The position numbers and the translations under genes were made by a program. Source: Isoetes taiwanensis (lineage: Eukaryota > Streptophyta > Lycopodiopsida > Isoetales > Isoetaceae). From it: DNA of 64,000 nt. Location: contig JAJEKV010000003.1 of the NCBI GenBank assembly GCA_021234155.1, positions 20,568,386-20,632,385 on the forward strand. The letters are read 5' to 3'. The notes under the pieces are model-generated. The model ran no database searches. It worked only from the letters and a program-made list of their open reading frames with translations, and was not told the origin of the DNA. Within the stretch, counting starts at the first letter, position 1, and every line of letters begins with the position of its first letter. This document shows positions 1 to 64,000 of this stretch, piece after piece.

Positions 1-1004
1 ATGCATTACATAGATGTCATACACATATTATAAAACCAAATAAAACAACATGCCTCGACATAGGTAGTTCGACAAAAACAGAATACAAAGTAGAAAATAT
101 CGTGGTGCGGTTTTGGGTCAATGGCTAGTTCGACTTGAATAAGATCCCCGATCGAACTCATCAATGTAATTTACGCTATACAGGTCCGACCATTCATCCA
201 ATTCAAGGATCGAATGAGGAGTGTTGACAATGAGCTTGGTTACCAAATCTTCACGCCTTTTCTCCTTTTTATAAAGCTTCTTAAATAATGGTGCGAATGA
301 GTTGTGCAGCCAAACATCCTCTAATTTGAGTAGCCTCTTGGGGCCTCTCCCCGTAGACAAGTCGTTTCAATGATATCGTGGAAACTTCCAACTCCACCCT
401 AGTGAGTTGATAATTGTTGTCCTTTAACAACCCATCCCCACGGAGGAGCTTCATGACACGCTTACCCGATTTCGTTTCTTCCATTCTCGATTTATCTCAT
501 TCTCGCACCTCAACCACGCAATTGATTCGTGTGGGCTAAGATCGCTCACCGATATGGGACTGCATTTCAGTCATTGTGAATCCATACCGCGCCTCGTTTC
601 AACCATTCTCACGCCGTTATGAATCTATGCCGCCGCATTTGCAAAACAAAGCCTCACTAGCAACACCTCACACACAGGACGCGCTTTTCCTTGACCGCGA
701 GTTGGGCAGGCTTGTCCTTGGCTTAATAGAAAAGGCTTCTGCCATATCACCTACCAGCACGTTTCCCGAAAAATTCCGTCCTTCTATTTAAAAAACGATC
801 ATATTTTAGAAATTTGACTCAATTTCGGAGACGTATGGACTCGGGGAAAGTCCATAAATAATGAAACAGTGCTTATTTTCTTTTCTCCTAAGTTTTCAGG
901 TGATCATGGCTATAGAGTGTGAGCTGAATCATCCGAATTGCGACCTCATCTCGTGTTTCCTCCATTTTTTCCTCAATGATATCAACTTTGACGGCCCGGG
1001 CTTT
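1..1004. other. Unassigned stretch at window start
   Basis: I recognise no gene, RNA or element here. The open frames are short (up to about 80 codons), lie on both strands and show no known motif. The segment may belong to the LINE-related sequence whose hairpin starts at about 1010, or to older repeat debris beside the copia element. Confidence 0.3.
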
Positions 1005-1340
1005 TCTTTGGGAGCCATCGGGCGAAAGTTTATCATTAGGGTTTTCCTCGAAAACCCGAAAGGGCGGGGTTTTTCATCCCGGTGATAAACTTTCGCACGT
1101 TGCCTCCTATTTGCCTTTTCTTACTTTACGTCGTCTTAAGGGGCCTGGGTTGTTCCTTAGTCAGATTGAATTGGTGGACTATCCTACCCTCCACCTTAGA
1201 TATTTTTTCACAATGTTTGTACACTGCTGTGATGAAAGATATGCCTATGGCCGGTTTTTCCCCTCCAGACGAGTCTCTCACCAAAATGATCATATAATTA
1301 CTTCGACCTTTGCCTATCGCAATTTTTCTATGTAGAATTT
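1005..1340 (+). repeat. LINE-type 3' end with hairpin, plus orientation
   Basis: Positions 1022-1096 form an inverted repeat: a 13-base outer arm (CGAAAGTTTATCA) and its complement enclose a core with GGTTTTCCTCGAAAACCC followed by GAAA and GGG. The same architecture occurs, on the minus strand, in the LINE tails at 44040, 51150 and 63125, where the loop is TTCG. I therefore read this as the 3' untranslated end of a related LINE or SINE lying on the plus strand. The following 240 bases carry no recognised tail, so the exact end is uncertain. Confidence 0.5.
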
Positions 1341-1656
1341 TTTCCACATCCTAGCAACCACAAATATGGCATCAAATCCTTTGATAATTTCTGTCCAACT
1401 GCTAAAGGAGAGTTTACAATATTGCATTCCAACATACCTTTTGTGATCTCTTTCTCTATTCCATTCCCAGAAACTTCTTCAGTTCTCCCAAGTTCGTCAT
1501 CTTAAACCTGTTATTTAGAATGCCTTTGCAGTGAATTAAACATTTCATATTGTTAGCAATCATAATGTTATCATCTACGTACAAAGCTATGATACAAAAC
1601 CGATCTTTATCTTTAAACATATAAAGGTTTCCATCATTTTGCAGCTTCATGAACCC
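1341..1656 (-). pseudogene. Ty1/copia reverse transcriptase, catalytic part and downstream (broken)
   Basis: Read on the minus strand, this encodes a copia-type reverse transcriptase segment: the sequence GFMKLQNDGNLYMFKDKD, then the catalytic ALYVDD box, then LGELKKFLGME typical of the thumb. Further on, frameshifts and stops appear, but residues like SPLAVGQKLSKD are still recognisable. It joins exactly to the fragment at 4478-4954 when the 2.8-kb insertion at 1657-4470 is ignored. The element is dead; I see no LTR for it in the window. Confidence 0.85.
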
Positions 1657-1667
1657 ACACAACTAAC

Positions 1668-2112
1668 ATTAACACACAACTAACATTATTAACACAAACC
1701 ATTGCATTTGACACATTTACATTAAAATCCCCCTTAAACCCCCTTTGGTTTGGGTGCATATTCACACGGGGGGTTACTTCGGGCAACGAGAGCTGTCGGA
1801 TGGGCATATTTGCCCTTTATTCCAAGATCTGGACCGTACATAGAGATCCTCGTTTGTGGGGTATGCATGTATAAGTTTTTGTATACTGTATATTAAAGTT
1901 TGTAAAATACTATAAGGTTTGAGAGAATGTACTTAATGGTGTTAATTTTGTACATGTATTGTAAATTTTTTGAGGCTCTCGCTGCCCTACGTAACCCCCC
2001 GTGTGAATATGCACCCAAACCAAAGGGGGTTTAAGGGGGATTTTAATGTAAATGTGTCAAATGCAATGGTTTGTGTTAATAATGTTAGTTGTGTGTTAAT
2101 GGTTTGTGTTAA
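1668..2112. repeat. Long foldback (terminal part of element X)
   Basis: Two inverted arms of roughly 110-120 bp (about 1668-1786 and 1990-2112) flank a loop of about 200 bp. The arms contain CCCCCTTAAACCCCCTTTGG and its complement. The same foldback, with loop sequence conserved, occurs at 41160-41690 and 50090-50695. Next to each is a short hairpin (GGCCCC TTC GGGGCC). Confidence 0.85.
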
Positions 2113-2775
2113 CTAAAAAAATTTTTGGCCCCTTCGGGGCCTTCAAGATGGTGTAGGGGTGTAGATATAGACATTACCTAATACTCTAATGATGGATGGT
2201 ATATCATAGCCTGATAAATCTAACAAACTAGAGGTGCTGAAATTATGGAAACGAAAACATTGCATAGAATTAGACATATGTAATATTATACCAATACCAA
2301 TATTAATACATGAGGTAGCCACTCAGGAACCAACCATGGTTCAGTTCTTCCCATTTCCACAACAGACCATGATATGTGTACAAGGCACCCACTTAGCGCT
2401 GCCTTCTCTTGCAAGATAACTCAAAAGATGAAGAAAGGGGTTGTCAATTAACCATAAGAATTGGAAATCCTAAGGCATCTTCACCCCCTTCCTGTTCACC
2501 CCATTACTTGGCATGCAAGCCATTGCCCATGCTACAGTTAGAGAAGCTTGAAACAAAAGGGGAAACCCAAAGATGCTGGAGTCTTCCAAGCCCAAAATCC
2601 ATGAGCCAGCAGAAAAGATGGATGGCAATCACCAAAAACTTCCTAAGATGAGAGAACTGAAGCCATGCCTCCAAGTCTATAGAAGCATGGCCAATCTGTG
2701 CTTCAGCAGCATCTGTCTGTGGATAGTTCTCTGTACCAAATAGACCCCACCTGATGACAAAACAATGACACAGCT

Positions 2776-3030
2776 TTTCAAAACAATGTTTTTCATCAAC
2801 AATGACATGGCTTACACCACTCAAGGTTGGATCTCCTAAAAGCCGCCTCAACAAAATCCCCATCATAGAGAAAAGCAAATCTGTATTTCTTCCTTTCATT
2901 CCTTCTAAACGTACTTGATAACCTATCTGCAAGTAATCAATCTTAGACAGAACAGCAAAAGATGTTTATGAACATAAAAAAAACTCTTACCGAATCTCCT
3001 ATAGCTTCCCCTCTTTCTGCAGCTACCTTT
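2776..3030 (-). pseudogene. Captured DExH/DEAH-box RNA helicase fragment
   Basis: On the minus strand, two exon-like pieces with plausible splice borders encode a DExH-helicase segment. The first (2991-3030) reads KVAAERGEAIGDS. The second (2926 leftward to about 2776) reads [13 protein letters not shown], then [19 protein letters not shown], then DEKH. These correspond to motif Ib and motif II of DEAH-box helicases, where DEIH or DEAH is expected; DEKH is abnormal, and the following HERG motif is lost. The intron between the pieces is retained, so it came from genomic DNA and not from an mRNA. It lies inside element X and has no start or end of its own: a transposon-borne fragment, not a gene. 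Confidence 0.75.
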
Positions 3031-3456
3031 CTGAAACAGAAATGACTGATATGCGCCTGGGCTGTGTACAGATTATTAATCATCAGAAATGTGTGGCTCT
3101 TATCTTCGTGAATCAACTGAATATAGGAGAGCTCTACTGAAGCAACAAGCTGGTATGGCAAATTGCATGCAGCAAGAAATAATCTCTTCGTTTATCAATG
3201 ATAAGAATGACAGTAAATGGAAATATGGCCTGCCTCTGTCAGAAAAGCGAAGAGGCTAAACGATTCTTTTTGAATTACGTGGGCAGCTCAGAACACCTAT
3301 AAGCAGTCGTTTCAGTGTTGTGAATGGAGCAATAAATTAATTAACTGTTTCAATGGGGTTGTTAGCCTGGGCCTGAAATCGCTGGAGATAACCTGACCTC
3401 TGCTTTAGAAACTCGGCTGCCTCAAGAGAACTCCGTCCACCAAGGCAGCCAACAAT

Positions 3457-4240
3457 CTAGCTAGCTTGATCAGACTGATCAGAGAAACAAGTAGATTCTT
3501 TATCCAGAGCAAAAAGCCAAACAAGAAATGGCCAAATCAGGAGTCTAAGGCCTGCAAGAGCAATTGTTAAAACACCACCAATTTGAGCCACGGAAAGCAT
3601 AATTCTTTGCCAGATTTTGATATAGGTAACCGGATCACATGGCGGGGGTTGCAAGCCTCCAAATAAGCGGTATAATTCGCAATCATAGAGATCTAAGACT
3701 AAATGCTTGGCATTTGATAATAGTTTTTCACCAAAGTCGTGACCAAAGGGTCGAATCGGGGTAGAGATATGACGAAAAGTTTGGAAAATGAAATTTGGTC
3801 AAAAGGGAAACTAAAAAGGATTAAGAAGCTAAAAAGGAAGGGGTTACCTTGAAGCAGCGGAAATAAGCATCTCGGAAAAATTGCCGGAACCACAAGATCT
3901 TTGAGAGGCAGATTTGGGGTTCTCTCTCCAAAAAAAGTATTGCATCTTTGGCTTTGCAAGCATGGACCGAAGTTTGCATCCCAAATGTGTTGCAAAATGA
4001 ATCCATCACATCCTCATTTATCAGAACCGACATTTGCTTCCCCGAATCTGTCCTGCTCAGCATATAAAATGAGATATGATTTGATAAAACCAGAGCAATT
4101 GCTAGCACTAAAAATGCTAAGAAAGAAGGATAGAACAAACGAAAACGAAGATCTCGAATTCAGAGAAAGAAAAATGGACTGTAGAACCCTAAAGCATGCC
4201 CTCTTTTCCACAAACCCTAAAATGAGAGAGCTCGATGCTT
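3457..4240 (-). pseudogene. Second gene-like cargo in element X, not identified
   Basis: The minus strand looks like the 5' part of a plant gene. A pyrimidine-rich leader at about 4240-4080 is followed by an open frame starting MLSRTDSGKQMSVL and running to about 3850, where a GT donor-like site follows CFRCFK-type sequence. Further down, at 3654-3457, another open stretch contains hydrophobic residues (VLTIALAGLRLLIWPFLVW). I do not recognise the family. The reading is inference from codon openness and splice-like borders only. Confidence 0.35.
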
Positions 4241-4477
4241 GCATGTGTTTTCTGGGGACTAAAAAATAGATGGTTTTTTCATGGAGAAATATTCAAAGCT
4301 AAACCATTGCAAAATCATAGATAATATGGCATTCGAATATGAGAATACAGTGTGCGCTCTAGATATACTGATTAGTATGCCTCGCACAATACACCCATCA
4401 AATCATATGAAAACAATAGCAAAAACCGTATAAAAATATAAAAAAAACCCCCTGTTATAATGCTACATATTGAACCC

Positions 4478-4954
4478 TTGTTCTCTAAGGAAACCATCAA
4501 TGCACAAATACCACTACCTTGGAGATTGTTTTAAGCCATAAACAACCTTTTTCAATTTCCAAACATGTTTTTCCCTTTTTCAAAGCCTTATACCTGCTGC
4601 ATGTAAATTTCTTCGTCTAATTCTGCATTTAAGAAGGCAGTACTCACATCCATGTGATGAATTTCAAGATTTAATGCATTTGCAAAGGCAAGCAATATTC
4701 TGATGCTATTCAATTTAATCATAAGCAAAAATGAATCGTCATAATCAATCCACTTTTTCTGAGAAAATCCCTGTGCAAGAAGACTAGCTTTAAGCTTTTC
4801 TTTGCCATTATTTCCAGTTTATATATCCACTTATTTCCTACAATGTTTCGGTTACTAGGTCTTTCCACTAACTCATATGTTTTGGTTCTCTCAAAAGAGA
4901 ACATTTCATCTTCCATAGCCTGCTGCCAGTTTCTTGCATCAGCAGATGCCATTG
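4478..4954 (-). pseudogene. Ty1/copia reverse transcriptase, N-terminal part (broken)
   Basis: The minus strand encodes the start of a copia reverse transcriptase: MASADARNWQQAMEDEM, VGNKWIYKLE, DVSTAFLNAELDEEIYMQQ and VYGLKQSPR, with a TAG where a CAG glutamine codon is expected just after SPR, and at least one frameshift. It is interrupted by element X on one side and by the gypsy element on the other. The integrase part of the same element continues at 12259. Confidence 0.88.
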
Positions 4955-4959
4955 CCTCA

Positions 4960-5958
4960 TGTTACAGGTGCTTCCAGGGGCATGGCCGGTAACGGACTCC
5001 TGATGGAATTCCATAAGCAGGGGAGTACCGTCGATAGCATGTCAGGGGCATAGTGGCTATATGCCAGACCATATGCCCGTAATCGGGCTATGAGGACATA
5101 CCAGTGCTAGCAAAGTTGACCCTAGAGGTGCAACTTTTAATGTTTATGGATAAAACATTAGCTATGGTTCTTTGCACATTAATATTAATGTTAAAGGGCG
5201 CCACATGGCACTTTTATATTGGTTAGAATCGGCCAATAAGGAAGGAAGGAAGGTGCATGGCTAAGAAAAGCTCGAAGCTTTTTTGATATGCGGCTGTTTG
5301 AATGGCAACAAGCCGAATTGCTCTCAGATATCGCATGCCAGGGCATGATAGACACCTGGATGTGATCGGAACTGCTTGATAATGCATGCAAAAGTAGAAA
5401 TCGATCCTATTTAAAGTCGGGGGAGGGGGAAGGGGGCTTTGAAAAGACCCACGGATTGACAAAGCATGGCAGTTCTTCTATTCTTGTGCAGATTGAATTG
5501 CTATTGCTGATCCAAAGCCATATAGCCCAAATCCGAACTCTGTCATCTTGATTCTGGTTCTGTGCTACATCACTGGGTAGTGTTCTTAAGAGCTAGAAGG
5601 AATCACGTTGTTCTTTGCTTGTAGTGCTTGCAAGCTTTGAAGTTGGATTCCATTGCAAGAGTATTGCTTTGTATTTGGAATACAAGGACATTGCTTGCAT
5701 TGATCTGCAGTACTAGCAATAGATTGCCAGGTTCATACTTGCATCTATAGAATTATCTCAGGGAGATAACTCACTAATCGTTGTGTGCAAAGGATCATTC
5801 GATTCTTTTGGAAAGAATCAAGAGGAAGCTAGGCTTCCTAATTAGTCTCTGGGAGACTAATCCCATCGATCGTGGGGAACTCTGGGAGTTCATGGCGTGG
5901 GCGGTAGACTGTTGGCCTTTTCCCATTGTTTGGGAAGCTGCAGAATTTGCAATGTGAC
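4960..5958 (+). repeat. Gypsy 5' LTR
   Basis: It begins TGTTACAGGTGCTTCC and matches the 3' LTR starting at 10673 along its length, except for the solo-LTR insertion in the latter. It ends a few bases before the primer-binding site. The terminal CA is not cleanly visible in either LTR. Confidence 0.85.
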
Positions 5959-5963
5959 GTTTT

Positions 5964-5976
5964 TGGTATCAGAGCC
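5964..5976 (+). promoter_or_regulatory. Primer-binding site (initiator tRNA-Met)
   Basis: TGGTATCAGAGCC lies directly after the 5' LTR. It is the sequence complementary to the 3' end of plant initiator methionine tRNA, used by most plant LTR retrotransposons to prime reverse transcription. Confidence 0.95.
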
Positions 5977-6239
5977 TAGAGATTGTGCAAGAACTCTGAG
6001 AGTTCTGAGATTACAGATCGTTGGGAATCTCTTAATTTCAAGAGATAACTGTGAATTTAGATTTTAGAATTTAGGGTTCTAGAAAATCTAAACACAGTAC
6101 TGTGAATCTAGTTTTCTGGGAAAATCTAGATTGAGTTTTGTACTTTTCTGGGAGAACCTAGATTGAGCTCTGTAAGTAGGATTCTTGAAGTTTAAATACG
6201 GATTGGCAATCATATTTAAATAAGAATTTTAGGAGTTAA

Positions 6240-6849
6240 ATTGCCTGGTCAAGAAGCATCATGAAGTTGGACATGTAAGGGAGGTTCCAGAAGGTACGAA
6301 GCCCATGTCTCATCAGGAGGTTCTTGAAACCCTCCTCTGGGTTAAAATAGAAACTATCATGATTCGAACTCTGAAGCCGGTATTGATGGATGAAGACATC
6401 TGGCAGTTTAAGCAAGAGCTCAAGCCATATTTTGAGGAAAAGCTTGGCATATGTGAGGCGGCGCGAGAATCATGGATTCTTCATATTCTGGATGCCTTTG
6501 CATATGGGGCGGCTGAATTAGATTACCTGCTCTTCAAGAATATAGGTCGAGCCTTTGCAATTATAACTCTCGATGGAGTTATAGATGAATGAGGCAGTAG
6601 CAACTAGTACTCTAAAGAATTTTATTTTTCAGTGACTTGCATATAACTATATTTTCAGTTTCTCTTGCTTTAAGTTTTCCAAATAGTGCTTGAATTTAGT
6701 AAAAATTTCCTCCTCGGGAGAGTTAGGCCAATTTTGACAAAGTCATGGCCTATATAACAGAGTCTAACTCTGTTCTTTTGTATTACTATGTATTGCATGT
6801 AATATAATACCACTTGCCATTTCTACAAAAAAAAAAAAAAAAAAAAAAA
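6240..6849 (+). pseudogene. Polyadenylated retrocopy of an unidentified mRNA inside gypsy
   Basis: An open frame at 6305-6592 (95 codons, starting MSHQEVLETLLWVK and ending with TGA) is followed by about 230 bases of AT-rich 3' UTR-like sequence and then by a run of 23 A (6827-6849). Gypsy sequence (gag) resumes directly afterwards. An mRNA-like end inside a retrotransposon leader is best explained by insertion of a reverse-transcribed, polyadenylated transcript. I do not recognise the protein: it is rich in charged residues in the middle and lacks an obvious motif. The 5' border (about 6240) and target duplication are unresolved. Confidence 0.55.
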
Positions 6850-6932
6850 TTTGTCATTATAGATTTGTGGAAATCTAGATTTTGATGGCAGAAATGGACG
6901 AGAAAAGTTCTTTCTTCCAAACCATTTGAGAA

Positions 6933-7560
6933 GTGGAGAAGTGTGAACTTGAGAGTGTTTCAGTCCAAGGGCTGGCTGAAAACTTAGCATATCTTCAAGG
7001 GAAGATGGCATCCATTGAACAAGAAGTCAATAAATTAGTTACTAAGCAATGCAGTTTAATTGCCGAAGTACTTGGGGAAGATACCAAGGGTATTTCTTCA
7101 CAAGTCCCTTCCCAGGGTGGTTTTGACTGCTTGAATGAACTTATGACTTATCGTCAGTTGCATAAGTTGCAACAAACTGGGGAATCAAGGACCTATGGGC
7201 AAGAGCTTCGGAACCTGCTTGCAATTGTTCAACCTCTGGATGATGAAAGTCAGGTTTTTTATTTTATGCATGGCATAAATGACACTGCACTTAAAATGAA
7301 GCTTAAGAGACTGCATCCAATTGATTTGGATACAACAGTATTCTATGCTTGCATATGAAGTCAACCAAGCAGAAGATTTAGCCTAAAAGACGAAGAACAA
7401 CCAGGTTGTTCGAGTAGTTTTGATGGGCACAATTCCAGTTCTCAATCAAGACAGGAAGTTCTGGGTGGCTCTAAGGTAAAGGATGGTATTAACGAGGTTA
7501 ATACAGATAAACCTTGTTTGGGTTGTGGAAAAAGAGGACATGATGCATGAAATTGTCCTA
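6933..7560 (+). pseudogene. Gypsy gag with zinc knuckle (degenerate)
   Basis: The frame 6933-7358 encodes a retrotransposon gag-type segment (HKLQQTGESRTYGQELRNLL, VFYFMHGINDTALKMKL), the capsid region that binds and packages element RNA. Downstream, after a frameshift, a CCHC zinc knuckle is legible at 7515-7556 (C-x2-C-x3-GH-x4-C) with an in-frame TGA where tryptophan is usual. Both defects make the protein non-functional. Confidence 0.8.
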
Positions 7561-8065
7561 ACATTTAATCAAATTACGTCAGGGGCTTGATTGGGAACTA
7601 TAGTGAAGTTCTCGAGAAAGAAAAACTAATAGCAAATTTGACTTTGCTACTTAGGCAAAATAGTTATAATGCAATAGGTGCAATTATAATTTGGGTAAGT
7701 ATATTTTGGTAATATACAAAATATAGAATAGAATAGAATATATAATGGACCTGAGGATCTCAACTGGCGTGAATAAATTTACCTTGTTTTTTTTTACTTT
7801 TTACTTACAAAAGTTGGACTAAGATGGGAAAGATATTGGAATATCTTGACACCTTATAACTAATCCTATGCACCTAGTTAATGTCGTATGAAGAGGATTA
7901 AAACCATAGGAATTTTGGCTAAGCGACGGGGTCGACTTAATAGACCAAATTCTTATGAAGAAATAGATAATGCTATTTAATGGGAAAGTTGCATGCTCGA
8001 CCTTCCTAGGTGAATTTAGGGAAGACTCCCAATGACTAGGAATTGGTCAAGACCAAGGAATAATT
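7561..8065. other. Disrupted gypsy interior containing the duplication breakpoint
   Basis: Protease and the first reverse-transcriptase motifs should lie here but are not found. There is a short AGAAT run (7720-7740). From 7762 onward, the sequence is shared with 18732 onward, so the left border of the 11-kb duplication falls here. Confidence 0.5.
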
Positions 8066-9345
8066 CCAACCTTTATGAGGTTGATGAATCAAGTATTCTC
8101 GGAATACTTAGATAAGTTTGTCGAGGTGTTCCTCGATGATGTGTATTCATAAATGTTAGAAGAATAAGAATAAGAATAAGAATAAGAATAATAAGAATAA
8201 GAATAGTTTTTTATCGTCCACTGAGACCAATCGGCCTATGGGACCCTGAAGGAGCGCAGCAAACTTATTACTCTTCGAACCCTTGCTTGCCCCGAAGGGT
8301 TTTCGAGGGAAAAACCGTGGCAGTAATAAGAATGCTGTCAAACTGTACAAGTATACATCATTATGAAATAAATGTGTATGTACATGTCAAGCGCGTGCCC
8401 GAGGACATAGCTGATCTCGCATGTCCATGACCTCCTGAAGGTATGATCCTAGCACCCGTACGAAAGAGCACTTTGCTCATTTGGAGCAAATATTGCAAAC
8501 TCTTTGTACTCAGAAACTTTATGCTAAGATATCCAAGTGTGATTTTCTTAAGCAAAGGGTTGCATACCTTGGACACATCCTTTCGGGGGAGGAAGTGTCG
8601 ACGGATCCAAGTAAGGTGCAAGCAGTGCAAGACTGGCTACCACCTGAAAATGTTTCCAAGTTGAGAAGTTTTCTGGGTTTTGCTATGTACTATAGAAAAT
8701 TTGTGCCGAAGTTTTCAAAAGTAGTAGCTCCACTCATGGATCTTTTGAAGAAAGATCGCGAGTATATATGGGAGAAAGCACAGCAAGAAGCTTTTGAGCT
8801 TGTCAAAAGATTGTTGGTTAGTAGTCCCATATTAAAGATTCCCGATCTTAATAAATCCTTTGAGGTTTATACCGATGCTTGTGGTCAAGCAGTTGGGGTT
8901 ATATTAATGCAGTAAGGTTGGGTAGTGGCTTATGGACACCGAAAGCTTAATTCTCTTTGAAATGAATTATACAACATATGAGTAAGAACTATTGGCAATA
9001 GTTCACACTCAAAAAACATGGAGACATTACTTGAGAAGTGGTACAAGTAAGGAACTACGCAAGTTTGTCTTCTATACTGGTCATAAACCATTGAGGTTTT
9101 TGTAAAGTCAAGCTGAGATTAGCTCTAGACAGGCTAGATGGCTTGATTTTCTCCATGAATTTCATTTTAGTAGAGCATACGCCTGGGAAGAATAACCCAG
9201 TAGCTGATGCTTTATCAAAGATTAAGCATGTGAATGCTCTTGCTATCATGGAGTATGACTGTTTCCAGAGGATTAGGGATGCGTATGCTAAGGATCAGCA
9301 AGACCCTGTAGTCACCAAAACTGGGGATTGGTGAACCGAGCAAGA
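8066..9345 (+). pseudogene. Gypsy reverse transcriptase and RNase H (interrupted)
   Basis: FMRLMNQVFSEYLDKFVEVF leads into the catalytic FLDD (8129-8140). A LINE tail (8161-8466) splits the frame. It then continues FAHLEQILQTLCTQKLYAKI, YLGHILSGEEV and SKLRSFLGFAMYYRKFVPKF (thumb), and finally RNase H with VYTDACGQAVGVILMQ followed by an in-frame stop at 8915. The tether region with EHTPGKNNPVADALS follows in another frame. Copy 2 (18732 onward) shares the stop but keeps a better RNase H boundary (SAERNYTTYE) where copy 1 is garbled at about 8952-8965. Confidence 0.87.
8161..8466 (-). mobile_element. 5'-truncated LINE tail inserted in gypsy RT
   Basis: About 305 bp with an AATAAG repeat run at 8161-8206, which is a TTATTC tail when read on the minus strand. 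The minus strand then shows, upstream of the tail, the 3' hairpin (outer arms CTTATTACT and AGTAATAAG) and the last codons of the LINE protein (GSYLQEVMDMRDQLCPRART, then stop). The piece is nearly identical to the longer copy at 51070-51607. It interrupts the gypsy reverse transcriptase between DDV and the AHLEQIL segment. Confidence 0.85.
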
Positions 9346-10440
9346 AGGGTTGTACTTTTATAAGGGAAGAGTGTGTGTTCCTTTGTACGAAGAATTGCGA
9401 GAATCAATTATTCGTGAGCATCATGACACCCTGCAAGCTGGGCATGGGGGTGAATGGAAAACCTATGAGCTGGTAAAAAGGCAATATTATTGGCCGGGTT
9501 TGCAAGACCAAGTGAAACAGATGGTTTCACATTTTTTGGTGTGTCAAGCTGTGAAAGCTGACCATGGCAAGACCTTGGGCCTGTTGCAACCCATTCCAGT
9601 ACTTAATGAGAGATGGTAGTGTGTGAGTATAGATTTTGTAGTCTCATTATGCCAGACTACTAAGCAGCACACCCAGATCTTAATAGTGGTTGATTGCTTG
9701 ACTAAGTATATTAAGTTTATACCTCTAAGGGATGATACGAATTTGACGTAGCTGCAGCTTATATGTAGTACGTGTTTCTGACTTTTGGGTTTCCACTATC
9801 TATTATAAGTGATAGGAATACCAAGGTCACAGGTCATATTTGGAGAGACCTGATGAAGGGGTTAAAAGTGCGATTCTATGTATGAGTAGTGGAAATCATC
9901 CCAGCACAAATGGACAACCGAGAGAATCAACATGATCCCCGAGGATATATTGAGAAGTTTTGTTCATGAAAACAATCTAAGCGGGAGGATTATTTACCCT
10001 ATTTGGAATTTGCCATAGCCATCAAGATGACGCCTTTTGTGGCTATGATGGGTAGGATCCCAAGAACTTATGCTGGGATGCAAAAGTATCTCAAAACAGA
10101 AGCAACTATGAATATGCTTCATGATATGGATGCAATACTGCGTCAATGCAAGTTGAATTTGCAAAGGGCTCAGGAATGATATAAGTCTAGTGCTAATAAG
10201 CATAGACGAGATGTCTCCTGTGAGGAAGAAGACTATTTTTTTTCTGAGAGTGGTCTATCCTTTGTCACTAAGGGTGAATAGTTTTTGACCTTTAGTGAAA
10301 GGACGAGTGCCTAAGCTTTCCGCGCGATATGCCGGGCCCTTTAAAATTCTGAAAAGAATAGGTCCAATAGCATATGAGTTGAGCTTATCACAGGACCTTG
10401 GGATCCATCCTGTATTTCATATAAGTCAAATGAAGTGTAG
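9346..10440 (+). pseudogene. Gypsy integrase (degenerate)
   Basis: The zinc-binding N-terminus is seen as IIREHHDTLQAGHGGEWK and FLVCQAVKAD, with the first cysteine of the usual CxxC missing. The catalytic core follows (ILIVVDCLTKY, then FPLSIISDRN), and a GPY/F-like C-terminus at about 10327-10380 (FKILKRIGPIAYEL). In copy 1, the glutamate-bearing motif is scrambled at 9870-9945. Copy 2 retains it as GNHPQTNGQTERIN in an open frame at 20754-21161. Stops at about 9619, 9750 and 9782 occur in both copies. Confidence 0.85.
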
Positions 10441-10654
10441 TTAGTCCTAAGAGTATACCGCTTGTCTTAAACTCCTCTATAATGCCAGAATATCTTTTGG
10501 ATAAAAGAGTTCGGCAAGAAATGCGCAACAGAGATGTTGTAGAACATTTGGTCTTGGGATGCAGGCAGACTCCATAGGATGCCATATGGGAGTCGGATGA
10601 GTTTGCGCAGCGGTATCCTCACTTGAACTAATTAAAATACCTTAAGGACAAGGT

Positions 10655-10672
10655 CTTAGAGGAGGGAGGAAT
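10655..10672 (+). promoter_or_regulatory. Polypurine tract of gypsy
   Basis: AGAGGAGGGAGGAA immediately precedes the 3' LTR start TGTTACAGG at 10673. It is the expected plus-strand primer. Confidence 0.85.
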
Positions 10673-12253
10673 TGTTACAGGTGCTTCCAGGGGTATGGCC
10701 GGTAACGGACTCCTGATGGAATTCCATAAGCACGGGAGTACCGTCGATAGCATGTCGGGGGCATAGTGGCTATGTGACGGACCATAAGCCCGTAATCGGG
10801 CTATGGGGACATACCGGGGCTAGCAAAGTTGGCCATAGGGGCGCAACTTTTAATGTTTATGGATAAAACATTAGAAATGGTTCTTTGACATTAATATTAA
10901 TGTTAAAGGGCGCCACATGGCACTTTTGTATTGGTTAGAATGGGATAATAAGGTGCATGGCTAGCTTTTCTGATATGCGGCTGTTTGAATGGCAGCAGGC
11001 CGAATTGCTCTCAGATATCGCATGCCAGGGCATGATAGACACCTGGATGTGATCAGAACTGCTTGATAATGCATGCAAGAGTAGAAATCGATCCTATTTA
11101 AAGCCGGGGGAGGGGAAAGGGGGCTTTGGAAAGACCCACGGATTGAAAAGCATGGCAATTCTTCTGTTCTTGTGCAAATTGAATTGCGATTGCTGATTCA
11201 AAGCCATATAGCCCAAATCCGAACTCTATCTGTTACGAATGCTCTGTTCTTCCTGCAAATTTATCAACTTATTAAAATGTAAAACACCACAGAGTACTCG
11301 ATTTACTACCCAACTGGACTGACTAGAAGAGATGTCACCAAGTCAAGCTACTACGCAAGACTGTATGAGAACAAGCTCTTTCTAGCCACCAACCATTGGT
11401 GTTGCAGGAACTCCTTCTAATGATATGAGCAAGCAAGAAACAAGAGAAAATACTAGAAGAGCAAGGCTAAGCTCTTCATCAAACATAGAAAGAAGCAGAT
11501 CTAGTTGTGCAGTCATTTTAGACCTCTATGCACCTTTCTGGGCATAACTTTCACACCGTAAGGAATCTATGGACAAAAAGCCCAATCTGGAAGCTAGACT
11601 TCAAGAGGTTTACAATAAGGTAAGGATTGCCGATTTCTGAGTTGTGGTCGCGGAGATATCACGTCTCAAAGTTGTCCTTCTATTTATAGGTAACAATACC
11701 CTTATTTTTTGCCTTTTTGCTTTTAAATAAAGGTCAAGGTTTATTTTTAGCTCTCTCTTTGATAATATCAAGGCTTAGACATACTGGATGGCTTTCTTCC
11801 TTGATCATATCAATAAATATTATTCCATGCAAGACCACTCCCCCGAGCACCATATCACTATCATCTTTATTCTGGTTCTTTACTACATCACTGGGTAGTG
11901 TTATTAAGAGCTAGAAGGAATCACGTTGTTCCTTGCTTGTAATGCTTGCAAGCTTTGAATGGATTCTGTTGCAAGAGCATTGCTTTGTATTTGGAATACA
12001 AGGACATTGCATTGATCTGCGCCAGGTTCATACTTGCATCCATAGAATTATCTCAGGGAGATAATTCACTGATCCTTGTGTGCAAAGGATCATTTGATTC
12101 TTTTGGAAAGAATCAAGAGGAAGCTCGGCTTCCTAATTAGTCTCTGAGAGACTAATCCCATCGGTCGTGGGGAACTCTGGGAGTTCGTGGCATGTGCGAT
12201 AGACCGTTGCCTCTCCCCATTGTTTGGGAAGCTGCAGAATTTGCTGCATGATA
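10673..12253 (+). repeat. Gypsy 3' LTR (holds a solo LTR)
   Basis: It matches the 5' LTR but is longer by about 630 bp because of an insertion at 11231-11857. It is followed by the target duplication CCTCA (12254-12258). Confidence 0.87.
11231..11857 (+). mobile_element. Solo LTR inserted in the gypsy 3' LTR
   Basis: A 627-bp insertion absent from the 5' LTR. It begins TGTTACGAATGC, ends CACCATATCA and is flanked by CTATC on both sides (11226-11230 and 11858-11862). TG...CA ends plus a 5-bp target duplication identify an LTR left after recombination. It contains a TATA-like TCTATTTATAGG near 11680. The same insertion is in copy 2 at 22211-22837, so it predates the 11-kb duplication. Confidence 0.85.
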
Positions 12254-12258
12254 CCTCA

Positions 12259-13265
12259 TCAAAATTCTTGGGAAAGTTAGGTCTAAAATAGTCATTATCT
12301 CGTGTATTTCAATATCTTGAAATCTTTTGCTTGTTCCTGCTTCAGTTCTCCCATATGCATTCAAGTCCTATTGTTTAACATCCTCCTTTAACTTATCAAC
12401 CTTTATAAGCCTTTTTTTTCTAATCGGGTTGCCACATACTCCTTTTATATTTCCCTCATTGTTGTCATGTCTTTGTCCTTTTTCAACTTTCTCATTGTCT
12501 CTGTTACTTTCATTCGCTAAGCTATTATTGTTGTCATAAACTTGTTCTGTTTCAGCATTTCCAATATCTCTGTTACTTTCATTTGCTGGATTATTCCCGT
12601 GGTTCACATATCAATTTGTTTTTCGATCACTTCATCATCATATAGATCTACTCTTGCATCTGAACCTTTAACTTTAGTATCCGTATCAGTAATGAGACCA
12701 GATCTGCCATATATGACATGCCTAGAGTTATAAAGAATGGATTCATCAAAATTGTACATGTCTTCTAACTATAATCCTTCTCTTTTCAAGCTGATATATT
12801 CTGTACCCCTTGGACATGTTCTCATACCCTACAAGAAACCCTTTTATTGCTTGATCATCTAATGTTTTCCTTAGAGCGTTGGGCACATGTACAAAAGCAA
12901 TACTTCCGAAATCTATAAGAAAGTCATATCTTATTTTTCTTTTACTCCATATTTTTCTACAACTTGGCTATTTAAGCTCAGATGGCAAACTGCTTTTGGA
13001 TGTACACAAATTGCTCTTATAGCCCCTTCCCATAAGAAATTTGGAAGTCCCGACGACTTAAGCATGGACCTTAATGATTAAGACATGTTCTTCCTCTCGC
13101 CTACCCCATTTTGTTGGGGAATATGACTGCAAGTAATTTGTCTTTATTCCTTTTTTGATGCAATAGCGTTTAAATTCCTCTGCAACATATTCCCCACCTC
13201 GATCTGACCTTAAACATTTGAGCCTTTTTCCCAGTTTCTCTCTCTACTTCAACCTCATAGACTTT
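12259..13265 (-). pseudogene. Ty1/copia integrase and linker (copy 1)
   Basis: On the minus strand, 13250-12780 encodes a copia integrase core. Its LRSDRGGEYV and YSP...NGVAERKN-type residues are split by frameshifts, followed by LPNFLWEGAIRAAVYIQNR and KGFLVGYENMSKGYRIYQ. The linker to the reverse transcriptase runs down to FPRIL next to the gypsy insertion. It is the upstream part of the element whose reverse transcriptase lies at 4478-4954. Copy 1 has more lesions than copy 2; for example, KTLDDQ to LPSTSL is broken here. Confidence 0.82.
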
Positions 13266-13754
13266 AAAAACATTAAATGCTTGATGGAGGATGACACGTC
13301 TATGCAGACTGCACTATGTCTTCAAAAGCACGGTGAGCCTCCATGGAAACATACTGACATCCGATGAGCGACAAGTCCGAGACCAAAAGCACTAGCACTC
13401 GCATTGGGGTTACAATAGTAAACGGGACGTCGGCGGGCAATTGAATATGTAAGAAGACACTTCAAAGCAGCACAAAAACCTACTTGGCGGTGCACTGATG
13501 GATCAGGGGACGTGGCAGCGCATTCCAAAATTTGGGTAAGTTCCCAGACAGCATGACCGGGGTTTTGCCAACCTCATTCATTAGGAATGTATATGCAATT
13601 TCAGTTGTGATCCAGGGTTTCTCCTACTTGCCAGACATTACAGCGCATGAAGTGTGGATCCCACCGAAGGTCTGTAGAAATGTGTGCCGGAGTCCAATCA
13701 GTATGACCAGCCAGAGCCTTGGTCCAAAAAAGGAGGAGCCGGCCGATTAAGAGA
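13266..13754. other. Unidentified repeat sequence
   Basis: The minus strand has an open frame of about 68 codons (76 in copy 2) with YYCNPNASASAFGL-type residues that I do not recognise. It may be the remains of another retroelement coding region. There is nothing else to support a gene. Confidence 0.3.
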
Positions 13755-15470
13755 CTAACGCCATGGAGGTGCTCCTAATGATGCATGAAGAGTTTCATGC
13801 CGAGGAGAAGGATGCATCATAGGCTGTTGAGCTTGGTCGTGGAACTCTTGAAGCAGATCGGCATCTAGGGTTTGACACCAACGTTCCCATTCTGAACAGG
13901 GAAGAAGTGTGTTGGTAGGAGGAGGAACCCAGTCCAGAAGAATTATTTGACCATCAAGATAGGCACGGAGACTGTTGAGGGCACCTAAGTGCTCAGTAGA
14001 TCTGAGCGAATTGAATCCCCATGTCCTCATGCAAATTTTTGCGGACTTGTTGTAAGGTTTCTACAATTCAAAGAGACAACTGTCGAGCTAGCTCGGGCAT
14101 GTACTCACCAAGAGCGTTGACCCATGACTGATCTTGAAGATATTTATTTTCCTGTCGTAACAGCCATTGGGCATTTGAATCACCTTGAACGGTATGGTGT
14201 GGACCCTCATCAAACTTATCCTGTATGCCAGCCAAATAGAAACCGTGCATGACATATGCCATTGGTTGAACAAGGCGAAGAATAAAGAATTCCTTGATCT
14301 TTACAAGGAATAAGTTGAAATATAAGAAGAGCACAAAGAAGGCCTTTGTCTTCAATGGAAAGATCAGGTTATATGGTGAGCAGAGCCTTGCTGGTAAGAG
14401 AGCCATGAAGGGTTCTATTAGCAGTGAATCACTTGAGCAAAAAAAGATGTTGTCGGGACTGAACATAGTCCAGATAGCTCGTGGGTTTTGGAAAATCATC
14501 CTGCATGTGAACAACTAAGGAGATGTAGGTCTCATGCTGATGATGAGATCGGTAGACTGAATTGCCTGCTGCAGCTGATGTTCCAAATCATGGATTTTGT
14601 TGTCTTCTCAACGGGGAGACGGAGTTGTTCCTTGATCTTTATGTGAGAATGAGTGGCCTGTGAGGACGAAGGGCCGTGAGTGGAAATCTGCAGCTGAAGA
14701 CTAGCAATCTCAGCATCATCCACGAGCTTCTGTTTTTGCATGTCACTAAGCTGCATTTGCAAATCCGTGACCTGTGTCTGTACTGTTGTTAGCTGTCCTT
14801 CCAAGACAGTCATGCGAATTTCACCCTACATATTGGCATGTTGTTGATGAGTATACTCATTTTGCAACCCCGTATAGAGAGCCTTAGCGTCAACAAGGAG
14901 CTTGTCTCTTCCTGTGATCTGAGTCGGGAGCTCAGTGATAGTAACCTGGAGTTGGGCTTGTTGTTCTTCTAGTGCAGTGCGTGTCTCTTGTTCTTTAAGG
15001 AGAGCAGCCCTAGTGTCCAGCAAAGCCCCGTGCTTACTCTGAAGACTTTTTTCCAAAGTCTGATTCTGAGCGTGGGCTGCCTGAAGATCACGCTGCAAGG
15101 CTTCAGTGGAATCCATGTATTCTTTAACTAATGAAGTGATCTTGCAACTCCTGGAGTTTGAGCATGCAATTAGCAACAATCTGCTCATATTGATACAGTG
15201 CCGGTCTGGTGGGTGGAGGAAGGAGCAGCTGGAGAGACAAAGGCGATTGGTGAGTAGAGGTTTGAGAGACTTGGTGGGAGGTAGAAGCATCAGCCTGAGT
15301 AGACTGAGAGGAGGGGATATTGATGACCTTGGAAGGTGTGGGGCACGGATCTTGCAGTCATGGAGATGGTTGGGCGTCAAGGCATGGCCGAGAGGTCTCT
15401 TCTTAAAGTTCCCGGACTGGACGGATGATAGAGTAGGTGCGATTGGAAGCTTGAGAAGTGGCGTCTAATC
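13755..15470 (-). pseudogene. Degenerate coiled-coil ORF series, family unknown (copy 1)
   Basis: Three successive minus-strand blocks look like remains of one protein. The upstream block (15380-14530) is heptad-rich (TALEEQQAQLQVTITELPTQ, VTDLQMQLSDMQKQKLVDDA), implying a long coiled coil. The middle block (about 14300-14068) has LVQPMAYVMHGFYLAGIQDK and ends YMPELARQLSL. The last (14030-13755) has LRAYLDGQIILLDWVPPPTN, then FHDQAQQPMMHPSPRHETL. The blocks are separated by stops and frameshifts, and the set recurs in copy 2. It could be a structural ORF of a lineage-specific retroelement or a captured gene. I do not assign a function. Confidence 0.4.
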
Positions 15471-15949
15471 GTCTGGTGGACAAGCGACTAGGTTCTGGAA
15501 GATATTGATAAATAATGGCTTGGAAATGAGCACCCATCGCAGACTCAAGACCCGAACCAGGAGATTGGCGAATCCTGTCAACTTCATGAAGAAGACGTTG
15601 GAACAGAATCTGCGGCTAATCCACAAAGCTACTGGAATGAATGGCGACAATAGCAGTATGGAAAAAATGCTTGTTGATGTGGGAGTTACTTGATAGAGTA
15701 CCCATAGAACTTCCTCTATAAAAACTTCACTATATTGGTAAGCTTATGTGTGGCGGCAGCATATGGAACTTGACCATAAATAGTGACATCATGATCCTAT
15801 AAAGCAGCCCAATTTAAAGAAGGAGTGCGTCTAGGCAGTTGAAATACCTGTGCCAACAAGTTGGCCGAACTTGCTAGATTACGTCGTTTCATTTGGTCGG
15901 TTTATTCCTAGGGGGTACTAGCTTTATATATGGTTAACAGTTATCGGGT
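15471..15949. other. Unassigned stretch
   Basis: There are no recognised coding motifs or repeats. The sequence is duplicated at about 26470-26948. Confidence 0.3.
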
Positions 15950-16150
15950 CGACTATGGCAGAGAGAGGTCGACTCCCGTGGCTATGGCAAGACTGCTTAC
16001 TCCGGCGGCTATGGCGAGAGAGCTTGCTCCGGCGGCTATGACGAGAGAGCTTGCTCCGACGGCTATGGCGAAAGCGCTTGCTCCGGCGGCTATGGCAAGA
16101 GAGCTTGCTCCGGCGGAGTTGTGACGAGAGGGCTTGCTCCGGTGGAGTTG
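15950..16150. repeat. 27-bp minisatellite, about 7 units (copy 1)
   Basis: Head-to-tail units close to CTTGCTCCGGCGGCTATGGC plus AAGAGAG. Because 27 is a multiple of three, all frames stay open and would encode 9-residue repeats such as MARELAPAA. Flanking sequence gives no sign of a gene. The same array is at 26949-27149. Confidence 0.9.
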
Positions 16151-16249
16151 TTGCCTCCACAACATGGGTTTACCAAAGGCAAGCCTCTAATTTAAATATG
16201 GAATAGATGCACTATAAATACTAGAAGAACGATTATTGCCTTTAAGAAA

Positions 16250-16500
16250 GAAGTTGGCTTATCGGTAAAGGTGTTGGCTTGGGTGTAGAAGGTCAGGGGT
16301 TCAATCCCATGATGTCCCATGATGTACCTTTTGCTTAAAAGAACTGCTAACTGGATAAAACAAAACATTAAATATGATAACAAAGGGATAAACCCATATA
16401 AAGAGAGTTGGCAAAATGGAAAGAGTGTTGGGTTGGAAATGGAAGGTCATGGGTTCGAAATGGAGGGAAAAAGAAAGAACTTTTTTTTTTTTTTTTAAGC
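16250..16500 (+). repeat. Dimeric tRNA-like SINE with pol III terminator (copy 1)
   Basis: Two tRNA-like promoter modules follow each other. The first has an A box TGGCTTATCGG (16255-16265) and a B box GGTTCAATCC (16299-16308). The second has TGGCAAAATGG (16409-16419) and GGTTCGAAAT (16452-16461). Spacing within each module is 33-34 bp, normal for internal RNA polymerase III promoters. A run of T at about 16481-16497 would terminate transcription. No complete cloverleaf is present, so this is a SINE or relic and not a tRNA gene. The copy 2 equivalent starts at 27249. Confidence 0.6.
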
Positions 16501-16526
16501 ACGTATTTTTATACGGCAGACCGTAT

Positions 16527-16596
16527 ATGGGGCGCTGCTAGCATTATACGCTAATAACTTTCGAAAAGAAACACCTCATCCGCTAGCAGCGCCCCT
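16527..16596. repeat. Short inverted repeat (GGGGCGCTGCTAGC)
   Basis: A 14-base arm at about 16528-16541 and its perfect complement at about 16582-16595 enclose 40 bases. In copy 2, one base of the left arm differs (GCTGTTAGC). This could be a tiny foldback element or a chance stem. Confidence 0.55.
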
Positions 16597-16599
16597 TTT

Positions 16600-18731
16600 G
16601 ACTTTTCGCCTTGGTGTTGCCATTTCAACCTCGGGAAACGTGCTCCCTAGGGTATTTGGGAGGTGCCTGATCCATTGGAACCATTTTCGCCTTCATCTGA
16701 GCTACCAACGAAAAGTTATGGCCTATCTAAACCGGGGTCCTCCAGTCACACCTTCTTCCCTCCAAAATCGCCCTAAACTTCCTAAATCTCAACATTTTCT
16801 TACATCAACCTAGCACAAGACTAAATTACCGAAAAGTTAGGCAGTCCAACTAGCTTAACTCTCACTTAAATATCTCCTGGATCTTGGTTAACCCTGCTTA
16901 ATAAATTTACAGCATAGGTTATGTCAAGACGTGTACAAATGCTCAAACACAATAGGCAACCAATCAATTCCCAATATGCCACTCCTTCTATTTTAGATTT
17001 TTTCTCATCATTCTTAGGGCACTTTCCTTTGATACTATTGGCATCCTTGCATCATTACAGTTTTCCATGTGAAACCTTTTGAAAATGGCTTTAAGGAATT
17101 GTGCCTGGTTCAGCACTGAGCACACGAGGTATGAGGCTTTCAACCTTGGGAACAATGTTGCAGATCATGGTGTTAATGCCACATGATTTCATCACATCAT
17201 GGCACAGCTTGTGGATGAAGTGAACTTGCCAGATATTGATGTTGCATAGTTAACAAAGTTGTCACAAAGCAATACTGATGAGGAGCCTAGGGCTAATGTC
17301 AAGCCAATAAATTTTGAGCATTCGGAGCCATCAGGTTGTTGTCCAGGTAATGTTGTGCACCGTCGGCATGAACCTTCTGCTACAAAGACTATCCCCCCCC
17401 CAACACAAGGGGTATGCTCGAGTAGAACAACAAAGGACCTGGCATAAGTGGCATTGTCCATATTAGCTGCTTTTCGTGAAAAGCGCAGACAAGAAAAGGC
17501 CTTGAGAGTTGAGAGAGGCTAAAGGTTGGAAGGTTGGAGGCCAAGAAAATAGAGGCTGCAAGGAAGAGAACACTAAGAGAGGAGAAGAACAAGAAGAGGG
17601 TACAGACAAAGAGGGAGGAAAGAGAAGGCAGGAAAAGGATTGATGTTCAATTTGAGCTACGCACCTAGAAAGTTTTGAAAATTCATGGGCAGTCAAGAGA
17701 GGCATCCACATTCGGTTGCCAAAGGGCCAACAATCTGGATGCCAAGAGGAGGATGCCAATTTCGATGTAGTTGAGTAAGAGAAGTGTGTGCCATGCAGTC
17801 AACCTTCAATTAGCAAAGATGGTCATACATCTCCATTCAGGAACATCCGGAACTGGGTGGATACTATTGCATCACTGCAACATGTGGAACATGTTTGCCT
17901 ACATGTTGGAAAGGTGGCCAAAACCTAGCATGGAGGGCAAGTTATTAATAACTACGATGTAAGAGATGGGACCTGCCATGCCAGGGCAATTGGAAGGATA
18001 GGTTAGCAGGCTCCTGGAAGAGGCATATAATGAGGGTGCCTTATTGGTGAGTGGTAATGCAATGAATATACACTTGAAGGTGGATCAGGTATGTTGATTT
18101 AGATACTAGTCCAGCCTGTGACAATATCATTGCAATTGACAAGGCTAGGATTATAAGGGGTATGGTAGAGGATGGGTTTAAGAAAGACATAATTCCAAAG
18201 TCTAATATATGAGATACGCTACTGCGTAGATGAAGAAGATGGCTAAGGTATGAGGCTCGGATGATCTGATTTTGTGTCATGATGACCTCGCTAACTTTAT
18301 AGGGGTTACGTGGTCAAACTATTTTTTTGACTGAACCTTGTTTGTCTCAATCGTTAACTATGATCTCACTTTGACCTGTTGGTTATGCAGGTCTCGAGCT
18401 TCACACCAGATTTTGTTGATGTCAATGAGCCAAAAATTGGGGCACATCCAGCATATGATAGTGAGGAGATAATTGACGAGAGCAATGCCTACAAAAGTAG
18501 TCATTAACAGCTGGTGACTATTATTGCTTGTTAATTTGTATACACACCCCTAGATTGATTTGTAAATGGAATTTATATTGCTTCTTATGCTAAATGGCAT
18601 AGTAAAGCTTGCAACAGGAAGATTGCAACAGAAAGTCAACAAAAGCAGTTCGCGCGCACAGAAGTATCATTGTTATGTGATAAAAAAAAAAAAAAAGCTT
18701 GCATTGCTCAAAAAGGTAGCAGTGTTCACAG
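16600..18731. other. Unassigned repeat DNA (copy 1)
   Basis: The stretch includes the wording ACGAAAAGTTATGGCC, seen in several LTR-like repeats of this window, and a purine-rich block (17500-17640). It carries no convincing coding region. A short A run (18680-18695) precedes the duplication border. Confidence 0.3.
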
Positions 18732-19131
18732 AACTGGCGTGAATAAATTTACCTTGTTTTTTTTTTACTTTTTACTTACAAAAGTTGGACTAAGATGGGA
18801 AAGATATTGGAATATCTTGACACCTTATAACTAATCCTATGCACCTAGTTAATGTCGTATGAAGAGGATTAAAACCATAGGAATTTTGGCTAAGCGACGG
18901 GGTCGACTTAATAGACCAAATTCTTATGAAGAAATAGATAATGCTATTTAATGGGAAAGTTGCATGCTCGACCTTCCTAGGTGAATTTAGGGAAGACTCC
19001 CAATGACTAGGAATTGGTCAAGACCAAGGAATAATTCCAACCTTTATGAGGTTGATGAATCAAGTATTCTCGGAATACTTAGATAAGTTTGTCGAGGTGT
19101 CCCTCGATGATGTGTATTCATAAATGTTAGA

Positions 19132-19449
19132 AGAATAAGAATAAGAATAAGAATAAGAATAAGAATAAGAATAATAAGAATAAGAATAGTTTTTTATCGT
19201 CCACTGAGACCAATCGGCCTATGGGACCCTGAAGGAGCGCAGCAAACTTATTACTCTTCGAACCCTTGCTTGCCCCGAAGGGTTTTCGAGGGAAAAACCG
19301 TGGCAGTAATAAGAATGCTGTCAAACTGTACAAGTATACATCATTATGAAATAAATGTGTATGTACATGTCAAGCGCGTGCCCGAGGACATAGCTGATCT
19401 CGCATGTCCATGACCTCCTGAAGGTATGATCCTAGCACCCGTACGAAAG
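19132..19449 (-). mobile_element. LINE tail in gypsy RT (copy 2)
   Basis: This is the duplicate of 8161-8466, with two extra AATAAG units in the tail. Confidence 0.85.
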
Positions 19450-22210
19450 AGCACTTTGCTCATTTGGAGCAAATATTGCAAACTCTTTGTACTCAGAAAC
19501 TTTATGCTAAGATATCCAAGTGTGATTTTCTTAAGCAAAGGGTTGCATACCTTGGACACATCCTTTCGGGGGAGGAAGTGTCGACGGATCCAAGTAAGGT
19601 GCAAGCAGTGCAAGACTGGCTACCACCTGAAAATGTTTCCAAGTTGAGAAGTTTTCTGGGTTTTGCTATGTACTATAGAAAATTTGTGCCGAAGTTTTCA
19701 AAAGTAGTAGCTCCACTCATGGATCTTTTGAAGAAAGATCGCGAGTATATATGGGAGAAAGCACAGCAAGAAGCTTTTGAGCTTGTCAAAAGATTGTTGG
19801 TTAGTAGTCCCATATTAAAGATTCCCGATCTTAATAAATCCTTTGAGGTTTATACCGATGCTTGTGGTCAAGCAGTTGGGGTTATATTAATGCAGTAAGG
19901 TTGGGTAGTGGCTTATGGACACTGAAAGCTTAATTCTGCTGAGCGGAATTATACAACATATGAGTAAGAACTATTGGCAATAGTTCACACTCAAAAAACA
20001 TGGAGACATTACTTGAGAAGTGGTACAAGTAAGGAACTACGCAAGTTTGTCTTCTATACTGGTCATAAACCATTGAGGTTTTTGTAAAGTCAAGCTGAGA
20101 TTAGCTCTAGACAGGCTAGATGGCTTGATTTTCTCCATGAATTTCATTTTAGTAGAGCATACGCCTGGGAAGAATAACCCAGTAGCTGATGCTTTATCAA
20201 AGATTAAGCATGTGAATGCTCTTGCTATCATGGAGTATGACTGTTTCCAGAGGATTAGGGATGCGTATGCTAAGGATCAGCAAGACCCTGTAGTCACCAA
20301 AACTGGGGATTGGTGAACCGAGCAAGAAGGGTTGTACTTTTATAAGGGAAGAGTGTGTGTTCCTTTGTACGAAGAATTGCGAGAATCAATTATTCGTGAG
20401 CATCATGACACCCTGCAAGCTGGGCATGGGGGTGAATGGAAAACCTATGAGCTGGTAAAAAGGCAATATTATTGGCCGGGTTTGCAAGACCAAGTGAAAC
20501 AGATGGTTTCACATTTTTTGGTGTGTCAAGCTGTGAAAGCTGACCATGGCAAGACCTTGGGCCTGTTGCAACCCATTCCAGTACTTAATGAGAGATGGTA
20601 GTGTGTGAGTATAGATTTTGTAGTCTCATTATGCCAGACTACTAAGCAGCACACCCAGATCTTAATAGTGGTTGATTGCTTGACTAAGTATATTAAGTTT
20701 ATACCTCTAAGGGATGATACGAATTTGACGTAGCTGCAGCTTATATGTAGTACGTGTTTCTGACTTTTGGGTTTCCACTATCTATTATAAGTGATAGGAA
20801 TACCAAGGTCACAGGTCATATTTGGAGAGACCTGATGAAGGGGTTAAAAGTGCAGTTGCGTATGAGTAGTGGAAATCATCCGCAGACAAATGGACAAACT
20901 GAGAGAATCAACATGATCCTGGAGGATATATTGAGAAGTTTTGTTCATGAAAAACAATCTAAGCGGGAGGATTATTTACCCTATTTGGAATTTGCCATAG
21001 CCATCAAGATGACGCCTTTTGTGGCTATGATGGGTAGGATCCCAAGAACTTATGCTGGGATGCAAAAGTATCTCAAAACAGAAGCAACTGTGAATATGCT
21101 TCATGATATGGATGCAATACTGCGTCAATGCAAGTTGAATTTGCAAAGGGCTCAGGAATGATATAAGTCTAGTGCTAATAAGCATAGACGAGATGTCTCC
21201 TGTGAGGAAGAAGACTATTTTTTTTCTGAGAGTGGTCTATCCTTTGTCACTAAGGGTGAATAGTTTTTGACCTTTAGTGAAAGGACGAGTGCCTAAGCTT
21301 TCCGCGCGATATGCCGGGCCCTTTAAAATTCTGAAAAGAATAGGTCCAATAGCATATGAGTTGAGCTTATCACAGGACCTTGGGATCCATCCTGTATTTC
21401 ATATAAGTCAAATGAAGTGTAGTTAGTCCTAAGAGTATACCGCTTGTCTTAAACTCCTCTATAATGCCAGAATATCTTTTGGATAAAAGAGTTCGGCAAC
21501 TGCGCAACAGAGATGTTGTAGAACATTTGGTCTTGTGGCGAGGCCAGACTCCATAGGATGCCATATGGGAGTCGGATGAGTTTGCGCAGCGGTATCCTCA
21601 CTTGAACTAATTAAAATACCTTAAGGACAAGGTCTTAGAGGAGGGAGGAATTGTTACAGGTGCTTCCAGGGGTATGGCCGGTAACGGACTCCTGATGGAA
21701 TTCCATAAGCACGGGAGTACCGTCGATAGCATGTCGGGGGCATAGTGGCTATGTGACGGACCATAATCCCGTAATCGGGCTATGGGGACATACCGGGGCT
21801 AGCAAAGTTGGCCATAGGGGCGCAACTTTTAATGTTTATGGATAAAACATTAGAAATGATTCTTTGACATTAATATTAATGTTAAAGGGCGCCACATGGC
21901 ACTTTTGTATTGGTTAGAATGGGATAATAAGGTGCATGGCTAGCTTTTCCGACGATATCAATTTGTTTGAATGGCAAGCAGTCAATTGCTCTCGATATCG
22001 CATGCCAGGGCATGATAGACACCTGGATGTGATCAGAACTGCTTGATAATGCATGCAAGAGTATAAATCGATCCTATTTAAAGCCGGGGGAGGGGAAAGG
22101 GGGCTTTGGAAAGACCCACGGATTGAAAAGCATGGCAATTCTTCTGTTCTTGTGCAAATTGAATTGCGATTGCTGATTCAAAGCCATATAGCCCAAATCC
22201 GAACTCTATC

Positions 22211-22837
22211 TGTTACGAATGCTCTGTTCTTCCTGCAAATTTATCAACTTATTAAAATGTAAAACACCACAGAGTACTCGATTTACTACCCAACTGGACT
22301 GACTAGAAGAGATGTCACCAAGTCAAGCTACTACGCAAGACTGTATGAGAACAAGCTCTTTCTAGCCACCAACCATTGGTGTTGCAGGAACTCCTTCTAA
22401 TGATATGAGCAAGCAAGAAACAAGAGAAAATACTAGAAGAGCAAGGCTAAGCTCTTCATCAAACATAGAAAGAAGCAGATCTAGTTGTGCAGTCATTTTA
22501 GACCTCTATGCACCTTTCTGGGCATAACTTTCACACCGTAAGGAATCTATGGACAAAAAGCCCAATCTGGAAGCTAGACTTCAAGAGGTTTACAATAAGG
22601 TAAGGATTGCCGATTTCTGAGTTGTGGTCGCGGAGATATCACGTCTCAAAGTTGTCCTTCTATTTATAGGTAACAATACCCTTATTTTTTGCCTTTTTGC
22701 TTTTAAATAAAGGTCAAGGTTTATTTTTAGCTCTCTCTTTGATAATATCAAGGCTTAGACATACTGGATGGCTTTCTTCCTTGATCATATCAATAAATAT
22801 TATTCCATGCAAGACCACTCCCCCGAGCACCATATCA
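22211..22837 (+). mobile_element. Solo LTR in gypsy 3' LTR (copy 2)
   Basis: It matches 11231-11857, with CTATC at 22206-22210 and 22838-22842. Confidence 0.85.
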
Positions 22838-23240
22838 CTATCATCTTGATTCTGGTTCTTTACTACATCACTGGGTAGTGTTATTAAGAGCTAGAAGGAA
22901 TCACGTTGTTCCTTGCTTGTAATGCTTGCAAGCTTTGAAGTTGGATTCTGTTGCAAGAGCATTGCTTTGTATTTGGAATACAAGGACATTGCATTGATCT
23001 GCGCCAGGTTCATACTTGCATCCATAGAATTATCTCAGGGAGATAATTCACTGATCCTTGTGTGCAAAGGATCATTTGATTCTTTTGGAAAGAATCCAGA
23101 GGAAGCTCGGCTTCCTAATTAGTCTCTGAGAGACTAATCCCATCGGTCGTGGGGAACTCTGGGAGTTCGTGGCATGTGCGATAGACCGTTGCCTCTCCCC
23201 ATTGTTTGGGAAGCTGCAGAATTTGCTGCATGATACCTCA

Positions 23241-24275
23241 TCAAAATTCTTGGGAAAGTTAGGTCTAAAATAGTCATTATCTCGTGTATTTCAATATCTT
23301 GAAATCTTTTGCTTGTTCCTGCTTCAGTTCTCCCATATGCATTCAAGTCCTATTGTTTAACATCCTCCTTTAACTTATCAACCTTTATAAGCCTTTTTTT
23401 TCTAATCGGGTTGCCACATACTCCTTTTATATTTCCCTCATTGTTGTCATGTCTTTGTCCTTTTTCAACTTTCTCATTGTCTCTGTTACTTTCATTCGCT
23501 AAGCTATTATTGTTGTCATAAACTTGTTCTGTTTCAGCATTTCCAATATCTCTGTTACTTTCATTTGCTGGATTATTCCCGTGGTTCACATATCAATTTG
23601 TTTTTCGATCACTTCATCATCATATAGATCTACTCTTGCATCTGAACCTTTAACTTTAGTATCCGTATCAGTAATGAGACCAGATCTGCCATATATGACA
23701 TGCCTAGAGTTATAAAGAATGGATTCATCAAAATTGTACATGTCTCCTAACTATAATCCTTCTCTTTTCAAGCTGATATATTCTGTACCCCTTGGACATG
23801 TTCTCATACCCTACAAGAAACCCTTTTATTGCTTGATCATCTAATGTTTTCCTTAGAGCGTTGGGCACATGTACAAAAGCAATACTTCCGAAATCTATAA
23901 GAAAGTCATATCTTATTTTTCTTTTACTCCATATTTTCTCTACAACTTGGCTATTTAAGCTCGTAGATGGCAATCTGTTTTGGATGTACACAGCTGCTCT
24001 TATAGCCCCTTCCCATAAGAAATTTGGAAGTCCTGACGACTTAAGCATGGACCTTACTGCATTAAGACATGTTCTTCCTCTCAGCTACCCCATTTTGTTG
24101 GGGAATATGACTGCAAGTAATTTGTCTTTATTCCTTTTTTGATGCAATAGCGTTTAAATTCCTCTGCAACATATTCCCCACCTCGATCTGACCTTAAACA
24201 TTTGAGCCTTTTTCCCAGTTTCTCTCTCTACTTCAGCCTCATAGACTTTAAAAACATTAAATGCTTGATGGAGGA
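23241..24275 (-). pseudogene. Ty1/copia integrase and linker (copy 2)
   Basis: The minus strand keeps an open frame at 24048-23728 with LPNFLWEGAIRAAVYIQNR, FIDFGSIAFVHVP-type residues (IDFGSIAFVHVPNALRKTL) and IKGFLVGYENMSKGYRIYQL. These belong to the end of a copia integrase core and its C-terminal region. The DRGGEY segment is upstream, at about 24170, in a shifted frame. It is less damaged than copy 1. Confidence 0.85.
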
Positions 24276-24741
24276 TGACACGTCTATGCAGACTGCACTA
24301 TGTCTTCAAAAGCACGGTGAGCCTCCATGGAAACATACTGACATCCGATGAGCAGACAAGTCTGGAGACCAAAAGCACTAGCACTGGCATTGGGGTTACA
24401 ATAGTAAACGGGACGTCGGCGGGCAATTGAATATGTAAGAAGACACTTCAAAGCAGCACAAAAACCTACTTGGCGGTGCACTGATGGATCAGGGGACGTG
24501 GCAGCGCATTCCAAAATTTGGGTAAGTTCCCAGACAGCATGACCGGGGTTTTGCCAACCTCATTCATTAGGAATGTATATGCAATTTCAGTTGTGATCCA
24601 GGGTTTCTCCTACTTGCCAGACATTACAGCGCATGAAGTGTGGATCCCACCGAAGGTCTGTAGAAATGTGTGCCGGAGTCCAATCAGTATGACCAGCCAG
24701 AGCCTTGGTCCAAAAGGAGGAGCGCCGGTCAGATTAAGAGA

Positions 24742-26472
24742 CTAACGCCATGGAGGTGCTCCTAATGATGCATGAAGAGTTTCATGCCGAGGAGAAGGAT
24801 GCATCATAGGCTGTTGAGCTTGGTCGTGGAACTCTTGAAGCAGATCGGCATCTAGGGTTTGACACCAACGTTCCCATTCTGAACAGGGAAGAAGTGTGTT
24901 GGTAGGAGGAGGAACCCAGTCCAGAAGAATTATTTGACCATCAAGATAGGCACGGAGACTGTTGAGGGCACCTAAGTGCTCAGTAGATCTGAGCGAATTG
25001 AATCCCCATGTCCTCATGCAAATTTTTGCGGACTTGTTGTAAGGTTTCTACAATTCAAAGAGACAACTGTCGAGCTAGCTCGGGCATGTACTCTGCCTGA
25101 AGAGCAGTGACCCATGACTGATCTTGAAGATATTTATTTTCCTGTCGTAACAGCCATTGGGCATTTGAATCACCTTGAACGGTATGGTGTGGACCCTCAT
25201 CAAACTTATCCTGTATGCCAGCCAAATAGAAACCGTGCATGACATATGCCATTGGTTGAACAAGGCGAAGAATAAAGAATTCCTTGATCTTTACAAGGAA
25301 TAAGTTGAAATATAAGAAGAGCACAAAGAAGGCCTTTGTCTTCAATGGAAAGATCAGGTTATATGGTGAGCAGAGCCTTGCTGGTAAGAGAGCCATGAAG
25401 GGTTCTATTAGCAGTGAATCACTTGAGCAAAAAAAGATGTTGTCGGGACTGAACATAGTCCAGATAGCTCGTGGGTTTTGGAAAATCATCCCGCATGTGA
25501 ACAACTAAGGAGATGTAGGTCTCATCTTCGATGATGAGATCGGTAGAGATGAATTGCTCCTCTTTGCGGTGATGTTCCAAATCATGGATTTTGTTGTCTT
25601 CTCACGGGGAGACGGAGTTGTTCCTTGATCTTTATGTGAGAATGAGTGGCCTGTGAGGACGAAGGGCCGCGGAGTGGAAATCTGCGGTGAAGACTAGCAA
25701 TCTCAAAGATCATCCACGAAGCTTTGTTTTTGCATGTCACTAAGCCGCATTTGCAAAATCCGTGACTGCGGTTCAGATCGTTGTTAGCTGTCCTTCCAAG
25801 ACAGTCATGCGAATTTCACCCTACATATTGGCATGTTGTTGATGAGTATACTCATTTTGCAACCCCCAGATAGAGAGCCTTTAGCGCCAACAAGGAGCTT
25901 GTCTCTTTCCCGTGATCCGAGTCGGGAGCTCGATGATAGTAACCTGGAGTTGGGCTTGTTGTTCTTCTAGTGCAAAGTGCGTGTCTCTTGTTCTTTAAGG
26001 AGAGCAGCCCTAGTGTCCAGCAAAGCCCCGTGCTTACTCTGAAGACTTTTTTCCAAAGTCTGATTCTGAGCGTGGGCTGCCTGAAGATCACGCTGCAAGG
26101 CTTCAGTGGAATCCATGTATTCTTTAACTAATGAAGTGATCTTGCAACTCCTGGAGTTTGAGCATGCAATTAGCAACAATCTGCTCATATTGATACAAAG
26201 GCTTGGCGGTGGGTGGGTGGAGGAAGGAGCAGCTGGAGAGACAAAGGCGATTGGTGAGTAGAGGTTTGAGAGACTTGGTGGGAGGTAGAAGCATCAGCCT
26301 GAGTAGACTGAGAGGAGGGGATATTGATGACCTTGGAAGGTGTGGGGCACGGATCTTGCAGTCATGGAGATGGTTGGGCGTCAAGGCATGGCCGAGAGGT
26401 CTCTTCTTAAAGTTCCCGGACTGGACGGATGATAGAGTAGGTGCGATTGGAAGCTTGAGAAGTGGCGTCTAA
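24742..26472 (-). pseudogene. Degenerate coiled-coil ORF series (copy 2)
   Basis: The counterpart of 13755-15470. The C-terminal block (25017-24742) is identical in translation. The middle block ends VTALQAEYMPELARQLSL, which looks original, whereas copy 1 reads VNALGEYMPEL. The coiled-coil block between 25520 and 26000 is heavily scrambled here and intact in copy 1. Confidence 0.4.
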
Positions 26473-26948
26473 TCGTCTGGTGGACAAGCGACTAGGTTCT
26501 GGAAGATATTGATAAATAATGGCTTGGAAATGAGCACCCATCGGACTCAAGACCCAACGAAGGAGATTGGCGAATCGCCAACTTCATGAAGAAGCGTTGG
26601 AGCAGAATCTGCGGCTAATCCACAAAGCTACTGGAATGAATGGCGACAATAGCAGTATGGAAAAAATGCTTGTTGATGTGGGAGTTACTTGATAGAGTAC
26701 CCATAGAACTTCCTCTATAAAAACTTCACTATATTGGTAAGCTTATGTGTGGCGGCAGCATATGGAACTTGACCATAAATAGTGACATCATGATCCTATA
26801 AAGCAGCCCAATTTAAAGAAGGAGTGCGTCTAGGCAGTTGAAATACCTGTGCCAACAAGTTGGCCGAACTTGCTAGATTACGTCGTTTCATTTGGTCGGT
26901 TTATTCCTAGGGGGTACTAGCTTTATATATGGTTAACAGTTATCGGGT

Positions 26949-27149
26949 CGACTATGGCAGAGAGAGGTCGACTCCCGTGGCTATGGCAAGACTGCTTACT
27001 CCGGCGGCTATGGCGAGAGAGCTTGCTCCGGCGGCTATGACGAGAGAGCTTGCTCCGACGGCTATGGCGAAAGCGCTTGCTCCGGCGGCTATGGCAAGAG
27101 AGCTTGCTCCGGCGGAGTTGTGACGAGAGGGCTTGCTCCGGTGGAGTTG
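26949..27149. repeat. 27-bp minisatellite (copy 2)
   Basis: The same seven-unit array as at 15950-16150, essentially unchanged in unit number. Confidence 0.9.
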
Positions 27150-27248
27150 TTGCCTCCACAACATGGGTTTACCAAAGGCAAGCCTCTAATTTAAATATGG
27201 AATAGATGCACTATAAATACTAGAAGAACGATTATTCCCTTTAAGAAA

Positions 27249-27497
27249 GAAGTTGGCTTATCGGTAAAGGTGTTGGCTTGGGTGTAGAAGGTCAGGGGTT
27301 CAATCCCATGATGTCCCATGATGTACCTTTTGCTTAAAAGAACTGCTAACTGGATAAAACAAAACATTAAATATGTATAACAAAGGGATAATCCCATATA
27401 AAGAGAGTTGGCAAAATGGAAAGAGTGTTGGGTTGGAAATGGAAGGTCATGGGTTCGAAATGGAGGGAAAAAGAAAGAACTTTTTTTTTTTTTTTAA
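27249..27497 (+). repeat. Dimeric tRNA-like SINE (copy 2)
   Basis: A box at 27254-27264 and B box at 27298-27307, then the second module and a T run near 27480. It duplicates 16250-16500. Confidence 0.6.
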
Positions 27498-29738
27498 GCG
27501 CGTATTTTTATACGGCAGACCGTATATGGGGCGCTGTTAGCATTATACGCTAATAACTTTCGAAAAGAAACACCTCATCCGCTAGCAGCGCCCCTTTTGA
27601 CTTTTCGCCTTGGTGTTGCCATTTCAACCTCGGGAAACGTGCCCCCTAGGGTATTTGGGAGGTGCCTGATCCATTGGAACCATTTTCGCCTTCATCTGAG
27701 CTACCAACGAAAAGTTATGGCCTATCTAAACCGGGGTCCTCCAGTCACACCTTCTTCCCTCCAAAATCGCCCTAAACTTCCTAAATCTCAACATTTTCTT
27801 ACATCAACCTAGCACAAGACTAAATCACCTTAGAAAAGTTAGGCAAAGTCCAACTAGCTTAACTCTCACTTAAATATCTCACGGATCTTGGTTAACCCCG
27901 CTTAATAAATTTCAAAGATAGGTTATGTCAAGCGTGTACAAATGCTCAAACACAATAGGCAACCAATCAATTCCCAATATGCCACTCCTTCTATTTTAGA
28001 TTTTTTTCTCATCATTCTTAGGGCACTTTCCTTTGATACTATTGGCATCCTTGCATCATTCTGAGTTTTCCATGTGAAACCTTTTGAAAATGGCTTTAAG
28101 GAATTGTGCCCGGTTCAAAGATCGAAAGCACCACGAGGTATGAGGCTTTCAACCTTGGGAACAATGTTGCAGATCATGGTGTTAATGCCACATGATTTCA
28201 TCACATCATGGCGACTTGTGGATGAAGTGAACTTGCCGGATATTGATGTTGCATAGTTAACAAAGTTGTCACAAAGCACATCGATGAGGAGCCTAGGGCT
28301 AATGTCAAGCCAATAAATTTTGAGCATTCGGAGCCATCAGGTTGTTGTCCAGGTAATGTTGTGCACCGTCGGCATGAACCTTCTGCTACAAAGACTATCC
28401 CCCCCCCCAACACAAGGGGTATGCTCGAGTAGAACAACAAAGGACCTGGCATAAGTGGCATTGTCCATATTAGCTGCTTTTCGTGAAAAGCGCAGACAAG
28501 AAAAGGCCTTGAGAGTTGAGAGAGGCTAAAGGTTGGAAGGTTGGAGGCCAAGAAAATAGAGGCTGCAAGGAAGAGAACACTAAGAGAGGAGAAGAACAAG
28601 AAGAGGGTACAGACAAAGAGGGAGGAAAGAGAAGGCAGGAAAAGGATTGATGTTCAATTTGAGCTACGCACCTAGAAAGTTTTGAAAATTCATGGGCAGT
28701 CAAGAGAGGCATCCACATTCGGTTGCCAAAGGGCCAACAATCTGGATGCCAAGAGGAGGATGCCAATTTCGATGTAGTTGAGCAAGAGAAGTGTGTGCCA
28801 TGCAAGTCAACCTTCAATTAGCAAAGATGGTCATACATCTCCATTGGGGAACATCCGAATCGGGTGGATACTATTGCATCACTGCAACATGTGGAACATG
28901 TTTGTCTACATGTTGGAAAGGTGGCCAAAACCTAGCATGGAGGGCAAGTTATTAATAACTACGATGTAAGAGATGGGACCTGCCATGCCAGGGCAATTGG
29001 AAGGATAGGTTAAAGGTGCTCCGGAAGAGGCATATAATGAGGGTGCCTTATTGGTGAGTGGTAATGCAATGAATATACACTTGAAGGTGGATCAGGTATG
29101 TTGATTTAGATACTAGTCCAAACTGTGACAATATCATTGCAATTGACAAGGCTAGGATTATAAGGGGTATGGTAGAGGATGGGTTTAAGAAAGACATAAT
29201 TCCAAAGTCTAATATATGAGATACGCTACTGCGTAGATGAAGAAGATGGCTAAGGTATGAGGCTCGGATGATCTGATTTTGTGTCATGATGACCTCGCTA
29301 ACTTTATAGGGGTTACGTGGTCAAACTATTTTTTTGACTGAACCTTGTTTGTCTCAATCGTTAACTATGATCTCACTTTGACCTGTTGGTTATGCAGGTC
29401 TCGAGCTTCACACCAGATTTTGCTGATGTCAATGAGCCAAAAATTGGGGCACATCCAGCATATGATAGTGAGGAGATAATTGACGAGAGCAATGCCTACA
29501 AAAGTAGTCATTAACAGCTGGTGACTATTATTGCTTGTTAATTTGTATACACACCCCTAGATTGATTTGTAAATGGAATTTATATTGCTTCTTATGCTAA
29601 ATGGCATAGTAAAGCTTGTAACAGGAAGATTGCAACAGAAAGTCAACAAAAGCAGTTCGCGCGCACAGAAGTATCATTGTTATGTGATAAAAAAAAAAAG
29701 CTTGCATTGCTCAAAAAGGTAGCAGTGTTCACAGAACT
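27498..29738. other. Unassigned repeat DNA (copy 2)
   Basis: The counterpart of 16500-18731, with no convincing coding region. The purine-rich block is at about 28500-28640. Confidence 0.3.
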
Positions 29739-30428
29739 CTCGAGGCTCGTAAGCTAAAACGAATAAAACATTGAGAAAAAACAAAAACTGAGGTGTAGGA
29801 ACATGGAAGGGGGCATGAGGTCTCTTTCTTCAGAACGATAGCCCTCCCTCGAAAGACCTTGACCTCACAATGTATCTACTGGCCATTTCGACCATGTTGC
29901 AAAGCATCTGCAACATTTGAATCCTACCCCAGAACATTGATTAAGTCCAATTCCTTTGGAATTAGGAGCAAATCATGGCTAATCCCCCTATATAGTGGGA
30001 TATGAGTATGTTTGAGGGAAAAGGACACGTGACCCCAGTTCATGCACAAAGGGGGAGGCTCGTGACCCCAGTTTGTGCGAAACCCTAAGCAATAGTAGAC
30101 ATATGCCCCTTGCTAGCACAGACCCCTACCAGCTATGATGTTTGCCACAATGTGTGGTAGGTGGACATGTTTAATTAGATTGATCCTTTGGATAGTCAGA
30201 TTCTACAAAATCCAATTGTGGTATTTTGTTCAAATCTGCTACAAAGTCCTATGCAATTTGTCCAATGGTCCTTATCCTATTAGAACTTAAACAAATTTAT
30301 GTACCTGAAAAGAATATCAATACTGCATAGAATTTGTTACACTTGAAATAATAAATGCATACAAGGCACAAAAACAACAAAAATAAAAAAATAAAAAAAT
30401 GCATACAAGGATAAATAAGCTTGTTTAA
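29739..30428. other. Spacer between the duplication and the kinesin gene
   Basis: Unique, AT-rich sequence with a low-complexity stretch at 30370-30405 (AAATAAAAAAATAAAAAAAT). The terminal part should contain the 3' UTR and polyadenylation region of the minus-strand kinesin gene, but no single signal can be singled out. Confidence 0.4.
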
Positions 30429-33400
30429 TTAATCTCCTAAGGGTTCCTTCCTATCTAATAGACGCATAAATGCATTATGATTCACAATAATATTCCCCTG
30501 GAAACGAACCCCATATCTGCTACTAGTCCTGGGTGGTACTTCTGTCTTTATTCCTGGACTAAGATGGTCGACTGATATTCGATGCTTCCTACCGGGGCGT
30601 TGCACTCTTTCCTGTTGCAGTTTCTTTTCATCAAGGCTTTGATAGATGGATGGTTCATTTTTCCATGCGCTGTTATTTCTTTGTGAGGTTTGCCATTTAT
30701 CAAAAAAGGATTCCACCGATTTTGAGTTGATAAGTGACTGATTTTCAGTACTGTATTTGATTACAGAAAGCATTGCCTCATCATGATGTAAGAACTGCTG
30801 GCAAAACTTTTCCTGCAATGGCATAGATAAAGGTCCTAGTTATACTTAATGTGTGATATTTCAAAAGATATGTACTTACACTATGCAAAATACATGCACA
30901 CCCCTTGTAATACTGTAAAGTTTGCACATGGAAGATTGTTCGAGGAGAAAACAATTTAGAGCGTGCTATAACAGCCACAACAGGAACCGGTATAATGGCA
31001 CTACGAATTCAAGTCTAACAAATGGATTTCAAGTCTAACAAAATCAGCATGTTAGATACAATTTTTGCTCCAAATTGAACAATGCAACCCCCTAAATCTA
31101 ATTGTATAGAGCGTGTAGTTCAGCAGAATATGACTGTAGCGTAGTTTAAGGACCAGCAACTAGGCTTACAAAACCAAGACAAACGCTGACCTTCATATTC
31201 TGGATATTGTCGTGGCTGCCAGTTCCTGATCCTGGATGTGATTGCGATTGTGCTGAGCTTTTCTGATCACTCGATTGGATTCCTAACCTAGACTTCAAAA
31301 TTACATTCTCGTCTAGGAGCTCCAGGATCTTCTTTTGAAGTTTCATGATTATCTAAAAATGTTTACAGTTAAACAGGTTAGCACAGACTATAGTAACAAT
31401 TTACAGTTTCTAATAGAAGGCATGGCATTCATTAGAATGGTGCAATAATATATATCATTTCGCTTCAAATAAATAAGATCTATGATTTTCCCTTGAAATT
31501 GCCCGAGGCAGCCAACTTATTTCTCTAGTATAATGTGGTTACGATTTTTTATGAGTTGTATGCATAAAGTAAGTGAATGTTGGATGACATACCACATTCG
31601 TTAAGACATATAAATCAGAAAGTTCTTCTCATTCTGATTCAGATGGGTCATAAGATTCCAGTAATGTAATGCATACATAAGGAAAAACAAGGCAATAAGA
31701 ACACATCAGACCTGGAAAATCATTTGCTTGTGAAAATTAAAGAGAAGGTATCAAAGGAGACTCGGATTCAACAACTTCAAAATTCATTCAAAGTTGTCCT
31801 ACATCCTATCATCTGTCTCGCATGTCTCATCTCACAACTTTATTTATGCTAATCAGATTATTGTAACTGCATATTCTTAATAACATGCCAAATGTATTAA
31901 TTGTTTCCCACATCACATAACATACAGATAGGAAAGTTAGAAGAATCCAATGTACTCTACCCTGTCTTTTTCATCCATGTTCACTGATGGCATATTCACA
32001 ATTTTTTTTGTACACGTTGCATAATGAAGAGTACTTAGAGTTTGGTCTAGGGATGATGCCGATGGTGAGACACACGCAATCATAATGGCATGGCTGTTGC
32101 CTCCCAAACTTTCCATTATGAGCTTTGTCAACATGCTTTCTCTACAATTATTAATCCAATTCAAGCGTCAGCGGTAATGTGGTGTTTGTACGGATAAAAA
32201 ATGACGAAAAGATAAAACCTGTAAGGAACAACTTCATCTTTCCTTCCATCAGCTAAAGCAGAAATTACCTGCAAACACAGACAAACGTTAAGCTAGTGGC
32301 TAATGTGTCTAATATTGGCCATAAGTGTGTCCATTCTTCGGCAAAAAAATCTACACAAAGATCCTTTTGCCAATTTACTATGAAGTGCAAGAAAAAGCTT
32401 CCATGTAGAAAATGTTATCGTCGGGTGAAACTTGGAACTTGTTATGATGCTCTGGTGGCATATACCCAGCATGTAGTAGAAGAGTATTGAAACAAACATC
32501 AGCTATGATATGGCTACTTATAAAATTTCAAGCTATCCTATCCTATAAAAGATAAAATGCACTCTATGATGCTTTCTTCAAAAACACGTTTGGCATCTGG
32601 GAGTCCAAAAAGCTGGCTATGCGCTAGAGATCCAACTCTACATGTGAAATCCAAATATAGATGAGATAAACTCCGCAATGACATTGACGATAGACAAATT
32701 CAAGACTGGAGCATCCTGGAATATCCTATTTGCAAATGTTGCAGTGATCAAACATAGCATAAGGTCCAAATACATTTCCTGTTTAAGATGAGAGAATATC
32801 TATGGCCTCCAAACTTGAAAGAGATGCAGCTTCACAATTCCTATTGTGGCACCATAACCTATGGGGATTAACCTGGCATGTGGACGGCCATGATAAGAAT
32901 ATAGCCAATTACTCCATAGAAGCAAATATGTTTTTCCATGAACCGTAGGAAAAGAAATCGAAGATGTATTCGTAACATGCTGACATTCTGACAGACACAT
33001 CTTTTAGATATAGAACATCTTTGTTATGGAATATTCCGCAGTTTTGGCTTTAAAAACTAACCTTTCCGAGCGTCAACAAAGACCGATTAATGTTTCCAGT
33101 TTCCCTCAACATCTCTCCACCGCTTCTACTTTTTTTCAGCCTTTCACTCCCTGCTAAATCAACAAACAACAATCTGCCCCGTCTCAAAACATTTTGTTCA
33201 TCTCCAACTGAGCTATGGGAGTCTATATGAAGAGTGAGGATGCAATGACTTCTACTACTATCCTTGTTCATATTATGTGACCCAACCTACAAGAAGCATA
33301 AATCATCAATACATAGCAGTTATTTGCCTTAATAATGCAGTAAGACGTTCGTTATTTAAACATATAAAAAGTCTACTAGGAAAAGATTCAAACAAAACTC

Positions 33401-35382
33401 ACATACCTTTCTATTTTTGCCCCCTTCAATTAGGACAGATAGGACATCAACTGCAGATTCACACTCAACCATCAAAAGGTCATCTACGAAGTACCCCTCC
33501 CGCACATCCCATCTCACTTCTCTTGGGAGGCAATCCAATCTCAACAAGTCATTAACCTACAATTGTATAGGCAACTAATTAGATGCTCAAACAATTAGAC
33601 ATCCAAATTTTATTCTCTGACAAACCTGCTCATTGTATATCTCAAAATATGATGCTCTTATTCCATATAATTTTCTTTTGCTTTCTTCCATTTGATACCT
33701 CATTACATTAAATAAGTATGCCACTGCTTGAGCAATCAACCCACGATCCATAACATGTGTGGCCTGTAAATCACAAAATAAATAGCAAAAAGAGTGATTA
33801 TCAATTAAGGGAGTGGGAGTGGGTGGTCTACTGTGAACCAGGAATCAGCCCATATTTATATGCTGTCTCATAAACCACAAAAGAATGAATCCAGTTTGAA
33901 CCCCCCCAGACACAACGCACTCGCAATGTTGCAGCTCCTGAGGAGCTGTTAGCCTACGTGAAAAAACTAATTTGTTTATGATATTGTCACTTCGGTTCTA
34001 GAAATATCAGCAGAAGAATTAGGAAGGCAGAAGGCTTAAGAATTTGAATTGAACTTTATCATTCAAGGAGATCAAATGGCTCAAGAAGAACAGCAGGCTT
34101 GTTTACTACCTTAATTTCATGACAGCCACACATGGTATATGTTTTGCCGGAACCTGTCTGACCATATGCCATCACTGTTGATGAGTAGCCCTCCAGGACA
34201 GAATCTAATAGCTTCTGCATCCTAAGCTTGGGCATCAAAAGCTCTTGTCCTGCTGCTGGACTCAAACATCCATCAAACTGCAAGTATAAGAGTTCCCTAC
34301 ATTAGGAAGACTTCATTACTTGAACAATATGCACATGACTCAGCCAGGTTATAAAAGATGAATTGAAATGACATTACCTTATATATTAGTTCAACTACTG
34401 CTTGCTGCTACAATTGTCTTTTGCACGCTTATTACTCAAGAGACTGTTTACATTTATAGAGACAGGCCACATAAATCTGTCTATATCTTATAAATGGTCC
34501 TTTGAAAGAGATGCCAACACTACGATGTAAATTCTCCAAATTCTCAGCCCAAATCACTAGCCACTTTGATGATGGCTAGCGAATATTTTGAATTGTAATT
34601 TCCTATACATAGAGGCTACCTTCCATAATTATTTCATCTAAGACTTTTTAAGAACATGGGAAATAAACTTCTTTCTTTTTCTCAAAGAGAAGTCAAAATG
34701 GCATAAGTACAATGACATTATATTAGACTGAAATCATAATAGAAATTAACTGAAAATAATAATAAAAAACCCTGAAAATGGATCCTTCCTAATTACCTGG
34801 AATGTTCTAACAGAATTGGAATAGCTCCCATGATCAGTGACCTAAACAAAAGACGAACCCCAGAGAATTAGAGCACTTATTACGACGCATTTCTTTACAT
34901 GGTGTAATTCCTAGCACTGTTAATTTCTAATTTACATTGGTATACAACTCTATTCTGGAGTGGATTTGAACCTCTCCATCATTGCCAGCCAGAATCCAGA
35001 AGTTGAATCACTATGTAAAATGTACAAATAATGTATATTATTCAAAAGCTCATGCTCAAATAATTTCTAGCAAGCTGATAAGGCTTCTGCATATGAAAAA
35101 TGCTTCATCCTTGTTTAAAATGCAGACAAAAAAAAGGGAGGGATCTGATTGCAATTTAAATAGCTTAACTAATTTATGAAGCACACTCCAAACAGGATGA
35201 CGAGTGCGAACTTTGAAGTACTCCATGAATTACCAGATTAGTTTGGATGGAGATGAGAGAACCTGGATTTTCTGTTCGTCATCCAATACTTTAACGCAGC
35301 ACTTTTCTCCTCGAGCTATCTCTTCCTTTAATAAAGGCCGAACACGAACAAAAACGCATATGTTGTTCGGATTTTCATCCAT
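30429..35382 (-). CDS. Kinesin motor protein, ten exons, 540 codons
   Basis: A microtubule-based ATPase motor. Exons (minus strand, in order): 35382-35263, 34841-34797, 34277-34110, 33763-33626, 33556-33407, 33286-33062, 32268-32219, 32141-31961, 31352-31191 and 30812-30429. All introns are GT-AG, and the frame runs unbroken to TAA. The start is the ATG at 35382 ([20 protein letters not shown]), which gives the expected motor N-terminus. The P-loop GQTGSGKT is at residues 94-101, switch I NKDSSRSH at 214-221 and switch II DLAGSE at 250-255, all intact. The motor continues through [22 protein letters not shown] and [13 protein letters not shown] to about residue 350. A short possible coiled coil follows ([19 protein letters not shown]), then a basic tail of about 127 residues. 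With 540 residues it is compact for a kinesin. I leave the subfamily open; the N-terminal motor implies plus-end movement, as known for such kinesins. Confidence 0.93.
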
Positions 35383-35420
35383 TCCCCTCTACAACATCTT
35401 AGCTGACCTGAAAGATCGTC

Positions 35421-35648
35421 AATGAAGTTGTAGACGAAAATTCAAACAGCTAAAAAAACAAAGTAGACAACAAAATACTAATTACCATAATGTTTGCGCC
35501 TCGCTTTGAGGCAACCCTAAGTTGTTTAGCATGCTTGCGTATGTTAGTTTTAGCAACAGGAGACTTCACAAACGGCCATCAATTCCACTAGTATCTGTGT
35601 TTCAAAATCATGGCAGTCAATGTAACATGCCTTGCTAATCTCTAAACA
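35421..35648. repeat. 228-bp direct repeat, copy 1
   Basis: It begins AATGAAGTTGTAGACG and ends AATCTCTAAACA. It is repeated 463 bp downstream at 35884-36111 with two visible mismatches (ATGCTTG versus AGGCTTG, and CATCAATT versus CATTAATT). It starts 39 bp upstream of the kinesin ATG, so it overlaps the likely 5' UTR or promoter. Confidence 0.92.
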
Positions 35649-35883
35649 GCTTGATCCTGCTTCATATGCCTATCTGCTCAGATCTTGTGGCAATGCTAAT
35701 AATCTTGATGAAGGTAGACGGATTCATGAAAGCATAGCCAAAAATGGGCAGGTAAAGAATGTCTTTCTGGCTAACCTTCTCATAGAGATGTATGGTAAGT
35801 GCGGCAGCTTGCAAGATGCACAGGCTGTATTTGAAAAATTGGAGGAAAAGAATGTTTATAGTTGGACAATAATGATTGGAGCA
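35649..35883 (+). pseudogene. PPR-protein gene fragment between direct repeats
   Basis: The plus strand encodes LDPASYAYLLRSCGNANNLD, then EGRRIHESIAKNG, NVFLANLLIEMYGKCGSLQD and AVFEKLEEKNVYSWTIMIG. This is the N-terminal type of repeat region of plant PPR proteins of the PLS class, which bind organelle RNA. About 80 codons are open without a stop, but no start or C-terminus exists and both ends run straight into the 228-bp direct repeats. The piece is thus a short filler of gene origin. Sequence preservation suggests that it is young. Confidence 0.88.
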
Positions 35884-36111
35884 AATGAAGTTGTAGACGA
35901 AAATTCAAACAGCTAAAAAAACAAAGTAGACAACAAAATACTAATTACCATAATGTTTGCGCCTCGCTTTGAGGCAACCCTAAGTTGTTTAGCAGGCTTG
36001 CGTATGTTAGTTTTAGCAACAGGAGACTTCACAAACGGCCATTAATTCCACTAGTATCTGTGTTTCAAAATCATGGCAGTCAATGTAACATGCCTTGCTA
36101 ATCTCTAAACA
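35884..36111. repeat. 228-bp direct repeat, copy 2
   Basis: The second copy of 35421-35648; see there. After it, sequence continues as AAAAATAACAAGTAACC. Confidence 0.92.
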
Positions 36112-36803
36112 AAAATAACAAGTAACCACAATTTTATAGTTTAATAAACAATGAAATCCTGTTACTACAATTACCTTTTAGAGGTATTGTGTCCAAAGAT
36201 ACAGGAAAATGTCTAAATATGCAAAAGCAATAAAAAAGGCAGCTGGGTCTGGATGGTCATCACACCTAACATGCACCATTTGCTTATTTCCATAAAGTTG
36301 AAATATTAGATAGGAAAATGGTATCTCATTGGCTCACAACTTATTTTCAGACGTAAAGATACAAATGACAAATAAATATATGCAGATTACAAGGACATAA
36401 CAAGAAATGTTATTTATTCAATTAAGCATCGAAGGCATTTAACAAATGCGTACTCCACATTAGTCAGCTATCGTTTTATCAGTATTATACCACAACTTGA
36501 GAGAATAATGTTCCTTAATCATCAACCTTCCAGACCTAGGTACGCTACAACCTTTCATAAACAGCTGAACGCCAACAATAAAAAACAATCTAGATTTAAT
36601 GAAAACATGACTGCAACGTGGCTACTTTGCAGGAAGCTTTCATGGAAATAAGGAACGAGAATGAACACCTATCGGCCATAGAGTGCATAAGCTGAAGGAA
36701 TAAATTGCACTGGGGCATTCCATGAAGACAGTAAAATCTAGTGAGGCAAAACTAGCTTTGTGGCTATGGTTTCAAGCAATTGTCTACCTTATAGGGCTAG
36801 TTT
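36112..36803. other. Intergenic stretch with a weak minus-strand frame
   Basis: Mostly AT-rich, with no recognised gene. On the minus strand at about 36335-36180, a 52-codon frame reads QMVHVRCDDHPDPAAFFIAF and ends in a stop. It looks coding-like but has no recognised family and no partner exon in phase. Confidence 0.25.
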
Positions 36804-36979
36804 CTAGTTTGCGCCCCCCCCCCCCGTCCCGGTGAAGACGACGGCCTGCAGCAGGTGAAATAACGAAGGCGTGCTTTCCGTGAGTTTTTTTTTGTCTTAT
36901 TTGGGCTGTTCTGTACTCTGTCGTATTCTCCTTCTGCAGGCCGTCGTCTTCACCGGGACGGGGGGGGAGCGCAAACTAG
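36804..36979. mobile_element. Small terminal-inverted-repeat element
   Basis: A 176-bp segment with near-perfect 46-48-bp inverted arms: 36804-36851 (CTAGTTTGCG, a C run, GTCCCGGTGAAGACGACGG, CCTGCAG) and its complement at 36934-36979. The left arm has a longer C run than the right arm's G run. A target duplication is not clear because the ends are CTAG...CTAG. No coding capacity; a MITE or foldback element. Confidence 0.75.
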
Positions 36980-38322
36980 AAGTCTCCCCCTTATAGTAAT
37001 GGAATAGCATGGCCATTTTTTACAGGTTGCCAGCAGACAGAAAAGAACTTAGTGCATATTTTCAGTAATATCAAGTTAGAATCTAATAAAAATTCTTACA
37101 ATTTTATCATTTTTTCCTCTAGCTTACAATCCTCAGGATCTCTTTTAAAAGCCAAACTTAAATTCCTGCAGAAAACCAAGATAAGATTTTGACTTAATGA
37201 GAGCATTGCCCTAACTAAAACATTATCTTCCATAATATGCTACCAAGTGCAATACTAGGTTATGAACATGATTCCATGAGTAGGACTGAGAATCACAAGG
37301 AAGAGTATGGATAAGGATAGCGTAATAATTTAGAGTTCATAACATATGCGCTCAAATCACTATATGCCAACAAAATGGTGCTCTGCATATTTCATGAGCA
37401 AACTCATGTATTGGGTCATCTCGGATCAGTCTTTGAATAGGTATCAATAACTCGTCCATATCCTAAGTTTTTGGTTGAGTTGCAGCATCCCTTCCCTTGG
37501 TTGAATTAAATATCTTGAAATTTATAACTCGTGTCTGTATAATAGCATACAGAGAGCAGTGACGATCAAGCATTCGAACAAACCTGATCTACATTAATAA
37601 AAGTCCATGGGACTATAAAGATTAGTAGTATAAACTGGCCTACCTATGACATCAAGGACGTTTGGAGCTTACATGAATGCAGTTTTATGGAATAAGAAAC
37701 GAATTATGAAACCAAGCGTTACCTAGATTGTCTTGGACTGTTTTACTTCAAAGCTGCACTCAAGTCTTAAGTCCTTTTTGCTTCTCTTGTAGACAAGTAC
37801 CTATAAGTTCAAGGAGAATGCGGCATTGCAGACAGTATTTAGGCCTAAATCACACTACAGACCTTTTTTTCTTAAATAGCAGCTAGGGGCTGGCCAACGA
37901 ACGTTGCTATCACACTACCCCGATGCCTCGAAGCCACGTATCCCTGCCTCTATAACAGCTTTTTCCGCGATGGATCTGTAAAAACAAAGCCCATTCTTTC
38001 CTTTGCTGCTGCAAAAGAAACTGATTTGCCCAAGAATTTGCTGCACATCAATTTGTTGTTGTCAAGACTCGATTGAAGCGACCGTTTTTCAGCAATGAAA
38101 CCTAATATCTGCCATTGCCAAGCTTTCACGCTATTTGTGATCGCTTCTAGCGCACAATTTATTAGAGCTTATTCTAACCCTAAAGCAATCTTGCTCTTTT
38201 TAGCCAACTGGCAGCCAAATTCTGGACAACTGGGAAAAACGCAATTTCCAATGGCGGCACTAAAGGAAATTCTTCTTGCATTTTCTGAACTTTGTATATC
38301 CAGCATGTATTATTGTTTATTA
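36980..38322. other. Intergenic stretch
   Basis: AT-rich DNA. One short minus-strand stretch at 37164-37096 (NLSLAFKRDPEDCKLEEKM) has plausible splice borders on both sides and could be an exon of an unidentified gene, but nothing links it to other exons. Nothing else is recognised. Confidence 0.25.
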
Positions 38323-38367
38323 GGGTGATCTTTCACTAGAGTGGTGTGTCATATTTTAGTATACAGG

Positions 38368-38435
38368 GATGTCACTTTAGGTGACATTCCGGGGAGGAAA
38401 AAGTGCCTCCCCGGAATGTCACCTAAAGTGACATT
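38368..38435. repeat. Perfect 29-bp stem with short loop
   Basis: ATGTCACTTTAGGTGACATT plus CCGGGGAGG on the left arm and its exact complement on the right arm, separated by about 9 bases (AAAAAGTG region). If transcribed, this forms a small-RNA-precursor-like hairpin. It lies inside the TIR cluster and may simply be the core of a foldback element. Confidence 0.8.
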
Positions 38436-38733
38436 GCTGCAACGTGAAAACAGGGTAGGTGAGATTCTGCGGGTAAAAAAAGGCAGAATGTCGGGTGAAA
38501 AGGTAGAATGTCGGGTGAAAACAGAAGAATGAATAGTAAAAGGTAGACCATGAATAGTAAAAAGTGGACCGTCGGTGATAACAAAATTCGTCCAACATTC
38601 ATTAAAAGAAAAGGTGCCACGTGTCAAGGCGTCACTGGTGGAGACAGCAGAATCTCACCTACCCTGTTTTTACGTCATTTTGATTGGGCCACATAAGCAA
38701 ATAAGAAAAAAATGATTTTCTACTTTAAAATAG

Positions 38734-39421
38734 GGAAAAACTACAAAATACCCTTATGTTTTGACGAATTTCACGACATACCCTTGAGTTTAAATAAATT
38801 ATTGAGATGCCCTTGGTCAACGTATATCCCTTTGTACAATTTTAAGTTTCACCTAATGCCCTCTAGTTTTTCGTATTTCATAGAATACCCTTCTGTAACA
38901 AATATTCATGGCGCCTTTTTAGCAAAGACGCCTCTTTTTATTCTCGGTACCTTAAAGGAAGGCAAGACACCAAATTGATTTCTAGTTATTCTCAGCCCAT
39001 CGATTTTCTCTAGCGATTTGCAATGATCCTCTTGTCGAAAGCAATAATTCGATCCAATTTACAATAACAACTTATTGTAGTGAAATGAAATCAAGAAAAG
39101 AGGACTCGTAGGAGTTAAGAAGTGGCGACGGATGCAAGGGCAGAGATCATAGTTCGCTCACAGGCAGGGCCTAAGGGTATTTGATGAATTATGAAGCATT
39201 TGAAATTTGAAAGAAATCTCACGTTCTAGTTCTCAAGGGCATTCGAGAAATTCAAAGAAAACTTAAGGGCATTTGGGAAATTAATGTAAATCTTAAAGGT
39301 ATTTGAATAATTTTAAAAGACACACAATACGTTGTATTTTGACCAGGCATTTCAGGAAATTATCAAAACTCATGGGTATGTAGTAAAATTTGTCAAAACA
39401 TAAGGGTGTTTTGTAGTTTTT
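38734..39421. mobile_element. 688-bp inverted-repeat element
   Basis: Arms of about 30 bp (38734-38763 and 39391-39421). The inside shows a loose period with recurring ATACCCTT or its complement AAGGGTAT every 40-60 bp, so the whole element is partly self-complementary. No coding capacity. Confidence 0.65.
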
Positions 39422-39722
39422 AGGTTTGGATAGGTTCGGTTCCTCCTTTTAAGGGGAATGGCATCTTATTTTATACGGCGGATTTTCGGCGGTATAAAAT
39501 AAGATAGTGTCACATATGTTAAAAATATCATTAAAATAAGATATGTCCTTTTTTTTTTTGGGTTTTCCACTAGCATTTTGATGGTGTCTTATTTTATGAC
39601 ACCTTATAGTGGAAAAACAACTTCAGTTCTATGTGTCATATTTTTTGATTTGGAGTCTTAAATGGTGTCATATCTCAACGTGGCAGTCTTATTCTATGAC
39701 TATAGTAGAAAATCACCCTCAT

Positions 39723-41140
39723 TGCTAAACCGTGTATTATTTTTTATGGGCCCTTGGATCGTGGCACAATTCATAGGATATTCCCTCTGCACACATCCTG
39801 TTTGCCCATGTGAAGTCTTTCTGAGATCAAACTGGCCCCTGTTGACCCGCTTTTAAAGGGGGCGCTCCTTGACCACATACCATGGATTAAGATAATATTC
39901 AGGCACACACCCATGCAATACAGAGGCACATGAATACACAATGTACGACATGACAGAACTCAAACACAGCACCGGCATTCAACACCAGCATTCAAAGATG
40001 AGATGAGCCTGGGGAATCGAACCCCAACTAGATTCCAATGCTCTTGGACTTATAAATTCAAAGCTAAATTCCTGCATGGTGTATTGTTAATGCTCTTAAT
40101 TCCACAGAAGGTTCAAAACAAATGATTTAATTTTAACAAATGCCAGATTTCCAGAAAAACTCAAATCAGTCAATCAATAGAATAATTACCTCCTAGAATC
40201 TTTGGACATGTGAAATCCGGCAATAGCTTTACGACCAACAGCAAGCTCTTGGAAGCTCTGACCTTGACGTTTATGCTTTCCTCCTGCTTTAACAAACGCA
40301 GGGCAAGGGCGATATACTTTGATGGGCCACTAGTCCAGCCCAGGCAAGGCTGCCACACCACCTTGAATCCTTCCCTTCCATCGCAACCCCATCGTTTTTC
40401 CTTCTTTCCACAGCCTTCGCAGAACCCTGCCGAATCCAAATCTAGAATGGGTTTCAACAATTCCTCCTTCCTGGTGGACAAAATTCTTCGCTTTCAGTTG
40501 ATGGACCCTGCTCTGCCGCTTTCAAAGGTCGAATATAGGCTCCCAGGGAAAATAATGATGGAGCTGCGGCTGCCACAACCTCCTCCTTACCTTTATGTCC
40601 TAGTTTCCTTTGGGTCCATTTGCTCGTTGATTCCATGAAGCTTCCGATTTGGGCACTCTCCTCACAAATTTGCCAAATTCGCACAAGTAATACTCTGCTT
40701 CCAAGCTTGCAACAAATAGAGCTTTCAAATCGCTTCCGACAAGCATCCACTCAACTCAAGCCAGCCTAGCCAACATCTGCATCCGCCGGAATTAGAAGGC
40801 CGAGCCCTGGACGCCATCTGCAATAGCCCATGCGCGCTCCAATCCGATCCTAGACCTTCGAAAAAAACCTTATACAGTTTCTATTCACAAACCCAGATGC
40901 CACCATCAGCATTGTGTATTTTGCTACGAATACTCCTATTAACCAATAACAATCTTATGTAACATCTATACAGTTTTTTGATAGTGCAGACATTATCATC
41001 TCATAATATACTCAGCAAGACTATATCCTCAACGTATGGAGGTTATCCATATTAGTTTTCCACTATAGTTTTAACCGTGTTGGTTTTCACCTCCATATGT
41101 TGATGCAGTTTTTGCAAGCTATACAAGAAAAGTTTTGGGA
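39723..41140. other. Intergenic stretch with a candidate minus-strand exon
   Basis: At 40481-40195, the minus strand has an open frame from MSTRKEELLKPILDLDSAG to DFTCPKILGG, followed by a GT donor-like site (GGAG then GTAATT). A larger open stretch upstream (to 40750) is in another frame. I do not recognise the protein and found no following exon in phase. At 40013-40030, the minus strand has a tRNA B-box-like TGGGGTTCGATTCCCCA stem-loop, probably a SINE relic. Confidence 0.3.
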
Positions 41141-41148
41141 TTGACCCC

Positions 41149-42742
41149 ATTTAACGTGTTATTGACATAACAACCAACACATAACAACCATTGACATTAA
41201 CAACCAACACATAACTACCATTGACATTAATTCACACAACCATTGGGTCCAACACATTTAAATTAAAATCCTCCTTAAACCCCCTTTGGTTTGGGTGCAT
41301 ATTCACACGGGAGTGACTCCGGGCAACGAGAGTTGTTGGATAGGCATATTCACCCCTTATTCCTTAATCTACACCGTACGTAAAGTTCCTCGTTTGTGGG
41401 GTATGCAAGTACAAAATTTGCTATACTGTATAACAATATTCGCAAAATACTATAATATTTCAAGCGAAATACTATATGGTGTTGATTTCGTACGCGTAAA
41501 ATACAATTATGAGGGCTCTCGCTGCCCTACGTCACCCCCCGTGTGAATATGCACCCAAACCAAAGGGGGTTTAAGGAGGATTTTAATTTAAATGTATTGG
41601 ACCCAATGGTTGTGTTAATTAATGTCAATGGTAGTTATGTGTTGGTTGTTAATGTCAATGGTTGTTATGTGTTGGTTGTTATGTGTTGGGGGATTTAATT
41701 TTTATATGTTGGATGTTAATGGTTTGGTGCAAAAAAAAATTTTTGGCCCCTTCGGGGCCTTAGGGACGTCACCTTCCCCCCCCGGTGTGACAAAAATTTT
41801 CGAATTCAAACCAGAAAAAAAACTAGAATTCATTTGAGGCTTTCATCACCTGTAGCTTTTGAATTTCATCACAATAAAACAAATAGAACATAAGTAAAAG
41901 TTACCATAAAGATAGAGCAGATTGATCCCATTATTCTGAAAGTCATAAAGTTTGCAACACCCATACACAAACATTTTTCAACTGGAATTTAACAGCAACC
42001 TTTGGCCTCCATGGATTCTTGTGGTGAGAAACCAAAGTGGGAAACTTTTCTGCTTGTTAGCACAAGGATCTAGAAGCCTTGGAATTTGCTTAATAACTGC
42101 CTCAAAATCTAAAAATGCATGGTAATTTTTTGCAAGCTTCATTCAGAATGAGCCATAAAACAATATCCAATAGCGCAATCATGTATTAATCAGCTAGTAG
42201 GATGTGAAAGCCTACCAAACCCGGCTAAAAAATTGCTGCGTTAGCATAGATAACTTAACCAAACATATCCATATCATAACTATCAAAAAGATCTCGGAGA
42301 AAGCTTTCCAATGCAATAAAAATCATCTGAAACAGAGCTCTGGATCAAAAGTTATGATAAGAAATGTGTTGCTGGCGGGGAAACTGCACTACATGCGCCC
42401 TTCAAGCCCTTCATGCCCATTATGCACCACACGCAAGAGGGCTTTTGTTGTGAGCCATTGATTGTTGGCCATTATGCACCACATGCACAAAAAAGGGTTT
42501 TTTTGTGAGCCATTGGTTGTTGACCATTATGCACCACACGCACAAAAAAGGGCTTTTGTTGTGAGCCATTGGTTATTGACCATTGAAAAAAAAAGAGGCT
42601 AAAATCAATGGCTCAGAAATTGTGCACTCTAGATGTACGCATTAGTACATCCATTTGAATACATCACGAAATCATAGGAAAACCTTAGTGAAAAGCGTAC
42701 AAAAACACAAAGAAAACCCCCTGTTATTATGCTACATATTGA
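41149..42742. mobile_element. Element X copy 2 (same ends, different cargo)
   Basis: The left part is the long foldback (about 41160-41690), followed by the GGCCCC TTC GGGGCC hairpin near 41745. The right end reads CTGTTATTATGCTACATAT at 42742, next to TGAACC, the same end context as copy 1. The middle (41760-42360) shares nothing with the helicase cargo of copy 1 but matches copy 3 at 49420-49980 in inverse orientation. The left border and TSD (TTGACCC at 41141 versus TTGAACC) are imperfect. Three variable repeats around GAGCCATTGGTTGTTGACCA occupy 42370-42590. Confidence 0.72.
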
Positions 42743-43685
42743 ACCAAAAGGAATAATTTTTTTCTAGAAAGCTAGTTAATTTTATGGTCAATTGAACTTC
42801 ACTATTGTGTCCTACATTTGTAGAATATTATGAAGAACAAGCACATATGTCTACTACTCTCTCTACATTGGTGCACATACAATTCTAGACAGAACCACTG
42901 ATGTCAGGAGAACGTATTGTTGTGATCAGATCATAATCCATTATTCAGAAATGATGGAAACGAAAGGAGCTCATTAGATACTCAATGTTGAGATTAAAAT
43001 AGTCAATTACACTACTTTTTAGCTCAAAATGAAGTTGGTTTCACAATCCTTGACAACTTTACAAAAGTGTCAGTAAGTTGATCCAATTTATTAAGATAGT
43101 ATCAAAAGAAGACAAAGAAAGGGAGAGAAGAAGACGGGTGCAGGATTTCCTGCATAGCCAGAACGGGAATATAAAGAGCTAGAATTTGACTGGAAAAATA
43201 TAAAAGATCCTATCAATTTTCACTGATAAACTTCCACAAAATAGTTTTACTAACCGACAGAACTTCCCAGGTATGATTGAAGTTTCCTGGAATAAATAGT
43301 TAGTATGGAATCTTGCCATGTTAATTCGGCCACAATGCCACTGGCCCATTCCTCTATACGAGGAAGAAATGCATAGAGAAACGAGAAAGGGGCTCTCTTT
43401 CCATAATAGCAGCAGGGGCCCCTCGACCACCTTTCCGCAACAGCGACAGGGCTCCGCAACCGACGACAATCGAGAGCAGGTCTGCCGCTATTGTTGTTCA
43501 TCTACAAAGTGGAAGTTTGGGAGAGTTTTTTTTTTTAAACTTCATCATTGTTTTGATGTAGGTCGTGCAGATTTGTCATTCTTTCAGTGTAGATCCAGCC
43601 AGAGCTTTTGGTGTAGTAGATCCGGCATAGAACAGAGCTGTAATCTTTTATTGTAGATCTTTTGCCAGATATTTTGGTATGTATC
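42743..43685. other. Intergenic stretch
   Basis: No recognised gene. The minus strand at 43500-43250 is open for about 83 codons (LRSPVAVAERWSRGPCCYYG) without known motifs. Confidence 0.3.
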
Positions 43686-44170
43686 CCCAGCACAGAATAG
43701 AATAGAATAGAATAGGATAGAATAGAATAGAATATACATTAATGTCCCTCGTGCCCTGAGGCCCCTGGACTTGTGTAGCATGGGCGAGCTCCCTAAAAGG
43801 GCGCTACTAGCACATCACGCTATTATGATGTAGCCTTTTCTGAAGGCTGACTTTTTTCTATTATTACCAGCATCCCGCTTTACTTCGGCTTCGTGGCCGT
43901 GCAGTGATGCGTCGTTATCAATCAGCTTTTAGCTGAACAATTTGTATGGGGTTTATGATCCCCTTTTGTGCGGATCATATTACAAACCCTCTTTCATCTC
44001 TGACACGACAGGCTACATTAGTGGCGCCGATTACTATCGAGGGATTAAAAACCCGCCGAAGAAGGGTTTTCGAGAAAAACCTTAATAGTAATGGGCTCAG
44101 CGATGCACGATATTTATCGGATCCGTTTTCCGTCATTCGGATTTTTGGATTTTTCCCCGCCATTATTGTT
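43686..44170 (-). mobile_element. LINE/SINE tail with AGAAT run and 3' hairpin
   Basis: The AGAAT repeat at 43694-43736 (TATTC tail on the minus strand) is followed by unique body sequence. The 3' hairpin is at about 44029-44096: arms ATTACTAT and ATAGTAAT around GGATTAAAAACCC and GGGTTTTCGAGAAAAACC. This is the same arrangement as at 51070 and 63046, but the rest of the sequence is different: another family using the same kind of 3' end. Confidence 0.65.
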
Positions 44171-45428
44171 AGGCTGCAAAACTCTAAACTAAAAGCGATT
44201 AGTACTTATTAGAGCTCCAATCGGAGCTATGAATATGTAGTAATTATCATCAAACATAACATCACGTGTCCAAAGGTCCGTGTTTATAAACCATCTTGAA
44301 ATATTCTAACTACACTATGTTAACACAATCCCCAACTTATGTAGTCACCGCCTAATAGTCAGATTTATATTAGTGTAAAGCGCCTAAAGAAACTTCCTAA
44401 TTTCATACATAGCATGCATATACTATGTTGATAGAACGATGCATCGTGCAAAGAAACCGCCCAAATTCATAGCTTACAAATGACCAATCTATATTTATAC
44501 CTAATGATGATAAAAAAAATGAAAAGATCAATCATCCAGATTATGCGGATAGTGGTATCACCCTTCCCTTGTTTTGTGTGTTACTAGCTATTCAATTCAA
44601 ATGAAGAAACCTCGATTAGATGATGAGCCCCTCATCTTCGAAGTTTTTGAAGGCTGCTTGACATAATTGATTGTGCTATTCCCTGTTCCACTTTGTTGGA
44701 CATTGCAGTTTGGCAAAACTTCTTGTAGAGTCCCAAACATGGTTTTGATTATTCTATAGATGTCTTCACATAATGCGAACGCATCCTCAAGCACTTGATG
44801 TAAGAGCACTTGTAAGCTATTATTTATTAAAGCCTTTAGGCTCTCCTTGATCATTTTGGTGATCAGGGAACCCGGTTGGAGGGTCGTGCCCTCGGTATCC
44901 CGGCCTCACTGGCGGGGGTTAGACCCCTCAACCAGAAGCGTATCGATCTCCTTTTTACTACAAATACCACACTTATATACATATGCATTGTGTCTTTTCA
45001 TCTGGTTTGTTATTCTATGGCGGGGAGTTTATAGTGGTCCAGATTACCGGTTGGTGGGTCCGACCCTCGCTATCCTAGTGTACGGTGAGGTGAGCCTCTC
45101 GTCCCCGTAACTTATTAGTCCACCTTTTACTCAAATGCATTTGCCTTGCCTATGCAGCCCTTAGCCTCTACTGTATTCCCTAATTTATGTCTGAATATAA
45201 ACTAGAAATATTTGATCTCTTTTATAAACTTAAGAGCTAAAGAAATCTCAAAGCCAGAGAAAAGTAGAGAGCAAATTAGAGTGACTAACATGCCAGAAAA
45301 TTTCTTTACTAAATGCAATGTCTTGAAATCAAAATATATGCTACCTCAAGCTAACAGAATTGGTCATTGCCTTGATTCAAAATGAAACAGAAAACTTATC
45401 TGAAAGTCGTTCGTTCGTGTGCAAAGTT
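44171..45428. other. Intergenic stretch with a diverged direct repeat
   Basis: ACCGGTTGGAGGGTCGTGCC at 44870 recurs as ACCGGTTGGTGGGTCCGACC at about 45037. Each is followed about 85 bp later by CTCCTTTTTACT or CCACCTTTTACT. The first copy can also form a GGTTGGAGGGTC/GACCCCTCAACC stem. No gene is recognised. Confidence 0.35.
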
Positions 45429-45800
45429 TCAGAGGCCGAAGTTTCAGAGCTGAACCGTCTTTTCCAACAGGCCAATCTCTGAAAAGATTAAATACCATTA
45501 GATGGAATACTCAAAGAGCTTTCCAACAAGCCCAAGCAGACCCAAAACTGCCACCAGATACAGAAGTTATGGCCAAAAGAAAACTGCAGCCAAATCCTAG
45601 CGCTGCCAAAAGAGGGCTGGGAATGTCAGGTGGATTCCGTCGACTAAAATAGAGGAAACAGCATACAAATCATACACCGACGGAAAGCTCATTCGATAAG
45701 CTTTCCAACGAGCCCAAGAAACCTGAATCTGACACCGGAATCTCGAGTTATTAGTAAAAGAGCAGGGCCGAAACCCTAAGCGCCCTCCATGAGCGCCCTC
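45429..45800. repeat. Tandem pair of LTR-like segments
   Basis: Two diverged units of about 150 bp, each with AGCTTTCCAAC, then ARGCCCAAG, then an AGTTATGG-like or GAGTTATTA end and a final AGCGC. These words recur in the solo LTR and in element X. This is probably debris of an LTR element. A 14-bp GCGCCCTCCATGAG duplication lies at 45780-45805. Confidence 0.45.
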
Positions 45801-45904
45801 CATGAATACAATGTTTTGACTAGAATATAGCTGATGTTTACCTCTTCGTTCGATTCTTGATCTGCTTAGTGGAATTGCTAGGTGGATTACCATTCCGCAT
45901 TACA

Positions 45905-47830
45905 GAGAGGTGGCACATGGCAACACCACATGCAAAGGAACCCATTTTGGATGAATTGTGAAAACCGATAAGAAAGGACAAAGTTGATGGCAACCACAAC
46001 TTATAACCATGAAAACCATTGCCACAGTGTAAATGAAGTTAGGGAGACGAGTATCGTCCATGCTGTCCACCTTCTGGAGGTAGACGATGTGTCTATCAAG
46101 GGCCCCCCTTTGAAGAGGCAAGAAATCTGTTTCCTGCAACAGTATCTGGTATGGGACTGTGGACTTCACCCCTAGGGCCCGTGCCAAGAAAGCTTTCTAC
46201 ACTTGCTCCAAGTCATTCCAAGTGGCGAGGGAAATCACCGGGCCCTAGACCTTGACCCCATACAGAAGCATAAGTTCTACTAGCACCTTGAATAGGTGCG
46301 ATTGGTGGGCTCAATCATACAGCTCTGTCTTGTGGCTATTGTTCTGCATTGCATAGAGTGCCTTCCAACCTGCTGCGGCTCGCGGTTGGATAAAATTGTC
46401 CCAGTTCATGGCCGACGGGAACTCCACCCCCAAATATTTGTAAGCGGACACCACTTCAACATTTTGGCCATGATAAGTTAGGGTTGGGGCCCTTGGCTGG
46501 TGTGCGGACGATACGAGAACCACCTTGGTCTTGTCTAAGTTGACGCGCATATCAGTCATCTGGCAGAATGTGTCCAGGGCATCGAGATGGCATTACATGT
46601 CTGTCTGAGTGTGTGCTAGGAGGTCCACATCATCAGCATAGATCAGCTGCTTGGTGATCTGGTGTAGGAGTTGAGCCCCAGTGCCTCCATTATCAGCGAG
46701 CCATCTCTCCAACTGATCAATATACAGGCCAAATAGTATGGGAGAGAAGGAGCATCCCTGGCGGACCCCGATACTGCTCTCGAATGGTTGGCTTACTGGT
46801 TGCAGTCGGCCTGTGCATGTCTCATATAACCTGTACACCGCGTTCTGCAGTTCGGCGGGGACGTCTAGCTGTTGCAGTCTTGTCCACAGCTTTTCCCCAA
46901 GTACAGTGTCAAAAGCCATGGCGAAGTCTACGAAGCAGCAACACCGATCTTGTCATGGTTCCATCTGTCATCGACCAGAGTCCGCAGCGTGAAGATATGA
47001 TCTATGGTTGAGTGTCTCGGCCTGAATCCCGCCTGTGTGAGTGCCCGCACTTCTGCTGCCTCTGCCCACCTGTCAACTGCCGCTCGAGGATCCCGGTAAG
47101 AAGCTTTACAAACACTGAGCTGATCATGATGGTTCGATAATTGGCTGGGCAGTGCGGGTCTCCTGCTTTGTGGATTGGGACAATCCTGCTAGTGATCCAT
47201 TGCGGGGGAAAACCTTCCCGCAATGCCTTGTTGAACATGTCAGTATGTGTCATGGATGGTCCTGCCCACTTGAGTAACTCCACCTGCATGCCATCAAGGT
47301 CTGGTGCTTTTCCATTGGCTAGATGTTGCAGCCCCTGCGCTACCTCTGCCTCTGTGATTTCTAGCACTGGGCCCTGTTGGGGGGGGGGTAATGCCGCCCG
47401 TGCACCCCCAAGGTTGTAGAGCTGTTGTAGGTATTGCCCCCAATGGTCTGGAGTGATGTTTCCTGTAGGCGGCACTGGCCTCCTGAGCACTCTTTGCCAG
47501 AAGGTCCTGGGATGCTATTCCAGGACGAAGAACATTTCCTGTTGATGGATCGCAATGTATCTAGCCTTTCTAGCCTTAAGTAAAGTGCGGTATTGCTTGA
47601 CTGCATCTGGGCATATAACAAGATCTATGATTTGGCAGAGCCGGCGTTTGCATTCTTTGCACTCGGCATCGAACCACTGGTTACGAGGAAAGGCCGTAGC
47701 TCTCGAAGGTTTGCCGGGGGCGATTTCTCCCAAAACATCTCTTTGCAGCAGCCCCGACGACGTCAATTAGTCTGTCTGTCTGCTGCTCCAGCGTTGAGCA
47801 CTGTGAGATGCTTGCCAGGTCCTCCGTAAG
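45905..47830 (-). pseudogene. Non-LTR retrotransposon (LINE) reverse transcriptase, degenerate
   Basis: Read on the minus strand, 5' to 3'. The linker after the endonuclease (about 47766-47515) has FPRNQWFDAECKECKRRLC. The reverse transcriptase start (47490-47002) has GLQHLANGKAPDLDGMQVEL and IVPIHKAGDPHCPANYRTIM. The palm (46919-46593) has IGVRQGCSFSPILFGLYID and the catalytic YADDVD. The thumb and beyond (46559-46311) has YLGVEFPSAMNWDNFIQPR. A C-terminal region (46187-45905) follows. Frameshifts and stops separate the parts. LINE proteins nick the target and reverse transcribe their RNA in place. No endonuclease is left, and the 3' tail is not evident here. Confidence 0.9.
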
Positions 47831-47938
47831 CATATGGGAATAAGGGAGTTAAAAATCTTCACCCTAATGGTCAAGATAATTTGCCTTTGACTACAATCTG
47901 TTCTTACGCCCTAAGATGCCTGCTGAACACACATTAAG

Positions 47939-48065
47939 GAAAGAATAGAATGGAATGGTTTTTATCATCCAGGGAGAACAATCGGTCTATGGGACCCAAT
48001 AAAAGAGTGCACCAGACTTATTAATATTTGGGAGGGTAGAATTGCAAGCAGAAAGCAGTGGCACC
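47939..48065 (-). mobile_element. Short LINE tail
   Basis: AGAATAGAATGGAATGG, then TTTTTATCATCCAGGGAGA and ATCGGTCTATGGGACCCA, match the terminal sequence of the LINE tails at 51070 and 63046. Only about 100-120 bp remain. Confidence 0.7.
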
Positions 48066-48752
48066 CTAAATGCCGATTGATGTCCATCAGAGCTCGATAG
48101 AAGGCGCTTCATTGCCTCGAAATCAGCATCCAACATTTCTTCTGTTTTTTGCATCAGATGAGTTGGGTTGAGGCTGAAGAATTTCAGCCCAACATTTTAG
48201 ATTTTCTAAAGTGGAGCTGGTCCCAAGCACAATCTTTGCTTTACGCCAGATTGGAGTTCTCTTGTTTAAGATAAACATTTTCATCCTCGGTATTTAGTGA
48301 ATATTTTTAATGGAGGTTAACATAGCTGCACAACTCTAGGTATGTTTCTTGACTGGCATTGGTAGAACTTTGCTTTCACCGTTTGGTGGAATTTGCTATT
48401 AGTTTTTCTATTTTGTAAGCGTCAGATTAGCACAGTGCAAGGCACATTTGTCTTCTCAAATAATTCTTTATGCCTTTTATATGTCAGTGGAGACCAAGGA
48501 GACATTTGTTTGGCATTAAATAGACTAGGCAAAGGGAGCCAGGTGATCACATTTGATCAAGAAAAGATCATTGCTCTTCAGCCATACTTCTTCTTTTGCA
48601 TTTACTTAACGAGACAAAAACTTGTTAAACATTGCTTTAGCTAAGACAGAGACGTCCTTTTTGTTCAAACATATGGTTATGCTTGCCTTTTGCAATGGAT
48701 TTTCATGCATAGAAGTAGCAGCAAAAATAGAAAAATGAGTTTTGCAAAGCTT
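48066..48752. other. Intergenic stretch
   Basis: AT-rich; nothing is recognised. Confidence 0.4.
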
Positions 48753-49088
48753 TAAAGCACATGTGCTAATATGCATCCTTGAATATTCCTTCCATTCAAT
48801 GCCTCAAATTCCTTTGGGGTCATGAAGTTCTCTTTTTTTATATATTGAGACCTAAGCTGATAAATTTGAAACTTTCAGCTCAAACCTTGTCAGTTGATTT
48901 GAGGGCTTGAAAATATTCATGTAATTATCATTCTTTTTTGTATTGTTTGTTATACAAAATTTTGACCTGTTGAGGTTTTTGGAGGATTGGCTAGAGAATC
49001 TCCTGCTTCCAAAATAATCAGCATGCCCATTTATGTCTTATAAAATATATCTGAAAACATAGTGACATATTTTGGAAGCAAATGTTCC

Positions 49089-50704
49089 ATATGTAGCATA
49101 ATAACAGGGGGTTTTCTTTCTGTTTTTGTACGCTTTTCACTAAGGTTTTCCTATGATTTCGTGACATATTCAAATGGATGTACTAATGCGTACATCTAGA
49201 GTGCACCATTTCTGAGCCATTGATTTTAGCCTTTTTTTTTCAATGGTCAACAACCAATGGCTCACAACAAAAGCCCCTTTTTTGTGCGTGTGGTGCGTAA
49301 TGGGCACATGAAGGGCATTGATTTTAGCCTTTTTTTTCAATGGTCAACAACCAATGGCTCACAACAAAAGCCCTCTTTTTGTGTGTGTGGTGCATAATGG
49401 GCACATGAAGGGCTTGAAGGGCGCATGTAGTGCAATTTCCCCGCCGGCAACACATTTCTTATCATAACTTTTAATCCAGAGCTCTGTTTGAGATGATTTT
49501 TATTGCGTTGGAAAGATCTCTCCGAGATTTTTTTGATAGTGTATGATATGGATATGTTTGGTTAAGTTATCTATGCTAAAACAGCAATTTTTCGGCCGGG
49601 TTTGGTAGGCTTTCACATCCTACCGGTGATTATCTGAGGATTAGCTATTGGATATTATTTTATGGCTCATTCCGAATTAAGCTTGCAAACAATTACCATG
49701 CATTTTTAGATTTTGAGGCAGTTATTAAGCAAATTCCAAGGCTTCTAGATCCTTGTGCTAACAAGCAGAAAAGTTTCCCACTTTGGTTTCTCACCACAAG
49801 AATCCATGGAGGCCAAAGGCTGCTGTTAAATTCCAGTTGAAAAATGTTTGTGTATGGGTGTTGCAAACTTTATGACTTTCAGAATAATGGGATCAATTTG
49901 CTCTATCTTTATGGTAACTTTTACTTATGTTCTATTTGTTTTATTGTGATCAAATTCAAAAGCTACATGTGATGAAAGCCTCAAATGAATTCTAGTTTTT
50001 TTCTGGTTTGAATTCTAAAATTTTTGTCACAGGAGGGGATGGCGTCCCTAAGGCCCTGAAGGGGCCAAAAAAAAAATTTTGTAACACAAACCATTAACAT
50101 CCAAATATAAAAATTAAATCTCCCAACACATAACAACCAACACATAACAACCATTGACATTAACAACCAACACATAACCACCATTGACATTAATTAACAC
50201 AACCATTGGGTCCAACACATTTAAATTAAAATCCCCCTTAAACCCCCTTTGGTTTGGGTGCATATTCACACGGGGGATGACGTAGGGCAGCGAGAGCCCT
50301 CATAATTGTATTTTGCACGTACGAAATCAACACAATATAGTATTTCGCTTGAAATCTTATAGTATTTTGCGAATCTTGTTATACAGTATAGCAAATTTTG
50401 TACTTACATACCCCACAAACGATGAACTTTACGTACGGTGTAGATTAAGGAATAAGGGGTGAAATTGCCTATCCAACAGCTCTCGTTGCCCGGAGTCACC
50501 CCCCGTGTGAATATGCACCCAAACCAAAGGGGGTTTAAGGGGGATTTTAATTTAAATGTATTGGACCCAATGGTTGTGTTAATTAATGTCAATGGTGGTT
50601 ATGTGTTGGTTGTTAATGTCAATGGTTGTTATGTGTTGGTTGTTATGTGTTGGGGGATTTAATTTTTATATTTGGATGTTAATGGTTTGGGGGTTTAAGG
50701 GGGA
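49089..50704. mobile_element. Element X copy 3 (inverse orientation)
   Basis: The inverse complement of 41149-42742: it starts ATATGTAGCATAATAACAGG and ends in the foldback (50090-50695). It is missing from unit 2, which reads GTTCCATTTCCAGTAATCG (57190-57210) at this place. The right end seems truncated, because no 7-bp duplication can be seen and about 8 bp of target were lost. A plus-strand frame at 49718-49830 ([20 protein letters not shown]) may be a captured exon of unknown origin. Confidence 0.75.
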
Positions 50705-50804
50705 TTTAATCGTATCAGATGCAAGGTATTGCTATTTGTGGTTTATAGTTTGTTTTGGTTTATAGATTTAATACTTGCCATTGGCACTCGTCTTCTTTAG
50801 TTTT

Positions 50805-50860
50805 GGACATTAATTGGGGTTCAAATCCCCACACTGTGATACTATACACAAAAGTAGAAA
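50805..50860 (+). repeat. tRNA T-arm-like relic
   Basis: TGGGGTTCAAATCCCCA forms a perfect 5-bp T-stem and 7-nt loop, and it contains a B-box. No acceptor stem or A box is present, so it is a SINE or tRNA relic. A duplicate with the same stem lies in unit 2 near 57312. Confidence 0.4.
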
Positions 50861-51069
50861 TACTGCCGGCTTAATGTAGGATGCATTGCCAAAAATAAAA
50901 CAGTAGTGATTATCCCCTCAACCATTATTGCAATGCACATTCTAAAAAAGTTTGGGCTGTAAAGCGTTGATGATTTATGATGTTGACCATTGCTAAGAAG
51001 CACTCCATATTTTATCAGGCAGTGGCATAAATGCTTTCAAATCAATTAATACCCTCTCTTTTTTTCAAG

Positions 51070-51607
51070 AATAAGAATAAGAATAAGAATAGTTTTTTAT
51101 CGTCCACTGAGACCAATCGGCCTATGGGACCCAGAAGGAGCGCAGCAAACTTATTACTGTCCGGGTTAAAAAACCCCCGCCCCGAAGGGTTTTCGAGGGA
51201 AAAACCGTGGCAGTAATAAGAATGCTGTCAAACTGTACAAGTATGCATCATCATGAAATAAATGTGTATGTACATGTCAAGTGCGTGCCCGAGGACATAG
51301 CTGATCTCGCATGTCCATGACCTCCTGAAGGTATGATCCTAGCACCCGTACGAAAGCCGTGCTCAATGCCACATGTAGCGGCTGGCCAGGCCTGACCAAC
51401 TTAGCATAGCGTGTTCGGATTTGATCATATGCTGGGCAACTTTGAAGGGTATGAGATTCATCCTCAATGACTCCCATTTGGCAGCATTGACAGAGCCTGT
51501 CCTGACGTGGCTCACCAATCCATCTGCCTGTCTCAATTCGAAGATGATGTGCCCCTGTGCGAATGGAGGCAATGAGTCTGCGTCTTTTCATGGGCAAGTG
51601 GGTGCAG
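51070..51607 (-). mobile_element. 5'-truncated LINE, inserted in unit 1
   Basis: The AATAAG run is at 51070-51090. The minus strand upstream of it bears the 3' hairpin (arms CTTATTACTG and CAGTAATAAG, 51149-51220) and the C-terminal coding part (to 51277), with a zinc-finger-like LCQCCQMGVIEDESHTLQSC. Unit 2 has the clean empty site (TTCAAG then GAGATGG at 57561). No clear target duplication is seen. Confidence 0.9.
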
Positions 51608-52036
51608 GAGATGGCTAAAAAGAGCACTGCTATTTTATAATAGATAGATAGATATTATTTTAAGCTAACATGATGCTCAAGAGTAATAAATTTTGGACCT
51701 CATTCTACAACTCGAGTTCAAGTGCTATCGAATATATAGTCTATTGTGACATTGTTCTCCTTAATAATATCAAGTGTGCACAATCTTCAATTACATAAGG
51801 AATCAACAAACTTGGCAATTAGATAATATTCGAACTTTGCTACCTTGACATTGATAATGGCATTAAGAAATCTTAAAAGGATTTCGTTAGTGGACTTTAA
51901 ACCTCAGTTTCATAGAGGGAAAAATCTCTATGACTATAAGAATGCTCAACGCCCAACATGCAAACATGTATGTTCTTTAAATTATTAGAAAAAGTTCAAG
52001 CCAAAAAACTCGTCCAATAAACACAACTCTAATATA

Positions 52037-52107
52037 GAATAGAATAGAATAGACATAATATATTGATGACACAGTTCTTCCAAAAAAAAAAAAAAAAAAA
52101 AAAAAAT
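52037..52107 (+). mobile_element. 71-bp insertion with GAATA run and poly(A)
   Basis: It starts with three GAATA units, continues with ACATAATATATTGATGACAC, and ends with 25 A (52082-52106). It is flanked by CTCTAATATA (52027-52036 and 52108-52117). Unit 2 has one CTCTAATATA (57986-57995) and no insert. Confidence 0.88.
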
Positions 52108-53179
52108 CTCTAATATAAGACATTATTGCTATCAACGTATTTATAGCAACCCCGACATAACACTTTCTTGCTATCATAACTAGTAAGATTTCCATTACAA
52201 ATTACCTTGTTTTAGTATAGCTTAATGTTTTAGAATTGAGCCTTTTACAATATGTAATTTGATAACAGTTTGATATGAGAGCCAGCAGTGATGATAAAAT
52301 CATTATATGATGGCCTTGAAATTGCGTATTCAATAAAACTCTAAACCCAATAGAAAGAGACAAAGGATATAGTAATGACACATTTTTTGCTTACAAGAAT
52401 TTTGAGCACAAACTTAAAATATGTGCTTGAGCCTATTCACAAGTTCAAACATATGATGCTCCCATCAATTTGCCTCTTCTTCATGTTCCACCTTCTAGAA
52501 CACCTTATTTTTCTCCTAATCTTTTCTTATCACTATTGTCGTTCTTGCTCTCCTTTTTCTTTGTCACTTTTCCTCCCTCTCTCCCACCATTTGCCCCAAG
52601 CTTGCCCTACTGCCAGTTATGACTTTTTTTGTTGGAAGATATAGGATTCTTTTTATGGGATTTGGATATATTTTCACTTTTGTTTTTGTTTATTTACCAC
52701 TAAATAGATCTATAATAGTGTGCATACATTATAGAACTCCTTGTATGATTTTTCATAGTCACGAAGCCCCCATATTAAATGTAATTGACAATATGTGATA
52801 ATGTCTACTCAAGTGGTAATACGCCTATCCGTATCTAGCAAGAGCATACCATTGGGATATGTCAAGTAAAAGCTCTAAACAATGACGAAGTTGGTTATAT
52901 TTGAAAAATTATAGTTGCTATGAAGATAAATGGTTAAACATTTTTTGTTGACCTTTGAATAGCAGCTGAATACCATACGCTTTGAAGGTCAAAATACTTC
53001 ATATCATGGCACATCTTTGTAAACAATCATGGAGGGATAGGGGCAAGAGGGCTGGCATAGTTTGACTTAAAAAGCCACATTTGTTAATGATTATTGCCAC
53101 GTTGGAGTGCTCCATAGGCCACAACCACAAATTAAATTTAATGGAAGCAAACCATGCATGTCTAGCACGTTGAAGCCAC

Positions 53180-53187
53180 TATATAAA
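53180..53187 (+). promoter_or_regulatory. TATA box of peroxidase 1
   Basis: TATATAAA lies 74-81 bp upstream of the ATG at 53261, leaving room for a short 5' UTR. The same box is conserved in unit 2. Confidence 0.75.
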
Positions 53188-53260
53188 CTTGAAAGCCACC
53201 ACCTCTTTTTGCACAACACACTTTGAAAACTAGCATCCAATTGCATAGTGGTTTGGACGC

Positions 53261-54511
<1,251 letters not shown>

Positions 54512-55480
54512 AGATACCATCTATTTATCCCTCCCCACTGTATCGTTTATTTGGGTATTCTTTGTCTTGTCTTGAGGATTTTAATTAATTCAATCACTTT
54601 TGCATACAATCTGGCTGAAGTAATGCTTTGTTTAAATATTTTTGTTAAGGCTTAAGATTTTTTGTGCCTAGAAAATGCTCCTGATAAATTGATTTAACTA
54701 CATACGAGGAAGCCACATGGACAGCTTTTCTTAGATTTTGTGAAAAGGGATAGTTTAGATATTGTTAATAAGCATTAGCATAATAACAGAGCTTCTATCT
54801 GCATTATGATAAGGAAACCACCTTGTAATATGAGTATTGGTCTAATAAGTTTGTAAGTCCTGCAAAAGTTTTGGGGAACAAATTTGGCCCTTTATATTTT
54901 TGAAAATTTGAAGTAACAAGATGATTTTGCAAAGTACATCCAAAGAAAACCATCTGTTAGCCTCATGCTGACGTGCCAGTGATCATCTCACATCGCTAAC
55001 TTGTTATTGCATCTTAGATCCCTAAGCATTGGTTCATTGAAGAATAAAGCTAAGGTATATGAAATCGACCCTGAGCTCCAATATTGCTGGTATTATTCTT
55101 GAAAACTTGAGGAGAGACTAAAAAAACACGCGTCTGAAGAAAATTAGAGTTTTCTTTTGGTTGAGGAGGAAGACGGGGACTTTTTGAGGAGCCACCAAGT
55201 TGTAATATAGAGCATCCATTATAAGGCTTCTGATGCCCCTTATTAATGCCTCCGCTGGTCTCCTTCAAGTCTTTTGCCTCTGTAAGAGTTCCATCCTTGC
55301 TTGGGTATTCATCCCAAATGGACTCATCTGCTTCTTCTAGCTTAATCTAGTTCAAATACCTTCATCTTATTGTCTTAGGTGGCCTTGAGCTGGTAAGTAT
55401 TTTAAGCCAACATCACTACCAATACAATATGAAAAAGTTCAAATATCCAATTAATCTTTCATATTAAAACAATATCACAC
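54512..55480. other. 3' flank of peroxidase 1
   Basis: It holds the probable 3' UTR and non-coding DNA, duplicated at 60304-61275. The minus-strand frame at 55268-55050 is not recognised. Confidence 0.4.
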
Positions 55481-55720
55481 TTAACAAAATCATGAACGCT
55501 ACTCAACCACACAAGCATGGCCCACTATAAATCCCAAAAACATTAACAATATCAAGGAGTACTAAACCACACGAAGACGCCCACTACAAAACCCAAAACA
55601 TTAACAATATAATGGACACTACTCAACGACACAAACACGTCCACTACAAAACCCAAAACATTAACAATATCATGGACACTACGCAACCACACAAACACAC
55701 CCACTACAAATTCAAATACA
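55481..55720. repeat. 60-bp tandem repeat, about 4 units (unit 1)
   Basis: Units carry CATTAACAATAT, ATGGACACTACTCAACC, ACACAAACACRCCCACTAC and AAAACCCAAAA. The first unit is the most diverged. It lies downstream of peroxidase 1 and is duplicated at 61276-61515. The minus strand stays open through it (VNVLGFVVGVFV), a consequence of the period. Confidence 0.85.
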
Positions 55721-55924
55721 CATTGAAATTTATTTAGAATTTGTTCTTGAAAATTAGTTGAGATTGTACTTGATTGACTGGTTGAGACTGAGGCGGATAT
55801 GGTAGCATACCGGTGACCAGACGTCCACCTTTGACATGAGCATGTTTGTTCCAAGGATTTGAATTTGAAATTGGATAAGTGTATGGGCGCACTGAGGAAG
55901 CAAGCGCCAAGGTGTTGCCTCAAG

Positions 55925-56420
55925 CTATGGCGATCTGCCACTGTTTGCACATGTATGCACATATGCTCCTGCACATACATCTAGCCAGCCACTGAGGTCT
56001 CTTTTCCCTCCAGCGAACCCTGGCCATTGTGGTTCCATTGCCATGATATAAGCTAGGTTAGGGAGACGAGCATCGTCCATATTGACCATCTTCTGAAAAT
56101 AGACAATGTGGCGATCAAGGGCCGCCTTCTGAAGAGGCAAGAAACCCGTCTCCTGCAATACAATTTGATATGGGACTGTGGAATTCACCCCCAGTGCTCG
56201 TACCAAGAAGGCTTTCTGCACCTGCTCCAGGTCATTCCAGGTAGGGAAGGACACCACTGGGCCCTATACTTCGACCCCGTATAAAAGGACAAGCTCCACT
56301 ACGACCTTAAACAGGTGCGACTGCTGGGCCCAATCATACAGCTCTGCTTTGTGACTATTGTTCTCCATTGCATATAGTGCCTTCCAGCTCTCCATCACTC
56401 GTAACCTTATGAAAAGGACT
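55925..56420 (-). pseudogene. LINE C-terminal fragment (unit 1)
   Basis: The minus strand reads WNDLEQVQKAFLVRALGVNS, TVPYQIVLQETGFLPLQKAA and RHIVYFQKMVNMDDARLPNL, closely related to the C-terminal part of the LINE at 46187-45905. Present in both units, so it predates the duplication. Confidence 0.85.
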
Positions 56421-59001
56421 ATGCACTATAATAATCACTTACCGTTATCATCAAAAGAATGAAGTGTTTTTGCTGTTCTTGTGATACTAATTCATTGGCA
56501 ATGGATGCCGCGGTATTTATCACATGGTCAAAAAGTCTAGGACCAGCCAATAAGCTCTCAATATTCCTTATGTTCCATCAACCTGCCATAAAAAGACGTA
56601 ACTAAATAGGGCAAATAAAAGTGATATAAATCTAAGGCTCTAACCATTCATATGCATTGGTCAGACCAGTCACGCTTTCAAATCAGACAAATAATCTTCC
56701 ATTATTATTTTCTCCTTATTATATTAGTAAAATAGGCAAGTAGTAAGAATGATTCAGATCCCAACCCTTCCTCGACTTGAATCTCACTTTTGCATCCATA
56801 TCATTTCCATTCAGAGTAAAGCAATGAGAGATTGGCCCATCAACGGGTCTCCCGCTATGTAAAGCACATGTTCAATGCTAATATGCATCCTTGAATATTC
56901 CTTCCATTCAATGCCTCAAATTCCTTTGGGGTCATGAAGTTCTCTTTTCTTATGAGACCTAAGCTGATAAATTTGAAATTTTTAGCTCAAACCTTGTCAT
57001 CTGAGTTGAGGGCTTGAGAATATTCATGTAATTATCATTCTTTTTTGTATTGTTTGTTATACAAAATTTTGTCCTTTTGAGGTTTTTGGAGGATTGGCTA
57101 GAGAATTTCTTGCTTCCAAAATAATCCGCATGCCCATTTATGTCTTATAAAATATATCTGAAAACATAGTGACATATTTTGGAAGCAAATGTTCCATTTC
57201 CAGTAATCGTATCAGATGCAAGGTATTGCTATTTGTGGTTTATAGTTTGTTTTGGTTTATAGATTTAATACTTGCCATTGATACTCGTCTTCTTTAGTTT
57301 TGGACATTAATTGGGGTTCAAATCCCCACGTTGTGATACTATACACAAAAGTAGAAATACTGCCTTGGCTTAATGTAGGATGCATTGCCAAAAATAAAAC
57401 AGTAGTGATTATCCCCTCAACTGTTATTACAATGCACTTTCTAAAAAAGTTTGGGCTGTAAAGCATTGATGATTTATGATGTTGACCATGCTAGGAAGCA
57501 CTCTATATTTTATCAGGTAGTGGCATAAATGCTTTCAAATCAATTAATACCCTCTTTTTTTTTCAAGGAGATGGCTAAAAAGAGCACTGCTATTATATAA
57601 TAGATAGATAGATATTATTTTAAGCTAACATGATGCTCAAGAGTAATAAATTTTGGACCTCATTCTACAACTCGAGTCCAAGTGCTATCGAATATATATA
57701 TATATTGGGTTGTCTATTGTGACATTGTTCTCCTTAATAATATCAAGTGTGCACGATCTTCAATTACTTAAGGAATCAACAAACTTGGCAATTAGATAAT
57801 ATTAGAACTTTGCTACCTTGACATTGATAATGGCATTAAGAAATCTTAAAAGGATTTCGTTAGTGGACTTTAAACCTCAGTTTCATAGAGGGAAAAGTCA
57901 ATGCTCAACGCCCAACATGCAAACACGTATGTTCTTTAAATTATTAGAAAAAGTTCAAGCCAAAAAACTCGTCTAATAAACACAACTCTAATATAAGACA
58001 TTATTGCTATCAACTTATGATAACACTTTCTTGCTATCATAACTAGTAAGATTTCCATTACAAATTACCATGTTTTAGTATAGCTTAATGTTTTAGAATT
58101 GGGCCTTTTACAATATGTAATTTGATAACAGTTTGATATGAGAGCTAGCAATAATCATTATACTATGGCCTTGAAATTGCTTATTCAATAAAAACTCTAA
58201 ACCCAATAGAAAGAGATAAAGGATATAGTAATGACAAATTTTTTGCTTACAAGAATTTTGAGCACAAACTTAAAATATGTGCTTGAGCTTATTCACAAGT
58301 TCAAACATATGATGCTCCCATCAATTTGCCTCTTCTTCATGTTCCACCTTCTAGAACACCTCATTTTTCTCCTAATCTTTTCTTATCACTATTGTCGTTC
58401 TTGCTTTTCTTTTTCTTTGTCACTTTTCCTCCCTCCCACCATTCTATTCTATTCCTCCCTCTCTCCCACCATTTGGCCCAAGCTTGCCCCACTGCTCGTT
58501 ATGACATTTTTTGTTGGAAGATATGGGATTCTTTTTATGAGATACATTATAGAACTCCTTGTATGATTTTTCATAGTCACGAAGCCCCCATATTAAATGT
58601 AATTGACAGTATGTGATAATTGTCTACCCAAGTGGTAATATGCCTGTCCGTATCTAGCAAGAGCATACCATTGGGATATATGTCAAGTAAAAGCTCTAAA
58701 CAATGACGAAGTTGGTTATATTTGAAAAATTATAGTTGCTATGAAGATAAATGGTTAAACATTTTTTGTTGACCTTTGAATAGCAGTTGAATAGCATAAG
58801 CTTTGAAGGTCAAAATACTTCATATCATGGCACATCTTTGTAAACAATCATGGAGGGATAGGGGCAAGAGGGCTGGCATAGTTTGACTTAAAAAGCCACA
58901 TTTGTTAATGATTCATGCCACGTTGGAGTGCTCCATAGGCCACAACCACAAATTAAATCTAATGGAAGTAAACCATGCACGTCTAGCACGTTGAAGCCCA
59001 C

Positions 59002-59009
59002 TATATAAA
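59002..59009 (+). promoter_or_regulatory. TATA box of peroxidase 2
   Basis: TATATAAA, 74-81 bp upstream of the ATG at 59083, in the same context as in unit 1. Confidence 0.75.
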
Positions 59010-59082
59010 CTTGAAAGCCACCACCTCTTTTTGCACAACACACTCTAAAAACTAGCATCCAATTGCATAGTGGTTTGGACGC

Positions 59083-60303
<1,221 letters not shown>

Positions 60304-61275
60304 AGATACCATCTATTTATCCCTCCCCATTGTATCGTTTATTTGGGTATTCTTTGTCTTGTCTTGAGGATTTTAATTAATTCAATCACTTTTGCATACA
60401 ATCTGGCTGAAGTAATGCTTTGTTTAAATATTTTTGTTAAGGCATAAGATTTTTTGTGCCTGGAAAATGCTCCTGATAAATTGATTTAACTACATATGAG
60501 GAAGCTACATGGCCAGCTTTTCTTAGATTTTGTGAAAAGGGATAGTTTAGATATTGTTAATAAGCATTAGCATAATAACAGAGCTTCTATCTGCATTATG
60601 ATAAGGAAACCACCTTGTAATATGAGTATTGGTCTAATAAGTTTGTAAGTCCTGCAAAAGTTTTGAGGAACAAATTTGGCCCTTTATATTTTTGAAAATT
60701 TGAAGTAACAAGATGATTTTGCAAAGTACATCCAAAGAAAACCATCCGTTAGCCTCATGCTGACGTGCCAGTGATAATCTCACATCGCTAACTTGTTATT
60801 GCATCTTAGATCCCTAAGCATTGGTTCATTGAAGAATAAAGCTAAGGTATATGAAATCGACCCTGAGCTCCAATATTGCTGGTATTATTCTTGAAAACTT
60901 GAGGAGAGACTAAAAAAACACGCTTCTGAAGAAAAATAGAGTTTTCTTTTGGTTGAGGAGGAAGCCGGGAACTTTTTGAGGAGCCACCAAGTTGTAATAT
61001 AGAGCATCCATTGTAAGGCTTCTGATGCCCCTTATTAATGCCTCCGCCGGTCTCCTTCAAATCTTTTGCCTCTGTAAGAGTTCCATCCTTGCTTGGGTAT
61101 TCATCCCAAATGGACTCATCTGCTTCTTCTAGCTTAACCTAGTTCAAATACCTTCATCTTATTGTCTTGGGTGGCCTTGAGCTGGTAAGTATTTTAAGCC
61201 AACATCACTACGGAATATACAATATGAAAAAGTTCAAATATCCAATTAATCTTCCATATTAAAACAATATCACAC

Positions 61276-61515
61276 TTAACAAAATCATGAACGCTACTCA
61301 ACCACACAAGCATGGCCCACTATAAATCCCAAAAACATTAACAATATCATGGACTACTCAACTACACGAACACGCCCACTACAAAACCTAAAACATTAAC
61401 AATATAATGGACACTACTCAACGACACAAACACGTCCACTACAAAACCCAAAACATTAACAATATCATGGACACTACGCAACCACACAAACACACCCACT
61501 ACAAGTTCAAATACA
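61276..61515. repeat. 60-bp tandem repeat (unit 2)
   Basis: The counterpart of 55481-55720 with the same number of units. Confidence 0.85.
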
Positions 61516-61719
61516 CATTGAAATTTATTCAGAATTTGTTCTTGAAAATTAGTTGAGATTGTACTTGATTGACTGGTTGAGACTGAGGAGGATATGGTAG
61601 CATACCAGTGAGTGGATGTCCACCTTTGACATGAGCATGTTTGTTCCAAGGATTTGAATTTGAAATTGGATTAGTGTATGGGCGCACTGAGGAAGCAAGC
61701 GCCAAGGTGTTGCCTCAAG

Positions 61720-62215
61720 CTATGGCGATCTGCCACTGTTTGCACATGTATGCACATATGCTCCTGCACATACATCTAGCCAGCCACTGAGGTCTCTTTT
61801 CCCTCCAGCAAACCCTGGCCATTGCGGTTCCATTGCCATGATATAAGCTAGGTTAGGGAGACGAGCATCGTCCATATTAACCACCTTCTGAAAATAGACA
61901 ATGTGGCGATCAAGGGCCTCCTTCTGAAGAGGCAAGAAACCCGTCTCCTGCAATAGAATTTGATATGGGACTATGAAATTCACCCCCCAGTGCTCGTACC
62001 AAGAAGGCTTTCTGCACCTGCTCCAGGTCATTCCAGGTAGGGAGGGACACCACTGGGCCCTATACTTCGACCCCGTATAAAAGGACAAGCTCCACTACGA
62101 CCTTAAACAGGTGCGGCTGCTGGGCCCAATCATACAGCTCTGCTTTGTGACTATTGTTCTCCATTGCATATAGTGCCTTCCAGCCCTCCATCACTCGTAA
62201 CCTTATGAAAAGGAC
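61720..62215 (-). pseudogene. LINE C-terminal fragment (unit 2)
   Basis: A duplicate of 55925-56420. One extra C (in ACCCCCC near 61982) shifts the frame relative to unit 1. Confidence 0.85.
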
Positions 62216-62678
62216 TATGCACTATAATAATCACTTATCGTTATCATCAAAAGAATGAAGTGTTTTTGTTGTTCTTGTGATGCTAATTCATTGGCAATGG
62301 ATGTCACGGTATTTATCACGTGGTCAAAAAGTCTAGGACCAGCCAAAGCATCATATTTGAGAGCTTGCCCATAAGCTCTCAAAATTCCTTATGTTCCATC
62401 AACCTGCCATAAAAAGACGTAATTAAATAGGGCAAATAAAAGTGATATAAATCTAAGGCTCTACCCATTCATATGCATTGGTCAGACTAGTCACGCTTTC
62501 AAATCAAATAAATAATCTTCCATTATTTTTTTCTCCTTATTATATTAGTAAAATAGGCAAGTAGTAAGAATGATTCAAATCCCAACTCTTCCACGACTTG
62601 AATCTCACTTTTGCATCCATATCATTTCCATTCAGAGTAAAACAATGAGAGATTGGCCCATCAACGGGTCTCCCGCTA

Positions 62679-63045
62679 AATTCCCAAGCTGGAAAATGAT
62701 TGTCTGTATTATAGATTTCTATCAGCTCTCCAACAACTTGAATCTCTTGAACAAATGAAGATTTAATCATCCACCAATTGCATCATTACTACCTAAACAA
62801 AAGAGATTGAACTTTATATCTTCACTTACTGCCTAATGTGAATTTTGCTTCCCTGATGGGTACCTAAAATGTAAAGAATCATGTTGAAATGGATTTCCAT
62901 TTGAAGTTGCAATATTGCACCATCCGATTGTAAGAAATGGAATCAGGAAAAGGTGAGTGTTTACCAGTAAAACCAATAGCAACCATGAAGTTCAATTCAT
63001 AACCACCCATAATGCAATAAAAAAATGTAGGGGAGTTTGAAAATA
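62679..63045. other. Spacer between unit 2 and terminal LINE
   Basis: AT-rich; nothing is recognised. Confidence 0.4.
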
Positions 63046-64000
63046 GAATAGAATAGAATAGTTTTTTTTAACGTCCACGGAGACCAATAGGTCATGGGAC
63101 CCATACAATGGGCTAGTACAATCATTACTACTAGGATTAAAAAACCCCTGCCTCGAAAGGTTTTCAAGGGAAAAACCTTTGCAGTAATGATGATACTAGA
63201 CAAGCGGAGATAATGACTACTGAGGGCTCAGTAATTGCAGACGTTTATCTAGAACCTCAAGTATGTATAATGCCAAGTCATGCACAGATGGTGCTCTGAG
63301 AAGTTGTGAAAGCGTGGAATGGAATGTTAAGGTCAAAAAATGATTCCGGACTATCTCAAAGGCAGGGCAACTCAGAAGAGTATGGCTTTCATCTTCAATA
63401 ACCTGTAACTGGCAACAGGCACATAGTCTCGCTTCTCGCAGCAATTGCGGCCGCTCCCATCTACCTGTCTCAATCCGTAGCCTGGACCCCGTGCAAATTG
63501 ATGCAATAGCTACAAGCTTGTTCCTGGACAATGAAGCAAGCAAATAAGCTTGGGGCCCTGGTGCCAAGGTGGGATTTATATGTGCATGATAATGACCAGT
63601 TTTCACTTGGGCCAAAGTAACTGCGTCCCATACCTTTTGAGAAAAACGTCCATTGAGATATTGTTGCAAAAGCTCAGGATCAGAACTGGCAAGCATCAGG
63701 TAGTGCTCTGGTTGCACAGCCCAACGGGCAAACCATGTAGTGCAATGCTCTTTCCAACATCGTTTCAAACGCTGAGGAGATTCAGCCATGGCAAGTGCAA
63801 GAACATGATTTTTCTTCCATTTCTTTGTCCAACAATCTCTATATCTTTCTTCCTCTGCCACTGCATTTAACTGGTGCACTGGACACCACCACTCCACACG
63901 AACTTTGTTCACATTGCGGTCACCCACTTCTTTGCAAACATCTGAGATGGTCTAACCCATCCATACAGGGTATATCTCTTTGCGCTCTGGTACTATAATT
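63046..64000 (-). mobile_element. LINE 3' part, runs off the window
   Basis: The tail, AGAATAGAATAGAATAG at 63046-63061, lies to the left. The minus strand has the 3' hairpin (arms ATCATTACT and AGTAATGAT, 63121-63191) and an open frame from 63927 to 63217 (236 codons). This is the C-terminal part of a LINE ORF2 with RLRIETGRWERPQLL and a zinc-finger-like LCACCQLQVIEDESHTLLSC. It is related to, but clearly diverged from, the element at 51070-51607. This is the best preserved LINE coding segment here. Its 5' part lies beyond 64000. Confidence 0.88.

Follow-up and report, generated by a model that had tools for sequence, protein, structure and literature searches.

A gene-capturing repeat family with fold-back ends and Helitron2-like features in the quillwort Isoetes taiwanensis

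An insertion in a copia reverse transcriptase gene

We analysed a window of 64,000 nucleotides from Isoetes taiwanensis, in which a copia reverse transcriptase (RT) gene is split at positions 1657–4470 by an insertion, here termed c1, with the heptamer TGAACCC on both flanks. With the flanks joined through a single heptamer, the minus strand reads as one copia RT: VYGLKQSPR is followed by a stop and, with the frame unchanged, by …GFMKLQNDGNLYMFKDKDRF. Two uninterrupted genomic relatives of the c1 flanks carry a single heptamer, TGAACCC in L051 and TGAATCC in L052, and the 7-bp duplication at c1 is therefore shown at the DNA level. The preliminary description of this DNA had claimed a mobile element that carries gene fragments and has exact borders and an exact TGAACCC duplication; the joined frame and the two relatives bear out the borders and the duplication. 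The first T of the right heptamer may be the element's own, since CATAT is followed by T in 26 of 32 copies.

We use the sense in which the fixed end of the element is its 5′ end and the variable end its 3′ end; this corresponds to the minus strand of the window. Read in this way, c1 has a fixed 5′ end (ATATGTAGC…GGGGGTTT), usually preceded by A, then exchangeable gene fragments and a terminal stem-loop with a stem of 31 nt and a loop of ∼180 nt; an inverted copy of the 5′ motif lies just before the stem. The features of c1 and of two further copies, in window coordinates, are:

1650–1656, no strand: left 7-bp flank copy, TGAACCC, in the host copia RT
1657–4470, minus: whole element, copy c1
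1657–1762, minus: outer fold-back arm, matching the inner arm almost perfectly; 17-nt tandem slip at 1656–1688
1763–1793, minus: outer half of the terminal stem (CACACGGGGGG…GAGAGC); its mismatches with the inner half recur in other copies
1794–1974, minus: loop of the stem-loop, 181 nt
1975–2005, minus: inner half of the terminal stem
2006–2126, minus: inner arm
2006–2032, minus: 5′-end motif, inverted and degenerate (AATATG…AGGGGGTTT), adjoining the stem; candidate 3′ ATIR
2127–2141, no strand: short GC hairpin GGCCCCTTCGGGGCC; most measured fold-back arms end before it
2786–2926, minus: captured DExH helicase exon piece (IGYQVRLEG…VIVDEKH)
2927–2990, minus: retained helicase intron, GTAAG…CAG, 64 nt
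2991–3029, minus: captured DExH helicase exon piece (KVAAERGEAIGDS)
4345–4471, minus: fixed end (5′ in the sense used), ∼125 bp common to the subfamilies seen; terminal motif AAACCCCCTGTTATAATGCTACATATT
4471–4477, no strand: right 7-bp flank copy, TGAACCC; the first T is possibly the last base of the element
41165–42740, minus: copy c2, with fold-back arm and stem-loop, another interior and the same right end
49088–50706, plus: copy c3, opposite to c1, left border placed within a few bases; an uninterrupted relative lies at 56860–57567

Standard terminal repeats had been reported as missing from c1. This was wrong for the left end, where an inverted repeat of 127 nt (1667–1793 and 1975–2101) is 98% complementary around the 181-nt loop. 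Between the two ends of the element (ATATG… on one side, …GTGTG or an arm on the other) there are no long paired terminal inverted repeats apart from a 27-nt motif of 70% identity: at the point where the stem gives way to the inner arm, the right-end motif AAACCCCCTGTTATAATGCTACATATT reappears in inverted, degenerate form. It matches at 19 of 27 positions in c1, a score equalled in 32 of 3000 trials with Markov-shuffled 5′ ends, and at 20 of 27 in c2, equalled in 1 of 3000. The sequence AAACCCCC..CATATT lies directly against the CACACGGGGGG stem in c1, c2 and c3 alike. At the 5′ end only a short ATG/CAT stem was seen by eye, and an Rfam scan of the window gave no match at gathering scores.

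Captured genes and interiors

The reported presence of part of a DExH helicase gene with its intron kept was confirmed. The pieces KVAAERGEAIGDS and …VIVDE are separated by the 64-nt intron (2927–2990, minus strand, GTAAG…CAG), and the near-spliced peptide best matches DHX36-like (E 1.5e-8) and DHX9-like (E 4.3e-8) helicases. The second gene-like segment claimed in c1 gave no Pfam match.

Captured pieces were recognised in five bounded elements: the DExH helicase in c1, an RNase PH-type exosome subunit in L028, a TPR protein in L014, a Dirigent protein in L017 and an NDUFA7/B14.5a-like protein in L025. Among these pieces, drawn from selected rather than all open frames of the fetched loci (10 + 10), 5/5 lie on the minus strand of the element, which is the element sense. 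The selected open frames scanned inside elements gave no RT match. The interiors are diverse, with 20 of them falling into 6 groups when joined by any common 100-nt stretch, 9 at >20% coverage and 11 at >50% coverage. A fasciclin open reading frame (ORF) near L016 is on the opposite strand; it may be outside the element, since the right end of L016 was not found in the fetched stretch.

A family with a fixed right end and a variable left end

The two further members in the window, c2 and c3, have the same ends as c1 and a different interior. A 24-base pattern of the right end with one free base had 2613 + 2583 = 5,196 matches in the host assembly (1,658,258,908 bases), and its reversed control had 0. 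The seven best genomic relatives of c1 are 90–97% identical to it, and the stem-loop is joined to the same family end across different subfamilies. Neither the right-end pattern nor the inner-arm pattern was found in the viral contigs searched.

The 32 right ends compared were picked by similarity, so likeness is built in and only the bases outside are informative. The base following CATAT or its variants is T in 26 of the 32, and four of the exceptions adjoin another member; ten further loci gave T after CATAT (that is, A before ATATG) in 8/10. No A tail or simple-repeat tail was seen at the fixed end of the 32. The left end is cut off within the stem-loop or body in L003, L005, L007 and L012. 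In other copies the outer arm spans 20–1308 aligned nt, stem included; as relatives were ranked by likeness to c1, arms shorter than that of c1 are under-sampled in this range and longer ones should not be. Placing a Helitron 3′ end at the GC hairpin was rejected, as the copies seen run on beyond it.

Members stand head to tail in five loci (L014, L017, L020, L021 and L023). The junction is exact in L014 (CATATT/CACACGG), and in the other four the end of the neighbour is short by a few bases.

The outer arm resembles a fresh copy of the inner arm

In 26 two-armed copies, chosen by similarity to a core that includes the 3′ ATIR-like motif beside the stem, the 31-nt stem halves flanking the loop match at 85% of aligned positions (661 of 774). 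The mismatches repeat across copies, with CTGCCCTACGT in the inner half and TTGCCCGAAGT or GGAGT in the outer half. Over the next 77 nt, counted from AATATG, the outer arm agrees with its own inner arm at a mean of 97.4%, and 13 of the 26 are perfect over 76 nt; the inner arms of different copies show 92.7% mutual agreement. Given 85% in the stem and 97.4% in the arm, the switch from old to new sequence falls in the final twelve or so stem bases, no later than GTGTG/AATATG.

A copy's own inner arm was the best or tied-best match for its outer arm in 20/26 cases. It was bettered in six, five of them by one or two bases and the sixth being L014, which is rearranged. As arms are alike within a subfamily, arm identity separates mainly subfamilies, and arm lengths and mirrored changes supply the rest. 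Changes private to one copy tend to be mirrored between its arms: of the 33 minority bases in the 20 c1-type copies, 21 are shared by both arms, and the full set of 26 copies, two of them badly aligned, gives 61 of 132.

Arm length was also considered relative to the GC hairpin. Of the 19 arms that start 107–130 nt from the hairpin, 16 end 2–25 nt short of it and three pass beyond. Where the hairpin lies at 186–223 nt, 4/4 arms end 19–100 nt short, and three further copies were unmeasurable. The c1 arm carries a 17-nt slip, and the c3 arm a template jump to GGGGGTTTAAGGGGGATTT. We read the arm ends, the slip and the jump as marks of DNA synthesis on a self-foldable template, with a 3′ end that had folded onto the stem serving as primer.

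Loop orientation varies as well. When 40 loops were paired automatically with the nearest fixed end, 28 had the same orientation, eight were flipped (8/36 placeable) and four could not be assigned. Five flips are firm (L004, L013, two in L014, and L035); the second loops of L024 and L027 were probably matched to a neighbour's end, and one L014 loop is ambiguous. Such flips are compatible with new copies arising from a fold-back strand extended to its full length, and recombination between the arms is equally able to produce them.

Target sites

Empty sites were sought for 17 joined flanks and for c3 (18 flanks), and eight were interpretable. For 9/18 there was no full-length match among the 40 places scored per search, and the relative of L008 was too distant for reading. 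Compared with its empty site, c1 has gained 7 bp, L028 and L009 are unchanged and L019 has lost 5 bp; the losses at L002, c3, L011 and L006 are roughly 6, 6, 8 and 11 bp, respectively. The tally of one gain of 7 bp, two sites with no change and five losses of roughly 5–11 bp uses values set by eye on the junctions, because in several the end of the element resembles the target. Aligned overlaps of 5 bases at L028 and 17 at L009 were taken as likeness between element end and host rather than as duplication, and L009 also has a few filler bases. At L005, what we take to be the copia spacing implies an apparent loss of ∼40 bp, which was left out of the count.

The preliminary description had treated the 7-bp duplication as a class marker and named the lack of other copies with both ends and a 6–8-bp duplication as evidence against this. 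None of the seven other interpretable empty sites has such a duplication; it is not a family trait, and this outcome speaks against the argument drawn from it. In a crude scan, direct repeats of at least 6 bases bordered 6/25 elements, compared with 62/600 mismatched pairings, a modest and unexplained surplus. In two of the six (L020 and L021) the flank is the arm of a neighbouring member, and among the remainder a flush repeat is established for c1 alone. We also rejected an IS91-like GAAC/GTTC target, which c1, c2 and c3 had suggested, because further right flanks disagree.

Comparison with Helitrons

The Helitron_like_N profile gave 1813 Rep candidates in the host genome; 150/150 scored above the cut-off, against 0/14 control genomes. 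Nine of the 1813 candidates were examined, and no Rep-bearing member with family ends was found among them: the family 5′ end was absent from the 3 kb before Rep in these nine Helitrons, two of which are near-identical and the ninth of which lies near a family member. A Rep gene near C1034:5431455 was rejected as an autonomous partner, as the stretch before Rep is without the family end. The stretch beside the element near that position shows LINE-like open frames by eye.

Helitron2 carries its 5′ motif at the terminus and repeats it in inverted form just upstream of its 3′ hairpin (PMC3627910). For Helitron2, Helentron and HINE elements (PMC3627910, PMC4067079 and PMC5148889), ATIRs of 8–15 bp are described, and truncated Chlamydomonas relatives have 7–19-bp duplications and an intact 3′ end. 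Helitron2 is recognised by a 5′ ATIR 0–2 bp from the 5′ end, a hairpin at the 5′ end, precise insertion into a T-rich target without duplication, and RepHel-coding members with the same ends.

Set against these accounts, the present family is similar in its 5′ motif with an inverted copy at the 3′ hairpin, the lack of a consistent duplication, its non-autonomous members and its one-ended truncated copies. The motif starts at the fixed end and is degenerate (19 and 20/27 with its inverted partner), and AAACCCCC..CATATT sits immediately next to the CACACGGGGGG stem in all three window copies. The family differs from the Helitron2 so described in that a giant 3′ stem-loop (31-nt stem, ∼180-nt loop) is followed by fold-back arms of variable length, and the motif is longer and more degenerate than ATIRs. 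In addition, A rather than a T-rich target mostly precedes the end (26/32 and 8/10), the empty sites give +7, two unchanged and five losses in place of precise insertion, and the intact end is the 5′ end in the sense used here rather than the 3′ end, as in the Chlamydomonas relatives. As the target rule differs and no Rep-bearing member was found among the nine Helitrons examined, the family is taken as one that works like Helitron2 rather than as a proven Helitron2.

The hallmarks of Helitron1 (5′-TC, CTRR-3′, a hairpin 10–12 nt from the 3′ end and an A/T target) are absent. Helraiser requires its 5′ end and not strictly its 3′ end, and produces truncations, new 3′ ends and adjacent insertions (PMC4778049). 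The family shares with canonical Helitrons and Helraiser a fixed 5′ end, a dispensable 3′ end, adjacent insertions and gene-fragment capture, and differs from them in having no 5′-TC, no CTRR-3′, no strict A/T target and losses at the target. A literature search over titles and the openings of abstracts showed no paper on fold-back Helitron ends and no description of this family, and the word ‘helitron’ has zero uses in two Isoetes genome papers (PMC8566536 and PMC10541799).

Origin of the fold-back ends

The reading we favour, with confidence that is about evenly balanced, is that of a non-autonomous, gene-capturing, Helitron2-like rolling-circle element with self-primed fold-back 3′ ends. 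A Rep/helicase nuclease acting in trans would nick the fixed right end (usually A/ATATG) and a single strand would be peeled off, with strand transfer stopping at or near the terminal stem-loop (…CCCCCCGTGTG). The free 3′ end would fold back on the stem and prime DNA synthesis along the single-stranded inner arm; this is suggested by the outer arm, which beyond the stem is a near-perfect copy of its own inner arm, varies in length and usually ends short of the GC hairpin. Sloppy end joining to the target may then leave small losses, no change or an occasional short duplication (7 bp in c1). Gene pieces would enter between the fixed end and the GC hairpin.

The constant 5′ end, the ATIR-like motif at the hairpin, the dispensable 3′ ends, the head-to-tail neighbours and the sense-oriented exons together resemble Helitron2 architecture (PMC3627910) and the behaviour of Helraiser (PMC4778049). 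Also counted in favour of this reading are the mirrored changes, the arm ends short of the hairpin, the slip in c1 and the template jump in c3, the flipped loops, the diverse interiors and the abundance of Helitron Rep candidates in the genome. The self-primed arm and the loose joining would be the addition relative to Helitron2-like systems. Against the rolling-circle reading we count that no Rep was found between family ends, that the canonical 5′-TC, CTRR-3′ and A/T features are missing, that five of eight sites have lost roughly 5–11 bp whereas Helitron insertion is described as precise, that no hairpin was seen at the 5′ terminus beyond the short ATG/CAT stem noted by eye, that mostly A precedes the end, unlike the T-rich Helitron2 target, and that the L016 fasciclin ORF, which may be outside the element, is on the opposite strand.

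To our knowledge, 3′-end completion and gene capture by Helitrons are still largely inferred in the field. If the rolling-circle reading is true, thousands of natural copies may record the behaviour of a free 3′ end (its priming site, copy length, pauses and joining), making the family a ready data set on the single-stranded intermediates of a plant transposon as well as a large source of gene-fragment shuffling in the quillwort genome.

LINEs and SINEs inserted by target-primed reverse transcription have one fixed and one variable end, with duplications and deletions of variable length. In a non-autonomous retroposon of this kind, cDNA of a plus-strand RNA would be made from the right end up to the RNA 5′ end (CACACGGGGGG), fold back there on its own 3′ end and then be joined to the target. 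Such a retroposon accounts for the arms and for the contrast between a fixed and a variable end almost as well as rolling-circle transfer. The left end is truncated or variable as in LINE copies, the target outcomes span +7 to about −11 bp, the slip in c1 and the template jump in c3 would be at home in such a process, and fold-back of cDNA accounts for the arms as well as fold-back of single-stranded DNA does. The fixed end, however, has no A or simple-repeat tail, unrelated interiors lie between constant ends, all five captured genes recognised within bounded elements run antisense to the RNA required, and the scan of selected open frames inside elements gave no RT match. Because of the capture pattern and the lack of a tail we favour rolling-circle transfer over this retroposition, which we consider unlikely overall.

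A somewhat more doubtful proposal is a eukaryotic transposon with regular, rolling-hairpin-like self-priming, whose single-stranded 3′ end copies its own flank on the built-in stem before integration, either strand of the hairpin founding the next generation, and whose enzyme is not an ordinary Helitron Rep.

In parvoviruses, which replicate by a rolling hairpin, the folded-back 3′ end primes synthesis and the terminal loop occurs in both orientations. The family is similar in both respects, with loops of either orientation and arms, read as self-primed, of up to 1,278 copied nt. A hairpin-ended linear molecule that replicates in this way and is inserted via host repair nevertheless seems distinctly unlikely: unlike parvoviruses, the family has a hairpin at one end only, its copies are integrated and capture genes, and no related protein was seen and no replicase is known. 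The loop inversion could also come from recombination between the arms, and the constant ATATG end suggests a sequence-specific nuclease.

Alternatively, the 243-bp stem-loop might be a separate MITE, and ordinary gene conversion acting on the inverted repeats might keep the arms alike. Inverted repeats can convert, and within-copy likeness of the arms and mirrored changes would be expected here too. We regard this as improbable: the arms differ between copies in where they stop, mostly short of the hairpin, and carry slip and template-jump scars at their ends; the recurring stem mismatches are kept while the part beyond is near-perfect; and the stem-loop is linked to the same family end across subfamilies.

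The Pack-type TIR transposon (MULE or other) with a 7-bp duplication, as first proposed, is very improbable, because the gene fragments and the duplication at c1, together with the modest surplus of border repeats (6/25 versus 62/600), stand against 0/7 duplications of 6–8 bp at other empty sites and termini that share no paired repeat other than the 27-nt, 70% motif. The earlier view that the class is unusual is upheld in so far as the misfit with MULE, hAT, CACTA and PIF elements is real, TIRs at both ends and a fixed-length duplication being absent and only the border-repeat surplus remaining. The accompanying suggestion of an undescribed superfamily is unneeded, as the ends resemble Helitron2/Helentron ends.

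Insertion sites and border repeats of the family

The third family member in the window (c3, 49088..50706, + strand) is embedded in a segment related to window 56860-57567, and this uninterrupted relative is its empty site. Among 25 elements, short direct repeats near the borders showed a modest excess over mismatched pairings, a surplus for which the empty sites give no explanation. At the genomic locus L025, the flanks of the insertion were found again ∼150 kb away at 99–100% identity, with ∼2.6 kb between them (C907:49186244-49189067). The L025 insertion may therefore have been duplicated together with its surroundings.

Coding content of individual loci and of the genome

The family member at L028 (2501-9311; 6.8 kb) carries an uninterrupted RNase PH-type open reading frame of 215 aa, which matches both RNase PH domains. 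At L047 (3-2279), LINE-like open frames adjoin a family member; their likeness to AP-endonuclease was judged by eye. Across the whole host genome, 1813 candidate loci for Helitron_like_N were found, many with long open frames, and the genome is apparently rich in Helitrons.

Other repeats in the window

The copia element interrupted by c1 (1657..4470, − strand) is adjoined by a repeat of ∼560–585 bp, whose three copies are 87–90% identical:

4960-5544, repeat copy
10673-11230, repeat copy
21652-22210, repeat copy

There is also an 11-kb tandem duplication (7762-18735 and 18732-29738; copies 97.9% identical), inside which lies retroelement RT/RNase H sequence with a Pfam match at 8439-8915. A second, near-tandem duplication joins 52724-56857 and 58542-62678 at 96% identity.
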